This document shows positions 1 to 55,415 of a DNA stretch of 55,415 bases, piece by piece. Position 1 is the first letter of the stretch; the number at the start of each line of letters is the position of its first letter. Made by a program: the position numbers and the translations under genes. The stretch covers positions 12,094-67,508 of the forward strand of contig NZ_AUMR01000039.1 in the NCBI RefSeq assembly GCF_000430785.1. The letters are read 5' to 3'. Source of the DNA: Ectobacillus panaciterrae DSM 19096. GTDB lineage: Bacteria > Bacillota > Bacilli > Bacillales > Bacillaceae_G. Below the pieces are notes generated by a model. It was not told the origin of the DNA. It saw only the letters and a list, made by a program, of their open reading frames with translations, and did no database searches.

Positions 1-1
1 A

Positions 2-538
2 CTCGACGAAGCAGAACTAATCTCGATGATCTCGCTATTGATCTTTGCCGGTCATGAGACAACCTCGAATCTGATCGCTACGGGCACTTTGATGTTGCTG
101 GATCATCCCGAGCAACTGGAGAAGCTAAAAGCCGACCTCAATCTGGTTCCTGCAGCCGTGGAAGAACTGCTGCGTTTCAATGGGCCCGCCACAATCGCGG
201 GACCGCGTTTTGCCACTGAAGATATCGAACTCGCCGGACAGCAGATCAAAAAGGGAGATATGGTTATTCCCGTATTGAAATCAGCGAATCGGGATGAGCT
301 CCAGTTTACGGATTCAGGGGATCTGGATATTACCCGCACAATCAAACGTCATCTCGCCTTTGGACATGGTATCCATATGTGTTTGGGAGCGCCGCTAGCC
401 CGTGTGGAAGGAGACGTTGCGTTTTCCACCCTGCTGAGACGCATGCCCAACCTGCGGCTCAGCATCCCTCGGGAGAGCGTCACCTGGCACTTCACGCTGA
501 GCTCACAGGGGTTAACCTCCCTGCCGGTCGCTTTTTAA
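2..538 (+). CDS. Cytochrome P450, C-terminal part (cut by window edge)
   Basis: Haem-thiolate monooxygenase of the bacterial CYP107/PksS-like type; the N-terminal half lies outside the window. The reading frame is open from base 2. Visible family marks are the I-helix oxygen-activation motif AGHETT, an ExxR motif in VEELLRF, and the haem-binding loop FGHGIHMCLGAPLAR with the proximal cysteine ligand. The C-terminus (LTSLPVAF) is a normal end for this family, so this end of the gene is intact. The substrate cannot be read from the sequence. The stretch looks GC-richer than the DNA after 1 kb, and what follows is gene debris, so it may have been acquired separately. No redox partner gene is next to it within the window. 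Confidence 0.9.
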   Translation, partial: LDEAELISMISLLIFAGHETTSNLIATGTLMLLDHPEQLEKLKADLNLVPAAVEELLRFNGPATIAGPRFATEDIELAGQQIKKGDMVIPVLKSANRDELQFTDSGDLDITRTIKRHLAFGHGIHMCLGAPLARVEGDVAFSTLLRRMPNLRLSIPRESVTWHFTLSSQGLTSLPVAF

Positions 539-579
539 CGGAGGGAAAGAACTGCCTGTATCGCGCGAAGGGGGCAGAC

Positions 580-1015
580 GTGATAGTATCTAAGTATAGA
601 TTTTCGAATGGACGAAAAACAGCAGCAAGAAATAGATCTAGGTATCATGATGCTAGGAGAATATGAGTTCGGAACGTCCGAAGAAGAATGAATGGAAATT
701 ACATTTGGGGAGCTTGACGTTTTGCTGCCTGGGCAAGTCGATTGGAAGAAGTTTAGTGCTGGTACGGAATTTGTAGTTCCGGCTAATGCGAGTTTTAAAT
801 TAAAAGTTTATGTCGTTACGGACTATTGCTGCTCTTATATGCAAATAGGGGCCAGCATGCCGGGGATGTTGGTGGAGCCAGGCGACAGGATAAAAAAAGA
901 AGAGTATCTCTTTGTTACGGAAGCGATGAAGATGGAAGCGACCATTCAAGCTCCTTTTAATGGTATGGTTAAATAGATACATGTAAAGACCGGGTATTAC
1001 AGAAGCTCTATCATT
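580..1015 (+). pseudogene. Decayed ppnP fused to a pyruvate carboxylase biotin-domain fragment
   Basis: Two gene remains are joined. First comes pyrimidine/purine nucleoside phosphorylase PpnP (DUF1255, normally about 100 residues). Its N-terminal strand VIVSKYRFSNGRKT is read in one frame from 580. After a frameshift the frame starting at 608 continues with LGIMMLGEYEFGTSEEE, then meets an in-frame TGA at 689-691, then continues MEITFGELDVLLPG and VPANASFKLKV up to DYCCSY. At about 838 the sequence switches without a break into the biotinyl domain of pyruvate carboxylase: IGASMPGM, then VTEAMKMEATIQAPFNGMVK with the biotin-lysine motif EAMKME. That part has lost a few residues after MPGM, stops at a TAG where the family has Glu, and runs on as IHVKTG. 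A 94-residue chimera from 692 could still be translated, but neither parent fold is complete. Confidence 0.8.
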
Positions 1016-1057
1016 CTAAGTTATCCTAGATTAATACAACTTTTTGAGGTGAAGATT

Positions 1058-2218
1058 ATGCAACTTACTGCAGTGAATAAGATGCCAACAGCTTTTTCAA
1101 GGACAAATCCATTTCAAGCGAAAGTTCACAAAAATGTTAATTTAAATGGAACTGGCTCCAGTAAAGAAACGAGGCATATCGAGTTATCGTTAAATAGCTC
1201 TGGCCTTTCCTATGTCCCAGGTGATGCCCTTGGCATTATCCCTCAAAATGATCCGGAACTAGTGGCTTCCCTTCTTGAGGAAATGGAGTGGGATGAAGAA
1301 ACGCCAGTAACAATTAATAAGGAAGGCGATACTCTTCCACTGAAGGAAGCGCTAACCACCCGCTTTGAAATTACACTTCTGACGAAAAAGATTTTACAGC
1401 AGACAGTGGAATTAACAGAAAACGAAGAGTTGCGAAAGCTTTTGTTAGTTGAAAATGCAAACCAACTGAAAGAATATACCTACGGGCGCGATTTGCTTGA
1501 TATGTTGCGCGATTTCGGTCCATGGAACGCTTCTGCTGAGAAAATTGTGTCTCTTTTAAGGAAGTTGACACCGCGTCTTTATTCTATTGCAAGCAGCATT
1601 GCCGCGAATCCTGAGGAAGTGCATCTCACCATCGGTGCTGTGCGCTACACGGCTCACGGACGCGAACGAAAAGGAGTTTGTTCTGTTTTGGTTGCTGAAC
1701 GTCTTCAAGAAGGCGATACGCTTCCCGTATTTATTCAACCAAATAAACACTTTCATCTGCCAGAGTCCGGGGATAAAGACATTATTATGGTTGGCCCAGG
1801 GACAGGTATTGCACCATTCCGTTCCTTTATCCAGGAACGAGCAGTGACTAAAACAACAGGCAGATCGTGGCTATTTTTTGGAGACCAGCATGCAGCGTTG
1901 GATTTCCTTTATCAAGACGAGTTAGAGCAATATCAAAAAGATGGGATACTGACACGATTAGAGACTGCGTTCTCCCGTGATACGGAGCAAAAAGTATATG
2001 TGCAGCATAGAATGCTTGAGAACAGCAAAGAATTGTTCGGATGGCTAAAAAATGGAGCCTACTTCTACGTTTGTGGAGATAAGCAATACATGGCAAAAGA
2101 CGTCCACAACGCGCTTATTAGCGTTATTGAAAAAGAAGGTACAATGACCCGTGAAGAAGCCGAAGCGTATCTAAATGAGATGCGGGAGCAAGGACGTTAC
2201 CAACGTGATGTGTACTAA
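1058..2218 (+). CDS. CysJ-like FAD/NADPH reductase lacking the flavodoxin domain
   Basis: Encodes 386 residues matching the FAD- and NADPH-binding half of the sulfite reductase flavoprotein alpha subunit. Visible motifs are the connecting-domain start NPFQAKVHKNVNLNG, the FAD motif RLYSIASS, GAVRYTAHGRERKGVCS, the NADPH pyrophosphate motif VGPGTGIAPFRSFIQER, CGDKQYMAKDVH, and the terminal aromatic QRDVY. Full CysJ is about 600 residues with an N-terminal FMN flavodoxin domain; that domain is absent and nothing similar lies upstream. I chose the ATG at 1058 because GAGGTGA sits just before it; a GTG at 1049 is in frame but overlaps that ribosome binding site. No hemoprotein subunit (cysI) is nearby. 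It could be a stand-alone ferredoxin-NADP reductase-like enzyme or a truncated relic with a new start; the clean RBS and intact C-terminus favour an expressed protein. Confidence 0.8.
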   Translation: MQLTAVNKMPTAFSRTNPFQAKVHKNVNLNGTGSSKETRHIELSLNSSGLSYVPGDALGIIPQNDPELVASLLEEMEWDEETPVTINKEGDTLPLKEALTTRFEITLLTKKILQQTVELTENEELRKLLLVENANQLKEYTYGRDLLDMLRDFGPWNASAEKIVSLLRKLTPRLYSIASSIAANPEEVHLTIGAVRYTAHGRERKGVCSVLVAERLQEGDTLPVFIQPNKHFHLPESGDKDIIMVGPGTGIAPFRSFIQERAVTKTTGRSWLFFGDQHAALDFLYQDELEQYQKDGILTRLETAFSRDTEQKVYVQHRMLENSKELFGWLKNGAYFYVCGDKQYMAKDVHNALISVIEKEGTMTREEAEAYLNEMREQGRYQRDVY

Positions 2219-2258
2219 AATGAATAGGTGTTAGTGGCACCGTCGAATTAGTTTAATA

Positions 2259-2304
2259 AAGAGTGACTTTATTCTGCAATGAGCGGTTATAAGGAGTCAC
2301 TCTT
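2259..2304 (+). terminator. Terminator after the CysJ-like gene
   Basis: A 10-bp perfect inverted repeat (AAGAGTGACT / AGTCACTCTT) with a long 26-nt loop, followed by a T run. It lies between two convergent genes. Confidence 0.6.
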
Positions 2305-2325
2305 TTTTGAAAGCGGCTTTTTCTA

Positions 2326-2859
2326 TTAAGAACGATATTCTTTATGTCTTTTTTTCATTGACTTTGTTAAATATCCGCCACGGAATGAGCGGATTTCATA
2401 GGATGCCATAAACGCTTTTGGAGCAATCTGATTTATAATGTCCAAAAATTCTGCTTCTCTTGAACGCTTTGCTACAACGTCCAAACGATAGCGAACAGAG
2501 TTAATTCCTTCTCCTTCAAATACTGTAACACCAAATCCCGCTTGTCTTAACGCGCTTACAAGCTCCTCGCACCGCTCCAGCAAACTAACGTTGTATGTAA
2601 TGTAACCAATTGCCAGTTTCCTCTCAATATAGCCTCCTAAAAGAAGCCCTGCACTAAAACCGATTACATAAGCGAATATATTTAAGAAGTTTGATAAATC
2701 CTGAAACACAATTCCTAAGCTGACAATATAGATCGCCCCTTCTAGCAATCCTACTCCTGCAGCTGATCTCGTTTGGTTTTTGACTAATAGAATGGTTCGA
2801 ATCGTTAAAACAGGCACATACACAATTTGCAGCAGAAAAATAAGCAATGCTTGTAACAT
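2326..2859 (-). CDS. yebE: UPF0316 membrane protein YebE (DUF2179 domain)
   Basis: A 177-residue membrane protein of the UPF0316/YebE family. The N-terminal half has about three hydrophobic segments ([20 protein letters not shown]; a central stretch; [18 protein letters not shown]). The C-terminal half is a soluble DUF2179-type domain with [11 protein letters not shown] and [10 protein letters not shown]. The biochemical role is not established; DUF2179 resembles small ligand-binding domains. I prefer the ATG at 2859, with GAGAGGG upstream, to a GTG three codons earlier. It is monocistronic, convergent with the CysJ-like gene. Confidence 0.85.
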
Positions 2860-3010
2860 TCGCAGCACCCTCTCTATATAGTTTGTTTTCCAGTTCCTAA
2901 ATCTATCTTTCTATCATTTTTCCCCGGCAAACGGGAGCTATATTTAGTCACTATAGTACTGCATGTATAATTTGTAAAGCCGATTGCTTTAGGAGAAAAA
3001 TAAGCATATG

Positions 3011-3040
3011 AAGAAGGCCTATTTGCAAATAGGCCTTCTT
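3011..3040 (-). terminator. Terminator downstream of the sbcDC operon
   Basis: A 14-bp perfect inverted repeat (AAGAAGGCCTATTT / AAATAGGCCTTCTT) with a 2-nt loop, between the end of sbcC and the start of yebE. It is positioned to end sbcC transcription. Confidence 0.7.
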
Positions 3041-3119
3041 GTCATTTCATACAGCGTTACCTCAACTGCTTCTAGTATCTTTCCTTGTGTACAGATACAA
3101 TCTCAGTCTCTTTTCAGCC

Positions 3120-6100
3120 TTATTTCAGTATAAACTTCGTCTTGCTGCTGCCATCCTTCTGCTTTGTTACCTCCAATGCAGCCGGCAACGTATTTTTCAG
3201 CTCCTGTACGTGTGAAATAACCCCGATCAGCCGTCCTGATTTTTGTAAATCAATTAACGTATCAATTGCTTTTGTTAAGGATTCTTCATCCAAAGAGCCA
3301 AAGCCTTCGTCAATAAACATCGTTTCAATAGAAATGCCGCCCTCATACGCTTGAATAATATCTGCCATACCGAGCGCAAGAGAAAGCGATGCATTAAATT
3401 TCTCTCCGCCTGACAGCGTTTTAACATCGCGTGTTTGTCCTGTATATGTGTCATATACATCAAGTCCGAGACCACTTTGACGATTTCGTTTTTCGACGCG
3501 CTCGCTTCGCTTCAAGAAAAATTGTCCGTTTGACAGTCTGCGCAATCGTTCGTTGGCCGCTTGTACAATTTGCTCCAAATATTCAATTAAAATGTAGCGT
3601 TCAAAAGAAACTCTGCTTTCATTGTCTCCTTTTACTACTTCATACAAGTCAACGAGCTCCTGATACACCGCTTCCTCTTCCCGTATTTGCCCATCGATTT
3701 TTGCAATGCTGGCTCTTAGTCTTTGAATTGTTTCCAGTATACCTTTCATGGACTGCCGCTGTTCCATCAGCTTTTTCACGAGATGCTGCATATCCTGAAT
3801 ATCAAGCATTAGTTCCTCGAGCTGCGTCCATTTCTTATCATGCAGTGCTTGTTGAAGCTCTTCAATTTGTTTTGAGAGCACTTCCATTGATGCATAATAT
3901 GCTTGAATCGCTTGCTTTAAGGATAATCTTTGCTCTTCTGAAAGCTTCGCTGATTCATAAGCCTCTTGTTCAGCGAAGCCGGCATTTTGCAAACTGCTTT
4001 GGAATGTCTCGTATTTCTCCCGTTTTTGTACTTCAGCTTTTTCCCATTCTCTCTTCAGGGAGCTGCATTCAGCTTCTATACGTATATGTTCATTCGAGAA
4101 ATACTCATGCTGCTCCCCAGCTTCTTTCCATGATTGCTCCAAGTGGCGAAGCTCGGCTTGCACTTTTGTCATATGCTGCTGCCATGCTACTAATGAAACA
4201 ATAGCGTCAGGAAGCTTCTTTTGGTCATTTTCATACGAAATCCGCTGCTGCATTTCTTCCATTTGCAGGCTGTGAAGCTTTGCCTCTAGCTGCTGCTTTT
4301 GTTGCGTTTGTATTTCAACTTCCTTCTCTAAATCTTTCAATCTCGGCTGCAGTTCATTTCGCTTTACTTCACTTTCCTGTAAAGCTTTTACTTCCGTATC
4401 GAGCTGCTTGCCATTTTGAACAAGCTTTGTATACTCTTCTTCAAAGCGTGCTGTATCATATCCGCGCTCTATTGCTTCCTTTTCCGTTTCTTTACATTGC
4501 GCTTGATGAAAATGATACTTTTGCTCTGCACGGAAATAAGCTGTTTCTGTTTCCATTTTATGATTGCGCAAGTCGGTTATTTGCTTTTCATTCACATCTA
4601 TTGTACGGGCTATTGCCTTGTTAGGATGCTCTGCACTTCCGCAAACCGGACATGGCATGCCGTCATGCAAATGCACCGCCAGCTGCCCTGCTTGTTCAGA
4701 CAGCCACAATTGTTCCATTTTATTGTATTGCTCTTCCGCTTGTTGTTTGGCAGCCTTTGCTTGCAGCCACTCTTCTTCACTCTGCTGCAATTCTTGCAGC
4801 GCTTTCTTATACTGTACCAATACCTTTGCATCTTCACGCATATGGTGTAACTCATTTACCTTCGTTACATACTGACGCAAAGATTCCTCCAGCTTCTGGT
4901 AAACTTCTAAAAGCGACCTTTTTTCATGAAGAGAAGCTTGCAACTGCTGCTCCAGGGACTGCAGCTTGTTCTTTTCATCTGCAACATAACAGGTTGTTTC
5001 TGTTAATTGCTGCTTACGCAGTGCCAAGGTTTCCACAACAGGCTGTAAATCTTGCAATGCCTGTACCTTTCGCTTTGTCTCTTCCCGTACATATTCTCTC
5101 TCTTTTTCTTGTGTGAAACGTATTTTTGCTTGTTGATACTGCTCCTTAATTTGCTCTTTTTTTCTAGCAGCAGCAGCCAAGTCCCTCTCTGCCAGGTCTG
5201 CTGCTTTTACTGCTTCTTTATACCAATCTTCGAACGGAGTGAGCCGGTTTGCTTCCTCTGCAAGGCGCAAACGGTCTTCCTGCTCCTTCATTTGAGATTT
5301 TTGTTCTAAAAGAGCAGCATGCTCCTTTTCTTTTGCACGAAGCTGTTCAAACCGTTCGTTTACCGCTTGTGCCTGATGAAACAGCTCTTGCTTTTGGCTT
5401 AGCAATCGATGTTGTTCCGCTTCGTCGCGTTCAACAGACTTCATCTGCATTTCGTAATGATAAATCTCTTCCTCTAGCGCTTCCGTTACCTGATAGCTGT
5501 TCACTTGCTCTTGCTGCTTGAGCTTTTCTAACACACTATCTTCACGAATCGGCAATTGAAAAGCATTTCGGAAATAAATTTCCCGTTCCTTTTGCTTTTC
5601 CTGCAGTTTGTCTTTTAAACCTTTTCGTTTTTGATCCAATATATCACGAATGAGTTTATAACGGTCCGTTTTAAAAATACGGCGTAAAATTTCTTCCTTA
5701 TTCTCCGTTTCGGACGTTAATAGCTTTCGAAACTCTCCTTGCGGCAGCATAACAATTTGACTGAACTGATGCTTTGTTAATCCGATAACATCTTCTACTT
5801 TTTTATTGATATCCGTAACGTGAAAACGATCAACACATGGAATATGCTGTTCATCTACTACCTCATAAAACTCAACAGAACCGCCCGTCGCAGTTTTATT
5901 TCCTTTTTTTCGATGTCCCATTTGCCGCATGATATGATATGTTTTTCCTTTAATTTGAAACGTTAAAGAAACACTAGTGTACACATCATCATCTGCAAAA
6001 TGACTGCGAAGCATACTGGCGTCGTTTCGTTCTTCTCCGCTCGCTTCGCCGTATAAGGCATAGCAAATCGCGTCAAAAATGGTCGTCTTTCCTGCTCCTG

Positions 6101-6209
6101 TATTTCCGGAAATGGAAAATAACCTATGCTCCTGCAGTTCAGTAAAGTCAATCAGTTCTTGCTGCTTGTAGGGACCAAACGCAGTCATGGTCAGTTGAAT
6201 CGGCTTCAT
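3120..6209 (-). CDS. sbcC: Exonuclease subunit SbcC (Rad50-like ATPase)
   Basis: The 1029-residue ATPase subunit of the SbcCD nuclease, which opens and degrades hairpin and protein-blocked DNA ends during repair. The Walker A motif GNTGAGKT is at residues 35-42. Long heptad-rich coiled coils follow on both sides of a zinc hook CPVC near residue 520 (MPCPVCGSAEHPNK). The ABC signature LSGGEKF and the Walker B stretch MFIDEGFGSLDEE are near the C-terminus. Length is normal for Bacillus SbcC. The start ATG overlaps the stop of sbcD in an ATGA arrangement, so the two subunits are translationally coupled. Confidence 0.97.
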   Translation of the reverse strand: MKPIQLTMTAFGPYKQQELIDFTELQEHRLFSISGNTGAGKTTIFDAICYALYGEASGEERNDASMLRSHFADDDVYTSVSLTFQIKGKTYHIMRQMGHRKKGNKTATGGSVEFYEVVDEQHIPCVDRFHVTDINKKVEDVIGLTKHQFSQIVMLPQGEFRKLLTSETENKEEILRRIFKTDRYKLIRDILDQKRKGLKDKLQEKQKEREIYFRNAFQLPIREDSVLEKLKQQEQVNSYQVTEALEEEIYHYEMQMKSVERDEAEQHRLLSQKQELFHQAQAVNERFEQLRAKEKEHAALLEQKSQMKEQEDRLRLAEEANRLTPFEDWYKEAVKAADLAERDLAAAARKKEQIKEQYQQAKIRFTQEKEREYVREETKRKVQALQDLQPVVETLALRKQQLTETTCYVADEKNKLQSLEQQLQASLHEKRSLLEVYQKLEESLRQYVTKVNELHHMREDAKVLVQYKKALQELQQSEEEWLQAKAAKQQAEEQYNKMEQLWLSEQAGQLAVHLHDGMPCPVCGSAEHPNKAIARTIDVNEKQITDLRNHKMETETAYFRAEQKYHFHQAQCKETEKEAIERGYDTARFEEEYTKLVQNGKQLDTEVKALQESEVKRNELQPRLKDLEKEVEIQTQQKQQLEAKLHSLQMEEMQQRISYENDQKKLPDAIVSLVAWQQHMTKVQAELRHLEQSWKEAGEQHEYFSNEHIRIEAECSSLKREWEKAEVQKREKYETFQSSLQNAGFAEQEAYESAKLSEEQRLSLKQAIQAYYASMEVLSKQIEELQQALHDKKWTQLEELMLDIQDMQHLVKKLMEQRQSMKGILETIQRLRASIAKIDGQIREEEAVYQELVDLYEVVKGDNESRVSFERYILIEYLEQIVQAANERLRRLSNGQFFLKRSERVEKRNRQSGLGLDVYDTYTGQTRDVKTLSGGEKFNASLSLALGMADIIQAYEGGISIETMFIDEGFGSLDEESLTKAIDTLIDLQKSGRLIGVISHVQELKNTLPAALEVTKQKDGSSKTKFILK

Positions 6210-7363
6210 TTCCGTTCTCCCTCCCTATCCTGCAGCTCTTTCAATACTTCCAAAAAGAGGCGCTCTTTTTCTTCAGAAAGGTCCTTACCCTTCATTTCTT
6301 TAAAAAATGCTTTCATAAGTGCCAGATCGTCCATTTTATGACGGGATACAGCTGTTTCGCCTTCTTCATTGATTGTTTGCCGCTGCATCACCCGCTCTAC
6401 ATGCATGGCATTTGGATATACAGAGCGTATTTTCTCCATCGGCTGCATCACCGGTGTTTCATCCAACAAACGCACAAATACATAATCGTCGCGGCGCGTG
6501 TGCCGGAGGATATCCTCTAGTCTTGCTTCAATGGTATACATATCGCGGCGCGGCGCTAATTCCCGTTTTTCAAGCTGCACATCTCCGGCACCGTCTAATT
6601 CGACAATATAGAAGCCCTTCTTATGCTTTTCTTCAGAAATGGAATATTTCATAGGCGAGCCGGAATAGCGTATTTTTTTATCCCGCACATAGTGACCTTG
6701 ATGCAAATGACCAAGTGCCGTATAGTGAAACTGCGCAAAATAGTGACTGTTTACATATTCCGCCCCTCCGATGGAAAGAGGACGCTCTGCGTCGCTTGTA
6801 TTCTCCTCGGCCTCTCCCATCGCTGTTACAAAGGCATGTCCAACGAAAACATGACGGACATTTGGATCTTTTGAAGCATGAATTTCATTCATGACAATAC
6901 GCATTGCATCATCGTGACTGTGAATGTCTTCGTTCCCAACCACATGCCGCACAACGCCGGGATCGGCATACGGTATTAAATGAAAATGAACCTCTCCATA
7001 CTCATCCGAAAGCTTCACTGGTTCATATGGATATTGAAATTGGCCGACGATATGGAGACCTTGCGATTTCATTAAATCGCTGCCGAAATGAACGCGATCC
7101 GGGCTGTCATGGTTCCCTGCAATCGCGAGCACCGGCGTTTGCAAATCAACGACAATTGTTTTTAACACGCGATTCAATAAATCAACCGCCTCAGTAGGCG
7201 GAATGGCACGATCGTATAAATCTCCTGCAATAATGACAGCATCCGGCTGCTCCTCTTGAATCGCTTCAATGAACCGATCCAATATGTACGCTTGCTCCTC
7301 CGTCATATATACGCCGTGAATGAGCTTTCCTAAATGCCAATCGGCAGTATGAAACAGCTTCAT
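6206..7363 (-). CDS. sbcD: Exonuclease subunit SbcD (Mre11-like nuclease)
   Basis: The 385-residue Mn-dependent phosphoesterase partner of SbcC. All calcineurin-type metal motifs are present: DWHLGK, GDLYDR, GNHDSPDR, the GHA motif and GHLHQGH. A good RBS (AAAGGGAGAAGAGAG) precedes the ATG. It is first in a two-gene operon with sbcC and overlaps it by 4 nt. Confidence 0.97.
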   Translation of the reverse strand: MKLFHTADWHLGKLIHGVYMTEEQAYILDRFIEAIQEEQPDAVIIAGDLYDRAIPPTEAVDLLNRVLKTIVVDLQTPVLAIAGNHDSPDRVHFGSDLMKSQGLHIVGQFQYPYEPVKLSDEYGEVHFHLIPYADPGVVRHVVGNEDIHSHDDAMRIVMNEIHASKDPNVRHVFVGHAFVTAMGEAEENTSDAERPLSIGGAEYVNSHYFAQFHYTALGHLHQGHYVRDKKIRYSGSPMKYSISEEKHKKGFYIVELDGAGDVQLEKRELAPRRDMYTIEARLEDILRHTRRDDYVFVRLLDETPVMQPMEKIRSVYPNAMHVERVMQRQTINEEGETAVSRHKMDDLALMKAFFKEMKGKDLSEEKERLFLEVLKELQDREGERK

Positions 7364-7384
7364 CTCTCTTCTCCCTTTCTTCTA

Positions 7385-7624
7385 TTAATTTACGGAATGA
7401 AGGGAAATCAGCTGATAAAGCAAAACGGTTTGTTCATTTTCCCATGAAATTTTTTTCGGAACGGCTGTGCCCACTTTTTCTTTTTCTGTTTTATATAAAA
7501 CAACTGCTTCGTTCAACGGGTATAGATGATACCCTTCTACTGTCAGCTCAAATAAATTGTTCTCTATATCTACGCGTACTTCTTTCTCCTCAGTCACAAC
7601 GCTTGTATGCATTTCAAATTTCAT
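7385..7624 (-). CDS. DUF2584-like small protein
   Basis: A 79-residue protein resembling the DUF2584 family of bacilli (pattern ENNLFELTVEGYHLYPLN, then a basic strand and a QLISLHS C-terminus). No function is established. No transmembrane or signal sequence is visible; it looks like a compact beta-rich domain. The start is the ATG at 7624, preceded by AAGGGAGATGG; an upstream in-frame ATG overlaps the RBS. It lies only 21 bp upstream of sbcD on the same strand and may be co-transcribed with it. Confidence 0.7.
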   Translation of the reverse strand: MKFEMHTSVVTEEKEVRVDIENNLFELTVEGYHLYPLNEAVVLYKTEKEKVGTAVPKKISWENEQTVLLYQLISLHSVN

Positions 7625-7930
7625 ATCGACCATCTCCCTTTTCAAGTCTCTTTTCTTTTAATAGTAAAGGGTTGGACATGGATTGACAAGAGTGAGGAAA
7701 GAGCTTCGTCTTTTTACGACTTCCGAAACAGGTCGAGAACAATAAGCCCTATGTTTTAAAACGTTAAAAATCGGACAACAGAAAGATCCACGGTCAACAT
7801 CATATGTCATATGACTCAGATTATTGAAAGTAAACCTTATCTCTATCTCCATCAACACACCTTTTACAAACTTTTCGTTCAACAAAATTTTATATATTTA
7901 GGGAATACTACCCATATTGGAGGTGATAAC

Positions 7931-8098
7931 ATGGGACATAATCAGAATCCTTTTGTAAAAGGAAGAAATAGCGGCGGTTTCTCGAATCCAGGAGCAACCC
8001 AAAGTACAGCAAATGAAGCTGGGGCAGGAAGAGCACCAGCTAAACATGGTGACCTTCCTGCTTACGTAAACAGCGGTGCGAAGGAGAACCAACAATAA
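7931..8098 (+). CDS. Small hydrophilic protein, paralogue 1
   Basis: A 55-residue protein with a strong RBS (GGAGGTGATAAC before the ATG). It begins MGHNQNPFVKGRNSGG and is rich in Gly, Asn and Ala, with no hydrophobic segment. The first 13 residues closely match the next gene (MAQNQNPSVKGRRSAA), so the two are paralogues from a recent duplication. The composition is reminiscent of small acid-soluble spore proteins, but I do not recognise a named family. No function assigned. Confidence 0.65.
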   Translation: MGHNQNPFVKGRNSGGFSNPGATQSTANEAGAGRAPAKHGDLPAYVNSGAKENQQ

Positions 8099-8122
8099 CA
8101 TACAACTATCGGAGGTCATAAC

Positions 8123-8284
8123 ATGGCACAAAATCAAAACCCTTCTGTAAAAGGAAGAAGAAGTGCAGCAGCTCCACAGGAAGATTACGCATTCGGACAC
8201 ACACTTAGAGCTGATAATCCCACTGATACTGGTGACGATAGCAGCAAACAGAAGAAAAGCAGACGCAATTGTGGCGGTCTGTAA
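8123..8284 (+). CDS. Small hydrophilic protein, paralogue 2
   Basis: A 53-residue protein starting 25 bp after its paralogue, with its own RBS (CGGAGGTCATAAC). The N-terminus NQNPSVKGRR matches the first copy. The rest diverges to an Asp/Ser-rich middle and a basic tail KQKKSRRNCGG with one cysteine. The repeated RBS-plus-N-terminus unit marks a tandem duplication. Function unknown. Confidence 0.6.
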   Translation: MAQNQNPSVKGRRSAAAPQEDYAFGHTLRADNPTDTGDDSSKQKKSRRNCGGL

Positions 8285-8318
8285 TTTTCCTACATATGTA
8301 GGAGCTGAAAAACATGAG

Positions 8319-8435
8319 ATGAGCATTTTTAAAGGCAGGAGGTATGCTATACCTACTGAAGGTAGAGATGGATTGACATTTAGTAACGAAAGAGACGCTA
8401 GTAATGATAAAGGCATAGTCTACCCAGGTAGGTAA
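8319..8435 (+). CDS. Small basic ORF, 38 residues, uncertain
   Basis: Follows the two small paralogues on the same strand. It encodes MSIFKGRRYAIPTEGRDG and on to VYPGR. AGGAGCTG lies about 12 nt upstream, spaced a little far. The segment FKGRR echoes VKGRR of the upstream copy, so it may be a third, more diverged member. Coding status is not certain. Confidence 0.4.
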   Translation: MSIFKGRRYAIPTEGRDGLTFSNERDASNDKGIVYPGR

Positions 8436-9119
8436 AGCGAAATTGAAAGGGGATTTTCATTCAATATAAGGATCACTGGATTGCTGTCTTTTTAGCTTTC
8501 CTATCCCAGTCATGGTGTACAGATGACCGTGGCTATCCAACAAAAAAGTGTGACCATACCCAAGTAAAAGCGTCCAATGATTAATCTTATTATCTTTACT
8601 CCTTTTAATACAGGTAAAATAGGGGTTGCTGAAATGGCAACTCCTATCTATAACTGATTAGTTTCCTCATTATTTTCTTGCACTAACCACTCCTCTGGCT
8701 TAACTCGTGCCGTAATCACCATCTCGTGTTAAATGCATATATCAAAAGGATATTTTAGTTTCTCTTACAGAAATCGATTTGTAGATCTATCCGATCCAGT
8801 TTTAATATCGAAAGATTATCACTTTTCAGTTTTCTTCACCATTTGCAGCAGAACCTCCCGAAGGCACCATCTTACATTTTTATAATTATTTTAGGATGAA
8901 AGTGTCTCCAATTGAACAGGTTGTTGGTTATCATACTTGATACACATCCTTTTTAGATTGGTAGTATCAGTATATCCAAGTTTGATAGATCTTTTGCACC
9001 ATAACCTTTCACATATGCGGATTACATAATGTTTATTGACATACTTCGACAGCTATTTTAGTATTTTTCATGTTGGAAAATGTTTCAACTGATATTTTAA
9101 AAGAAAGGAATTTAGATTT
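8436..9119. other. Gene-poor gap with a degenerate SASP-type 5' flank
   Basis: No convincing gene. A 43-codon open stretch from about 8452 (DHWIAVFLAFLSQSWCTDDRGYP to a stop near 8584) has only an ATT in starting position. An imperfect inverted repeat lies at 8619-8647 (ATAGGGGTTGC / GCAACTCCTAT). The segment around 8760-8870 (ACAGAAATCGATTTGTAGATCTAT and following) resembles DNA upstream of the SASP gene at 11508 (CACAGCAATCGATTTGTAAACCTAT), suggesting a vanished SASP locus. Confidence 0.45.
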
Positions 9120-11108
9120 ATGAAAAACATTCTCGCTAGTATTGCAGCAGTGTCTGTCGTAGGAACTGTTGTTCAAACAGCGCAAGCAGCCCCTGATCAA
9201 TTGCAAGTGGTTCCTGATCAAGCGCAAGCGGCCCCTGCGACAACAGCACAACACAAGATCCAGAAAACCGCAAATAAGTATACGGTAAATGCAGACGCTC
9301 TCCGTGTTCGTACAGGCCCTAATACATCTAGTACGATTCTTGGACTCGTAACGCAAGGTCAACCTCTACAAGTAGTAGGGGAAGTAAACGGCTGGTACAA
9401 AATTCAATATAATAACAAGGATGCTTACGTTAGCAAAGATTACGTTACACCAGGTCAGGTAGTAGTGGACGCAGTAACTCTGCGTGTCCATACAGGTCCA
9501 AGCACATCACACTCCACTTTAGGGCTTGTAGGTCAAGGGCAAATTTTGCAAGTGACAGGAGAAACTGACGGTTGGTATAAAATTCAATATAACGATAAAG
9601 ATGCCTATGTCAGCAAAGCTTATGTGACAACTAATGGAACAGCTGTGAAAGTAGCAAAAGCAACGGTACAGGCAAACGGAAAGTATATAGTGAATGTACC
9701 TTCTCTGCGCGTTCGTACAGGCCCTAGTACGTCCCATCCTATTTTAAGTGCATTGGATAAAGGGCAAGTTGTACATGTAGTAGGGGAAGTACAAGATTGG
9801 TATAAAATACAATTCAATGGGCAAGTCGCTTACATAAGTAAAGATTACGTATCCCCAGGAACAGATGAAACTTCTGTGCCTGCGCAATCTAAATTGACAG
9901 AATCTGTCCAACAAGATGGAACATACATCGTAGATGCTGCGGTTCTTCGTGTCCGCACGGGTTCGGCCTCCTACTACCCTGTTATCGGAGGCATATTGAA
10001 AGGACAAGCGTTGCAGGTAACAGATGTTGAAAACGGCTGGTACAAAATCAAATACAACGGTCGTACAGGATTTGTAAGTGGTAAGCTTGTAAAATTTGTT
10101 AAAGGAGCCTCTGTTCAACAGCAATCAGCTCAACAAGAAAAAACTCAACAGCCTGTTCAACAGCAATCAGCTCAACAAGAAAAAACTCAGCATCCTGTTC
10201 AACAGCAATCAGCTCAACAAGAAAAAACCCAGCATCCTGTTCAACAGCAATCAGCTCAGCAAGAAAAAACTCAGCAGCCTGTTCAACAGCAATCAACTCA
10301 GCAAGAAAAAACTCAACAGCCTGTTCAACAGCAATCAGCTCAGCAAGAAAAAACTCAACAACCGGCTCAACATCAACAAACCCAGCAGCCTGCTCAAGAT
10401 TATTATGTTAAGCCAAGCTCTCTAAATGTCAGAAGCGGGGCAGGTATGAATTACGGGGTAACTGGAGTTATTCAATCCGGTCAGAAGGTGCAAGTGGTTG
10501 GACAACAAGCTGGTTGGTATGAAATTAACTATAACGGACAAACTGGATTTGTGGGTAAGAGCCACTTATCCCAAACACCTGTAACACAAGTTGAATCAGC
10601 TCAAACAAGTCAGGCAGCGCAACCTGCGCAACCTGCTAAACCGGCTCAACCTGCTCAAACAGCTCAGCCTGCTAAACCAGCTCAGCCTACTCAAACAGCT
10701 CAGCCTGCTAAACCGGCTCAACCTACTAAGCCGGCTCAGCCTGCTTCTAACGCAGCGGCGTTAATTGAGTATGCGAAATCATTAAAAGGTGTTCCATATG
10801 TATGGGGCGGGACAACACCAAGCGGCTTTGACTGCAGCGGCTTTATCTATCATGTGTACAGTAAATTCGGCTACTCCTTCGGTCGCGCAAGCGTTGCCGA
10901 TTATTGGGACAGCTTTACCAAAACATCAAATCCTCAGCCTGGTGATTTGATTTACTTCCAAAACACATATAAGCCGGGGGCTTCTCATATGGGTGTATAC
11001 CTTGGAAACGGTACATTCGTTGAAGCAGGAGATAGCGGTGTTGCAATTGCCTCTCTTAGCAACTCGTATTGGAACAGCCACTTCTTAGGGTATACAAAGC
11101 CTTATTAA
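9120..11108 (+). CDS. Secreted NlpC/P60 cell-wall endopeptidase with five SH3b domains
   Basis: A 662-residue exported peptidoglycan hydrolase, expected to cut the D-Glu to diaminopimelate bond of stem peptides. A signal peptide covers about residues 1-27 (ending AQAA). Four bacterial SH3 domains follow, each with an LRVRTGP-type strand and a W-Y-K-I core, then a Gln/Glu/Lys-rich linker of 14-residue repeats (about 335-420), a fifth SH3b (LNVRSGAG, GWYEINYNG), an Ala/Pro/Lys/Gln linker, and a C-terminal NlpC/P60 domain. Catalytic residues visible are Cys572 in GFDCSGF and His623 in SHMGVYLG. The RBS AAGAAAGGA precedes the ATG. It is monocistronic with a clear terminator. It resembles the multi-SH3 NlpC enterotoxin/autolysin-like proteins of the B. 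cereus group, but has more linker repeat than I expect. Confidence 0.93.
   Translation: MKNILASIAAVSVVGTVVQTAQAAPDQLQVVPDQAQAAPATTAQHKIQKTANKYTVNADALRVRTGPNTSSTILGLVTQGQPLQVVGEVNGWYKIQYNNKDAYVSKDYVTPGQVVVDAVTLRVHTGPSTSHSTLGLVGQGQILQVTGETDGWYKIQYNDKDAYVSKAYVTTNGTAVKVAKATVQANGKYIVNVPSLRVRTGPSTSHPILSALDKGQVVHVVGEVQDWYKIQFNGQVAYISKDYVSPGTDETSVPAQSKLTESVQQDGTYIVDAAVLRVRTGSASYYPVIGGILKGQALQVTDVENGWYKIKYNGRTGFVSGKLVKFVKGASVQQQSAQQEKTQQPVQQQSAQQEKTQHPVQQQSAQQEKTQHPVQQQSAQQEKTQQPVQQQSTQQEKTQQPVQQQSAQQEKTQQPAQHQQTQQPAQDYYVKPSSLNVRSGAGMNYGVTGVIQSGQKVQVVGQQAGWYEINYNGQTGFVGKSHLSQTPVTQVESAQTSQAAQPAQPAKPAQPAQTAQPAKPAQPTQTAQPAKPAQPTKPAQPASNAAALIEYAKSLKGVPYVWGGTTPSGFDCSGFIYHVYSKFGYSFGRASVADYWDSFTKTSNPQPGDLIYFQNTYKPGASHMGVYLGNGTFVEAGDSGVAIASLSNSYWNSHFLGYTKPY
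10111..10390 (+). repeat. 42-bp coding tandem repeat in the NlpC linker
   Basis: About six copies of a 42-bp unit encoding PVQQQSAQQEKTQQ, near-identical at the DNA level with a few substitutions (CAG/CAT, TCA/ACT). A shorter degenerate repeat (AQPAKPAQP type) lies at about 10600-10745. Such arrays change copy number by slippage, giving a variable spacer between the wall-binding and catalytic domains. Confidence 0.9.
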
Positions 11109-11172
11109 TATAATAAAAGCTTTATAAAATACTAGAATTTATTTCACTCAACAATTCTATATGTGATACTAA

Positions 11173-11203
11173 TGCGTCTTGCTGTTAAGCAAGGCGCATT
11201 TTT
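11173..11203 (+). terminator. Terminator of the NlpC/P60 gene
   Basis: Stem TGCGTCTTGCT / AGCAAGGCGCA (one G-T pair), loop GTTA, followed by five T. It lies 65 bp after the stop codon. Confidence 0.85.
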
Positions 11204-11205
11204 CT

Positions 11206-11411
11206 GGTTCTGGTGCAAATATGTCATTATATAAGTCCACTTTGTTATTCCGACATATCTGTCGTTTGCCACGTAGAACAAATGGGAAACTGTGCTCGCT
11301 CCCTCTCTCTCTCCCTGCATGGGCCACGAAAAGGGTTTGACCGCTTCTACGCTTAGTCAGATGATCTCTCCTCACTATAAAAAGTCGGTTTTTTTATTCA
11401 CTTGTATATAG
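11206..11411 (+). repeat. Dispersed repeat, copy A (hybrid of two subtypes)
   Basis: The first part (TATAAGTCCACTTTGTTATT through the CT-rich tract and CATGGGCCACGAAAAG) matches copy C at 26041. The last 80 bp (TTTGACCGCTTCTACGCTTA through CACTTGTATATAG) matches the tails of copies B (24679) and D (26331). It starts with GGTTCTGGTGCAAAT, similar to an IS6-family terminal repeat. It runs directly into the terminator module of the SASP gene. No coding sense is seen. Confidence 0.7.
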
Positions 11412-11460
11412 ATGGCAACGGTATGACAAAATGTTTTACTTCAACACCAAAATAATAACA

Positions 11461-11477
11461 GGACGGTATAACCGTCC
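11461..11477 (-). terminator. SASP terminator, copy 1
   Basis: Hairpin GGACGGT / ACCGTCC with a 3-nt loop, downstream of the SASP gene read on the minus strand. It is part of an 80-bp module (11411-11493, with GGCAACGGTATGACAAAAT) that recurs near 14455, 22712 and 28121. Confidence 0.75.
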
Positions 11478-11507
11478 CGTTAAAGCTATTGTATTTATTC
11501 TCCACCC

Positions 11508-11714
11508 TCAGTGTCTGAACCCGCCTAATTTCTGCTCAGCCATTGCAACAAGGCGCTTTGTAATTTCTCCACCTACAGAACCATTAGCGCGAGATGTTGT
11601 TTCCGGTCCAAGTTGAACACCAAACTCTTGTGCAATTTCCCACTTCATTTGGTCAAGTGCTGTTTCTGCACCTGAGATAAGCGCTTGATTGCGACTTCCT
11701 CTGTTCTTTTCCAT
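11508..11714 (-). CDS. Alpha/beta-type small acid-soluble spore protein, copy 1
   Basis: A 68-residue SASP. These proteins coat spore DNA, shift it towards A-form and protect it from UV, and are degraded at germination. Both family signatures are present: a GPR-protease-type region in the first half ([18 protein letters not shown]) and [17 protein letters not shown] in the second. The start ATG has a consensus RBS AGGAGGTGGATCA. The gene differs from copy 2 at only a few positions, and its upstream DNA is also conserved with copy 2, so the whole cassette was duplicated. Expression is expected in the forespore under sigma-G. Confidence 0.95.
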
Positions 11715-12065
11715 ATTGATCCACCTCCTATTTTCCTATAGATTTTCCTAAAGATGAAAAATTACTACAATTCTAACTAGGTAATTTATGGTACTTTTTT
11801 CTCTCACAGCAATCGATTTGTAAACCTATTTGATTCAATCATAATATCAAAACAGTTAGACTTCTCAATTACATAAACAGAAAAGACTTGCTCTTATTTT
11901 TCTCTCGATTTTCTTGTTAGCCCACTCCATGTCTGTTACTACATGCTAAGTATTTTATCAATTCCTTATCTGCCTCTTGGCTATTAACCCTTATGTTTCC
12001 TGATTTTAGTAAATAGTGTTTAGAAATGTATACGAATTCTTTTGAACGGTAAGTTATCGAAATCG
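11715..12065. other. Non-coding stretch upstream of SASP copy 1
   Basis: No gene seen. The first 100 bp (CTATAGATTTTCCTAAAGAT and following) is shared with the 5' side of SASP copy 2 at 14765-14860 and presumably carries the forespore promoter. The rest is AT-rich without recognisable features. Confidence 0.5.
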
Positions 12066-12105
12066 CCAAATAATTATTTGGTGATTCAGAATAATGCGTT
12101 ATAAT
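12066..12105 (+). promoter_or_regulatory. Candidate promoter with overlapping 16-bp palindrome
   Basis: A perfect palindrome CCAAATAATTATTTGG (12066-12081) overlaps a possible -35 TTGGTG (12078-12083), followed after 16 bp by a perfect -10 TATAAT (12100-12105). It lies about 160 bp upstream of the aminotransferase start. Position and symmetry suggest a repressor operator; the regulator is unknown. Confidence 0.5.
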
Positions 12106-12266
12106 ACAAAATAATCTATATACGAAAATGTTTTATAACACTATGAAAATTTCCTACCTCTTTTTTAGTTAGAAATCTGGTTACGCAAAATTTTATAAGC
12201 CATCATTAATTCTGATGATTAAAATCTAAGAACATAGCTTAAGGAATAAAGGAGTGCTAACTCACA

Positions 12267-13457
12267 GTGCAATACAAAAACTATTTTCCTGAAAATATAA
12301 AATCAGCATTGGCAAATGATCCTCCTGGATCTTGGATGCCCTCTCTCCCTACTGGATGTATACGTTTAAGTGCAGGATACCCAGCACCTAACCTCGTACC
12401 AACCAATCAAATTAAATCTGCAGTAGATCAAATGATTCAAGAAGAACAGGATTTGCCTTTCCATTACTTAGGAAGCCCTCGCATCAATATTCTAAAGCAC
12501 CAAATACAACATCGATTGGTCCAGCGGAGTATTCAGTCTGAGGAACAGGAACTTTTGATTACTTCAGGAGCGAGTCAGGCTATTGATTTAATAGCTCGTA
12601 CTTTACTTGATCAACAGGCAGTAGTTGCCGTTGAAGCTCCAACCTATATGGAGGCTTTAGAAATTTTCCGAAACTATACAAAGCAAATTATTAGTATACC
12701 GATGGATGAGTTTGGGATACAAACAAACGTTTTAGAAGCAGTGTTAACAGAAAGAAAGCGCGCTGGTTTGACTAATCCATGTTTGCTCTACACCATTCCA
12801 TCGTTTCATAACCCGACAGGAAGTACAATGACGACTGATCGCCGCCAGCACTTGTTAGCTCTTGCTACAAAATTTGATTTTTTACTTATTGAAGATGATG
12901 CATACGGAGAATTGTCATTTTCAGAAAGTCCATTCCCCCTTAAAACTTATGATGTAACGGATCGAGTTCTATACGTTGGTTCATTGTCTAAGGTCGTGGC
13001 TCCAGGTATGCGCATTGGTTGGATTTTAGGTCCAAAGATGTTACTATCTGCGATTTCATGGTTTAAAAAAGATTTAGATCACCCGTTTGCTCACGCAACC
13101 ATGTCAGTATACATACAAAACATCGAGTTTGAAGAACGACTTGATATCTTAAGAGATTCTTACAGGGTTAGAAGAGATGCAATGATACAGGCTCTCAAAC
13201 AGTATATGCCCAAATGGGTCACTTGGCATGTTCCAAATGGTGGTTTTTTTGTGTGGTTACATGTGGAAAATATAGATACAGCTGCATTACTAAAACAGGC
13301 CTTAGAAAAAGGTGTTTCATATATTCCAGGAAAACACTTTTTTGTGAATCCAACAGATGGACTTCATTTTCTTCGTCTTTCGTTCAGCTTCGCAGAACTA
13401 GAAGAAATAATTGCAGGAGTTCAGAAGCTAGGGAACCTTTTAAGGGCCATTCAATAA
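12267..13457 (+). CDS. PLP-dependent aminotransferase, class I/II
   Basis: A 396-residue fold-type I aminotransferase of the 2-aminoadipate/LysN-like group, related to the catalytic half of MocR regulators but with no N-terminal HTH. Key residues: Asn182 in HNPTG, Asp211 in EDDAYGEL, the Schiff-base Lys242 in GSLSKVV, and the following Arg in PGMRIGW. The C-terminal substrate-side motif GGFFVWL is present. It starts at a GTG (12267) with AAAGGAG about 12 nt upstream, a rather long spacing; no closer start exists. The donor/acceptor pair cannot be told from sequence. It stands alone, and its 3' end nearly meets a small convergent gene. Confidence 0.85.
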   Translation: MQYKNYFPENIKSALANDPPGSWMPSLPTGCIRLSAGYPAPNLVPTNQIKSAVDQMIQEEQDLPFHYLGSPRINILKHQIQHRLVQRSIQSEEQELLITSGASQAIDLIARTLLDQQAVVAVEAPTYMEALEIFRNYTKQIISIPMDEFGIQTNVLEAVLTERKRAGLTNPCLLYTIPSFHNPTGSTMTTDRRQHLLALATKFDFLLIEDDAYGELSFSESPFPLKTYDVTDRVLYVGSLSKVVAPGMRIGWILGPKMLLSAISWFKKDLDHPFAHATMSVYIQNIEFEERLDILRDSYRVRRDAMIQALKQYMPKWVTWHVPNGGFFVWLHVENIDTAALLKQALEKGVSYIPGKHFFVNPTDGLHFLRLSFSFAELEEIIAGVQKLGNLLRAIQ

Positions 13458-13461
13458 CATG

Positions 13462-13584
13462 CTAATTCACTTTGAAAATACTTGGATCTAAATCAACTGT
13501 ATAAGTACTAATACTTCCCAGATTAGGTTTTTCTTTTATACTTTCCTCATAGACTGCTTTTAAAGCAACGTCAATAGGACTCAT
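13462..13584 (-). CDS. Small hypothetical protein, 40 residues
   Basis: A short ORF (MSPIDVALKAVYEESIKEKP, then TYTVDLDPSIF) with GAAAGGGGAG just upstream of ATG codons at 13590 and 13584; the latter has the better spacing. It is convergent with the aminotransferase (stops 4 bp apart) and divergent from the KTSC gene. Predicted amphipathic helix then strand; no family recognised. Confidence 0.5.
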   Translation of the reverse strand: MSPIDVALKAVYEESIKEKPNLGSISTYTVDLDPSIFKVN

Positions 13585-13676
13585 TTTCATCTCCCCTTTC
13601 ACCTTACACTTCGACATCTTGAAAGGGCTTTCATGCTTTGACGTCGAAATATACCAGAGAAAGGGGATGGTTAATT

Positions 13677-13886
13677 ATGACTATGCAATCTGTAATCTCT
13701 TCAAAGCTAATTGCAGTTGGGTATAATACTAGTTCCATGATATTACGTATTCAATTCAAAAACGGTACATATGATTATTACGATGTACCAGAGCATATTT
13801 ACACCGGATTAATGAATGCAGCCTCACACAGTAGATACCATTCAAACTTCATTAAAAATTCCTATCGCTACACTAGAATTCATTAA
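13677..13886 (+). CDS. KTSC-domain protein
   Basis: A 69-residue protein that is essentially one KTSC domain: SSKLIAVGYNTSSMILRIQF, then NGTYDYYDVPEHIYTGLMNA and the SHSRYHSNFIKNSY end. Members of this family occur in phages and accessory regions and sometimes fused to lysyl-tRNA synthetase; the function is unsettled. The start ATG at 13677 is chosen for the RBS GAAAGGGGA; an upstream in-frame ATG (13638) has none. Confidence 0.8.
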   Translation: MTMQSVISSKLIAVGYNTSSMILRIQFKNGTYDYYDVPEHIYTGLMNAASHSRYHSNFIKNSYRYTRIH

Positions 13887-14011
13887 TCTTAATTAAAATA
13901 ATAGCTGGAATAGTAACAGTACACGTTACTTCTCCGGCTATTATCCTTAATACGGAACCACTATCAGAAATGGATTTTTTCGTGATAATTACTCACCCTA
14001 ATTGCTAAAGA

Positions 14012-14212
14012 TTAAAATTCTTTTTCTATTGTCCCAGTGCTAATCGTGACAAAACTGAATTCCCCATCATTAGAGACTATTAGATCATTAGCCTGACTTA
14101 GGTTAGCACTCATATTTCCTGAGTTTGTATCAACGGATATAAACTCCATATATACTTCAGCATCATGATTCAGAACTTGTTGTAGTTTCGTAATTAACTC
14201 GTAAACCTTCAT
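14012..14212 (-). CDS. Hypothetical protein, 66 residues
   Basis: Begins MKVYELITKLQQVLNHDAEVYMEF and ends with a beta-rich segment (GEFSFVTISTGTIEKEF). This helix-then-strand arrangement (a short 'ELI..L' helix, then 'D-A-E-V') is typical of small phage- or plasmid-borne proteins, but no named family is recognised. The start ATG at 14212 follows AAGAGGA; a longer in-frame version from 14287 lacks an RBS. Confidence 0.6.
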   Translation of the reverse strand: MKVYELITKLQQVLNHDAEVYMEFISVDTNSGNMSANLSQANDLIVSNDGEFSFVTISTGTIEKEF

Positions 14213-14506
14213 GCCCATTCCTCTTTTCTTCAGTGATAGCTTCTCCTTATAGGATATCCAAACTATACCAAAAGAAAAACTTCCCACAGGGATACAAAGG
14301 GGAAAACCATTGTAGCAAGAAAGTATAAAAAAATGGAGGTTTCCGTACCCCTTTCAATTTAGAATGATTTCTGAACTGGAAGAGATGCAGAAGCTTCTCC
14401 CTTGAATGAATGCTGCACGTTTTACCATCACAATATCGCGCTATACCGAATCATATATAGATGGCAACGTATGACAAAATTCTTTACTTTAAACGCCTAA
14501 ATAATA

Positions 14507-14529
14507 AAAGGACGGCATAACCGTCCTTT
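14507..14529 (-). terminator. SASP terminator, copy 2
   Basis: Stem AAAGGACGG / CCGTCCTTT with a 5-nt loop, followed by a T-rich stretch on the minus strand. It lies within the second copy of the 80-bp module (14455-14537), directly downstream of SASP copy 2. Confidence 0.8.
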
Positions 14530-14554
14530 TAAAGCTGTTTTTGTTTTTTTATTT

Positions 14555-14761
14555 TTAGTGTCTGAATCCACCTAATTGTTGCTCAGCCATTGCAACAAGA
14601 CGCTTTGTTATTTCTCCACCCACAGAACCATTGGCACGAGCTGTTGCTTCTGGTCCAAGTTGCACACCAAACTCTTGTGCGATTTCCCACTTCATTTGGT
14701 CAAGTGCTGTTTTTGTACCTGAGATAAGCGCTTGATTACGACTTCCACTTTTATTTGCCAT
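14555..14761 (-). CDS. Alpha/beta-type small acid-soluble spore protein, copy 2
   Basis: A 68-residue DNA-protecting spore protein starting [15 protein letters not shown], with both SASP signature regions ([18 protein letters not shown] and [17 protein letters not shown]). It has a consensus RBS AGGAGGTGAATC. It differs from copy 1 mainly at the first residues and at a handful of internal positions. The gene, its terminator and about 100 bp of upstream DNA all match copy 1, showing a cassette duplication about 3 kb apart. Expected forespore expression. Confidence 0.95.
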
Positions 14762-15024
14762 ATAGATTCACCTCCTATTTTCCTATAGATTTTCCTAAAG
14801 ATAAAAAATTACTACAATTCTAAATAGGTAATTTATGGTATTTCAATTTAGGTTATTGAAGTTTCAATATCATCTTTATCATTTTTTAGCTTTCTTCACT
14901 ATTTGTACCAAAACTGAATAATGATAAACGGCTTGGTTAATGGTAAAATTTACAATGAGGTGTGAAAGAAAGATTCCAAGAGAGAACATGCATTTTTCAC
15001 AGGAAAAATAAAGGAGTGAGAGGT

Positions 15025-16203
15025 TTGAAAAGGCGTATTTGTATTGTAGGCAGTGGTACAGCAGGGCTGCACCTGGCTTATGCTCTTAAGGAAGAATTTG
15101 ATGTAACAGTTATTCATCATCGCTCAGTAGATCAGATCAGAAACGGACGAATCATGTCTACTCAGGTTCACTTTGGAGCAACAAGAAGGCGTGAAAATCG
15201 CTTTGCTATGCCAAAATGGGATGAACAAGCTCTTATTGAAAGCATTCATATTAGCATTGGAAATCAAAAGCTATTTACAGGAATGTTGAAAGAACCGGCA
15301 TTGTCCGTTGATCAACGTTTATATTTCTCACACTGCATAGAGGATCTCGCAGAGAAAGGGGTCTCTTTCCGTTTAAAAAAGGTAGTTAAAGAGAATATAG
15401 AAACATTAACAGATGAGTTTGATTTAGTCATTGATTGTACTGGAAAATCAGGACCTCTTATGCCATTTCCTATTGAAGAAGAGCTCTCTCCTTTCCAAAC
15501 ACCGCAGAGAAAATGTATTGTTGGTTACTTTTTAGGTATAAAACCAAATACTCCTCAAGGAATAGGCGTAACGGTTCTTCCTGAATTAGGTGAAATGTTT
15601 GAAATACCTGCCATAACAGAACATGGTCCTGTTACTATCTTGTTCATTATGGCGATCCCAAACAGAAACTTAGACGTATTTCAAGGGATAAAAACAGCAG
15701 AAGAGTTTACCCTCAAAATGAGAACCGCTACACAAAAATTTTTCCCTGAAATTCACAAACGAATAGCGGAAGAAAAGTTTTCTTTATGTGACGAACATGG
15801 CTTTCTTCAAACTGCTATTATACCGGCTATTCGAAAACCATATCTTACCGTTAAAAATAAGTTAGTAGTTGGATGCGGGGATAGCGTGTTTCTAAATGAT
15901 CCTATTACCGGCCAAGGTTGTAATCTGTCTTCTTATTGTGCAGAAAAATTGTATGAAACTCTTATTGAATTCAAGGATTCAACATGGAATACACAGGTAG
16001 GAGAATCTTATTGGAATCGAACGAAGCAGTTTGTAAAAGAGGTAACCGAATGGACAAATGCCATGACCTTGCCATTACCTGAACATGTGATTCAATTGTT
16101 ACTTCAGGGTGCAAAGGACCAAGCAAAAGCGGATGAAATTGCCGAATGGTTTGCTGATCCAAGAACAGCGTATCAAGATTTCTCGTCTGCAACAACAATC
16201 TAG
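15025..16203 (+). CDS. StyA-like FAD-dependent monooxygenase
   Basis: A 392-residue flavoprotein of the styrene/indole monooxygenase StyA type. The N-terminal dinucleotide-binding motif RICIVGSGTAGLHLAYAL is clear, the middle carries DLVIDCTGKSGP, and the C-terminal FAD contact is VVGCGDSVFLNDPITGQGCN. In characterised systems StyA epoxidises aryl alkenes or indole with reduced FAD from a separate reductase StyB; no reductase gene is nearby here. I start at TTG 15025 because AAAGGAGTGAGAGG is correctly spaced and the fold begins at once; an upstream GTG would add 21 unlikely residues. The substrate is unknown. Monocistronic, with a long perfect terminator hairpin further downstream. Confidence 0.75.
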   Translation: MKRRICIVGSGTAGLHLAYALKEEFDVTVIHHRSVDQIRNGRIMSTQVHFGATRRRENRFAMPKWDEQALIESIHISIGNQKLFTGMLKEPALSVDQRLYFSHCIEDLAEKGVSFRLKKVVKENIETLTDEFDLVIDCTGKSGPLMPFPIEEELSPFQTPQRKCIVGYFLGIKPNTPQGIGVTVLPELGEMFEIPAITEHGPVTILFIMAIPNRNLDVFQGIKTAEEFTLKMRTATQKFFPEIHKRIAEEKFSLCDEHGFLQTAIIPAIRKPYLTVKNKLVVGCGDSVFLNDPITGQGCNLSSYCAEKLYETLIEFKDSTWNTQVGESYWNRTKQFVKEVTEWTNAMTLPLPEHVIQLLLQGAKDQAKADEIAEWFADPRTAYQDFSSATTI

Positions 16204-16344
16204 AAAGTATAGCGAGAATTCTATATAGCATAAAAAATCTAGCAAACTTGGCCATGCTGATACTATGACGGATTGTCTTATAAGTACAGGATAATTCTTT
16301 AATTACTTATAATCTTCGTTATAAGCATTCAATGTATCTAGAAG

Positions 16345-16391
16345 CCGATAAGAACCCCCTTCAGTTTTAAATTGAAGGGGGTTCTTATCGG
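16345..16391. terminator. Perfect 19-bp bidirectional hairpin
   Basis: Inverted repeat CCGATAAGAACCCCCTTCA / TGAAGGGGGTTCTTATCGG with a 9-nt loop, between the StyA-like gene and minus-strand GNAT debris. It can terminate from either side. Confidence 0.8.
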
Positions 16392-16558
16392 CAGTCAATA
16401 TATCTATAAATCAAAAAAGCCCCTCCAAATTGTTTGTTAGAAGACTGTTCATTCATATAACCTATTTTTGAATTATCTGTTTCAATTAAAAGATTGACCT
16501 TTTCACATCCAATTTCCCTAAATCTATTTTCAAGTTCATTAATGTATATTCTATTCAT
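16385..16558 (-). pseudogene. GNAT acetyltransferase C-terminal remnant
   Basis: A 57-codon frame whose first half reads NELENRFREIGCEKVNLLIETDNSK, the usual alpha4/beta6 segment of small GNAT N-acetyltransferases. The expected next segment (FYEKLGY and after) is replaced by unrelated sequence, and the acetyl-CoA binding half upstream is missing. It ends inside the terminator hairpin. Confidence 0.55.
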
Positions 16559-16580
16559 AGTTAGTTAACGATGGAATTTG

Positions 16581-17687
16581 TTATTCTTTTATGGTAGATG
16601 ATTTACTTTTCCACCTCTTCTGTATGATAGCAATCAATAGCAGCAATATCGGAATGAACGTCATAATGCATGTTCCATAAAAAGGGAGAATCGTTCTGAT
16701 GAATTTGACCAGTTCCTCCATATTAGGAGCTACCCATATACTGAATAAAGCCACAAGAAAACCGAGTGGAAATATAAGGGGGCGGTAATCAGATAGATGT
16801 AACCATTGAGCCGTTCCTAGAACAAGTACATAATAGAACACTGAAAGTTTGATGAACACCCCTGTCACCCAAATAACTATCACGACTGACTCAAAATTTT
16901 CAAAAAAAGTAGCAACACTAATGTATCGGAAAACAAGAAACACTGGATATGTATAATCGCTTGCTAATTCTCCAAGCAAAAAAATGCTAATAATATCGAG
17001 ATACACCATGATTAACATACTGAAAACCACCGCTATCATACTCCATTTCATCCCTTTTTCACGATCGGTCAAAAAAGGAAGCAGCATAGAAATCAGAAAA
17101 ACTTCACCGAACCAAACCATGGCTCCGGTTGCTCCCATGATTGGAGGCATGATCCCATGTTCCATAATCGGAAACATATTTTCTGGTTTGAATTGAGGTA
17201 TGAGCAGTACAAATAGCAGCAGTGGAAGTATCAAGAGTGGGACAAATATTTGAGCGGATCTTCCCAACACTTCCACACCGCCTCGTATAGCGAAAGCACA
17301 AAGAAGAATCATACTTCCCACAACTACAATCATAGGAGTTTTAGGGAGAAAGGTAGCAATAATGAAACCAGCATATTGCTGACTTATTGTTCCTGATAAA
17401 TACAGAAAATAGAACAATATGACAAATCCAAGTATTTTTCCTAGAATCCGACCCATAATATGCTGACTGTATTGGATGATGGTCTCCTTTGGATACATTT
17501 TATGTAATTGATGCACAATAAACGCTGTAAAAAATCCGTTGAGAGACGCTAAAATTGGTGAAATCCACATATCACGATGCGCAAACGTACCCGTGACAAT
17601 TGGAACATTAAGAATAGCGGTTGATATTATCGGTGGCACGATTAAAAATGCCATCTGGAATGCAGAAATTTTCCCTTTTTCGATCAT
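16581..17687 (-). CDS. Germinant receptor B subunit (GerAB-type permease)
   Basis: The 368-residue integral membrane subunit of a GerA-family germinant receptor, in the APC-like amino acid permease fold with about 10 transmembrane segments. In characterised receptors this subunit binds the germinant in the spore inner membrane. It starts MIEKGKISAFQMAF and carries TIIQYSQHIMGRILGKILGF and FRYISVATFFENFESVV, both conserved in the family. The RBS is GAGGTAAACAAGG. It is last in the minus-strand operon A-C-D-(broken B)-B and is the only complete B subunit there. Forespore expression is expected. Confidence 0.9.
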   Translation of the reverse strand: MIEKGKISAFQMAFLIVPPIISTAILNVPIVTGTFAHRDMWISPILASLNGFFTAFIVHQLHKMYPKETIIQYSQHIMGRILGKILGFVILFYFLYLSGTISQQYAGFIIATFLPKTPMIVVVGSMILLCAFAIRGGVEVLGRSAQIFVPLLILPLLLFVLLIPQFKPENMFPIMEHGIMPPIMGATGAMVWFGEVFLISMLLPFLTDREKGMKWSMIAVVFSMLIMVYLDIISIFLLGELASDYTYPVFLVFRYISVATFFENFESVVIVIWVTGVFIKLSVFYYVLVLGTAQWLHLSDYRPLIFPLGFLVALFSIWVAPNMEELVKFIRTILPFYGTCIMTFIPILLLLIAIIQKRWKSKSSTIKE

Positions 17688-17714
17688 CCTTGTTTACCTC
17701 ATTCAACTTTTCTT

Positions 17715-18016
17715 TTATTCTCCCCACGAAATGTTTAAATCTACAAAATATGGAACAGTCCCGCCTAATACAAAAATTGCAATTAAATTTGTAACCATCA
17801 TGGTCAGTACAATAGCCACAACAGAAATCATGCTCCATTTCTGTCTCTTTTCTGGATCTTTTAAAAAAGGAAGAAAAAAAGACATATAAAAAAGATCATT
17901 AAACCATGCCTGAACAGCAATCGCCCCTTGTATAGACGGTAAAATCCCCTTCCCCATGATAGGAAGTATGTTATGGAATTCCATTGAAGAGATGAGATTT
18001 TCCCTTTCTCAATCAT
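17715..18016 (-). pseudogene. Broken germinant receptor B subunit paralogue
   Basis: Starts with a strong RBS (AAGGAAGGAGCAAAGGG) and MIEKGKISS, identical to the start of the intact B subunit. After about 9 codons it jumps, with a frameshift, to the middle of the protein (HNILPIMGKGILPSIQGAI, then FYMSFFLPFLKDPEKRQKWSM, then NLIAIFVLGG) and stops after NISWGE, before the last membrane segments. About 150 internal codons and the C-terminal third are missing. It is a deleted duplicate lying directly in front of the intact gene. Confidence 0.85.
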
Positions 18017-18053
18017 TCCCTTTGCTCCTTCCTTTTGTTCATATTCCATGATC

Positions 18054-18284
18054 CTACTTTTTCTCAAGTATCTTACCAAGCGGTTTAAAAATCTTCTCAA
18101 TCATCTGCGTAGGACCTGGCATGTCTGGAAAGAACAGAAGGAGGATGGCAAGCAGCCATCCCATTGCTGTTAAGGTCACAAAGGCAGCTTTCTCCTTTTT
18201 CTGATTTCGATCCATTTTTGGCCATTCATACAAAACGATAAGAACCACACATACTGTTATTCCTGCTACTGTTATCCATTTCAT
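18054..18284 (-). CDS. Germinant receptor D subunit (two-TM protein)
   Basis: A 76-residue protein with two hydrophobic helices (VAGITVCVVLIVLY; LTAMGWLLAILLLFF) joined by a charged loop PKMDRNQKKEKAA. Small two-TM proteins of this size encoded inside ger operons are the D subunits, which modulate receptor function in Bacillus. The start ATG overlaps the gerC-type stop as ATGA, so translation is coupled. It lies between C and the broken B. Confidence 0.75.
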   Translation of the reverse strand: MKWITVAGITVCVVLIVLYEWPKMDRNQKKEKAAFVTLTAMGWLLAILLLFFPDMPGPTQMIEKIFKPLGKILEKK

Positions 18285-19495
18285 TTCTTTTCTACCTCTT
18301 TTTCCTTCAAACCCGCCGGTGTGGTAGACAAACCAGGTCGGCGTATACGCGTTTTAATATCTATTTTCACATCCACCTGCGGAAGGGCCTCATCCCAATG
18401 ATCTTTGACTTTCTCCCATTCTTTCGGGTATTTGCGGTGAAACGCATCTGCGAAACCGAACGCGTCCAAATTCATCCCTTTCTTCACTTGTGTAAGAGAC
18501 AGGTTAATGCGCTGTTTGATGTCTTTTTCTAAGTCTTTTTCTAGCTTCTTCGTAATGTTGGGACTCATAACGTCAAGATGGGTTCCATTTTGCACAATCG
18601 TACCTTCCGATGTGATCTTCGCCAGGATCTTCCACTTTCCATTCTCGATGGTAGGGAGGAGCTTTGTCGTTTGCCGAATGGGGTCTAGCGATATGGATTC
18701 CCCTTTTTTCGGTTGTACTGTAACCGCAGTCACTTGGACTTCATTTCGTAACCACAACAGTCCTCTGGTTACCTTGGTATCAATTTGACCGACCATTTTA
18801 TCTTTCTTAAAAATAGCTGTCCCGACTATATAGGCAATCGTTGCTTCTTGTTTGTTTCCCGGCATTGGCGGTAATTTTTTAATCAAAGGCAGGAGAGCCG
18901 TCCCTGCATCACCCGTTACCATCTGTTCAAAATCTTTCACTGTAATATTCACACCAATACGCATCTCAGATAACTTTCGGAGCGCTTCTCCCACGTATCG
19001 CTCTAAAGGTGGCTTTAATTCTAGAATATTGGCTGCTTTCCCATCACTGACAAACAAATGAGCACGTTCCCGAGGTTCTGGGTGGCGAAGTAAAAAGTCA
19101 ATTTGCTCATGAATGTCTCCTGCTTTAGCGAGCTTTTTACCGAAAATATACGTTTTACAGTGCCCCCAGAAGATTTTGCGTGGAAATTTTGTCTGGAGCT
19201 TTGATGCAGCATCTGCCATATTTTCTCCAATCGCCGATCTCACCAAGACCTGAGGGCCTCCTCCTCCTCCGCCTCCCCCCGCTCCCGTCTGCCCGCCGCT
19301 CACAGCCCGAGGAATCAAAATTTGAACGGTAAGCCTGATGTTTTTCCCTTTTTCTTTGTCAATGGCAGCCCCTAACACCAGCGCTGTATCATTCACTTCC
19401 CTTCTGTCCCAGCAACCGGTAAGCAGGAAACTAGCTGAAAACAAGAGAAGAATGAGGAACGGTTTTATGATGTTTTGAGATAGAAAGAGATTCAT
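18281..19495 (-). CDS. Germinant receptor C subunit (Ger(x)C lipoprotein)
   Basis: A 404-residue lipoprotein of the Ger(x)C family, anchored on the outer face of the spore inner membrane. It has an N-terminal signal with lipobox LLTGC (Cys about residue 28) followed by WDRREVND, the hallmark start of the mature protein. Then come VLGAAIDKEKG, LLRHPEPRERAHLFVSDG, and the C-terminal domain with DAFGFADAFHRKYPKEWEKV. An unusual feature is a run of eight or more glycines (GAGGGGGGGGP) near residue 75 within the first domain. It follows the A subunit by 33 bp in the same operon. Confidence 0.93.
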   Translation of the reverse strand: MNLFLSQNIIKPFLILLLFSASFLLTGCWDRREVNDTALVLGAAIDKEKGKNIRLTVQILIPRAVSGGQTGAGGGGGGGGPQVLVRSAIGENMADAASKLQTKFPRKIFWGHCKTYIFGKKLAKAGDIHEQIDFLLRHPEPRERAHLFVSDGKAANILELKPPLERYVGEALRKLSEMRIGVNITVKDFEQMVTGDAGTALLPLIKKLPPMPGNKQEATIAYIVGTAIFKKDKMVGQIDTKVTRGLLWLRNEVQVTAVTVQPKKGESISLDPIRQTTKLLPTIENGKWKILAKITSEGTIVQNGTHLDVMSPNITKKLEKDLEKDIKQRINLSLTQVKKGMNLDAFGFADAFHRKYPKEWEKVKDHWDEALPQVDVKIDIKTRIRRPGLSTTPAGLKEKEVEKK

Positions 19496-19528
19496 TCTTG
19501 TTCACATCCTTCTCATCATGTGTTTGCT

Positions 19529-21097
19529 CTACTGTTCATCCTCTTTGCTCGGATTCGGTTTTTGTCCAGGGGACTGTCGGTATGGGTTGAATTCGCCAGT
19601 TAAATGGGGGCGTGTGTTCATCATCCACCATGGAGCCCGAATCAAGGCATCTTTCAACTCACGCCCCTTCATCGGAGCGATTGGTGTAAGGTATGGAACG
19701 CCAAAAGAACGCAACGTACATAAGTGGACGACGATTGCAATCACCCCAAGCATAATCCCAAGCAAACCCAGCGAACCGGCAAGAAACATAATAGGAAAGC
19801 GTAGCATCCTTAACGCAATCCCTTGTGTATAGTGCGGCACCATAAAAGATGAAATGCCTGTAATCGCAACAACGATGACCATCGGAGCGGAAACCAGGCC
19901 AGCTTGAACGGCAGCCTGACCGATGACCAAAGCGCCGACAATACTAACAGCAGCCCCGACCTGTTTCGGAAGCCGAACCCCTGCTTCACGCAGCGCTTCA
20001 AATGTAATTTCCATCATTAATGCTTCTACAAGCGCCGGAAAGGGAACGGTTTCCCGTGAAGATGCCGCACTAATCAGCAAGGTCGTCGGCACCATCTCCT
20101 GATGGTAGGTAAGGACCGCTACATAGAGTGAAGGCAAAACGAGAGAAAATACCATAAACACAAAGCGCAACAAGCGGATGACTGAACTAATCAGGTAACG
20201 CTGGTAATAGTCTTCCGGCGACTGTAGTAAGGAAAAAAAGCTAATCGGAGCAATTAAGACAAAAGGAGTGCCGTCCACGAGAATCACCACACGCCCCTCC
20301 AGGAGATTAGCAGCGGCTACATCAGGCCGTTCCGTATTGATGAGTTGAGGAAAAGGCGAATAGGGATTGTCTTCAATCAGTTCCTCGATATACCCACTTT
20401 CTAATACACTGTCTATTTCGATGCGCTGTAAGCGGTTTTTGACTTCCTCAATGAGAGTTTGATCCGCAAGTCCTTCTATGTAAGCAATCACAACACAAGT
20501 ATCAGTATAGCGCCCGATTTTTATCGATTTCATTTTGAGATCAGGACTTTTGATCTTTCTGCGAAGTAGGGAGGTATTGACTCCCAATGTTTCCACAAAG
20601 CCTTCCCGTGGTCCCCGCACGACACTCTCTGCCGTCGGTTCTTCAATTGATCGCTTTTCCCATTTGGCCAACCCTAAGGCGAGTCCGCACGCTTCTTGTT
20701 GTACGAAAAGCACGGGGTGCCCGACGGAGATATTCTCTATACAATCTGCAAACGTCCTGACTTCTTTCATTTTTGAAATATGTATCTTTTTCTCTAACAT
20801 TTCACGTGGACTACGACCCCTTCCTTCTGTTTCCGACATAAGTGGGGTGAGCACATGATCATCGATCTCCTCAATATTAGATAAACCCTCTACATAAACA
20901 AGAACAGCTTTCGTTTGTCCGCTAATCAAAAACGTCCGGAAGATCACATCAAAACAATCCTGATATATGGAGCGAAGAACCTGTAGGTTTTCATCCAGGT
21001 CGGAAGAAAGCAGAACTTGTTGCCCAATAACTTGCGGTTGTTGCGTATTAAGTTGTTTTTGCTGATGGAACCTTTTTCGGTTTTTTCGAAACAACAT
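19529..21097 (-). CDS. Germinant receptor A subunit (GerAA-type)
   Basis: The 522-residue A subunit of the spore germinant receptor. It has an N-terminal soluble domain, a conserved core (VYVEGLSNIEEIDDHVLTPL; RGPREGFVETLGVN; LLRRKIKSPDLK; GRVVILVDGTPFVLIAP) and four to five C-terminal membrane segments including FPALVEALMMEITFEALREAG. A basic, Gln-rich N-terminus and Pro-rich tail are typical. I prefer the ATG at 21097 (AAAAGGAAGG upstream) over a TTG eight codons earlier. It is first in the operon; a 10-bp inverted repeat lies about 160 bp upstream. Confidence 0.93.
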   Translation of the reverse strand: MLFRKNRKRFHQQKQLNTQQPQVIGQQVLLSSDLDENLQVLRSIYQDCFDVIFRTFLISGQTKAVLVYVEGLSNIEEIDDHVLTPLMSETEGRGRSPREMLEKKIHISKMKEVRTFADCIENISVGHPVLFVQQEACGLALGLAKWEKRSIEEPTAESVVRGPREGFVETLGVNTSLLRRKIKSPDLKMKSIKIGRYTDTCVVIAYIEGLADQTLIEEVKNRLQRIEIDSVLESGYIEELIEDNPYSPFPQLINTERPDVAAANLLEGRVVILVDGTPFVLIAPISFFSLLQSPEDYYQRYLISSVIRLLRFVFMVFSLVLPSLYVAVLTYHQEMVPTTLLISAASSRETVPFPALVEALMMEITFEALREAGVRLPKQVGAAVSIVGALVIGQAAVQAGLVSAPMVIVVAITGISSFMVPHYTQGIALRMLRFPIMFLAGSLGLLGIMLGVIAIVVHLCTLRSFGVPYLTPIAPMKGRELKDALIRAPWWMMNTRPHLTGEFNPYRQSPGQKPNPSKEDEQ

Positions 21098-21252
21098 GGA
21101 CAGCGCCTTCCTTTTGTTCAAGGTTATATGGAAAATCGTGATGAAACTTATCCTTATCTTGTGATGTATCTATCAAACCTATCCTAATCTAATTGGGAAT
21201 TTTTTCAATCCTTTAAAGCATTATAGTGTCTTATTATTGGAAATCCTCTATT

Positions 21253-21274
21253 CTGTAAAGGTAAACCTTTACAG
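21253..21274. promoter_or_regulatory. 10-bp perfect inverted repeat upstream of the ger operon
   Basis: CTGTAAAGGT-AA-ACCTTTACAG. It is a compact dyad of operator size, about 155 bp upstream of the A-subunit ATG. The half site ACCTTTACAG also occurs near 28000 upstream of the citrate/malate carrier. No regulator is known. Confidence 0.35.
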
Positions 21275-21288
21275 ACACTTTAAGCATG

Positions 21289-21324
21289 ACAAAAAGGCTT
21301 CAGGGGAAAATGAAGCCTTTTTGT
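21289..21324. terminator. Bidirectional terminator
   Basis: Stem ACAAAAAGGCTTCA / TGAAGCCTTTTTGT (14 bp), loop 8 nt. It probably ends transcription of the minus-strand membrane protein gene at 21635. Confidence 0.75.
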
Positions 21325-21634
21325 TTACTGCAATGTCTTTTCCTATTAGCGCAAATGCGTGTGAGACGGTTAGATATCTCACACTATTATAGAATGTCCG
21401 TATTTATCTTGATTATTCGTGTTAAACTCTATTTTTCCAATCTTACTTCAGCGCCTCCTAAATCGGCTCCATATTGGTACGATTTTGCCACTGATGAACA
21501 GAATAATGTATGATCTGGGTGCCCTTGAATAATTAAGATTTTTTCATCTGTTGCTATCCTCTTTTTTCTTAATATAAAAAATAAAAAAATCCAATAGTTC
21601 GTTTGAAAGATGCATCGTGATCGGAAAAAGACAT

Positions 21635-22237
21635 TTACTTCGACAAGTAATTGTTAACATCGATGAGCTTTTCATTCTGGTTCTTTACTATTGGTAATCC
21701 TAACCAAATAAATCCTCCACCAGTAAATACAGCTCCAATTACCTCGATGATAGCTTGTGCTTCGCCTGTGAAGCTGCCTGCAACAAAAATTAATGTTCCA
21801 ATGATCAAAAGATACCCGCCACCACGCGGAAGAACTTTTTCATGAACCACTGAAATTCCAAAAAGGATCATACCTGCTACAAAAAGCAACGGCCCAAAAG
21901 AATGAATGATACTTGGCACGTCCGAAGTAAAGACGGAATCTACTTTAGCCCCTGACGCACCTGCAATTTCCACATATACAATTGCGACAACCAGAATTGT
22001 GCCAATAACTCCAATTATCATACCGAGTAATCCCAAAATGCCATTTCGTCCACCTTGCACTTCAAATAACCCAAAAAATACAAAGACGAGAAGCAAATGG
22101 GCTATTAATACAAGGGTTTCACCTAATACCGTTCCAAAGTCTTTTTCTCCACCGAGATTTAGTGTGTGAGCCAGAATAAGTAAAATACCCGAAATGATTG
22201 ATGTATAACCGCCAAGAAGTCTGAAATTAGTTGACAT
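21635..22237 (-). CDS. Hypothetical polytopic membrane protein
   Basis: A 200-residue protein with about six hydrophobic segments separated by short loops: YTSIISGILLILAHTL, ETLVLIAHLLLVFVFFGLF, GILGLLGMIIGVIGTILVV, SFGPLLFVAGMILFGISVV, GGYLLIIGTLIFVAG and an AIIEVIGAVFTGGGFIWLG end. The internal similarity of the Gly-rich segments resembles DUF4386/PAP-like small membrane families, but no named family is certain. The RBS region (AGGAGTGAGAAAACA) is good. Monocistronic. Confidence 0.7.
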   Translation of the reverse strand: MSTNFRLLGGYTSIISGILLILAHTLNLGGEKDFGTVLGETLVLIAHLLLVFVFFGLFEVQGGRNGILGLLGMIIGVIGTILVVAIVYVEIAGASGAKVDSVFTSDVPSIIHSFGPLLFVAGMILFGISVVHEKVLPRGGGYLLIIGTLIFVAGSFTGEAQAIIEVIGAVFTGGGFIWLGLPIVKNQNEKLIDVNNYLSK

Positions 22238-22806
22238 TGTTTTCTCACTCCTAAACGTTATTCTTTTTTAAACTGATTAATTATATTATTTTTATAGTCG
22301 CATGAAAAAACTATTATTGTGACAGGCTTCATCAAGAATGTAAATTAAACAACAACTGAATCTATTCCATTAAACTAGACCCCTTACAAACACCCACAGC
22401 CCTAATAATATCCATCCCTAATTCTGGAACCATATTATCAACCCTACTTGTCCCTCCTCACCCCCAAACTTCGACAGAAAGAAACAACTTCCTTTTCTCC
22501 TCTCTCATTCCACGATAATAACGCTTTCTGATGATAGTGAAACCGCCCACAAATATGAACCGCAAATAAAGAGGGTGGAATGAAGTCAAGCAAAGTTCCC
22601 CTAGCTTCTCTTAGCCAATCGCTTGGATTAGCCCAGAGAAACGAGAGATTTTCACAAATCTCGTCTCCCGAATACGATACGACAAACTATGTTTCCACAA
22701 AACCTGTCTATATATAGGCGGTAACAGTATGACAAAATTCTCTACTTTACATCAAAATAATAAAAGGACGGCATAACCGTCCTTTTAAAGCTGTTTTATT
22801 CATTTT
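22238..22806. other. Gap with SASP-terminator module copy 3
   Basis: No gene seen. 22712-22793 carries the third 80-bp SASP terminator module (GGTAACAGTATGACAAAATT, then hairpin AAAGGACGG / CCGTCCTTT). The rest (22320-22700) is unrecognised. Confidence 0.5.
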
Positions 22807-23016
22807 CTAGTGTTTGAATCCACCTAATTGTTGCTCAGCCATTGCAACAATCCGCTTCGTAATTTCTCCGCCTACAGAACCATTGGCACGAGCTGTTGCT
22901 TCTGGTCCAAGTTGCATACCAAACTCTCGTTCGATTTCCCGCTTCATTTGGTCAAGTGCTGTTTCTGCACCTGAGATAAGCGCTTGATTACGACCAAGTT
23001 GAATTGATTTCTTAAT
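22807..23016 (-). pseudogene. Headless third SASP gene
   Basis: The frame reads [20 protein letters not shown], then [20 protein letters not shown] and [13 protein letters not shown], clearly the same SASP family as copies 1 and 2. The first codons (MANKSGSR), the RBS and the promoter region are missing. Instead the frame runs back through KKSIQL into the terminator hairpin of the upstream gene, with no ATG, GTG or TTG. Some substitutions lie in conserved places (WEIAQE to REIERE). A deletion between 23000 and 23027 has most likely removed the 5' end. Confidence 0.8.
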
Positions 23017-23026
23017 TGTAATTCCT

Positions 23027-23057
23027 AAAAAGCCTGAGACATGGTCTCAGGCTTTTT
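23027..23057 (-). terminator. Terminator of the 23057-23320 gene
   Basis: Stem AAAAAGCCTGAGAC / GTCTCAGGCTTTTT (14 bp, loop 3). It begins right at the stop codon. Confidence 0.85.
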
Positions 23058-23320
23058 TATACTGCTACAGACTTTTCAGCGTGCACAAGCGCTACTTGAA
23101 CAGTAGGGATATGAATAGTTGTTTCTAGACCATCACTAATTCGTTGCAGGTAATACCCCAAAAAGGAGCTATTGTCTTTTTCCTCTTCCCATGGGTCATA
23201 AAGCCAAGAATGTGACCGTTCCCCGTAACACATTTTCCATAACTCTCCTTGCCATTCTACGATATCACCTAAATGTACCTCTGCTTCATTAATATCTTGA
23301 CATACGACCTCTACAGCCAT
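23057..23320 (-). CDS. Hypothetical protein, 87 residues
   Basis: A soluble, acidic protein with the pattern HLGDIVEWQGELWKMCYGER, then SHSWLYDPWEEEKD and GYYLQRISDGLETTIHIP. The arrangement of short strands with conserved-looking Trp residues suggests an SH3-like barrel. A strong RBS (GAGGAGGAAATGAG) precedes the ATG. Monocistronic with an immediate terminator. No family recognised. Confidence 0.65.
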   Translation of the reverse strand: MAVEVVCQDINEAEVHLGDIVEWQGELWKMCYGERSHSWLYDPWEEEKDNSSFLGYYLQRISDGLETTIHIPTVQVALVHAEKSVAV

Positions 23321-23546
23321 CTCTCATTTCCTCCTCTAATGTTACTCAGTACCTATAGAGATACCATTTTTTTCAGTTCATCTCTTTTTTATAATGCATG
23401 GTCCTTATATAAGTAAATTCTTCTTGTTAAAAATCGTATCATGAAATCCCCATTAAAAAAAATACTTATCCCTTATAACTAGTTATTAATTATTTGAATA
23501 TCTCTCGAGAGTAAAATTGTATTGAAAGCTCTTCTGCCTAAATGAA

Positions 23547-23598
23547 AAAAGAACGATTTACAGAGATGCATTGCGCGCCGTTCAGAAATCGTTCTTTT
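23547..23598 (-). terminator. Terminator of the LysR-type gene
   Basis: Inverted repeat AAAAGAACGATTT / AAATCGTTCTTTT, 13 bp with a 26-nt interior, 24 bp after the stop codon. Confidence 0.7.
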
Positions 23599-23621
23599 AT
23601 ACTATATCTCTATTAAATTTT

Positions 23622-24506
23622 TTAATTGTCTTTCCAATCCAAGCTCTCTATAAAATGTACGAATGCCTTGACGACATTCCATTCTAGAGATTCCTTATGA
23701 TAATACATCCACGTTCTTCGCAATATAGGATTCCCTTTTTGATCAGTTAAGTCAATTTTATGTAAGTCTTCTATCCCGGTAAGTACCCTGCTGGACAAAA
23801 TGCCATAGCCTAACCCATTGATAACCATTTCCTTACAAGTATCAACTTGGTCGACTTCTATACTGATAAAGGGCGCTTGCGTATAGTTTTCGGCCCACCA
23901 ATTATCAATTAATGATTTTAATAAGTAATCCCCTCTATAATCGATTCTTGGAAGATGAGGGAGATTAGTAATATCAATCTCTTCCTTTGACGTAATGCAT
24001 ATTGTTTCTTCAAATAATAGATGTTTCGATAATCCCCTCCAACCATAGTCTCCCCGAACAAAGCTGACATGAACATCTTTATTGTGTATGAGCTGAGATA
24101 CGTCTCTGCTCCATCCTGTAATCACTTTAAACTCCACATGAGGGTACTGCATTTTAAATAATTTCAAAATATAAGGAAGTTTATAATTCGCAAAAAAATT
24201 GGATACACCCAATTTCAAAGTACCTACAACTTCATTACTTATGTTATTGCTCATATTGAGGACATTCTCTTTTATTTTTTGATAATGAGCAAGGGCTTCC
24301 TCAGCACAATGGACAAGATATTCTCCTTGCGGGGTAAAATGAATTCCTCTGCTTTCACGGGTTACTATTTGAACACCTAGCTCTTTCTGTATATGCTTTA
24401 AACGATTGGTTAATGCAGGTTGAGTAATAAACAAAAGCTTGGCTGCTTTCGTAAGATTTTTTTGAACATAGAGAACTTTCAATATTTCCCAATCACGGTA
24501 ATCCAT
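23622..24506 (-). CDS. LysR-family transcriptional regulator
   Basis: A 294-residue LTTR. The N-terminal winged HTH is LTKAAKLLFITQPALTNRLK, followed by ELGVQIVTRESRGIHFTPQG and the linker helix. The effector-binding domain has TLKLGVSNFFANYKLP at the family's usual position. The effector is not readable. LTTRs usually control a nearby gene; the closest candidates are the Crh-like protein and the CimH-type citrate/malate carrier on the same strand 1-3 kb away, with repeat debris in between. No divergent gene is present across the start, which is unusual for this family. Confidence 0.92.
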   Translation of the reverse strand: MDYRDWEILKVLYVQKNLTKAAKLLFITQPALTNRLKHIQKELGVQIVTRESRGIHFTPQGEYLVHCAEEALAHYQKIKENVLNMSNNISNEVVGTLKLGVSNFFANYKLPYILKLFKMQYPHVEFKVITGWSRDVSQLIHNKDVHVSFVRGDYGWRGLSKHLLFEETICITSKEEIDITNLPHLPRIDYRGDYLLKSLIDNWWAENYTQAPFISIEVDQVDTCKEMVINGLGYGILSSRVLTGIEDLHKIDLTDQKGNPILRRTWMYYHKESLEWNVVKAFVHFIESLDWKDN

Positions 24507-24678
24507 TATTTCCCCCCCTATCTATGCGATATAAATATTTTTTATAGGTAATTATAATTTTCTAGCATTTTATTTATTTCTATTATTACATTATCCTTAT
24601 CCGTAAGCAATTCAAAATTAATTCTCTAAACTAAAGATCATTCAACAGTAGAAATTAGAAGAATTATGATAGTTAGTA

Positions 24679-24861
24679 CTATATACAAGTGAATAAAAAA
24701 ACCGTTTATAGTGGGGAGAGATGATCCGGCGACATGCAGAAGCGGTCAAACCTTTGTAGGGGTTCATGCAAGGGTAAACCAGAGAGAAGAAGCATACCAT
24801 ATTCCCTTTTGGTTGCACATAGCACATGAAAATGTCAAATTTATCATTCACTCATATATAG
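24679..24861 (-). repeat. Dispersed repeat, copy B
   Basis: About 183 bp. Read on the minus strand it runs from TATATATGAGTGAATGATAA through GTGCAACCAAAAG, ACAAAGGTTTGACCGCTTCT and CACTATAAACGG to CACTTGTATATAG. It is near-identical to copy D (26331, opposite orientation) and shares its last 80 bp with copy A (11206). Confidence 0.8.
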
Positions 24862-25150
24862 TACGATATAGGATATTACATATCTCAGATTCCCTATCTT
24901 GTGTATGATTTCAAGTGGAAAAGATAACCATTTATAGCGTTTAAAATAGGGTTCTAATATTTACTACAAAGATATTTTTTAAATTACATAAAGGTAGGGA
25001 TATATGACAACTTTACGAGAAATGCATCTAAAGAAGAGTTGTAAGGAGATGATCCATTTTGTGATTCTGGTGCAAAAATAATTCACTAGAAACATAGAAC
25101 AGCAATATCCTGTAAACTTGGGGATTAAGAAACAACTTATGAATGAATTC

Positions 25151-25197
25151 AACCTCATTTTGGACAGACTTTGCCCAAAATGAGGTTGATCTTTTTT
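25151..25197 (+). terminator. Strong hairpin with T run
   Basis: Stem AACCTCATTTTGG / CCAAAATGAGGTT (13 bp), followed by TTTTTT. It abuts the IS6-type transposase remnant. No plus-strand gene is visible upstream, so the element it served is gone, or it is read from IS sequence. Confidence 0.55.
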
Positions 25198-25343
25198 AAC
25201 CATATGCATAGCTTCGATACCATTCTTTTAACTCTTGAATGGCTACAGGATAAGCTGAGTTCTTATCAACCGTAATCATACGTGGAGTTGTAGAATAGCA
25301 AGTAACCAAGGTTTTCTTGAAAAAGACGTAAAATAATATATCC
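25196..25343 (-). pseudogene. IS6-family (IS240-like) transposase remnant
   Basis: A minus-strand frame reads LFYVFFKKTL, then TPRMITVDKNSAYPVAIQEL and KEWYRSYAYG before a stop. The core VDKN-AYP-A--EL is the second-Asp region of the IS6/IS240 DDE transposase. Both flanks of the domain are missing. GATTCTGGTGCAAAAAT near 25060 resembles the terminal repeat of this IS group. Confidence 0.65.
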
Positions 25344-25376
25344 CATTTCAAACGATAATTACTATATTAATAATCG

Positions 25377-25634
25377 TTATCTCTTGTTCGACAGAAAACC
25401 TTCTAAGGCCCCAATGGCCCCTTGCTCATCGATTCCGTTTGCAATTAGTGTAATTTCTTCTCCCTTTCTAATGGCCATGGCCATAACTCCCATAATACTT
25501 TTAGCGACTACCGATCTTCCGTTTTTAATGATGGTTATCTCGCTGTTAAAAGATGATGCTTTTTGTACAAATTCAGTAGCAATTCGAGCCTGAAGACCAT
25601 GTTGAAGATGAACGATAAGCTTTTTTTCCTTCAT
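25377..25634 (-). CDS. crh: Crh-like HPr paralogue (catabolite repression co-regulator)
   Basis: 85 residues of the HPr fold. The phosphotransfer histidine at position 15 is replaced by glutamine (GLQARIAT), as in Crh, so it should not take part in PTS sugar transport. The regulatory serine is kept at position 46 (AKSIMGVMAMA), the site of HPr kinase phosphorylation; P-Ser-Crh binds CcpA as co-repressor. Position 18 is Ile rather than the usual Pro. In B. subtilis crh sits in the yvcI-crh operon; here it is alone beside a CcpA-type carrier gene. The RBS (AAAGGGAGAGTGACTG) is good. Confidence 0.85.
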   Translation of the reverse strand: MKEKKLIVHLQHGLQARIATEFVQKASSFNSEITIIKNGRSVVAKSIMGVMAMAIRKGEEITLIANGIDEQGAIGALEGFLSNKR

Positions 25635-25860
25635 TAACAGTCACTCTCCCTTTTACAGATTATTTACAGCATATAGTTGCTTTTATTGGTTCTGATACAA
25701 AAATCCTTGGCTGCTTAAAATGTTGCGAATCCTTCTTTTTAACATATTCTATTTGACAAGGGTAAGCTCATACCCTGACACTTCTTATTAGTAGCTAAAG
25801 AAAGTAATGAATAGATTGCCTTAAGATATCGGTTCATGTACTTTTATTATATCAGAAATC

Positions 25861-25874
25861 AGGAAACGTTTACA
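25861..25874 (-). promoter_or_regulatory. cre-like box upstream of crh
   Basis: TGTAAACGTTTCCT on the minus strand fits the CcpA consensus TGWAANCGNTNWCA with two mismatches. It lies about 230 bp upstream of the crh start. Confidence 0.4.
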
Positions 25875-26040
25875 CGTATATTTGAACACTTTGTGAAATT
25901 TTGATCAAAATCTGCTTATGGTAATACGAAAGTGCAAAAAAAAACGCATTTCCAGTATAAACAGTTTCATTCTCATATAAAACTAATAGTTTTATCCGTA
26001 AACATCAAAAACATACTTTACTAGGTTATAAAGAGTAGGT

Positions 26041-26215
26041 GTGGCGTTTATTATATAAGTCCACTTTGTTATTTCGACATATCTATCGTTTGTCACGTAG
26101 AACAAAAGGGAAACTGCGCTCACTCCCTCTCTCTCCCTGCATGGGCCACGAAAAGGGGTTGACCGCTTCTACGCTTACCCCCTAAAAGAAAAGTTTTTAT
26201 GTCGATTTTTTTAGT
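26041..26215 (+). repeat. Dispersed repeat, copy C
   Basis: Matches the first 130 bp of copy A: TATAAGTCCACTTTGTTATT, then CACGTAGAACAAA, the CT-rich tract and CATGGGCCACGAAAAG, then TTGACCGCTTCTACGCTTA. The end differs (ACCCCCTAAAAGAAAAG). Confidence 0.7.
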
Positions 26216-26330
26216 GGCATTCATATAATTAACAAAGACAGTCTAAATCTTTTCAATATAAAACTCCAGTTATATGGCTGGAGTTTTAGAACTACTAATA
26301 TTTAATAATTTATAGAATAAATAAGCAGGA

Positions 26331-26517
26331 ACTATATATGAGTGAATGATAATTTCGACCTATCCATGTGCGATGTGCAACCAAAAGAGAGTATGGTATG
26401 CTTCTGGTTTACCCTTTCATGAACCACTACAAAGGTTTGACCGCTTCTGCACGTCGCCGGATGATCTCTCACCACTATAAAAGGTTTTTTATTCACTTGT
26501 ATATAGGTCTATTTCCG
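26331..26517 (+). repeat. Dispersed repeat, copy D
   Basis: Near-identical to copy B in opposite orientation, about 1.5 kb away. It ends CACTTGTATATAGG and runs almost into the 3' end of the citrate/malate carrier gene. Confidence 0.8.
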
Positions 26518-26538
26518 TCTTGTCTGAATTTAAAAACT

Positions 26539-27873
26539 CTAACTGAGTAATTTCATTAATAATGCAGCCAATATGATAGTAGATGCGCCGCCGATTCTTG
26601 TTGAGATTTGGGCGAACGGCATCAATGACATACGATTGGAAGCGGAAAGAATAGCAACATCTCCCGTTCCCCCGAGACCGCTGTGACAGCCAGTGACAAT
26701 TGCGGAGTCCACAGGATACATCTTCATCCATTTTCCTACAAAATAGCCGGAAGTAATCATCGTAATCACTACTGCTGCACAGATTACGACATATCCAAGA
26801 GTAATGATTTTAACAACATCTTTTAAAGGAATATAAAGCATTCCTAATCCTACCATTAAAGGCCATGTAAGGCTTGTTGAAATAAATCTGTATAAATGGT
26901 AAGCACCTTGCTCCATTTTGGTTGGCATAAATTTTGCGTATTTAACGATGGCTGCAGTAAAAATCATGATAATAGCTCCTGGAATGCCGATAAATTTATG
27001 AGCGACATTCCCGAAAACAAAAAAGCTGCAAGCAATTAAAAGTCCAGCTCCCATAAGACTGAAGTCAATTGGTTTTTCGATGTTTTTTGCTTCTAGGACT
27101 TCTTTGTCATCTCCAGTCTTCACTAAAACACCATTTCCAGTAAGCTCTGGCCGTTTTTCACCTAGACGTTTCAGTAATCCTGCCATAATGATAGCTACTG
27201 TATTTCCAATAACAGCAGCTGGAATCAATTGACCAACAAATATTCCCGCAGGTTTGTGCAAAATTTCAGAGTAAGACAGCGAAAGAGGTAAAATCCCTTC
27301 TCCAATCCCCCCTCCAATAATAGGAACAACGATGTAAAAGAATGTATGCTTGATGCCGTATCCAAACAGCAAGCCGATTAAAGATCCTACGATACTCGAT
27401 GCAATTGTTCCAACAACAAGAGGAACAAACATACGAATGAAACCTTGTATTAACACCTTTCTATTCATCCCAAGTATACTGCCTACCACCAGAACAGAGA
27501 TATACAAATAAAGAAAGTTAGATGTTTTCATCAAGTTCGTAACTGCTTTCAAAACAGCTGGATTCATCAAGTGGAAAAACACCATAATCGATGGAACAAG
27601 TAGTGATAAAATAGCTGGGCCTCCAATATCTCTTAATATCGGAACTTTTAGTCCGATATCACCAAGAAGAATTCCCATTACCATAATAACAGCAAAACCG
27701 CCAATCATATCGGCAGGAAGCTGATTGTATACAGAAGCCGCATAAACAATTATTGCTAACGCAATGTAAAGCGGCAATGGAATTACCCCTACCTTTATTT
27801 TCCCAATCCTAATGAAAAAGTTTCCCTCATGATCCGCCGATGAAATCGGCTTCAATTTACTTGTGTTCGCCAC
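26539..27873 (-). CDS. cimH: Citrate/malate transporter, 2-HCT family (CimH/CitS type)
   Basis: A 444-residue sodium- or proton-coupled carrier of the 2-hydroxycarboxylate transporter family, about 11 transmembrane segments. Both signature reentrant loops are visible: GGGIGEGILPLSLSY in the first half and GLGGTGDVAILSASNRM in the second, followed by FAQISTRIGGA. Substrates in the family are citrate, malate and other 2-hydroxycarboxylates; CimH of B. subtilis takes up citrate and malate under carbon catabolite control. The start is GTG 27873 with AGGTGGTG upstream (an ATG two bases earlier is out of frame). A cre-like box lies 74-87 bp upstream. An adjacent Crh gene and LysR regulator fit a carbon-responsive locus. 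Confidence 0.9.
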   Translation of the reverse strand: MANTSKLKPISSADHEGNFFIRIGKIKVGVIPLPLYIALAIIVYAASVYNQLPADMIGGFAVIMVMGILLGDIGLKVPILRDIGGPAILSLLVPSIMVFFHLMNPAVLKAVTNLMKTSNFLYLYISVLVVGSILGMNRKVLIQGFIRMFVPLVVGTIASSIVGSLIGLLFGYGIKHTFFYIVVPIIGGGIGEGILPLSLSYSEILHKPAGIFVGQLIPAAVIGNTVAIIMAGLLKRLGEKRPELTGNGVLVKTGDDKEVLEAKNIEKPIDFSLMGAGLLIACSFFVFGNVAHKFIGIPGAIIMIFTAAIVKYAKFMPTKMEQGAYHLYRFISTSLTWPLMVGLGMLYIPLKDVVKIITLGYVVICAAVVITMITSGYFVGKWMKMYPVDSAIVTGCHSGLGGTGDVAILSASNRMSLMPFAQISTRIGGASTIILAALLMKLLS

Positions 27874-27946
27874 ATTACAGCACCACCTAGCTTTATTATC
27901 CTTATAATAGATAGTGTTCCACCATATCTATAGTTTATTTAACTTT

Positions 27947-27960
27947 TGTAAACGTCTTTA
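27947..27960 (-). promoter_or_regulatory. cre-like box upstream of cimH
   Basis: TGTAAACGTCTTTA fits the CcpA consensus with two mismatches. It is placed 74-87 bp upstream of the GTG start, suitable for repression. Confidence 0.5.
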
Positions 27961-28120
27961 AAATTTAAATAAGTAAGTGGCGTTCGAAGGGCAGACCTTT
28001 ACAGATAGTATAAACACCTTATAAAATTAAGAATTTTTATGTTCGTAAAGAATGCTTGTGCAATTCAAATATCTTCGCTTTTCTTCTCTGCACCTAATAC
28101 TTTTGTATTTCTCTACTATT

Positions 28121-28200
28121 AGATGGCAAAGGTATGACAAAATTCTCTACTTTAACACCAAAATAAAAAAGGACGGTATAACCGTCCCGCTAAATCCATT
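28121..28200. repeat. Orphan SASP-terminator module, copy 4
   Basis: AGATGGCAAAGGTATGACAAAATTCTC followed by hairpin GGACGGT / ACCGTCC and CGCTAAATCCATTGTATT, as at the 3' end of SASP copy 1. No SASP gene follows; the next gene is the SDR of the biosynthetic operon, so the module now acts as that operon's terminator. Confidence 0.75.
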
Positions 28201-28231
28201 GTATTTTTTTCCATGGCAAAATAATTTACTA

Positions 28232-29185
28232 TCACCTAAAACTCCCCACCGACCTATTTTGAAACCATTGAAGAGTTTTTTGAATTGCCTCCTCGTGAGA
28301 AGTGAACGTGAATGACGGAAATAAGCCCCTGAATCTCTCACCGTCGAGGACTAATGGTTCTTCAAATTCGTACATTAGCTCTATTAGTTCACGTGCTTCA
28401 GGGCTGCCAATTCCAACTAACCTTAAGAGCCCCTTTCCTATTTTTCCATAGTTAGCTCGCTCCCCTGAAGCTCTGTATACCATCTTCATGAACTGCTCCC
28501 CTGTAACCGGATTAGGCCCTGAAACATGCCATGTTTTACCGTAAGCTCGTTCTTCTTCCCCTAATTGAATACAAGCTTGGGCGGCGTCATCAATATATAC
28601 AAGTGAATGAGGCATATCCAATCTTCCCGGCCATAGTGCTTTCTTTCCAGATAGCGCTGCATGAAAAATCGGACCAAATAACTTATTTGTCACGTTAGGT
28701 CCATAATAATCTGGAAAACGGGGTATAACGACTTGAACCGCTCCCTCTCGATGTGCGTTCATCAAACGCGATTCTAACTGATTACGTAGCTCACCTTTAC
28801 GACTTTTCGCCGCTAACGGGTGGGTTTCTACGGCTGGAATTGTTTGTAGTGGACCATAGCCGTATACATTTCCCGGAAAGACTACACAAGCATTAGTGAG
28901 CATTGCACCAGCTAGGATATTTTCAGTAACAACGGGCATTACTTCTGCCCATCTGTGATAGGGAACATTGATACAATGGTATATGATTGAAGCCTCCCGA
29001 CAAGCTTCTATGACATCACGTTGATTCAATGCGTCTAGTTCGCATATTTCAACTGAATCCGGAAAGTTCTGCTTGATATTCTTTGCATTTCTAACTATAG
29101 CTCGAACTGTCTTGTTATCGGTAACTAATGCGCGAACAATAGCGGAGCCTAGCGCACCTGCAGCTCCAAAAACAATATGCGTCAT
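28232..29185 (-). CDS. NAD-dependent epimerase/dehydratase-like SDR (last gene of PKS operon)
   Basis: A 317-residue extended short-chain dehydrogenase. Cofactor motif GAAGALGSAIVRAL is at the N-terminus and FPGNVYGYG at the position usually holding the catalytic Ser/Thr. The canonical YxxxK is not seen: the aligned stretch reads HPLAAKSRKGELRNQLE. Other members with KGxxR at this place exist, but the active site is atypical. C-terminal IPRFPDYYGPNV and WHVSGPNPVTGEQF are family-like. The start ATG at 29185 follows AAGGAGGTTG. It is 111 bp downstream of the PKS on the same strand, so it probably reduces or otherwise tailors a keto group of the PKS product. An alternative role is sugar or alcohol dehydrogenation unrelated to the PKS. 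Confidence 0.8.
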   Translation of the reverse strand: MTHIVFGAAGALGSAIVRALVTDNKTVRAIVRNAKNIKQNFPDSVEICELDALNQRDVIEACREASIIYHCINVPYHRWAEVMPVVTENILAGAMLTNACVVFPGNVYGYGPLQTIPAVETHPLAAKSRKGELRNQLESRLMNAHREGAVQVVIPRFPDYYGPNVTNKLFGPIFHAALSGKKALWPGRLDMPHSLVYIDDAAQACIQLGEEERAYGKTWHVSGPNPVTGEQFMKMVYRASGERANYGKIGKGLLRLVGIGSPEARELIELMYEFEEPLVLDGERFRGLFPSFTFTSHEEAIQKTLQWFQNRSVGSFR

Positions 29186-29227
29186 GTTATAATTCAACCT
29201 CCTTGTCAAATAATCAACAAATCAATG

Positions 29228-29273
29228 TGTGGAGGCGGTGTGCTTTGATAACAGGAAGTACATCGCCCCCACA
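29228..29273 (-). other. Hairpin between the PKS and SDR genes
   Basis: Arms TGTGGAGGCGGTGT and ACATCGCCCCCACA pair over 14 positions with two non-Watson-Crick contacts and an 18-nt loop. There is no T run on the minus strand, so an mRNA-processing or partial-termination element inside the operon is more likely than a full terminator. Confidence 0.4.
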
Positions 29274-29295
29274 AGTTTAAGTAATAATTTCAATA

Positions 29296-32200
29296 TTAAA
29301 CCAGTTGACCTGTAAGGATATTGAGTTCTTTTGCTGTAACGTTTACGGCGAATTTGATCTGTTCTTCGGTGTGGTTAGACGTTACAAAGAAACGTAGTCT
29401 TGCAGCATGTTCTGGTACTGCAGGATATACAATCGGATAAACATTTATTCCCTGCTTAAGCAACGCTTCTGTAACCCTCAAACATTTTTCGGAATCTCCT
29501 AAAATGACAGGAATTACTGGTGTATTATCATGCAAACCTATGTCAAGACCATGTTCGCGAGCGAGTTTTGCAAATAAATTGGACATCTGGTTCAATTTGC
29601 TAATCCTTTCTGGTTCAGAGCAGATTACCCTTAAAGCGGCAAGAGCTGCAGCTGTATTGGCTGGTGTAATTCCAGCACTAAATATAAAACCAGGAGCGGT
29701 GTATTTTAGATACTGAATTAATTGTTTACTACCCGCAATATAGCCACCACAACTCGCAAACGACTTACTGATTGAACCCATTAGGATATCGACGTGGCTC
29801 GGGTCAATATCGAAATGTTCACAAATGCCTTTTCCAGTAGCGCCTAAAACGCCAATTGAGTGAGCCTCGTCAATAAATAATAGTGCTTTGTGTTTCGTTT
29901 TAACTTCAAGGAAGGCTAGTAATTCGGGAATATCACCGTCCATACTATAAATTCCCTCAATAATGATTAAGACCCTTTTATATTGACTTCGCAATTTATT
30001 CAGTAACTTATCCACACTCATCCAATCATTATGAGGAAATGGTCGTCTTTGAGCTCCAGACAAGATACAGCCCTGAATGATGCTATTGTGGCACAATTCG
30101 TCGTGTAGAATTAAGTCCCCAGGACCCACAATATGTCCGATAGTTGTGACATTCGTCGCATGCCCGGCGGAATAAACGATCGACGATTCTACGCCGATAA
30201 AATCCGCCAGTTCCTGCTCCAATTCATGATGTAAAGGTATTTCCCCTGACAGCAATCGACTGGCAGATACAGACGTTCCGTATCTCTCAATCGCATTTAT
30301 TGCTGCGCGAGAAACTATTGAGTCACCGGACAATCCCAAATAGTTGTAACTCGAAAAATTAATAACTTGTCGTTCATTCATAGTTATTACATCTTTATTA
30401 ACTCCATCACGTATAGCGAAATACGGATTTATTGACTCTGACATCTTTAGACGCTGTTCTAAATGAAGATACTCTGGGAAAAGTTCAATACGGTAGTTCT
30501 CTTCTGGGATTTTGTTGGCCGGTATTGGTGTCGATTCTTTTGATATATTGTCTGTTGCAGGCTCATCAATATGATTAGTGGCCTTTTGCACAGCGGCAAC
30601 CGTAGAATCATCGTCTAAAAGATCAATGATTCCCTTAATTGTAATTTCACCGATAAAATGCTCAAAATCATAGGTTACATGGGGGAACTTGGAAGCAAGA
30701 TCATTTCGCAATTGTACAAGCATTAACGAATCGAAACCAAGTTCGTTAACAAGGGATTGATCAAGATGTAGTTCTGATACAGGATATCCACTGATTTTAG
30801 AAATAATGTTTAACACCGATGTTATATTTTCATTTCCTTTACTACTTGGTTCTTGTGGAACTTTTAGCCTTATATAATTTGAAGTTGAAGGAAAGTTTTG
30901 TCTTTCTTCTAGCCTTGTTTCCTCGTGCACATTGTATGGGGTGGTTGAATTGATTGAGTTATTACGTTCCATCAACGCCTTACTCTGTTCAACTAAAACC
31001 TGGCTTTGATTTTTTAAAATAGCAATTAGATCACTCTGTATTGTATTCATGTTATCTGAAATAACCTCACTCTCTTCCTTATTGGAAACATTTGTTGATG
31101 TCCATAAGAATTCATTCGAGGATGAATGATTGATCTTGCCCATTAATGCCTTAGATGTGAACCAGTGACGAGTTTTATCGAATGGGTAAGTGGGTAATGG
31201 TATGCGAAACCGGCGTATGTCATTTGAATAAAAAGATTCCCAATTAATTTTCATCCCGAGTGTATATAACTTACCAAGTGTACTCAACACTACTTTCCAG
31301 TCATCAGCATTATGGTTTAGCGATGATAGCCATGCGCAGGAATCGTCATTTCTAATCTGCCTAGCCATATTGATCAACACTGGATTAGGGCCTAGTTCAA
31401 CAAAACATGTAATCCCCTGATTCATTAAGGTATGAACACCTGCCATAAAGTTTACTGGTTCGACAATATGCCGGGTCCAATACTCACTTCCCATAGAATC
31501 GTTGGAGCTTAGTATACGTCCATCTTGGTTAGATACTAGCGGAATCTTGGGGTTTCCAAACTGTATACTTTCAGCTGCTGCTTGAAACTTATCAAGGATT
31601 GGGTTCATTAGGTGCGAGTGAAATGCGTGTGATACATTTAATGGTTTACACGTGATACCCTCATTCTCCAACTCTCTGATGGCTTGTTCAATCAAATTAG
31701 CATTTCCCGAAATAACCACATTTGTTGGACCATTAATGGCTGCAATGGAAATTGAGTTTTGATACTGTCCGATCACACCGCTTACTTTCGTAATGTCAGC
31801 TCGCACGACCGCCATCATCCCGTTCCTTGGTAATGCTTGCATAAGGCGTCCGCGTTCTGCAATGAGCTTCAACCCATCCTCTAGACTATATACCCCGGAT
31901 ATACAAGCAGCTACATACTCCCCTACACTATGTCCCAAAACAGCGTCCGGCATTATCCCCCATGTCTTCCACATTTCAAACAAGGAATATTCGAGTGAAA
32001 ATAATGCTGGCTGTGAATACATTGTTTGATTTAACAAATCTTCATAATTGGAATCGAACAATAGGGACAGTAAGGATACTGGAAGTATATCTCTAAGGAT
32101 TTCATTGCATTTATCTAGTGCATGTCGGAAAGTCAATTGAGTATGATAAAGTTGACGTCCCATTGCATGATACTGAGATCCTTGCCCGGTAAAAAGAAAA

Positions 32201-34113
32201 GCTATCTTAGCTGGATGTTTAGAATCGACTTTACCGCACCTTAATCCGTCGACTGGTTTTCCAGATAGAAATTGACCAATCTGTTCCCTGAGATTCACCG
32301 TTGAATCAGCAACCACTGCCATTCGGTGGCTAAAATCTTCCCGCCCTACATTTGCGGTATAGCTGATATCAGACAAACAATACTTTGAGTTATCTAGTAA
32401 ATATTTGTTGTATCGACTGGCTAACTTCTGTAAGGCAACTTCATTACGTGCTGAAAGTGTAACAATATCAAAACTTGCCTTATCTTTTGTGTCACGTTCC
32501 TCTGTTTGGGTTGGTGCCTCTTCTAGAACAACGTGAGCATTCGTTCCACCGAAACCAAAGGAACTTACCCCCGCAAATCGGCGAATTTTTCCGGAAGGCC
32601 ATCGTTGGAGTGACGTAGGAATAAATAGTTTGCTGTCCGCCAATGAAATGTGTGGATTCAATTTTTCAAAATGTAAATGTGGCGGGATTTCTTCGTTTGT
32701 TAACGATAATACAACTTTGATTAGCCCGGCAATTCCTGCAGCGGCTTCCAAATGACCAATATTAGTCTTTACTGATCCAATAGCACATGGTTGATTTGTT
32801 GATCGTCCTTGTATTAGTACATTTTTGAGTGCTTCCATTTCAATTGGATCACCTAAAGGAGTTCCCGTTCCATGAGCCTCTACGTAACTTATTTTGGATG
32901 GCTCCACACCGGCATTCTTTAATGCTTGCTGAATTACAATTTCTTGAGATTTTCCATTGGGAGCAGTGATCCCATTACTCTTACCGTCTTGATTAACCGC
33001 AGATCCTCTAATAACAGAGAGTATAGTATCTCCATCTTTCAATGCATCAGATAAGCGTTTAAGGACCAGCACTCCGGCCCCTTCACCACGTACATATCCA
33101 TCAGCTTTATCATCAAACGTCTTACACCTGCCAACAGGAGACATCATACGAGCTTTAGAAAAGGAAACGGAGACTTCTGGGGATAGTATTACATTTGCCC
33201 CGCCAACGAGAGCTATATTGCACTCGCCATTTCGTAAGCTTTGGCATGATAAATGAACAGCAACTAATGACGACGAACAAGCAGTATCTACGGCAACACT
33301 CGGCCCTTTGAAATCAAAGAAATAAGATAGACGATTGGCAGCCATATTTGTAGCGTTGCCAATAGCCGTGTAAGCATCTACATCTGAAGAATTCGCTATT
33401 TGTAAACGCGAGTAATCATTTGTGCTGATTCCTATAAAAACACCAGTCAGGCTTTTGGCAAGTTCACTAGGAGAATACCCGGAATTTTCTATCGCCTCCC
33501 AAGCAACTTCTAATAAGATTCTCTGTTGAGGATCCATACAATCTGCTTCCCTGGGGGTTATATTAAAGAAACTGGCATCGAAACAATCAATGTCTTTAAT
33601 GAAACCGCCCCATTTCGTAGTCATTTTTCCAGGGGCATCCAAATCTTTATCATAGAAAACTTCGTTGTCCCAACGATCCCGAGGAATTTCTGAAATCGCA
33701 TCAATTCCTTTTTTGAGGAGATTCCAAAACTCCGTTTCATTACTAGCACCCGGAAAACGGGACGCTAATCCGACAATAGCTATCGGTTCCTCTGATGAGG
33801 CAGCACTGAAAGCATTTGTAAACTGCTTATGCGAATTTTCCACAAGATACCGAGACAAGGATTCAATAGTTGGATAATCCCACACGATTGTAGGAGAGAG
33901 TTTTTGATCAAGCCATTCACTTAAATCACCGGACAGAACGACAGCTTCAGCGGAATCCAACCCGAAGTTTACAAAAGGTTCCTCTAGATCAATTTCTTCT
34001 TTTAAAATCTCTAACCTAGTGGAGATCTCCGATATCAACCAATCACGAATAGCGTCTTCCGTAACTACTTTATCGTTTCTAACTTTCTCATCTGCGATTG
34101 TATGAAAGTTCAT
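29296..34113 (-). CDS. One-module PKS fused to alpha-oxoamine synthase (ACP-KS-AT-ACP-AOS)
   Basis: A 1605-residue enzyme. Domains: ACP1 about 20-95 (NFGLDSAEA, Ser54); KS about 108-530 (VDTACSSS with Cys278, EAHGTGTP His413, NIGHLEAA His453); AT about 630-930 (FTGQGSQ, GHSVGEY with Ser728, HAFH at 828-831, a malonyl-CoA signature); a Gln/Asn-rich linker; ACP2 about 1085-1165 (LGFDSLM, Ser1128); and a PLP-dependent alpha-oxoamine synthase about 1215-1605 (YNYLGLSG, DEAHSIGVLG, SISKSFA with Lys1449). There is no KR, DH, ER or TE domain. It should accept an acyl chain on ACP1, extend it once to a beta-ketoacyl thioester, and release it by decarboxylative condensation with an amino acid. The ATG at 34113 overlaps the ligase stop (TAATG) and has GGGGGGAAAG upstream, so it is translationally coupled. 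Confidence 0.92.
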   Translation of the reverse strand: MNFHTIADEKVRNDKVVTEDAIRDWLISEISTRLEILKEEIDLEEPFVNFGLDSAEAVVLSGDLSEWLDQKLSPTIVWDYPTIESLSRYLVENSHKQFTNAFSAASSEEPIAIVGLASRFPGASNETEFWNLLKKGIDAISEIPRDRWDNEVFYDKDLDAPGKMTTKWGGFIKDIDCFDASFFNITPREADCMDPQQRILLEVAWEAIENSGYSPSELAKSLTGVFIGISTNDYSRLQIANSSDVDAYTAIGNATNMAANRLSYFFDFKGPSVAVDTACSSSLVAVHLSCQSLRNGECNIALVGGANVILSPEVSVSFSKARMMSPVGRCKTFDDKADGYVRGEGAGVLVLKRLSDALKDGDTILSVIRGSAVNQDGKSNGITAPNGKSQEIVIQQALKNAGVEPSKISYVEAHGTGTPLGDPIEMEALKNVLIQGRSTNQPCAIGSVKTNIGHLEAAAGIAGLIKVVLSLTNEEIPPHLHFEKLNPHISLADSKLFIPTSLQRWPSGKIRRFAGVSSFGFGGTNAHVVLEEAPTQTEERDTKDKASFDIVTLSARNEVALQKLASRYNKYLLDNSKYCLSDISYTANVGREDFSHRMAVVADSTVNLREQIGQFLSGKPVDGLRCGKVDSKHPAKIAFLFTGQGSQYHAMGRQLYHTQLTFRHALDKCNEILRDILPVSLLSLLFDSNYEDLLNQTMYSQPALFSLEYSLFEMWKTWGIMPDAVLGHSVGEYVAACISGVYSLEDGLKLIAERGRLMQALPRNGMMAVVRADITKVSGVIGQYQNSISIAAINGPTNVVISGNANLIEQAIRELENEGITCKPLNVSHAFHSHLMNPILDKFQAAAESIQFGNPKIPLVSNQDGRILSSNDSMGSEYWTRHIVEPVNFMAGVHTLMNQGITCFVELGPNPVLINMARQIRNDDSCAWLSSLNHNADDWKVVLSTLGKLYTLGMKINWESFYSNDIRRFRIPLPTYPFDKTRHWFTSKALMGKINHSSSNEFLWTSTNVSNKEESEVISDNMNTIQSDLIAILKNQSQVLVEQSKALMERNNSINSTTPYNVHEETRLEERQNFPSTSNYIRLKVPQEPSSKGNENITSVLNIISKISGYPVSELHLDQSLVNELGFDSLMLVQLRNDLASKFPHVTYDFEHFIGEITIKGIIDLLDDDSTVAAVQKATNHIDEPATDNISKESTPIPANKIPEENYRIELFPEYLHLEQRLKMSESINPYFAIRDGVNKDVITMNERQVINFSSYNYLGLSGDSIVSRAAINAIERYGTSVSASRLLSGEIPLHHELEQELADFIGVESSIVYSAGHATNVTTIGHIVGPGDLILHDELCHNSIIQGCILSGAQRRPFPHNDWMSVDKLLNKLRSQYKRVLIIIEGIYSMDGDIPELLAFLEVKTKHKALLFIDEAHSIGVLGATGKGICEHFDIDPSHVDILMGSISKSFASCGGYIAGSKQLIQYLKYTAPGFIFSAGITPANTAAALAALRVICSEPERISKLNQMSNLFAKLAREHGLDIGLHDNTPVIPVILGDSEKCLRVTEALLKQGINVYPIVYPAVPEHAARLRFFVTSNHTEEQIKFAVNVTAKELNILTGQLV

Positions 34114-35882
34114 TAACTTTCCCCCCAGATTTCTAGAGTCTCTGATAAATAGTCTATTCGACAAGCACTGCGTTGAATTTTCCCACTAGAGGTTTTAGGT
34201 ATAGAACCGGTTTTAATAAAAAGAACCTTATATACTTGGAGGGAATGTTCATCAGCTATCGCTCGACGGATTACGCTAACAATTTCCCGAAGCATTTTTT
34301 GTTCCTCATCACTTTTTTGTGTATCTGAAGAATTTTGATTTCGCGGGCGGTATCGACGCTCTAACTCAGCAACGATAATAAGACGTTCTTGTTCATTTGT
34401 GTCTATTGTAAATGCGGCGCTACACCCCGGTCGGATGGCAGGATGACTATTTTCCACAGTTAATTCAATATCTTGAGGATAATAATTTCTCCCACGAATG
34501 ATAATGAGATCCTTGATTCTGCCCGTTACGAACAATTCGTTAGATTCTGTCATATAACCTAAGTCTCCCGTACGAAGATAAAACTCCTCACCAGCATCAC
34601 TCAAACGTGCCTGGAATACTGAATCAGTTGCCTCAGGATTATTCCAATATCCACTCGCTACACTGGCACCATTAATCCAAATCTCGCCGATCATATTCGA
34701 TGAACATACTACACCTGTTTCTGGGTTTACAATTTTCACAGTATGATCCACACCACTTGTGCCGCAATTAACGATCTTAACAGCGCTATCATCTTCATTA
34801 CTTATCGGTAATGCATTTCCTTGTTCCAGTGCTCTTCGATCCAACAAATCGACCGATACATCCTTAGACTTTAGTCCCCCGGTGACGAACAGCGCTGACT
34901 CAGCCAGACCATAGCAGGGATAAAAACTTTCTCTTCGAAAACCACAACATTCAAAACTCTTGCTAAAACGGTCCATAGTTTCAAATCGGATAGGCTCCGC
35001 TCCGTTAAAGGCTAAACCCCACGTACGCAAATCTAAGGACTGTTTCAATTCCGGACCAATTTTTCTAACACATAAATCGTATGCAAAATTTGGCCCTCCA
35101 CTTATTGTAGCTTTGTACTCATGGATCGTTTGTAACCAGCGAATTGGACGCTGAAGAAAATCTAGCGGTGACATAAGAACACAATGGGCACCTGAGTAAA
35201 TAGTTGCCAGTACGTTCCCTATAAGACCCATGTCATGGTAAAGCGGCAGCCATCCAACAATTACAGAATCAGAAGTGATTTCAAACGCATTTTGGATAAG
35301 TTGCTCATTACTAAGAATATTTTTATGTGTTACCATCACGCCTTTGGGGTTACCCGTTGAACCAGAGGTGTACTGCAGAAAGGCGACATAATCTTCTCTA
35401 ACATTAGGGTTCATCCAACTATTTGAAAGATTAGGGTCAATAGCATCTGTATAAATCCAATTATGTTCCCTAATCGGAAAATCATTTATAAAATTTTTAA
35501 TATTAAAATAAATATCGGAAGTCGTTAAGGCAATGGATGGACTTGAATTCTCAAAAATAGATCGCAAACGTAGCGCATGACGACTTTGCCCCGGAGGATA
35601 CACAGGAACAGCGATCACCCCAGCATATAAGCACCCGAAAAACGCCTTTATATAATCCAATCCCGAATGAAACATTAGAATTGCCCGTTCCCCTTTAATG
35701 GCCGTTCCTTGGATAGCCGATGCGATTGCTTTTGCACTACGATCTAACTCCGCAAAAGTGAGAAATGATTGTGTATTTTTATCAAAATCCAAAAACGTAA
35801 AAACCGTTCTTTCCCCAAGTTCCTCCGCTTTATGACGCAACAATGAAACTAGTGAAGATGAATTTGTATACGTATCAATCAC
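34113..35882 (-). CDS. Fatty-acyl-AMP ligase (FAAL), PKS starter loader
   Basis: A 589-residue stand-alone adenylating enzyme of the FAAL/acyl-CoA-synthetase superfamily. It shows the AMP-binding P-loop YTSGSTGNPKGVMVTH at 171-186, GWLPLYHDMGLIG, CYGLAESALFVTGG, YLRTGDLGY, and the C-terminal lysine region KTSSGKIQRSACR. The FAAL flavour (PVYPPGQ and the LYHDMGLIG core) indicates transfer of acyl-adenylate to an ACP rather than to CoA. Its stop codon overlaps the PKS start, so it most likely loads the first ACP of that protein. Chain length is not readable. The start is GTG at 35882 behind AGAGGGTGG. Confidence 0.9.
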   Translation of the reverse strand: MIDTYTNSSSLVSLLRHKAEELGERTVFTFLDFDKNTQSFLTFAELDRSAKAIASAIQGTAIKGERAILMFHSGLDYIKAFFGCLYAGVIAVPVYPPGQSRHALRLRSIFENSSPSIALTTSDIYFNIKNFINDFPIREHNWIYTDAIDPNLSNSWMNPNVREDYVAFLQYTSGSTGNPKGVMVTHKNILSNEQLIQNAFEITSDSVIVGWLPLYHDMGLIGNVLATIYSGAHCVLMSPLDFLQRPIRWLQTIHEYKATISGGPNFAYDLCVRKIGPELKQSLDLRTWGLAFNGAEPIRFETMDRFSKSFECCGFRRESFYPCYGLAESALFVTGGLKSKDVSVDLLDRRALEQGNALPISNEDDSAVKIVNCGTSGVDHTVKIVNPETGVVCSSNMIGEIWINGASVASGYWNNPEATDSVFQARLSDAGEEFYLRTGDLGYMTESNELFVTGRIKDLIIIRGRNYYPQDIELTVENSHPAIRPGCSAAFTIDTNEQERLIIVAELERRYRPRNQNSSDTQKSDEEQKMLREIVSVIRRAIADEHSLQVYKVLFIKTGSIPKTSSGKIQRSACRIDYLSETLEIWGES

Positions 35883-35926
35883 TTGACCACCCTCTGCCCC
35901 AGAATTATAAATTTATTTTTGAATAG

Positions 35927-36709
35927 TTATTTTCCAAAATGAAAACAGCGCTGTTCTTTAATAGAGTCTCTGCATAAGCAATTTGCTTCAAACCACTGAA
36001 ACTTAAGTGGATAGCAGTCGCTGTTATGAACGCAAATTGAGGTCATATAATTCATGTCTATACTTGTAGAAAAGGTGAAGCATTCCTCATAGTTGTAAAT
36101 ATTCCTGCCATTGTTTAATGGATGCATGGTTAAAACATCTTGATTATCTAGGAATTCAGCTAATCCACTGCCAACGGCTTTGACGTACGATTCAATTTGC
36201 GTCCAAATCCGAAAAAAAGCCTTTATTCTTTCCATTCCCTTTTCGGAAAAATACTCTTGCTGCTGCTTGAGTGTAAAAACTTGTTTAGCAATTCTTGTGG
36301 CATTAGTAATTTCGCGAATCGATTCCAGATCAACGCCAATATCCCGTTTCACACAAACAGCGTATAAGGCTAACCCTTTCGAATGCGACAAATTAAATTT
36401 AATATCTTGATTGGGACATGCTAACGTAGGCTTACCGTATTGTCCGTTATCAAATTTTAATTGATCCGGCTGTGCCCTTAAGTATAGGGCTAAAATCCTT
36501 CGCAGTATTCCACGGCAAACAATGAAACGTGATCGATCCTTTTCTAAATAAAAGTTACTTGCTCTACACCACTCATCTCTTGATAATTCACCCGATAACA
36601 ACCGAACCACCGATGGATGACAGTCAAGTTTAGCTCGCCATACATGGATTTCCCCACTTGGCAAAATCAGGATGCCAGTAGGTTCCTTCCAGTGGATCAA
36701 TTCACCCAT
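35927..36709 (-). CDS. Sfp-type 4'-phosphopantetheinyl transferase
   Basis: A 260-residue PPTase that should convert the two ACPs of the PKS to holo form with CoA. Motifs: NGQYGKPTL, FNLSHSKGLALYAV, the Mg-binding IGVDLE, and FFRIWTQIESYVKAVGSGL. In the last motif the first lysine of the usual WxxKE is Ile (WTQIE), while the Glu and the later Lys (YVKA) are kept; some active Sfp relatives vary here. It has RBS GGGAAGGGGAAG and lies 18 bp after the thioesterase and 45 bp before the ligase. A cluster-dedicated PPTase suggests the operon functions as a portable unit. Confidence 0.9.
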   Translation of the reverse strand: MGELIHWKEPTGILILPSGEIHVWRAKLDCHPSVVRLLSGELSRDEWCRASNFYLEKDRSRFIVCRGILRRILALYLRAQPDQLKFDNGQYGKPTLACPNQDIKFNLSHSKGLALYAVCVKRDIGVDLESIREITNATRIAKQVFTLKQQQEYFSEKGMERIKAFFRIWTQIESYVKAVGSGLAEFLDNQDVLTMHPLNNGRNIYNYEECFTFSTSIDMNYMTSICVHNSDCYPLKFQWFEANCLCRDSIKEQRCFHFGK

Positions 36710-36726
36710 AGTCTTCCCCTTCCCAA

Positions 36727-37473
36727 CTAATACGGGTTCTCAGCTAGTAGATTTGAAATATAGTTTAAGACTTGACCTTGATATGTGTTGATAAAAAAGT
36801 GGTTGCCTGGGAAAATACGCAAAGTAAAAATTGAATCTGTCTGTTTAGCCCAAGAAACCAGGGATTCATAGGTCGTACTATCATCATCTCGCCCCCCTAT
36901 AACAGAAATGGGACATGATAAAATCGGACCGGGTTCGTACTGATATTCCTCGATGACTTTAAGATCTGAACGTAAAATTGGCAAATAGGCTCGTAAAAAA
37001 CTTTCATTGCCAAGAATATCTTCAGAAGTACCTCCGAGTTCATGAAGCTTATTAACGAGTATCCGATCAGGCATCATATGGAGATTAGGGCGTTTTTGAA
37101 TTTCATGCGGTGCTTGTCGAGCTGAAACAATTAAATGTAAGGGCGCAATCCCATAGTGCTCCATCATCGTACGGGTTATTTCAAAACCTATTAAAGCACC
37201 CATACTGTGACCGAAAATTGCAAATGGTAAATCTAAATAGTCATCTATCCTCCTAAGTAAGCAATTAACAAGAGAATCAAATTGAACATCGTTGTCTTTC
37301 CCTCTTCTACCTGGGATCTCTACTGGAAAAACATCAATACTATCTGGCAAAAGTGCTGCCCAATTACGGAACACGGCAGAACTCCCCCCGGCATACGGGA
37401 AGCAAAATAAACGTAACCGCTTCGAATATGGTGATTTTGGTCGAGAAAAATGGGTGTTCACATTAGGCCTCAT
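36727..37473 (-). CDS. Type II thioesterase (alpha/beta hydrolase)
   Basis: A 248-residue editing thioesterase of the SrfAD/GrsT type, which removes stalled or wrong acyl groups from carrier proteins. It has LFCFPYAGGSSAVFRNW at the N-terminus, the nucleophile Ser90 in GHSMG, the acid in GGRDDDST and the histidine in FPGNHFFI. It is the first gene of the minus-strand operon. The PKS has no internal thioesterase, because the oxoamine synthase releases the product; this protein is therefore more likely a proofreader than the product-releasing enzyme. RBS AAGAGGGG lies about 13 nt before the ATG. Confidence 0.93.
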   Translation of the reverse strand: MRPNVNTHFSRPKSPYSKRLRLFCFPYAGGSSAVFRNWAALLPDSIDVFPVEIPGRRGKDNDVQFDSLVNCLLRRIDDYLDLPFAIFGHSMGALIGFEITRTMMEHYGIAPLHLIVSARQAPHEIQKRPNLHMMPDRILVNKLHELGGTSEDILGNESFLRAYLPILRSDLKVIEEYQYEPGPILSCPISVIGGRDDDSTTYESLVSWAKQTDSIFTLRIFPGNHFFINTYQGQVLNYISNLLAENPY

Positions 37474-37812
37474 TTTACTAAAAATCCCCTCTTACTTGAT
37501 CATGAAACCGAAAATCCGTAATCAGCCAAGCCCCCTTTCTTAGTTAGATTCCTCCTTAGAATAATGGTTTTCCGGGAGAGCCAGTAGACGGTTGCTGCTT
37601 GTCCTCTTTTTCATTTTCTGGTCTGTCTGCAGCTGACCCTGTATTCATCGTATCAATGTTATGTAAAACAGCGGTAAAATAATTGTGAATATTTATTATA
37701 TTCTGTCAAAAATACGTTAATCTATATTGTTGACATGAATGTTCGTAAATGATAAATTGAATTATTTTTCTCTCTTGCATTTTGAATAGCAGTTATTTTT
37801 CTTCATAAACAG
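37474..37812. promoter_or_regulatory. Upstream region of the PKS operon
   Basis: No confident gene. It must hold the operon promoter: on the minus strand a perfect -35 TTGACA is followed by AT-rich DNA near 37705-37680, but the -10 is uncertain. A 30-codon frame (MNTGSAADRPENEKEDKQQP, to about 37557) has no RBS and may be the tail of a lost gene. Confidence 0.35.
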
Positions 37813-37843
37813 AACTTAAGGCCGAAATAATCGGCCTTAAGTT
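37813..37843. terminator. 13-bp perfect hairpin
   Basis: AACTTAAGGCCGA / TCGGCCTTAAGTT with a 5-nt loop. It lies downstream of the sigma-factor-like remnant on the minus strand and shields the PKS operon from upstream reading. Confidence 0.65.
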
Positions 37844-37911
37844 TCACTGCTCAACATCCAATACTGTTCTAAAAAACATAGACTCTTTTCAACATATACC
37901 GCAAAAAGCTT

Positions 37912-38040
37912 CACCCGCAGTTACAGAAGAGACCTTCCTTAACCCGTCTTTCAATTTTCTGTTCAGCTCGCTCAATCATGGTTTGCACCGTGCTTTTGCT
38001 AATCACTAAATATCGAGCAATTTCACCACTTTCAGCTTTT
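37912..38040 (-). pseudogene. C-terminal remnant of a sigma-70 region 4-like HTH protein
   Basis: The frame AESGEIARYLVISKSTVQTM, then IERAEQKIERRVKEGLFCNCG, has the helix-turn-helix pattern (GEIA..L.ISKSTVQ) and basic tail of small sigma-like positive control factors. It is preceded in frame by a stop codon and has no start or RBS; only the last 42 residues survive. Confidence 0.55.
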
Positions 38041-38123
38041 TACTGTTATAATAAAATTAACAGATTTACCTAGGAGTGTTTCTAATTTTCCCCTGTCACT
38101 CCTAGCTCATCCCCTTCTTCTAA

Positions 38124-38255
38124 TCATCGTTTTTCTGCCCTTCGTAACAGTTCTTGTAATTCCTCAAGTGAGAGTTCATACAGCTGCTTATTATTTCCTA
38201 GTTTATAAATCCCCTTCTCTAATAACTTCTCAATTAAAATATCCTGTTTCGTCAT
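38124..38255 (-). CDS. Fur-regulated basic protein (FbpA)-like small protein
   Basis: A 43-residue protein MTKQDILIEKLLEKGIYK, then GNNKQLYELSLEELQELLRRAEKR. The pattern 'IEKLL..GIYK....KQLYEL.L.EL' matches small FbpA-like proteins of bacilli, which in B. subtilis help the FsrA sRNA in the iron-sparing response. It has a perfect RBS (CTAGGAGGTACA) before the ATG. I cannot see a clear Fur box upstream, so iron control is not shown. Confidence 0.6.
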   Translation of the reverse strand: MTKQDILIEKLLEKGIYKLGNNKQLYELSLEELQELLRRAEKR

Positions 38256-38402
38256 TGTACCTCCTAGTTCAGCTTGTCTCATCCTCTCCAATTGTCCAAT
38301 TCAATTAAGATGATTTCAGCTTTTATCCTTAGTGAAATAAACTCACAAAAGTAATTGTATGTAACTTAACTTGTTCATATGCCGGTTTTAACACTACCTT
38401 TT

Positions 38403-38447
38403 CATTTCAGAAGTTTGACACAGCTCTTCAAAAAGCTTATAAAGAAA
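38403..38447 (+). repeat. 45-bp integrase fragment, left copy
   Basis: CATTTCAGAAGTTTGACACA through AAGCTTATAAAGAAA, 44 of 45 bases identical to 48487-48531, which lies inside an integrase pseudogene. It encodes the same HFRSLTQLFKKLIKK piece. The two copies are direct repeats 10.08 kb apart. Confidence 0.85.
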
Positions 38448-38824
38448 CATCGCTCCTTCGTTCTAAAAATACAATGTTAGGATATGTGACTATCTTTTTA
38501 TTGAAAAATTTTATTAAAATATTACGACCTTGGATTACTCGCCCCTCACCCGAACGGTAAGCGGACCGTAGGGAGTATTAAGGAGTTGACAGGGCGGGCT
38601 ATCTAAGCAATTGTAAAAGGTTGTCCTAGTTTAAAAAAATTTTAAAAAACACGTCTTAAAAGCTAGATATGAGCATCTGAGCGTGTTTATGTAATTACAT
38701 TTTATTCTCATTAACGCACGTTATAAAAACAACATTCAGCCCTACCCCTATAAGAGATCGTTAGAATCGGCTAAATATTTACATGATATGGATATACTAA
38801 TAAAAAAGTAATAAGGAGTAAAAG
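38448..38824. other. Gap inside the left island edge
   Basis: No gene seen. There is a short GC-richer patch at 38530-38600 (CGCCCCTCACCCGAACGG, then GCGGACCGTAGGGAGTATTAAGG) of unknown origin. The RBS of the following gene is at 38812-38817. Confidence 0.4.
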
Positions 38825-39919
38825 ATGTTGGAAAAAGGAAAAATTTCATCCTTTCAGATGGGAATAATGATGTATCCGGTAGTAGTGGGAACAGCTGATC
38901 TCTTACTCCCAGGGATTACCGCAAAATTTGCCAAGAACGATTTGTGGATCTCACCGATAATTGCTTCCCTCACCGGATTATTTACCGTGTATATTGCTTA
39001 TCAATTACACAGACTGTATCCGAAACAGACCATTATCCAATATAGCGAACACATTATTGGCCGGATTCCAGGTAAAATTCTCGGGATTATTTACTTATTC
39101 TTTTTTCTGCACGTGAATGGCCTGATAATTAGGCAGTATGGAGAGTTCATTATAGGTACTTCTCTTCCCCGAACCCCGCTTAGTGTAATTATCTCAACCA
39201 TAATTCTCGTCTGTGCCTTTGCCGTACGCGGTGGTTTAGAAGTATTAGGGAGGGCCTCCCAGCTCTTTGTGCCGATTGTGATTTTACTTTGGGGAGTAAT
39301 ATTAATTCTACTTATTCCGGACATGGACCCGAAGAACATTCTTCCTATTTTGGAGAAAGGAATCGTCCCTCCCATTATGGGAGCGATCACCCCAATGGGG
39401 TGGTTCACCCATTTCATTCTAATCTCTTTTTTACTTCCCTTCGTAACTGACCAAGAAAAAGGGATGAAATGGGGAATCATCTCGATATTTGGCATCATGC
39501 TCACTTTAGTTTTGCTCAATATGACCTCATTTTTCGTCTTCGGAAGAGATACTGCTAAATATCTCTATCCTGCGATGAACGCTGTCCGTTATATCAGCAT
39601 CGCTAATTTTTTTGAACATATGGAGTCAGTTATGATGGCAATTTGGGTGTCAGGTACGTTTATCAAAATCTCGGTATATTATTATGCACTTGTTCTAGGT
39701 ACAGCCCAATGGTTGAATCTTTCTGATTGCCGACCGGTCGTATTCCCCCTCGGTTTTCTATTGATACTGTTTAGTTTTTGGTCCATCCCTAGCTTGGTGG
39801 AATTGGTCCATTTTTTGAGAATCGTACCTTTTTATAATATGACAATCGAAATGGTCATCCCAACATTCTTACTACTTATCGCTGTCTTACGAAAAAAAAA
39901 TCGAAAGAAAGTCAGTTAA
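38825..39919 (+). CDS. Orphan germinant receptor B subunit (GerAB-type permease)
   Basis: A 364-residue permease, about 10 transmembrane segments, closely similar to the B subunit at 16581: it starts MLEKGKISSFQMG and keeps QTIIQYSEHIIGRIPGKILG, FAVRGGLEVLGRASQLFVP and VRYISIANFFEHMESVMMAIW. RBS AAGGAG is 6 nt from the ATG. It has no A or C partner genes beside it; in other bacilli orphan B subunits can work with subunits encoded elsewhere or be silent. The reading frame is intact. It lies inside the direct-repeat-bounded island. Confidence 0.88.
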   Translation: MLEKGKISSFQMGIMMYPVVVGTADLLLPGITAKFAKNDLWISPIIASLTGLFTVYIAYQLHRLYPKQTIIQYSEHIIGRIPGKILGIIYLFFFLHVNGLIIRQYGEFIIGTSLPRTPLSVIISTIILVCAFAVRGGLEVLGRASQLFVPIVILLWGVILILLIPDMDPKNILPILEKGIVPPIMGAITPMGWFTHFILISFLLPFVTDQEKGMKWGIISIFGIMLTLVLLNMTSFFVFGRDTAKYLYPAMNAVRYISIANFFEHMESVMMAIWVSGTFIKISVYYYALVLGTAQWLNLSDCRPVVFPLGFLLILFSFWSIPSLVELVHFLRIVPFYNMTIEMVIPTFLLLIAVLRKKNRKKVS

Positions 39920-39958
39920 AAACTAATATCAAGAACGGTTTCAAGAAAAACTAAACAG

Positions 39959-39987
39959 CCTTTCCCCGATAGAATATCGGGAAAAGG
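39959..39987. terminator. Hairpin between orphan gerB and the glucan synthase
   Basis: CCTTTCCCCGATA / TATCGGGAAAAGG (one mismatch), loop 3. It is convergent and may serve both genes; the T-rich side is on the minus strand (TTTAGTTTTT). Confidence 0.6.
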
Positions 39988-40077
39988 CCGTAGCTTAAAG
40001 ACTCTTTTTTAGTGTCCACTTGACGGGGCTATGCGCACATGGCCCCCCTTATTTTTCTCCTGTGACACACAGTTCCA

Positions 40078-43000
40078 TTACTCCATAGTACCAGAACACC
40101 GCAAACTTGCTTGAACTACTACCTGATGCACTTTACCGTCATCCACAAGTTGCAAGTACGAATGATTTCCAACTGCCTTACCGTCAACCATCCATGTTAA
40201 TGGAACTCCATGATCTTGTCCACAGTGAAACTCAATCGAATACGTTGTCTCGCCATATCTGTAGTCGATACTGAACGATTTCCATTCAGGCGGCACACAG
40301 GGTTGAATATATAGTTGATCTCCGCGGCGCTTGACGCCCAATACATACTCCAACCCTGCTTGGTACATCCAACCAGCAGCTCCTGTATACCATGACCAGC
40401 CAGCTTGACCTTGATGTGGATTTGCCGTATACACATCAGCCGACATCACATACGGTTCATTTGCATACGTCTGGACTTCACGGGAAGTTCGCGTGTGTGA
40501 GATTGGATTGAGCATGGAAAACAGCTCAAATGCCTTATCACGCCGCTCTAACATCGCCCAGGCGACAATCCCCCAAATGACACCGTGGGTATACTGTGCC
40601 CCGTTCTCTCGAATTCCGGGTGGATAGCCCTGGATATATCCTGGGCTCGGGCGAGTCTCATCAAACGCTTTTGTCAACAACCGCGCAAGGTTCAAATCTC
40701 GATCGACGAGCTCACGGTCAAACGAACGCATCGCCCGCGACTGCCGGTCGGCAGACGTCCCCTTCGAGATGACCGCCCACGACTGTGCGATGGCATCAAT
40801 TCGACACTCCTTGTGCTCAATCGACCCAATCCATGTTCCAGCGTCGGTGTACGCGCGGCGAAACCAACCGCCGTCCCAAGCATAATCGTTCAGGTGCTGC
40901 TCCAATTCGCGCGCGACCTGTTCAAACTGTTCGACCACATCGGGAGGAATGATACCATCCTCAAGTCTCGTAAACCGCTTCAGAATGTCTAACAAGAACC
41001 AGCCTAACCAGACGCTCTCACCATGTCCCTTTGCGCCGATACGACTCATCCCGTCATTCCAGTCGCCAATGCCCATAAGCGGAATGCCGTGTTCGCCGAA
41101 CTTCAGAGCATGGCGAATGGCTCGCAGGCAATGCTCCAACAGCGACCCCGTCTCGTCAGACACGACTGTATCTTCATACCGCTCCAATTCTCCCTCTTTC
41201 AGCACATCACTGTACAAGAATGGCACGTCCTCTTTAAGAATATCGAGATTGCCTGTCTGTTCTAGATAGCGTGATACGGCATACGGAAGCCACAGTAGAT
41301 CATCTGAAAAACGTGTGCGTATTCCTTTGTGTGTTTCTTCGTGCCACCAATGTTGGACATCGCCCTCCTGATACTGATGGGCAGCGTTAATTAGTATTTG
41401 CTTTCTGATAATAGACGGGTCCACATGTAAGAACGCAAGCGAGTCCTGCAATTGATCACGAAATCCAAATGCACCGCCAGCCTGATAAAACGCGGTTCGG
41501 GCCCACAATCGACAAGCCAGCGCTTGATACAAGAGCCAGCCGTTCAGCATCAAATCCATCGCACGGTCCGGTGTCTTCACCTGCACCTGTCCAAGGACGC
41601 GCTGCCAATACTGTGTCACGCTTGCAAGTGCATCTTCGTAGGCAGAAGGTTGACCATACTGTCGAACAAGCGAGTGTACCTCCTGCTTCGACGCAGCACA
41701 GCCAAGCAAAATGGTGACCGTTATCTCACTTTTTGCAGGAAGTTCGACAACAGTTTGAACCGCCCCGCATGAATTAGAAAATGTGCCTGTTTGCATAGAC
41801 AGTTTTTCTTCTAAAAGTGCTGCCGGACACTCTAGTGTACCACCACGACCGATAAACTCTGTACGATCTCCGGTCCAAGAATACGGTTGAAACGGTGTTT
41901 TCGTCATATGCGGCAGTGCGATGTGCATAAAGCCGACCGCATCACGAAATGTCTCTTGGTACGTGTTGCGGGCAAGCAACGTGCTATGCTCCTTATCCCA
42001 TTCGGTAATGATGAAGGGTGCCTGCGCTTCTCGCATAACTCCAAGAACCCACTCAGCATAATACGTAATGGAAATCCTCTTTATAGCTTCGCTAGTATTG
42101 CATAGTTGAAGCCGGATGAGTTTCAGCGGATCTTTTAATGGAACTGTTGTCTCCATCGTGTGCACCACGTCTCCATCCAGTTGTTCAATCCGACTATATC
42201 CCCATCCATGTGTGACCTTGTACGTTCGCTCGCCACCTGCGGGTTTGGGGGCAGCCGACCAGACTTGATTAGTGTCGAGGTCGCGCAAGTAGAGGCACTC
42301 CCCAGGTTGGTCAAGAACTGGATCGTTCGTCCAGGGCGTGAGCTTACACTCCCGTGAGTTGCGCCACCAACTATAACCTGTTCCCAATTCTGTAAGTATG
42401 CAACCGAATCTTGGATTAGCGAGTACATTGCTCCACGGCTTCGGTAAGTACGATCCGCTTTGTACGTGAACTTGATACGCCCGACCGCCCTCGATGAAAC
42501 TGCCCCAACCATTGAAAAATTCACCTTCTGCGGGAATACTGGACGGTTTTTGATTCCGATGCATTTCTCGGGTTGGCACTGGCCGCCGCTGCAATGGCTG
42601 TAATTTGCCTTCGACGGCTCGCAATTGTGCACGCAAGCTTGGCCCTCCTGCCCGCAGTAAGACACGCGCAACCGCTATGAGGAGGGTTCGTTCATTCTCT
42701 GGCAATTGAGACGCCTTCAATCCCACAATTCGCTTCATCTGTCCAATCCCGCGCGCAGCGAGGTTCTCGCGCAAACGATTCATGAACTGGTCCTGGTAGC
42801 CGCCGACGGTCTCATCGAGTACCACAAGGTCGACTGCCAACCCAAGCGTACATAAGTACTGGTGCTGGCACGCTAACAGAATGACGAACGGTAAATCGGC
42901 CAGGTTGTTAACGGAAACCACAACAATCGGCGCGTCACCGCTAATTCCATGCGACCATAAGGCAGACTGACCTAAAGCATTGTGTGAGATCGCTTCCCGT

Positions 43001-46000
43001 CGCACGTGCGTGAGCGGCGGAGTAAAAAGGAGGCGTCCCGCCAAAAGATTTGCTTCCGAGGCTTGCATCGGCGTAAGGTGCAGATGTCGAAGATCGATTT
43101 GCGTGCGTACCCATGCTAAATGGAAGGTTCGATCCGCTTGCTTTGGCTCACGCAGGCGATGTACAATGTCAAGCGCCTGCTCGCGGCTTTCTGCGACCCC
43201 TGTCACGATATACACCGTGGCGGACTCCTGCGGTGCCAATTGAATACAACGACGCATAATAAACGCCGGATCCACAACGGAACCAACCGACCCACGTAGG
43301 CGTGCGTATATTGCCTTTGGCGTTTGGAGTGAATAACCACGGCCAATAAATTCAGCCCGATCTGTCTCGAATTCGTAATCACCTGTCTCACGCCCATCGA
43401 CATAGACGGTGTGAACTGCCCATGTCTCCTGCTCATCATCCTCGCGCGGACGCCGCTTCGCCAACAAACATTGTGCCTTTGCGTCATGGCTCGTTTCTAT
43501 GAATAACTTGCTGAAAGCTGGATGTGCACTGTCTGCGGATTGGCTTGCCAATGCCAACTCCAGGAACGACGTCACTTCCAGCGTACGATCTTCGCTGCTG
43601 TTGTTAACCACTTGAAGGCGCCGCACCTCGGCGTCAACATCCGAAGAAATGGTCAATTCAAGCTTGGATGAAATGTCATCATAAGTCCCCTCATAGGCTG
43701 TTTTATCGAGACGAAACAGAGCTCTCGTGTCCCAAGCCGTCTCACAAGGGAACCTGGTCGTGCTCCATGTCTTTTCCGAAGTGACGTCGTGAATGTAAAC
43801 AATTGCGCCCGACGTATCTGCGACCGGGTCTTCTCGCCACCTTGTGACTGCAAGTCCGTTCCATGTGAGCATACCAGTTCCATCGTTCGTGTTCACACTG
43901 GTCATGCGACCGTTTGACAACACGTTAACTTCCGGAACGGCTGTCGGTTCAGCAAACGTCCGTTCCGTATCGTCCGACTGGCTATCAAATTCCGGCACCT
44001 TCGCATGAAGCCCAATCGGTTCTTCAATCAGCGCCGCTTTTACTGGTACCCGTTCCTGTAGAAGTAAATCTGTTGCGCATACGCGTGGATCGGTATGGAA
44101 TCGCTTCACCATGATTTCATCCGCCAACAAATTAACAAGAGTTAGCATACTCATGCCTTGATGGTGAGCCATAAAACTCTGCACGACCTGGTAATGTTTA
44201 CCTTGCGGCAGGCGTACTGTTGTAAAATCAACAGCTTCATAAAAACCGTACTCGCCTTTCGCGCCATAGTCTTCAAATTTGCGCAGCGCTACGAGTCCAG
44301 CATCACCCGCATACGGCAGAGCCATGATGGTGGCATACGGTGCAACGACCAAATTCCGTTCCAGACCACGTTCAAGTCCAAGTCCGGGGACACCAAAAGC
44401 CCGATATTGATAGTTCAATTGATAGTCGAATGCATAATAACCGCTTTCTGAAATTCCAAATGGCAGTTGGTGTTTATCCGCATACATCCGCTGCCGGTGA
44501 ACGGCGCCTCGATAAGTGGATTCCCAGATCGTGTTTCGATACGTCCGCATAATAAGACTCGGCATCAAATACTCAAACATCGTGCCAGACCAAGATAACA
44601 GCGTCTTGCATTTATCAAAAATTGTCATTGTACGTCCCAGTGTAAACCAGTGAGAAGCCGGAATTTGGCCTAGAGCAATTGCAACAAAGCTTGCTTGTCT
44701 AGCTTCCGAAGCCAGCAAATCATAAAGAATGGTATCTTTTTGGTTTGTGTCGACGTGGTAGCCCAGACAGAACAGGCGCTCATCCGAGTTGTACAGCGAC
44801 TTGAAATTGGTCTGTTCAATGAGCTGGTCGATTTCTTCTATGATGTTCTCAATACGAGATCGGAAATCTACATCTCGCTGACTCCATTCAAGTAGTCCCT
44901 GCCGCACGACCATCAGGTACGCAACAAAGTTTCCAGAATCAACCGTGGAAACGTATCGAGGAAAAAGAGGCTTAGCTGAACATGTATCGTACCAGTTCAG
45001 CAGATGCCCATTCCATTTTTCCATGCTTGCGAGTGTTTTCATCGATGCTTCGATGCGTTTGGTCATCGTAAGCGTGTCGATGAAATCAAGGTCGCGTGCA
45101 GCAACGACACAAGATAAGTATAGCCCAATATTGGTCGGCGACGTGCGATGTGCAACGATCTCCTTTGGATGATACTGTACATTATCGGGCGGCAGCCACG
45201 ATTCGGTCTCTGTGACGTATCGCTCATAAAACGACCAGATTTGTAGCGCTAATTCCCTGAGTTCCGGACGAGCAGCATTCAACCACGTACGAGTATCTGT
45301 TCTTCGCGGACGGTTCAATTGCTGCATGACAGGTCGGGCCAGAAGCCAAATCACCAGAGCTGCAACACCAATACCGCGATCCAAAATCCCACCGGAAAGC
45401 CAAGCTAGTACGACAAATAGGGCAATCACGATGTAGCCGGCTGGCTCGTACATAAACACGCGTCCTTTTACGGAACTGCGATCCGTCATTGCAGATGTGA
45501 CCCACTCAAGTAACTTGCGCCGGCTTACAAACAGGCGGTAGAGCGTGCGCAGAATGGCGTCTAACGCAAGAACAGCCGCAAACGGCAGCATCATCAGTTG
45601 AACAGCACTCTGCATGAAACTCACAGCAATGGTACGATTGCTCCCACGGCCAACCACTCCTTGTGCGATAGCACGCAGAAACGGAAGAAAAATCGTTAGC
45701 AGTACAATTGTTTCCCACACCCATCCTCGACCAGGCAGCACGTGCAATCCGAGTATCGCAACCAATAAGAGGGCTGGCGCAAGTAGGCTCCGGCGCAAAT
45801 TATCAATTATTTGCCAACGGGTCAGCCCGCACAAATCAACTCGTTGGCTCTCGCCATGACGGTCTTTGCAGCTCGTGCCCAACCATTTGATAAGCTGCCA
45901 GTCCCCGCGAATCCATCGGTGAGCACGTCGCTCGTACGCATAAAATGTGCTTGGGTACGACTCGACTACTTCGATGTCGGATGTCAACCCAGTGCGCAGA

Positions 46001-48162
46001 AATCCCCCTTCGAGTAAATCATGACTCAGTACATGATGATCCGGAATACGGCTCACCAAGGTCTTCCGAAATGCCTCAACGTCAAAAATGCCTTTGCCAA
46101 CAAAGACGGCGTGCCCAAACAGATCTTGATAAGCATTCGAGACAGCAAAAGCGTATGGGTCGATACCAGGCTCCCCTGCCCACAGGGCAGCGAAACGGGA
46201 TTTTTGCGTCGACTCAAAATTCACGCCAATACGTGGCTGCAGTACACCAAACCCTTCTATCACGCGTGTCCCTGCGTCATTGAGCCGCGGTCGGTTGTAC
46301 GGAAAATGAATGGTACCCGCCAAGCGGCTCACGATGCCAATCGGGAGTTGTGTATCATGATCAGCCGTAAATACATAACGAATGTTCTGCAGGATATCTG
46401 CTTGCCCATGTATCGTTGTAAAACCGGTATAGTCACTGCCCGACAAAAGCTCGACAAACTCGACTAGTTTGCCGCGCTTGCGTTCCCAGCCCATATAAAT
46501 GTTGTCAACTGAATTGTAAAGACGAGATCTGTGAAATAGAAAAAATTTATCAGCCCCGTACTGCTTGCGCAAAGCATCAATTCGTTCGACTGCATGCGTG
46601 ACAATCTTCCTATCGTCTGACTGCGTCTCGGTCGATGCATCTGAAAAGTCTGCCAATACGCCGAAATAGATGTTCTGCTGACGATTTGCCAGGTAGTGAA
46701 CTAAGAGTCGATTGATTACGTCATCCACTTCTTCAACGCTCGACCAAATGATCGGCATGACGACCATCGTACTAGCATCTTCAGGCAGCTTGTCGGAAAA
46801 ATCGTAACGCAGAAGTGTAGTAGGGCGGCAGCATCGACAAATGACTTTATGCACGATAGTTACAACCCATTCACTGACAGGCAAAACAAGGGCTGCTAGG
46901 ATTGCAAGCCAAGATATAGGCCGAACTGCTGTCCCATATGATATCCATCCCCCAGCGAGCAGCATCAAACCAACTAATAGTAGAATTGAGCTCGACAAAT
47001 ACATGGATAAAGGTTGCCGTCGAATGGCAAGGTGCGGTAGGCGACGTGGGCGCGCCACCGTGCAGAGTGCTGTGCGCATGGCCGTGATTCCGTGCGGATC
47101 GAGCAAATAATACGCGAGGCACGCATCTCGAGGCAGCAAATCTGCTTGGTTTGAGTCTTCTTGTCGAGATTTGGCGAGCTGTATGATGGTTTTGGCAACT
47201 AACGTTTCCGGAACATTCAGTTGATGCGCAATTTCGGCAACGCGGCCGCGAAGTAAGTCGCGGCTTGCTAAATCCAGATCCTCATATTCACTATTTGTGT
47301 CAGACAGGAGAATTTGTTCTACATGAGAAATTTTTGTGAACGTCAATCGCCATGGCAGACGCTCTAAAATGTGTAAGCTTTGCACTAAGTTCCCGCAAGT
47401 CACCTGCAGTTCCGCCTGAAGCTGATGCTCAAGCGAGACTATCTGCTCAAGGCTGGATTCACTGTTCTCCACATAGGCCGCAAGCCAGTCGCGGACGATT
47501 CGAATATCTGGTTCCCATTCACTCAAGTGTCGGACGAAATGTACGATCTCGATTGGGCCCAACGGCTTTTTACGTGCCTCGCGCTCCAATACCGCACGTA
47601 TTTTAGCGTCTGACATATTCTTTGCGCCTATGCGCTCAAGCAAGGACGCAATGGAATTGCACATCTCGTGTCGATGTCGTACCTCGCGCATCGCTGCCGC
47701 TAGCCGACGGATAATGATGACGCGCATGGCGCTCGGCAGCGCCCAACATTCTAAAACCTTGAGGACAGAGACTTCTTGATAGGATTGTATGTAGTTTTCA
47801 AATGAGTGTACGTCGTAGCGTCCATCCACATGCTCCAGATAATCGTTGCAAAGAGCATATATTCGCGGCATCCCAGTAGACTGCAATCTCGGCAACTGTT
47901 GCAGCGTTGCTCGGGGCAGTTTCCGAATGACAACTTGTGCTTGTGTCTCCAGGAAGTTTATGTGATCAAGCAGCCAATCTTCCGCAGGCTGCTTACAGTA
48001 TACTCTGCTGTTGCTTAACCGCTCGGCAAACTCATGCAGACTGGCCATATCTGACCGAAATGCCGGCCAAAATCGAGCAGTCAGGCGGTTGGTTGCACAT
48101 AATTCATGGGTCAGGGCAAACTCGTGCCCCCTAGCTCTTAGTTGGTCATTGTTGAGAATCAT
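40078..48162 (-). CDS. Cyclic beta-1,2-glucan synthase (NdvB/ChvB type)
   Basis: A 2694-residue membrane polyprotein-size enzyme that would make cyclic beta-1,2-glucan from UDP-glucose. By position: N-terminal helical domain 1-385; membrane helices about 390-440; GT84 glycosyltransferase about 455-770 with DHD in TADHDTQLP (near 600) and RRAHRWIRGDW (near 745); more membrane helices about 770-915; DUF3131 glycoamylase-like domain about 955-1390; then beta-sandwich and GH94 phosphorylase-like domains to the end, with catalytic GIGDWNDGM near 2367. Length and order match NdvB/ChvB (about 2800). The GH94 part sets ring size in characterised enzymes. Base composition is visibly GC-richer than all neighbours and codon use differs. 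The RBS CTAGGAGG is perfect. It is known mostly from Proteobacteria and some Firmicutes; in Bacillus it is unusual. Confidence 0.93.
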   Translation of the reverse strand: MILNNDQLRARGHEFALTHELCATNRLTARFWPAFRSDMASLHEFAERLSNSRVYCKQPAEDWLLDHINFLETQAQVVIRKLPRATLQQLPRLQSTGMPRIYALCNDYLEHVDGRYDVHSFENYIQSYQEVSVLKVLECWALPSAMRVIIIRRLAAAMREVRHRHEMCNSIASLLERIGAKNMSDAKIRAVLEREARKKPLGPIEIVHFVRHLSEWEPDIRIVRDWLAAYVENSESSLEQIVSLEHQLQAELQVTCGNLVQSLHILERLPWRLTFTKISHVEQILLSDTNSEYEDLDLASRDLLRGRVAEIAHQLNVPETLVAKTIIQLAKSRQEDSNQADLLPRDACLAYYLLDPHGITAMRTALCTVARPRRLPHLAIRRQPLSMYLSSSILLLVGLMLLAGGWISYGTAVRPISWLAILAALVLPVSEWVVTIVHKVICRCCRPTTLLRYDFSDKLPEDASTMVVMPIIWSSVEEVDDVINRLLVHYLANRQQNIYFGVLADFSDASTETQSDDRKIVTHAVERIDALRKQYGADKFFLFHRSRLYNSVDNIYMGWERKRGKLVEFVELLSGSDYTGFTTIHGQADILQNIRYVFTADHDTQLPIGIVSRLAGTIHFPYNRPRLNDAGTRVIEGFGVLQPRIGVNFESTQKSRFAALWAGEPGIDPYAFAVSNAYQDLFGHAVFVGKGIFDVEAFRKTLVSRIPDHHVLSHDLLEGGFLRTGLTSDIEVVESYPSTFYAYERRAHRWIRGDWQLIKWLGTSCKDRHGESQRVDLCGLTRWQIIDNLRRSLLAPALLLVAILGLHVLPGRGWVWETIVLLTIFLPFLRAIAQGVVGRGSNRTIAVSFMQSAVQLMMLPFAAVLALDAILRTLYRLFVSRRKLLEWVTSAMTDRSSVKGRVFMYEPAGYIVIALFVVLAWLSGGILDRGIGVAALVIWLLARPVMQQLNRPRRTDTRTWLNAARPELRELALQIWSFYERYVTETESWLPPDNVQYHPKEIVAHRTSPTNIGLYLSCVVAARDLDFIDTLTMTKRIEASMKTLASMEKWNGHLLNWYDTCSAKPLFPRYVSTVDSGNFVAYLMVVRQGLLEWSQRDVDFRSRIENIIEEIDQLIEQTNFKSLYNSDERLFCLGYHVDTNQKDTILYDLLASEARQASFVAIALGQIPASHWFTLGRTMTIFDKCKTLLSWSGTMFEYLMPSLIMRTYRNTIWESTYRGAVHRQRMYADKHQLPFGISESGYYAFDYQLNYQYRAFGVPGLGLERGLERNLVVAPYATIMALPYAGDAGLVALRKFEDYGAKGEYGFYEAVDFTTVRLPQGKHYQVVQSFMAHHQGMSMLTLVNLLADEIMVKRFHTDPRVCATDLLLQERVPVKAALIEEPIGLHAKVPEFDSQSDDTERTFAEPTAVPEVNVLSNGRMTSVNTNDGTGMLTWNGLAVTRWREDPVADTSGAIVYIHDVTSEKTWSTTRFPCETAWDTRALFRLDKTAYEGTYDDISSKLELTISSDVDAEVRRLQVVNNSSEDRTLEVTSFLELALASQSADSAHPAFSKLFIETSHDAKAQCLLAKRRPREDDEQETWAVHTVYVDGRETGDYEFETDRAEFIGRGYSLQTPKAIYARLRGSVGSVVDPAFIMRRCIQLAPQESATVYIVTGVAESREQALDIVHRLREPKQADRTFHLAWVRTQIDLRHLHLTPMQASEANLLAGRLLFTPPLTHVRREAISHNALGQSALWSHGISGDAPIVVVSVNNLADLPFVILLACQHQYLCTLGLAVDLVVLDETVGGYQDQFMNRLRENLAARGIGQMKRIVGLKASQLPENERTLLIAVARVLLRAGGPSLRAQLRAVEGKLQPLQRRPVPTREMHRNQKPSSIPAEGEFFNGWGSFIEGGRAYQVHVQSGSYLPKPWSNVLANPRFGCILTELGTGYSWWRNSRECKLTPWTNDPVLDQPGECLYLRDLDTNQVWSAAPKPAGGERTYKVTHGWGYSRIEQLDGDVVHTMETTVPLKDPLKLIRLQLCNTSEAIKRISITYYAEWVLGVMREAQAPFIITEWDKEHSTLLARNTYQETFRDAVGFMHIALPHMTKTPFQPYSWTGDRTEFIGRGGTLECPAALLEEKLSMQTGTFSNSCGAVQTVVELPAKSEITVTILLGCAASKQEVHSLVRQYGQPSAYEDALASVTQYWQRVLGQVQVKTPDRAMDLMLNGWLLYQALACRLWARTAFYQAGGAFGFRDQLQDSLAFLHVDPSIIRKQILINAAHQYQEGDVQHWWHEETHKGIRTRFSDDLLWLPYAVSRYLEQTGNLDILKEDVPFLYSDVLKEGELERYEDTVVSDETGSLLEHCLRAIRHALKFGEHGIPLMGIGDWNDGMSRIGAKGHGESVWLGWFLLDILKRFTRLEDGIIPPDVVEQFEQVARELEQHLNDYAWDGGWFRRAYTDAGTWIGSIEHKECRIDAIAQSWAVISKGTSADRQSRAMRSFDRELVDRDLNLARLLTKAFDETRPSPGYIQGYPPGIRENGAQYTHGVIWGIVAWAMLERRDKAFELFSMLNPISHTRTSREVQTYANEPYVMSADVYTANPHQGQAGWSWYTGAAGWMYQAGLEYVLGVKRRGDQLYIQPCVPPEWKSFSIDYRYGETTYSIEFHCGQDHGVPLTWMVDGKAVGNHSYLQLVDDGKVHQVVVQASLRCSGTME

Positions 48163-48381
48163 AAAGGCCTCCTAGGTATCATTAAAGGAAAATATCCCAA
48201 AGGAAAATATTCCCTAAATAACGCCGTTTTATGCAAAAGGGCAACTATTTAATTTGCTGTTATTTAGGTACTCATTGTGCCTCTGCAAGTTTATTGCACC
48301 AAATATGCTATTTGGCGAACGGTTACGTGAAGCTACTAAATTAATTACAGGATTATAGGAAGGCTCATATATCATCTCCTC

Positions 48382-48738
48382 TTCTTTATTAGAACATCGA
48401 AACGAATAGAACCTGAAAAAGAACAGTACAGAGGCGCTTATCATGATTACGATTTAGTCTGCCCTACCGAAAACGGAAAGCCGTGTCATTTCAGAAGTTT
48501 GACACAGCTCTTTAAAAAGCTTATAAAGAAAAGTGAGGTTCCTGATATACGATTTCATGATTTGCGCCACACTCACGCTACTTTTATGTTGGAATAAGGG
48601 ATTCATCCAAGGATTGTGAGTGAGCGTTTAAGGCATGCAAGAGTAGGTATTACATTAGATACATATCCGTATGTCACGCCAGGACTTCAACAAGAAGCGG
48701 TAGATTGATTTGCGAACGAATTATTCAAAGAAACATAA
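48382..48738 (+). pseudogene. Tyrosine recombinase (phage integrase) C-terminal remnant
   Basis: A continuous frame of the integrase catalytic domain: EKEQYRGAYHDYDLVCPTEN, HFRSLTQLFKKL, RFHDLRHTHATFML (HxxR box), SERLRHARVGITLDTY (second His region and nucleophile Tyr), TPGLQQEAVD, FANELFKET. It is interrupted by TAA at 48595 and TGA at 48706, and the N-terminal half is missing. The 45 bp at 48487-48531 are duplicated at 38403-38447. Confidence 0.88.
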
Positions 48739-48817
48739 GTTATACGAATGTTTGCAATTACCTATTTTCCGCTAAAATATTTGCAAAAGTATCATATATA
48801 AAAAAGGAGAGAGAAAC

Positions 48818-49132
48818 ATGATTCCAATCAGTACTGACGAGCAATTTCGCGAAATTATCGCCGGTGAAAAACCGGTCGTAGTTAAGTTCTACACAACATG
48901 GTGCCCAGACTGTGTACGCATGGATAACTTCATTAGCGATGTGATGGAGGAATACAATAAGTTCGAATGGTACGATATCAACAAGGATGAGTTCCCTGAA
49001 CTCGCGGAAGAGTATCAAGTGATGGGGATCCCGAGCTTATTAATCTTCCAAAACGGCGAAAAGCTCGGCCATTTACATAGTGCGAACGCAAAAACAGAAG
49101 AACAAGTTACAGAATTTCTGCAAGCATATTAA
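48818..49132 (+). CDS. ydbP: Thioredoxin-family protein (YdbP-like)
   Basis: A 104-residue thioredoxin fold with the redox motif CPDC (KFYTTWCPDCVRM) and the cis-Pro loop VMGIPSLLIF, followed by NGEKLGHLHSANAKT, as I recall for B. subtilis YdbP. CPDC in place of CGPC suggests a specialised disulfide or thiol role. RBS AAAGGAGAGAG is good. It is the first backbone gene right of the island; a terminator follows at once. Confidence 0.88.
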   Translation: MIPISTDEQFREIIAGEKPVVVKFYTTWCPDCVRMDNFISDVMEEYNKFEWYDINKDEFPELAEEYQVMGIPSLLIFQNGEKLGHLHSANAKTEEQVTEFLQAY

Positions 49133-49137
49133 TTCCC

Positions 49138-49164
49138 AAAAGCCTCTTTTTGTAAGAGGCTTTT
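49138..49164 (+). terminator. Terminator of the YdbP-like gene
   Basis: Stem AAAAGCCTCTT / AAGAGGCTTTT with a 5-nt loop and T run, starting 6 bp after the stop codon. Confidence 0.88.
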
Positions 49165-49291
49165 TTGTATGCGCTCAACAATCTTAGCCCATGTTTAAAA
49201 AGCTATATATAGACAAAAATGTTTGTATAGACCCACTCGAGGTTCGTTTGGTACGCTAATACAGGAAAGCTTTGGAGAGTGGAGTGATACA

Positions 49292-50176
49292 ATGGAAACA
49301 TTTTCTCATAAACAGGCGGACCGCGGCGCGCTAATCAGCATTGTAGCGTACATATTTTTATCTGCGGTGAAAATCGGTGTCAGCTTTGCTGCGGCTTCAA
49401 GCGCGCTTCGCGCAGACGGTTTGAACAACCTCACAGATATAGGAGCCTCGCTTGCCGTTTATATCGGTTTAAAGATTTCCCAAAAGCCGCGTGATTCAGA
49501 TCATCCGTACGGTCATTCCCGTGCAGAGCAAATCGCTTCTCTTGTGGCATCCTTTATTATGATGAGCGTGGGAATTGAAGTTATTTTGCAGGCAGGCCAG
49601 TCATTCTTTCAAGAACGAGCAGGAGCACCCGGAATGCTTGCGGCATGGGTCGCATTGTTTTGTGCAGTCATCATGTACGGCGTGTATTTCTACACTAGAA
49701 ACTTGGCGAAACAAACAAGAAGCAAAGCGCTTGAGGCTGCTGCAAAGGATAACTTATCGGACGCACTTGTAGGCGTTGGAACATTCACCGGCGTTGTTGC
49801 TTCTCAATTTGGCATGCCGATTATTGATCCTATCGCTGCCATTATTGTAGGAGGCGTGATTTGTAAAACAGCATGGGATATTTTTTCAGAAGCTTCCCAT
49901 ATGCTGACGGACGGAATCAACCCTGAAAAAATGGATCAGTTTATAAAAACAGTTCAATCTGTCGACGGTGTGAATGAAGTCGTGGATATGAGGGCCCGCA
50001 TGTACGGAAATGAAGCATACGTAGACATTACCATTACAGTGGATGGACAGCTGGATGTACTGGAAAGCCATCGCATCGCTGATGAGGTAGAAGATAAAAT
50101 GCTGGAGGAGCATGGCGTGACGAACTCTCACATTCACATAGAACCGAGTGAATCGCCCTTTTTCGTTCTGAAATGA
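49292..50176 (+). CDS. mneS: Cation diffusion facilitator, MneS/YeaB-like Mn exporter
   Basis: A 294-residue CDF antiporter. Six transmembrane segments; the metal-site signatures are ADGLNNLTD in TM2 and DPIAAIIVGGVI plus SHMLTDG in TM5-6; DHPYGHSRAEQIASL is the typical cytosolic loop. The C-terminal ferredoxin-like domain (VNEVVDMRARMYGNEAYVDI) ends with HIHIEPSE. The sequence resembles B. subtilis YeaB (MneS), a Mn2+ exporter, better than zinc CDFs, but metal choice is inferred. I start at ATG 49292 (GGAGAGTGGAGTG upstream); an in-frame extension to 49223 is not supported. Confidence 0.85.
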   Translation: METFSHKQADRGALISIVAYIFLSAVKIGVSFAAASSALRADGLNNLTDIGASLAVYIGLKISQKPRDSDHPYGHSRAEQIASLVASFIMMSVGIEVILQAGQSFFQERAGAPGMLAAWVALFCAVIMYGVYFYTRNLAKQTRSKALEAAAKDNLSDALVGVGTFTGVVASQFGMPIIDPIAAIIVGGVICKTAWDIFSEASHMLTDGINPEKMDQFIKTVQSVDGVNEVVDMRARMYGNEAYVDITITVDGQLDVLESHRIADEVEDKMLEEHGVTNSHIHIEPSESPFFVLK

Positions 50177-50192
50177 AGCAAACAGCAAACAC

Positions 50193-50219
50193 AAAACCCC
50201 GGCATTTCGCCGGGGTTTT
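50193..50219. terminator. Shared terminator between convergent genes
   Basis: AAAACCCCGGC / GCCGGGGTTTT, 11 bp with a 5-nt loop. It serves the CDF gene and overlaps the stop of the PAP2 gene. Confidence 0.9.
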
Positions 50220-50836
50220 CAAATGGAACGGAAGCGCTGGTGGAACAATACGCACAGCAGCATCCACCCTCCTCCTGCCGCACAGCCTGCTAATATATCA
50301 GACGGGTAATGAACGCCTAAATAGACACGGCTGATAGCAATAGAGAAGATTAAAAGGGTGGCGAATACAATGAGACCGATTTTTTGCCACAGCAGCAGGC
50401 GGTGCTCTGTAATTGCTAAATAGGCGACGAAGCCCAAAAATGCCGCAGCGCTCATCGCATGACCGCTTGGGAAGCTATAGCCAGTCGCTGTGACAAGCGT
50501 ATTAATATCAGGACGCGGTCGTTCATACCACAGCTTTAAAGCATCATTAAGATAACGAGAACCGTACAGACTTACAACAACTAATAAACTGGCTAAAAAT
50601 CTCTTTCGAATCAGAAAATACGATGCCAATATACAAACGAACGGGAAATATACATCGATTGATCCTACATATGATATAAAGCTAAACCATTTCGTCAGCG
50701 TTTCATTACGGAAACTTTGGACGAATTCACTTACTGCGGTGTCAAATGCATTGATGAAATCGGATGTATAGGAAACTGATAACACGAAAAACAAAAGGAA
50801 ACAAACACATATATAATACACGATATTTTGTTTCAT
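50219..50836 (-). CDS. PAP2-family membrane phosphatase
   Basis: A 205-residue lipid phosphatase with six membrane segments and the three PAP2 motifs: LKLWYERPRP, SFPSGHAMSAA and SRVYLGVHYPSDILAG. It should remove phosphate from a lipid such as phosphatidic acid, phosphatidylglycerol phosphate or undecaprenyl pyrophosphate on the outer face of the membrane. B. subtilis has a PAP2 gene (yodM) beside yozD-yodN; homologues of both occur 2-3 kb away here, so this may be the yodM counterpart. The start ATG at 50836 follows AGAGGTG; the in-frame extension to 50884 is unlikely. Confidence 0.88.
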   Translation of the reverse strand: MKQNIVYYICVCFLLFFVLSVSYTSDFINAFDTAVSEFVQSFRNETLTKWFSFISYVGSIDVYFPFVCILASYFLIRKRFLASLLVVVSLYGSRYLNDALKLWYERPRPDINTLVTATGYSFPSGHAMSAAAFLGFVAYLAITEHRLLLWQKIGLIVFATLLIFSIAISRVYLGVHYPSDILAGCAAGGGWMLLCVLFHQRFRSI

Positions 50837-50903
50837 ATGCACCTCTAAACATAGAATGGAGGGGGTTATAGTTTCCCTCTCCATTCTGTATTTTATGCAT
50901 GAT

Positions 50904-51668
50904 TCAGCAATATTTTGAAATGACCTGCTCCAGCTGTCTTGGCAGCGCCGTTAGATCTGCAGGCGTAACAGTAAAGTGCACACGCGTTTCATCCATATCG
51001 AGAGCTTCGGAGAACAAACCCGCCAAGCCTTTCGCTTTTCTGTCGATTTCCATCATGATGGAGAGCTCTCTTGCAGACTGCGGAAATACAAGCAGCTCCA
51101 GTTCATCGAGTTTGCGGTAAAACGGACCGGATACCGGGATGAATTCGAATTCTTGGGCAAACGGCACACGCTTACGCAAGCGGTACGGCAGCTCTTCGCA
51201 TTCAGCTTGGCGAAGGCGGAAGCCTAGGCTTTGCACTGCCTCCAAAACATCGCTCAGCAATGGGCTCGGCAATACTTCGATATAATCTGTATCTCCTGGG
51301 TCCACGCTGTTTTTAATATCAAGACCTGTATGAATCCATACTTTTTTCAATCCGAACGTCACAGGTGTTTCGATAGGAAGCACGAAAGAAAACGGAACTT
51401 CTGTTGTCGCCCCCGGTCCGATCGTAATCGGATCCGTCAGGCGAAATTTATCCAAAGCGTATGTTGCGGACACTTTCTTATCATCCACTTCGCGAACATA
51501 AGAAGCGGAAAGGGTCAAGTAAATGCTGTCAATGTTCTGCTGGGTGTTGCCGCCTGTAATACGCACGGTTCCTTTTACTTCCTCACCTGCATAATATTGC
51601 TCTTGTTGCAAAACAGTATCTACCTTGGCCGAACCGATGCCTACACTTGCTAAAAACTTTTTGAACAT
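50904..51668 (-). CDS. spo0M: Sporulation-control protein Spo0M
   Basis: A 254-residue arrestin-fold protein of the Spo0M family, known to affect entry into sporulation and cell division in B. subtilis. The two beta-sandwich halves are visible: KVDTVLQQEQYYAGEEVKGT, RITGGNTQQNIDSIYLTL, then FVLPIETPVTFGLKKVWIHT and a second half with FEFIPVSGPFYRKLDELEL. It starts at ATG 51668 behind AGGAGTGGGG and overlaps the end of the kinase gene by 19 nt, so the two are co-expressed. Confidence 0.93.
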   Translation of the reverse strand: MFKKFLASVGIGSAKVDTVLQQEQYYAGEEVKGTVRITGGNTQQNIDSIYLTLSASYVREVDDKKVSATYALDKFRLTDPITIGPGATTEVPFSFVLPIETPVTFGLKKVWIHTGLDIKNSVDPGDTDYIEVLPSPLLSDVLEAVQSLGFRLRQAECEELPYRLRKRVPFAQEFEFIPVSGPFYRKLDELELLVFPQSARELSIMMEIDRKAKGLAGLFSEALDMDETRVHFTVTPADLTALPRQLEQVISKYC

Positions 51669-52468
51669 AACTTTCCCCACTCCTTTAAGAGAAATTGAAT
51701 ATCCTCGCAAAGCTCCTTTGCATTTTGATAAGGATTATCAATTTGCAGCATGCGTTTTAGAATATGGCAGCCTTGAGGAGTTAATGTTAATTCCTCATAC
51801 CAAGGGCGTTCTTCCTTTGTTGTTGGGGCATAGGCAGAGTACAGCAAGAATAAGAGGAAATGTCCCAGCGCATAAAAATCACTGCGATAATGAATCTCTC
51901 TCATATATTTCTTCTCGCCCAGAAACGTGTCCTCGCGCTCATCACGTTCTCCTATATAGCGTGCCAGTCCAAAATCAATAACATAAATCGTTTGATTCTC
52001 TATCAAAATATTAGGGATGCGCAAATCTCTATGAACGATTCCTTGCTCATGAAGATACGAAACGACTTGCAAGATTTCAAGAACAATTGTAAACGCTTCT
52101 TGTTCTGTATACGTTTTTTGGTCTTCAAAGATAAGCTCTTCAAATGTCTTTCCTCGTATGTATTCCATCACATAGAACGGCTGTCTCTTCCATTCAAACA
52201 CATCCAAAAGCTTAGGAATGGAAGAATGACGAAGCTTTTGCATAATTTGCTTTTCGTACGCAAAAGATTTACGCCCTGCCTGCAGCCGCTGCTTGCTTTT
52301 TCGAAGCTGCTTCACAACCTTTTGATGCGTTGAGGACAGGTCAGTTACCAAATATGTAAATCCGTAACTCCCCATCCCCAATATGCTTTCAATCCGATAA
52401 TTGTGCAATATAGTTCCGGCTCGAAGCGGTCTGTCGAACAGGGCAATGACGTGCTCCAGCACGTTCAT
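51650..52468 (-). CDS. Hanks-type Ser/Thr protein kinase (YbdM/PrkD-like)
   Basis: A 272-residue cytosolic kinase without PASTA or membrane segments. It has the Gly loop GMGSYGFTYLV, the ATP lysine in VVKQL, catalytic HRDLRIPNIL, the DFG motif in VIDFGLARY, and the substrate-side YRSDFYALGHF. It resembles B. subtilis YbdM (PrkD). The start overlaps the stop of the small His/Ser-rich gene (TGATG) and its end overlaps spo0M by 19 nt, giving a tightly coupled three-gene operon. The upstream peptide with SSSD clusters or Spo0M may be substrates; this is inference. Confidence 0.9.
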   Translation of the reverse strand: MNVLEHVIALFDRPLRAGTILHNYRIESILGMGSYGFTYLVTDLSSTHQKVVKQLRKSKQRLQAGRKSFAYEKQIMQKLRHSSIPKLLDVFEWKRQPFYVMEYIRGKTFEELIFEDQKTYTEQEAFTIVLEILQVVSYLHEQGIVHRDLRIPNILIENQTIYVIDFGLARYIGERDEREDTFLGEKKYMREIHYRSDFYALGHFLLFLLYSAYAPTTKEERPWYEELTLTPQGCHILKRMLQIDNPYQNAKELCEDIQFLLKEWGKLCSKSF

Positions 52469-52653
52469 CAGCTGCTAAAAAAGCTGTGGCTTTTGTGCTT
52501 CTTCTTATAATGGCCGTGACCATAGTGATGAGAATGATGATGTCCATGACGGTCGCTGCTGGAGTATCGCTTGTAGCTGTGCCTGCGATAATCGCTGCTT
52601 GAATAACGTTTGTGGTTATGTCCAAATAAAGATTTTAATAGTTTCTTAAACAT
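52468..52653 (-). CDS. Small His/Ser/Lys-rich protein
   Basis: 61 residues starting MFKKLLKSLFGHNHKRYSSS. The unit KRYSSSD occurs twice, followed by a histidine-rich tract (RHGHHHSHHYGHGHY) and a basic, Ser-rich tail. The basic amphipathic N-terminus could bind membrane; the His tract could bind metal. The Ser clusters next to acidic and basic residues, in an operon with a Ser/Thr kinase, suggest a phosphorylation target, in the way that spore coat CotG-type proteins are for CotH kinases. No family recognised. Its stop overlaps the kinase start. Confidence 0.7.
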   Translation of the reverse strand: MFKKLLKSLFGHNHKRYSSSDYRRHSYKRYSSSDRHGHHHSHHYGHGHYKKKHKSHSFFSS

Positions 52654-52773
52654 TCTTTCACCTCTTTTGAAGGATTTCCTACTATTATACCAATGAATGG
52701 TATTATGAAATTATTACAATTTTGTGACAGGAAATGAAAAACGACGAGTCGGCTCCCGTCGTTACTTCCTCTG

Positions 52774-52953
52774 TTATTCCTCTTCTTCTTCAAAAATTTC
52801 GTCGATCATGCATTTTTCCACTAGATAGTCGAATGCGATATCTGCGAGTTCTTCCATTTCTTCGGGCTCCGGCACATACCCTCTTTGGATTAATTGATTG
52901 TAAAAGAATTCTGCAATCTCTTCCGTGTCAATGACCACTTCGATTTCTTTCAC
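52774..52953 (-). CDS. yozD: YozD-like small acidic protein
   Basis: A 59-residue acidic protein: KEIEVVIDTEEIAEFFYNQL, then EPEEMEELADIAFDYLVEKC and a Glu-rich tail. This is the pattern I recall for YozD of B. subtilis. I chose the GTG at 52953, giving MKEIEVVIDTEE with RBS AAAGGGGTG correctly spaced; upstream ATG/GTG codons at 52959-52962 overlap that RBS. Function unknown. It neighbours a YodN-like gene, as in B. subtilis. Confidence 0.75.
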   Translation of the reverse strand: MKEIEVVIDTEEIAEFFYNQLIQRGYVPEPEEMEELADIAFDYLVEKCMIDEIFEEEEE

Positions 52954-53109
52954 ACTCATCACCCCTTTATTTCTGTTTTATGAGGAAAAATGAAAATTAT
53001 GAGTCCTTATCAAAAACAAAATTTTCTCGTGCCGCCATATGTAACTGGTCTACAAACAAATCTTGCTGCATACCCATGTAGTACAAGCTATCACAAGGAG
53101 GAATAGAGA

Positions 53110-53289
53110 ATGAAAGAAAGAGAAAAGGCAGTATGGGAAACAGAAGAAAAGTCGCTTTTCACATTTTGCGCAAGCGAGCAATTTGACAGAATAACAGCTG
53201 CAGTAATAAAGGGATTGCTTATCTTTTTAACAATTGTGGGCATACCTTATACAATGTACATGCTGTATCAGCTTTTGATTTCGCTGTAG
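53110..53289 (+). CDS. Small single-pass membrane protein
   Basis: A 59-residue protein with perfect RBS (CAAGGAGGAATAGAG). The N-terminal 30 residues are charged (MKEREKAVWETEEKSLFTFC), then one transmembrane helix (GLLIFLTIVGIPYTMYMLY). It lies on the plus strand between yozD and yodN, its stop 6 bp from the convergent yodN-like stop. No family recognised. Confidence 0.65.
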   Translation: MKEREKAVWETEEKSLFTFCASEQFDRITAAVIKGLLIFLTIVGIPYTMYMLYQLLISL

Positions 53290-53295
53290 GCACGT

Positions 53296-53865
53296 TCATT
53301 TTTTCTCTGATAGCTTCGTTAAGTAATTCAGCACAAGATTCATCACAATCTGATACTCTTCATCTTGAAACGTATGATATAGCTCTTTATAGTCGTTATA
53401 AATATCCAGCAAACCATCAATAATTTCCTGACGATTCGTTTTTACACCGACACGCTTGGAGTTGTTGACTGATTTCAATTTTTCTAAATCGAGCTTATTA
53501 ATTCCTGTTTTGTCGTTCTTCAGCTTCTTTAAAATCGTATTCGCCGTTTGCGCGTTGGCAAGCAGCGACAAATCTGCCTCATCCGCTTCTAACCACTCTC
53601 CGTCTGTAATGCGGGATAATTCATAAATGGTATCTTCCCATGCGTCATTTTTATAGCGCCACACTTCCGTACGATACCCGACTACCCGAAACACATCCTT
53701 CTCGTACCCTGTCACTTGCACAAGGTCGCCAAACGTAAATTTGTAGTTTAGTTCAATCCATTCTTTTTCCAAGTGTCGTCCCTCATAATCTGTTATTAGC
53801 TGCAATGTGTTTTCCACATAGAGCCCGTCGTGATTATTTACTTCATATACATAAACACCGTCCAA
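53296..53865 (-). CDS. yodN: YodN-like protein
   Basis: A protein of about 189 residues: VYEVNNHDGLYVENTLQLIT, then KFTFGDLVQVTGYEKDVFRV, YELSRITDGEWLEADEADL, and a helical C-terminus (IIDGLLDIYNDYKELYHTFQ). The middle is an SH3/KOW-like beta domain that sets a 'transaction' (regulator-of-transcription-like) character, but the role is unknown. Assignment to YodN rests on synteny with yozD and general pattern. The start is unclear: TTG 53865 has a poor RBS, and the frame stays open upstream (KITNVKILDG) without a standard start codon. Confidence 0.6.
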   Translation of the reverse strand: MDGVYVYEVNNHDGLYVENTLQLITDYEGRHLEKEWIELNYKFTFGDLVQVTGYEKDVFRVVGYRTEVWRYKNDAWEDTIYELSRITDGEWLEADEADLSLLANAQTANTILKKLKNDKTGINKLDLEKLKSVNNSKRVGVKTNRQEIIDGLLDIYNDYKELYHTFQDEEYQIVMNLVLNYLTKLSEKK

Positions 53866-53937
53866 GATTTTTACATTTGTAATCTTTCTATTTTTATTCT
53901 TTCATAATTCTAGAAAAAGACATGTTCATCCATTTAT

Positions 53938-54513
53938 CTATCTATTAGTTTGTTGATTTATATAAGCCTGTTCTTCTTGAGCTGTTGCAAGTCTAGTCGC
54001 TTTACCCAGTTCTCCACCTTGCCATTTCCATAACTGATTATGGACAGTAACACAGTTAGAAAAATCTCCAGCTTTCCATTTGTTTAAAGCTACCATATAA
54101 AAATCATAGTGCTCAAGAGAATCTTTACTATACTCAACTAATTTGATTGTAGTATCAATGTTTTCTGGAGTCATCGGAATGTATCCCCAGCGTTGATCCG
54201 CTATAACTTTTTGATGAGTCATTTCATGCATACGACTTTGTATATCTGCATCTGTTGCCTTCTGAGGTTGCGGTTCTGGTGCAGGAGCTTGTACTGGCTG
54301 AGGTTGAAGTTCAGGTTGAGGAGTTGGGGTTGGAGCTGACTTTACTTCCATCTTCTTCTCTTCTGTTTGATCTGCTGCAACTTCTTTAACTTGCTTGATC
54401 CCTTGTCCCTTCTCCCAATTACTAATATATGAATTAACACCGTATCCACCCGCTGCCAAAACTCCTATAGAAAGCGAAGTCCAAATTGCGAATTTTTTTG
54501 TTGCTCTAAACAT
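53938..54513 (-). CDS. DUF6241-like membrane-anchored protein
   Basis: 191 residues. One N-terminal membrane anchor (FAIWTSLSIGVLAAGGYGV), a Glu/Lys stretch, a Pro/Gln-rich spacer (about residues 58-84), then a globular domain with RMHEMTHQKVIADQRWGYIP and VTVHNQLWKWQGGELGKATR. This domain arrangement fits the DUF6241 family of bacilli, whose function is not known. RBS AAGGGGAGC precedes the ATG. Monocistronic. Confidence 0.6.
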   Translation of the reverse strand: MFRATKKFAIWTSLSIGVLAAGGYGVNSYISNWEKGQGIKQVKEVAADQTEEKKMEVKSAPTPTPQPELQPQPVQAPAPEPQPQKATDADIQSRMHEMTHQKVIADQRWGYIPMTPENIDTTIKLVEYSKDSLEHYDFYMVALNKWKAGDFSNCVTVHNQLWKWQGGELGKATRLATAQEEQAYINQQTNR

Positions 54514-54938
54514 TATTAGCTCCCCTTATCAATGAAATAATTAATTTCTAGTTTTGTCATTTTAATGATCTCTAACTTAGTATTGCATTTATATCTTTTT
54601 ACCAATATAGTAACATATCCAGGAACCTATGCACACAAGAGTATTTGAAAAATTCAATTTATCCCGATTTCCCCCTGATAACCGGCCGAATGGCGTATCC
54701 ATAAATAGTGGGATTTCCAACACTTTGTCTGTACCGTCTGCTACGAAAAAAGGCCTTGCTCCTCAGCAAGGCGCCTTCATTACTATTCAGCATGTATATT
54801 CCAATTTGTCTACCGAGACATTACTGAACCTGCCGTAGCATTAATTTTACTTATGGTATGGTTCACCGTGATTATTCAAAATGAGGTTTTATTATGAAAA
54901 TGGTGCTTCTTCAAAAACCAAACAGACTATGAACCTCT
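54514..54938. other. Gap left of the TnpB element
   Basis: No confident gene. A minus-strand frame at about 54820-54890 (TISKINATAGSVMSR then stop) could be the severed 3' end of a gene interrupted by the element; it is followed on the minus strand by a terminator. Confidence 0.35.
54753..54772 (-). terminator. Minus-strand terminator
   Basis: GCCTTGCT / AGCAAGGC with a 4-nt loop and a T run on the minus strand. Confidence 0.75.
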
Positions 54939-54970
54939 CCCACTTACTCGCTTCCGCTCCTAGAAGTGGG
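54939..54970 (-). other. Right-end hairpin of an IS200/IS605-type element (possible omega-RNA 3' end)
   Basis: Arms CCCACTT / AAGTGGG enclose 18 nt; on the minus strand the hairpin is followed by AGAGGTTCA. It lies about 150 bp downstream of the tnpB stop, where such elements carry their subterminal hairpin and the scaffold of the TnpB guide RNA. The exact element end is not proven. Confidence 0.5.
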
Positions 54971-55118
54971 GGTTTCTTAGCACCAACAAAGACAAGGTCC
55001 CATGAGAAGCGGATTTGCCATCTCCTCTCTGCACCTATGCAGGGGCTCCTTCCTCTGTCTGACTAAGCAACTTCTGCACATGCAGAAGGGTGGGAACACA
55101 CCGTCTACTACTTTTTGC

Positions 55119-55415
55119 TTACGCAATCCGTAGATACTTTCTCTTTGTTTCTTCCGGGATATGACACATCTTTCCGTACAGTTCTTTTGCCAAAATGTTG
55201 CGGGCACCGTGAATGTCCCGGTGTTCTTCGTAGCCGCACGCACAAACGTAGTTGCGTGTCCGCACTTTCTTTCGTCTTTGGCAACATGGACATGTTTGAG
55301 AAGTGTATGCTTCGTCTACGAGAAACAAGAGAATGCCTTTTGCGTGCAGTTTATACGCCAAATACGCGCGGAGTGTGCCAAATGACCAATTTGACAGCTT
55401 TTGGTTGACGTGTTT
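55119..55415 (-). mobile_element. tnpB: TnpB RNA-guided nuclease, C-terminal part (cut by window edge)
   Basis: The last 98 codons of a TnpB/OrfB of an IS200/IS605-type element; the frame is open to the window edge. It shows LSNWSFGTLRAYLAYK, the RuvC-like segment with Glu/Asp (LVDEAYTSQTC), a four-cysteine zinc ribbon (CPCC ... CACG) and the last RuvC aspartate in EHRDIHGARNI. TnpB proteins are guide-RNA-directed nucleases and ancestors of Cas12. This part is intact. Whether a tnpA lies next to it cannot be seen. Confidence 0.92.

Follow-up and report, generated by a model that had tools for sequence, protein, structure and literature searches.

A five-gene FAAL–PKS–oxoamine synthase operon of Ectobacillus panaciterrae with a predicted lipid-pyrrole product

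The window analyzed here, a 55,415-nucleotide stretch of contig NZ_AUMR01000039.1 from Ectobacillus panaciterrae DSM 19096, carries an operon that probably encodes a free-standing RedL-like lipid-pyrrole pathway, leading to an alkyl-pyrrolinone or hydroxypyrrole. This reading is drawn by analogy in function and domain content with RedL/RedK (+RedJ) of Streptomyces prodiginine biosynthesis, which on these grounds is the nearest precedent and had been overlooked by the earlier note.

Organization of the operon

The ORF list and Pfam confirmed the operon at its position and strand: five co-directional genes (TEII, PPTase, FAAL, PKS and SDR) occupy the minus strand, as the earlier note had read them.

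36727..37473, minus strand: type II thioesterase (TEII); PF00975 Thioesterase, 3e-41 (Pfam)
35927..36709, minus strand: Sfp/HetI-type phosphopantetheinyl transferase (PPTase); PF01648 ACPS, 1.1e-13; HetI model, 6e-49 (NCBIfam)
34113..35882, minus strand: stand-alone fatty acyl-AMP ligase (FAAL); AMP-binding, 1.5e-62 (Pfam); FAAL_FadD32, 2e-135, below cut-off
29296..34113, minus strand: PKS, ACP-KS-AT-ACP-AOS; likely start ATG 34113, listed ORF from TTG 34164
33844..34044, minus strand: ACP1, residues 41-107 of the listed ORF; PF00550; GLDS
32665..33789, minus strand: KS, residues 126-500; PF00109, 2.8e-103, and PF02801; DTACSSS, EAHGTGT, NIGHLE
31273..32199, minus strand: AT, residues 656-964; PF00698, 4.3e-56; GHSxG and HAFH
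30595..30867, minus strand: ACP2, residues ~1100-1190 (approximate limits); second PF00550 stretch; GFDSL at 1143
29329..30444, minus strand: alpha-oxoamine synthase (AOS) domain, residues 1241-1612; Aminotran_1_2, 1.4e-49 (Pfam)
28232..29185, minus strand: SDR-fold NAD(P)-binding protein; PF01370 Epimerase, 1.9e-16; ORF listed to 29209
28170..28188, minus strand: terminator-like hairpin, 44 bp past the SDR stop

The longest open run in positions 28001-37600 is 1629 codons, compared with a maximum of 193 across 200 single-base shuffles, so that the ORFs are not the result of chance. With ATG starts for the PKS and SDR, the intergenic gaps from TEII to SDR are 17, 44, -1 and 110 bp. The PKS ORF as listed opens at TTG 34164, inside the FAAL gene; an alternative ATG at 34113 shares one base with the FAAL stop (TAATG) and is preceded by the Shine-Dalgarno-like GGGGGGAAAG, and judged by these features the protein is probably 1605 amino acids long. 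Neither terminator-like hairpins (7 found versus 8.4 expected) nor promoter-like sites were above chance in the operon region. The window also encodes a spore germination permease.

Among solved structures, the TEII matched 6vap, RifR and 3qmw/3qmv (chains labelled "Thioesterase"), the last of which we take to be RedJ. The FAAL gene product matched FAAL-named NCBIfam models at 2e-141 and 2e-135, versus 4e-95 for the top model named CoA ligase, and its top solved match was 7r7f (a chain named "Polyketide synthase"; residues 10-588, 552 bits). Among the matches listed, none of the five operon proteins reached any curated NCBIfam cut-off.

Modular composition of the PKS

Domain calls and motifs agree on the order ACP-KS-AT-ACP-AOS, as previously proposed. 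The catalytic Cys, His and His of the KS were all present in the motif scan, and the AT, with GHSxG and HAFH, is presumably malonyl-type. The AOS displays HNS at 1359, DEAHS at 1432, the PLP lysine within MGSISK (1462-1467) and a pocket Ser1302. Pfam detected no KR, DH or ER in any of the five operon proteins at E<=0.001, in keeping with the claim of a module devoid of reductive domains. The AOS part matched the NCBIfam models bioF (1.7e-106) and SPT (5e-104), in both cases below the curated cut-offs. The matches to PF00155 and to the SPT/BioF models bear out the suggested AOS-type release and, together with the absence of PF00202 (which we take to denote class III aminotransferases), rule out an iturin-type aminotransferase release.

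Recurrence of the core and genomic context

The core of FAAL, ACP-KS-AT, ACP-AOS and SDR recurs, with its order kept, in six further genomes (G999, G950, G757, G1169, G1115 and G1217) from three other families, which together with the window makes four. In all seven loci the SDR gene directly follows the PKS, and the motif scan found the KS, AT GHSxG and AOS Lys motifs; the remaining AT motif is exactly HAFH in two of the seven, and NAFH or RAFH in the other five. The SDRs of the six further loci are 40-54% identical to that of the operon. KR, DH and ER were absent from 10 PKS ORFs of these loci (Pfam, E<=1e-5; L099 and L100 were scanned without their ACP-AOS ORFs). The KS of G757 is split over two overlapping frames, which suggests that this copy may be broken or mis-sequenced.

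Within the source family, a PKS-fused AOS was detected in one of 19 genomes, that of the source strain. The other AOS-like ORFs of this genome (396, 400 and 411 aa) leave no room for an ACP, and no second ACP-fused AOS was found in the draft of 189 contigs. Beyond the window, KS matches in the same draft were two FabF-size ORFs, two PKSs of a different domain make-up (C11 and C15) and five others that were short and weak; no PigJ-like protein was seen among them. PF01326, presumably representing a PigC/RedH-like N-terminus, occurs in one ORF of 871 aa and another of 812 aa, both candidates for a RedH-like enzyme.

Several other candidates were set apart. Streptomyces L068-L070 (AOS identity 39.5-41.7%) represent a different cluster, in which KS, dehydratase, ligase and ACP are annotated as genes of their own. 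For the ACP-AOS didomain proteins L078/L079, the largest ORF in the 19.5 kb examined was <=785 aa, and around the stand-alone AOSs L044-L046 the other operon proteins were not found within 19.5 kb (tblastn, 1e-6). The search of genome contigs with the AOS domain yielded four loci, none actinobacterial by title, and plasmid searches with the AOS, the whole PKS and the SDR gave no RedL-like record among the matches listed.

The AOS and its amino acid

Two AOS trees were examined; L072, L087, L011 and L012 were included in the first but not in the second. The operon AOS fell in a clade (support 100/99) together with PKS-linked, serine-type enzymes of the SgaB/RkpG type; the inner branching of this clade was without resolution in either tree, and the seven operon AOSs formed no single supported group in the second. 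A Bacteroides row, a putative SPT, was located outside the clade in both. The KBL from the family of the source genome was close to that of B. velezensis; this and the spore germination permease hint at a spore-forming member of the Bacillota. An SgaB-type protein from a Pseudomonas plasmid shares 50% identity with the operon AOS. The closest AOS outside the operon class, among the matches listed, was from Planktothrix (56.6% identity), where it forms part of a fully reducing PKS, i.e., a sphingoid-like context.

The pocket residue is Ser in all seven operon AOSs. At this site Ser is carried by SPT, Val by the glycine-using KBL and Thr by ALAS. Pocket Ser alone is not diagnostic, however, since L032, L029 and L005, which the tree places on the side of KBL and ALAS, also carry it, and the top turnover in the ThAOS screen was that of V79S with Gly. 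Taken together, the pocket residue and the phylogeny lean towards a Ser-type amino acid substrate, as in PigH/RedN.

The SDR

The motif scan showed that YxxxK is missing at the canonical site in all seven operon SDRs, so that an ordinary ketosphinganine reduction by the operon enzyme is doubtful. The SDR of L101, a FAAL-ACP-AOS relative lacking KS and AT, does carry YAASK. The operon SDR reached no NCBIfam cut-off and its solved-structure matches were weak; a single-sequence AlphaFold2 model (mean pLDDT 34.8) was set aside. Near three of the plasmid-borne SDR matches, the other four operon proteins were not found, either by tblastn at 1e-8 (L041 and L042) or by annotation (L043).

Proposed pathway and alternative products

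We infer the substrates, the single extension, the ring closure, the role of the SDR and the product from the features above. The PPTase would arm ACP1 and ACP2, and a free fatty acid, activated by the FAAL, would be loaded on ACP1. The KS and the malonyl-type AT would add one two-carbon unit to give a beta-ketoacyl-ACP2, which the AOS would release in a PLP-dependent reaction that condenses it with an amino acid under decarboxylation. Ser is the most likely amino acid, with Gly or Ala possible. By general chemistry an alpha-amino-1,3-diketone should cyclise, and the one formed here would close to a 5-alkyl-3-pyrrolinone/3-hydroxypyrrole; the earlier note's diketone, able to form such a ring, is supported as a predicted intermediate. 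The atypical SDR may then modify this ring, and the TEII would edit misloaded ACPs or free the fatty acid. Weighing against this scheme are the sphingoid-like context of the Planktothrix AOS, the limited diagnostic value of the pocket Ser, the weak matches of the SDR, the split KS of G757 and the failure of the seven operon AOSs to group together with support.

A strict copy of RedL/RedK, in which the AOS would use Gly to form a 4-keto-2-alkylpyrroline and the SDR would reduce and dehydrate it to a 2-alkylpyrrole, is unlikely. By published description its functional set equals that of the 2-undecylpyrrole branch, and the invariable position of the SDR gene after the PKS fits as well, but the pocket residue is Ser in all seven loci rather than the Val of KBL, the AOS groups with SgaB-type enzymes, and no bipyrrole partner was seen among the AOS-like ORFs and large KS proteins of the source genome. 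Quite improbable is a sphingoid-like lipid, whereby Ser condensation would be followed by reduction of the linear amino-diketone to an amino-polyol, comparable to the SgaAB sphinganines. The common clade with SgaB-type enzymes, and the reported L-Ser preference of PfSgaB, argue for it; against it are the missing reductive domains (L035 and L036, by contrast, contain DH, ER and KR) and the ring closure expected from general chemistry. The amino alcohol put forward in the earlier note is weakened in the same way, by the lack of the canonical YxxxK and by the extra ketone that the module leaves. Finally, the patchy occurrence in the source family and the split KS of G757 would suit a decayed or silent cluster without a product, but this is very improbable in view of the KS, AT, ACP and AOS motifs present in the window PKS, its long stop-free ORF and the cohesion of the core in four families.

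If the pyrrolinone/hydroxypyrrole pathway is correct, the lipid-pyrrole half of prodiginine logic would exist as an independent pathway beyond the actinobacteria, and its product could be tested by expression. Two enzymes would come with it: an AOS that depends on an ACP, is fed with fatty acids and could serve in pyrrole synthesis, and a dehydrogenase-fold protein that lacks the usual catalytic tyrosine and may have a pyrrolinone as its substrate. The loci with KS/AT (the window) and without (L101) offer a pair for probing how a single malonyl extension influences ring formation. More tentatively, several Bacilli families may harbor lipidic hydroxypyrroles/pyrrolinones of a class not yet described, assembled by a Ser-using RedL-like FAAL-PKS-AOS and a Tyr-less SDR with new ring chemistry, as a free-standing prodiginine "half".

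Comparison with known systems

RedL has the domain order ACP-KS-AT-ACP-OAS and no reductive domains. In undecylprodigiosin biosynthesis of Streptomyces coelicolor, according to published summaries, it converts a fatty acid to a beta-ketoacyl-ACP, which is condensed with Gly and cyclised to 4-keto-2-undecylpyrroline; RedK tailors this intermediate in the 2-undecylpyrrole branch, and RedJ is the accompanying thioesterase. RedL-RedK-RedJ as so described and the operon as we read it both take in a fatty acid, have two ACPs, use a KS to lengthen the chain to a beta-ketoacyl thioester, release it by a PLP-dependent decarboxylative step and include a thioesterase; the operon SDR is a putative counterpart of the dedicated oxidoreductase. 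The PKS-SDR adjacency in all seven loci matches the reported fusion of redL and redK into one gene in Streptomyces MBK6, and the FAAL, coupled via TAATG to a PKS with an N-terminal ACP1, resembles a RedL-type fatty-acid ligase feeding its ACP. The operon differs in its separate FAAL gene, in a pocket Ser suggestive of Ser rather than Gly, and in its phylum. The notion of PigH/RedN logic with a fatty starter is not new in principle, since RedL and RedK (+RedJ) are already described in Streptomyces.

Regarding the AOS and KS parts examined, the operon genome differs from a prodiginine pathway in that the ACP-fused AOS of the MBC branch (RedN/PigH) and a PigJ-like KS were not found. In the PigH/RedN and PigJ/RedX system the KS and the ACP-AOS are separate proteins. 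From a pyrrole-2-carboxyl starter, these enzymes are described as forming 4-hydroxy-2,2'-bipyrrole-5-methanol, and the way in which their AOS uses Ser to release a beta-keto thioester, followed by hydroxypyrrole closure, parallels our proposal.

SgaAB of Pseudomonas and rkpA/rkpG-type loci possess PKS-linked AOSs from the same clade as the operon enzyme. PfSgaB is reported to have a strong preference for L-Ser relative to Ala and Gly, and sphinganines are the reported products of the SgaAB cluster. Unlike the non-reducing operon PKS, however, the SgaAB-type PKSs L035 and L036 are reducing; moreover, the AOS is a separate gene and a KDSR-like SDR is reported for Pseudomonas, whereas the operon combines a fused AOS with an SDR lacking YxxxK.

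A Streptomyces anthocyanicus plasmid (L034) encodes a non-reducing KS-AT-ACP-AOS protein, with the AOS likewise C-terminal (53.5% identity); an N-terminal ACP was not found, FAAL and operon-type SDR are absent from the 25-kb locus, and an MMPL transporter adjoins it. The iturin/mycosubtilin-type systems, arranged as FAAL-ACP-KS-ACP-AMT, are also FAAL-started PKSs of Bacilli, but the operon releases its chain by an AOS instead of a class III aminotransferase.

Organization of the operon and its synthase

The earlier note had claimed five co-directional minus-strand genes, which was confirmed by ORF calling together with Pfam and NCBIfam. The operon and two neighboring genes are as follows.

28232-37473, minus strand: TEII, PPTase, FAAL, PKS and SDR genes, all in the same direction
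25377-25634: 85-aa HPr-domain protein, presumably Crh-like, with GLQAR in place of the HPr His site, near a 2-hydroxycarboxylate carrier gene and a LysR gene
40078-48162: GH94- and glucoamylase-domain protein of 2694 aa, which we take to be cyclic beta-glucan synthase-like (GC 49-53%; the 16 kb toward the operon has 33-41%)

Taking ATG starts for the PKS and the SDR, the intergenic gaps are 17, 44, -1 and 110 bp. The most likely PKS start is the ATG at 34113, which shares one base with the FAAL stop codon and is preceded by GGGGGGAAAG. A T-run hairpin was found 44 bp beyond the SDR stop, a kind of hit not above chance in this region. The flanks are unrelated to the operon, with the 2-hydroxycarboxylate carrier gene on one side and genes for a spore germination permease and the giant GH94-domain protein on the other.

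The PKS has the order ACP-KS-AT-ACP-AOS (Pfam, NCBIfam), and no KR, DH or ER was detected in it at E<=0.001, which bears out the non-reducing single module proposed previously. Motif scanning located the Cys/His/His residues of the KS, GHSxG and HAFH in the AT, a serine in each of ACP1 and ACP2, and the HNS, DEAHS, PLP lysine and RLRFF motifs of the AOS (alpha-oxoamine synthase).

Recurrence in other genomes

Among the 19 genomes of the family, only that of the window carries a PKS-fused AOS; the ORFs of the remaining AOS matches (31-39% identity) do not exceed 425 aa. Since the order, phylum and class samples overlap, the following counts are not to be summed. The AOS query matched 4 of 299 genomes of the order sample at E<=1e-78 (its own and three stand-alone AOSs) and 18 of 398 of the phylum sample at E<=1e-84 (its own, two ACP-AOS didomain proteins at 45% and 15 others at 40-43%). 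With ACP2-AOS as query (E<=1e-100), 4 of 398 were found in the class sample (its own, G999, G950 and G757), 5 of 276 in the order of G950 (G950, G1169, G1115, G1217 and G1105) and 1 of 59 in the order of G999.

The core of FAAL, ACP-KS-AT, ACP-AOS and SDR, in that order, was present in six genomes besides that of the window. The window and G999 encode the PKS as a single ORF; at the five remaining loci it is divided ahead of ACP2. The G757 copy, whose KS is spread over two overlapping ORFs, may be broken or mis-sequenced. Pfam analysis of 10 PKS ORFs from the six loci (L099 and L100 without their ACP-AOS ORFs) identified ACP, KS, AT, ACP and AOS; no KR, DH or ER reached E<=1e-5. A PPTase was located by tblastn close to the operon in five of the six, L100 being the exception, and a TEII in G757 alone, where the gene order is that of the window. 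No bipyrrole gene was found by Pfam among 10 ORFs neighboring the operons of L091-L093.

Of the four f48 genomes, three encode a small protein with a PYGYEPP motif downstream of the operon (L098, at 12373; L099, at 12398; and L100, on the minus strand); the exact motif was not found in L091, L092, L093 or L101. Among the matches listed, no title or abstract of the open-licence PMC literature described a FAAL-PKS-AOS operon of Bacilli, an absence that weighs little.

The operon SDR

The SDRs of the six other loci are 54, 46, 41, 41, 40 and 41% identical to that of the window. All seven retain the GxxGxxG nucleotide motif, and in each YxxxK is missing from the canonical place (motif scan and alignment), which we set by comparison with the GalE pattern; the corresponding residues in the alignment are A-x-(S/T)-(R/K)-K-G-x-L-R-N or a near variant. 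About 20 residues upstream of this place, the four f48 SDRs carry YGYGK, which falls in a VYGYG motif that is conserved; one of the four also has YHHSK close to the N-terminus. Relatives outside the operon (Embleya, Deinococcus) belong to the same family and lack the VYGYG/LRN form.

In G1105, locus L101 (contig C78, 7684-11955) encodes a FAAL-ACP-AOS relative in overlapping broken frames, in which no KS or AT was found by tblastn. It is possibly a direct FAAL-fed sphingoid route. Since the SDR adjoining it downstream has YAASK instead, this one contrasting locus suggests that the YxxxK-less SDR accompanies the additional malonyl extension, a pairing that would be expected if the SDR acted on a 1,3-diketone, open or cyclized, and not on ketosphinganine.

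Amino acid choice of the AOS

Serine palmitoyltransferases were the top solved structures for the window AOS (3a2b/8guh, 257 bits; Serine palmitoyltransferase 2, 243), ahead of AONS/KBL entries (222 and 206 bits), and a profile of seven AOS sequences likewise placed SPT entries first. In trees of 33 and 36 rows, whose names SgaB, RkpG, KBL and SPT are our own labels drawn from annotation and context, the window AOS fell in a clade (support 100/99) of PKS-linked AOSs, namely those of Pseudomonas and Paraburkholderia (SgaB-type), Sinorhizobium (RkpG-type), Planktothrix and S. anthocyanicus, apart from the KBL and ALAS rows.

PMC11906848 describes V79 of ThAOS as controlling amino acid entry; KBL has Val at the equivalent position, SPT and AONS have Ser, and ALAS has Thr. 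All seven operon AOSs have Ser here, as do L035 and L036 (reducing SgaAB-type PKS loci) and L071; Val occupies the position in L015, L017 and L084, and Thr in L083. Three rows on the KBL/ALAS side of the tree, L032, L029 and L005, have Ser as well. PfSgaB is described in PMC12134224 as strongly preferring L-serine to Ala and Gly. The SPT/AONS-like pocket Ser and the SgaB-type clade thus lean toward Ser (or Ala) as the probable substrate; Gly is possible too, because V79S with Gly gave the top turnover in the ThAOS screen (PMC11906848).

Proposed pathway and comparison with known systems

The earlier note's reading of the product stands in part and is sharpened: parts, order and conservation were observed directly, and from these we infer each step, including substrates, cyclization and SDR role. 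The FAAL would put a fatty acid onto ACP1, and the KS and AT would add one acetate unit to this chain. The AOS would then join the beta-ketoacyl chain on ACP2 to an amino acid in a decarboxylative condensation that releases it, and the resulting amino-diketone would cyclize to a five-membered ring tailored by the SDR. With Ser, the predicted product is a 5-alkyl-2-hydroxymethyl-3-hydroxypyrrole; with Gly, it would be a 4-keto-2-alkylpyrroline and thereafter perhaps a 2-alkylpyrrole.

The sphinganine-forming SgaAB cluster of Pseudomonas shares the AOS clade and was rejected as a match, because the window operon has neither its reducing domains nor its YxxxK SDR. Other arrangements include a non-reducing KS-AT-ACP-AOS protein of 1610 aa on an S. 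anthocyanicus plasmid (L034, 8389-13221), adjoined by an MMPL transporter, and ACP-AOS didomain proteins of small Bacillota genomes (L078, 8621-10207; L079, 9145-10722) with no PKS-sized ORF near; at L078 the next gene upstream encodes a CDP-alcohol phosphotransferase.

The 189-contig draft of the window genome gives no indication of a complete prodiginine pathway: a second ACP-fused AOS was not found there, and its further large PKSs belong to different types. Two of its ORFs, of 871 and 812 aa, match PF01326 and are candidates for a RedH-like enzyme. The same draft contains a PKS locus of two-KS synthases with an adjoining PPTase (L074, contig C11) and a cluster of AT, KS-ACP-thioester reductase and A-PCP with an aminotransferase (L075, contig C15).

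The closest likeness in working is probably to RedL/RedK of the 2-undecylpyrrole branch of undecylprodigiosin in Streptomyces, an analogy drawn from described functions. As outlined in PMC12654105 and PMC11188435, RedJ frees dodecanoic acid, RedL converts it to 4-keto-2-undecylpyrroline via two ACPs, a ketosynthase and a PLP-dependent glycine condensation, and RedK yields 2-undecylpyrrole; PMC11188435 words RedL loading as transfer from RedR. PMC8102152 reports a redL-redK fusion, and PMC6261592 reports 4-keto-2-undecylpyrroline in S. coelicolor cultures. The window operon would work likewise.
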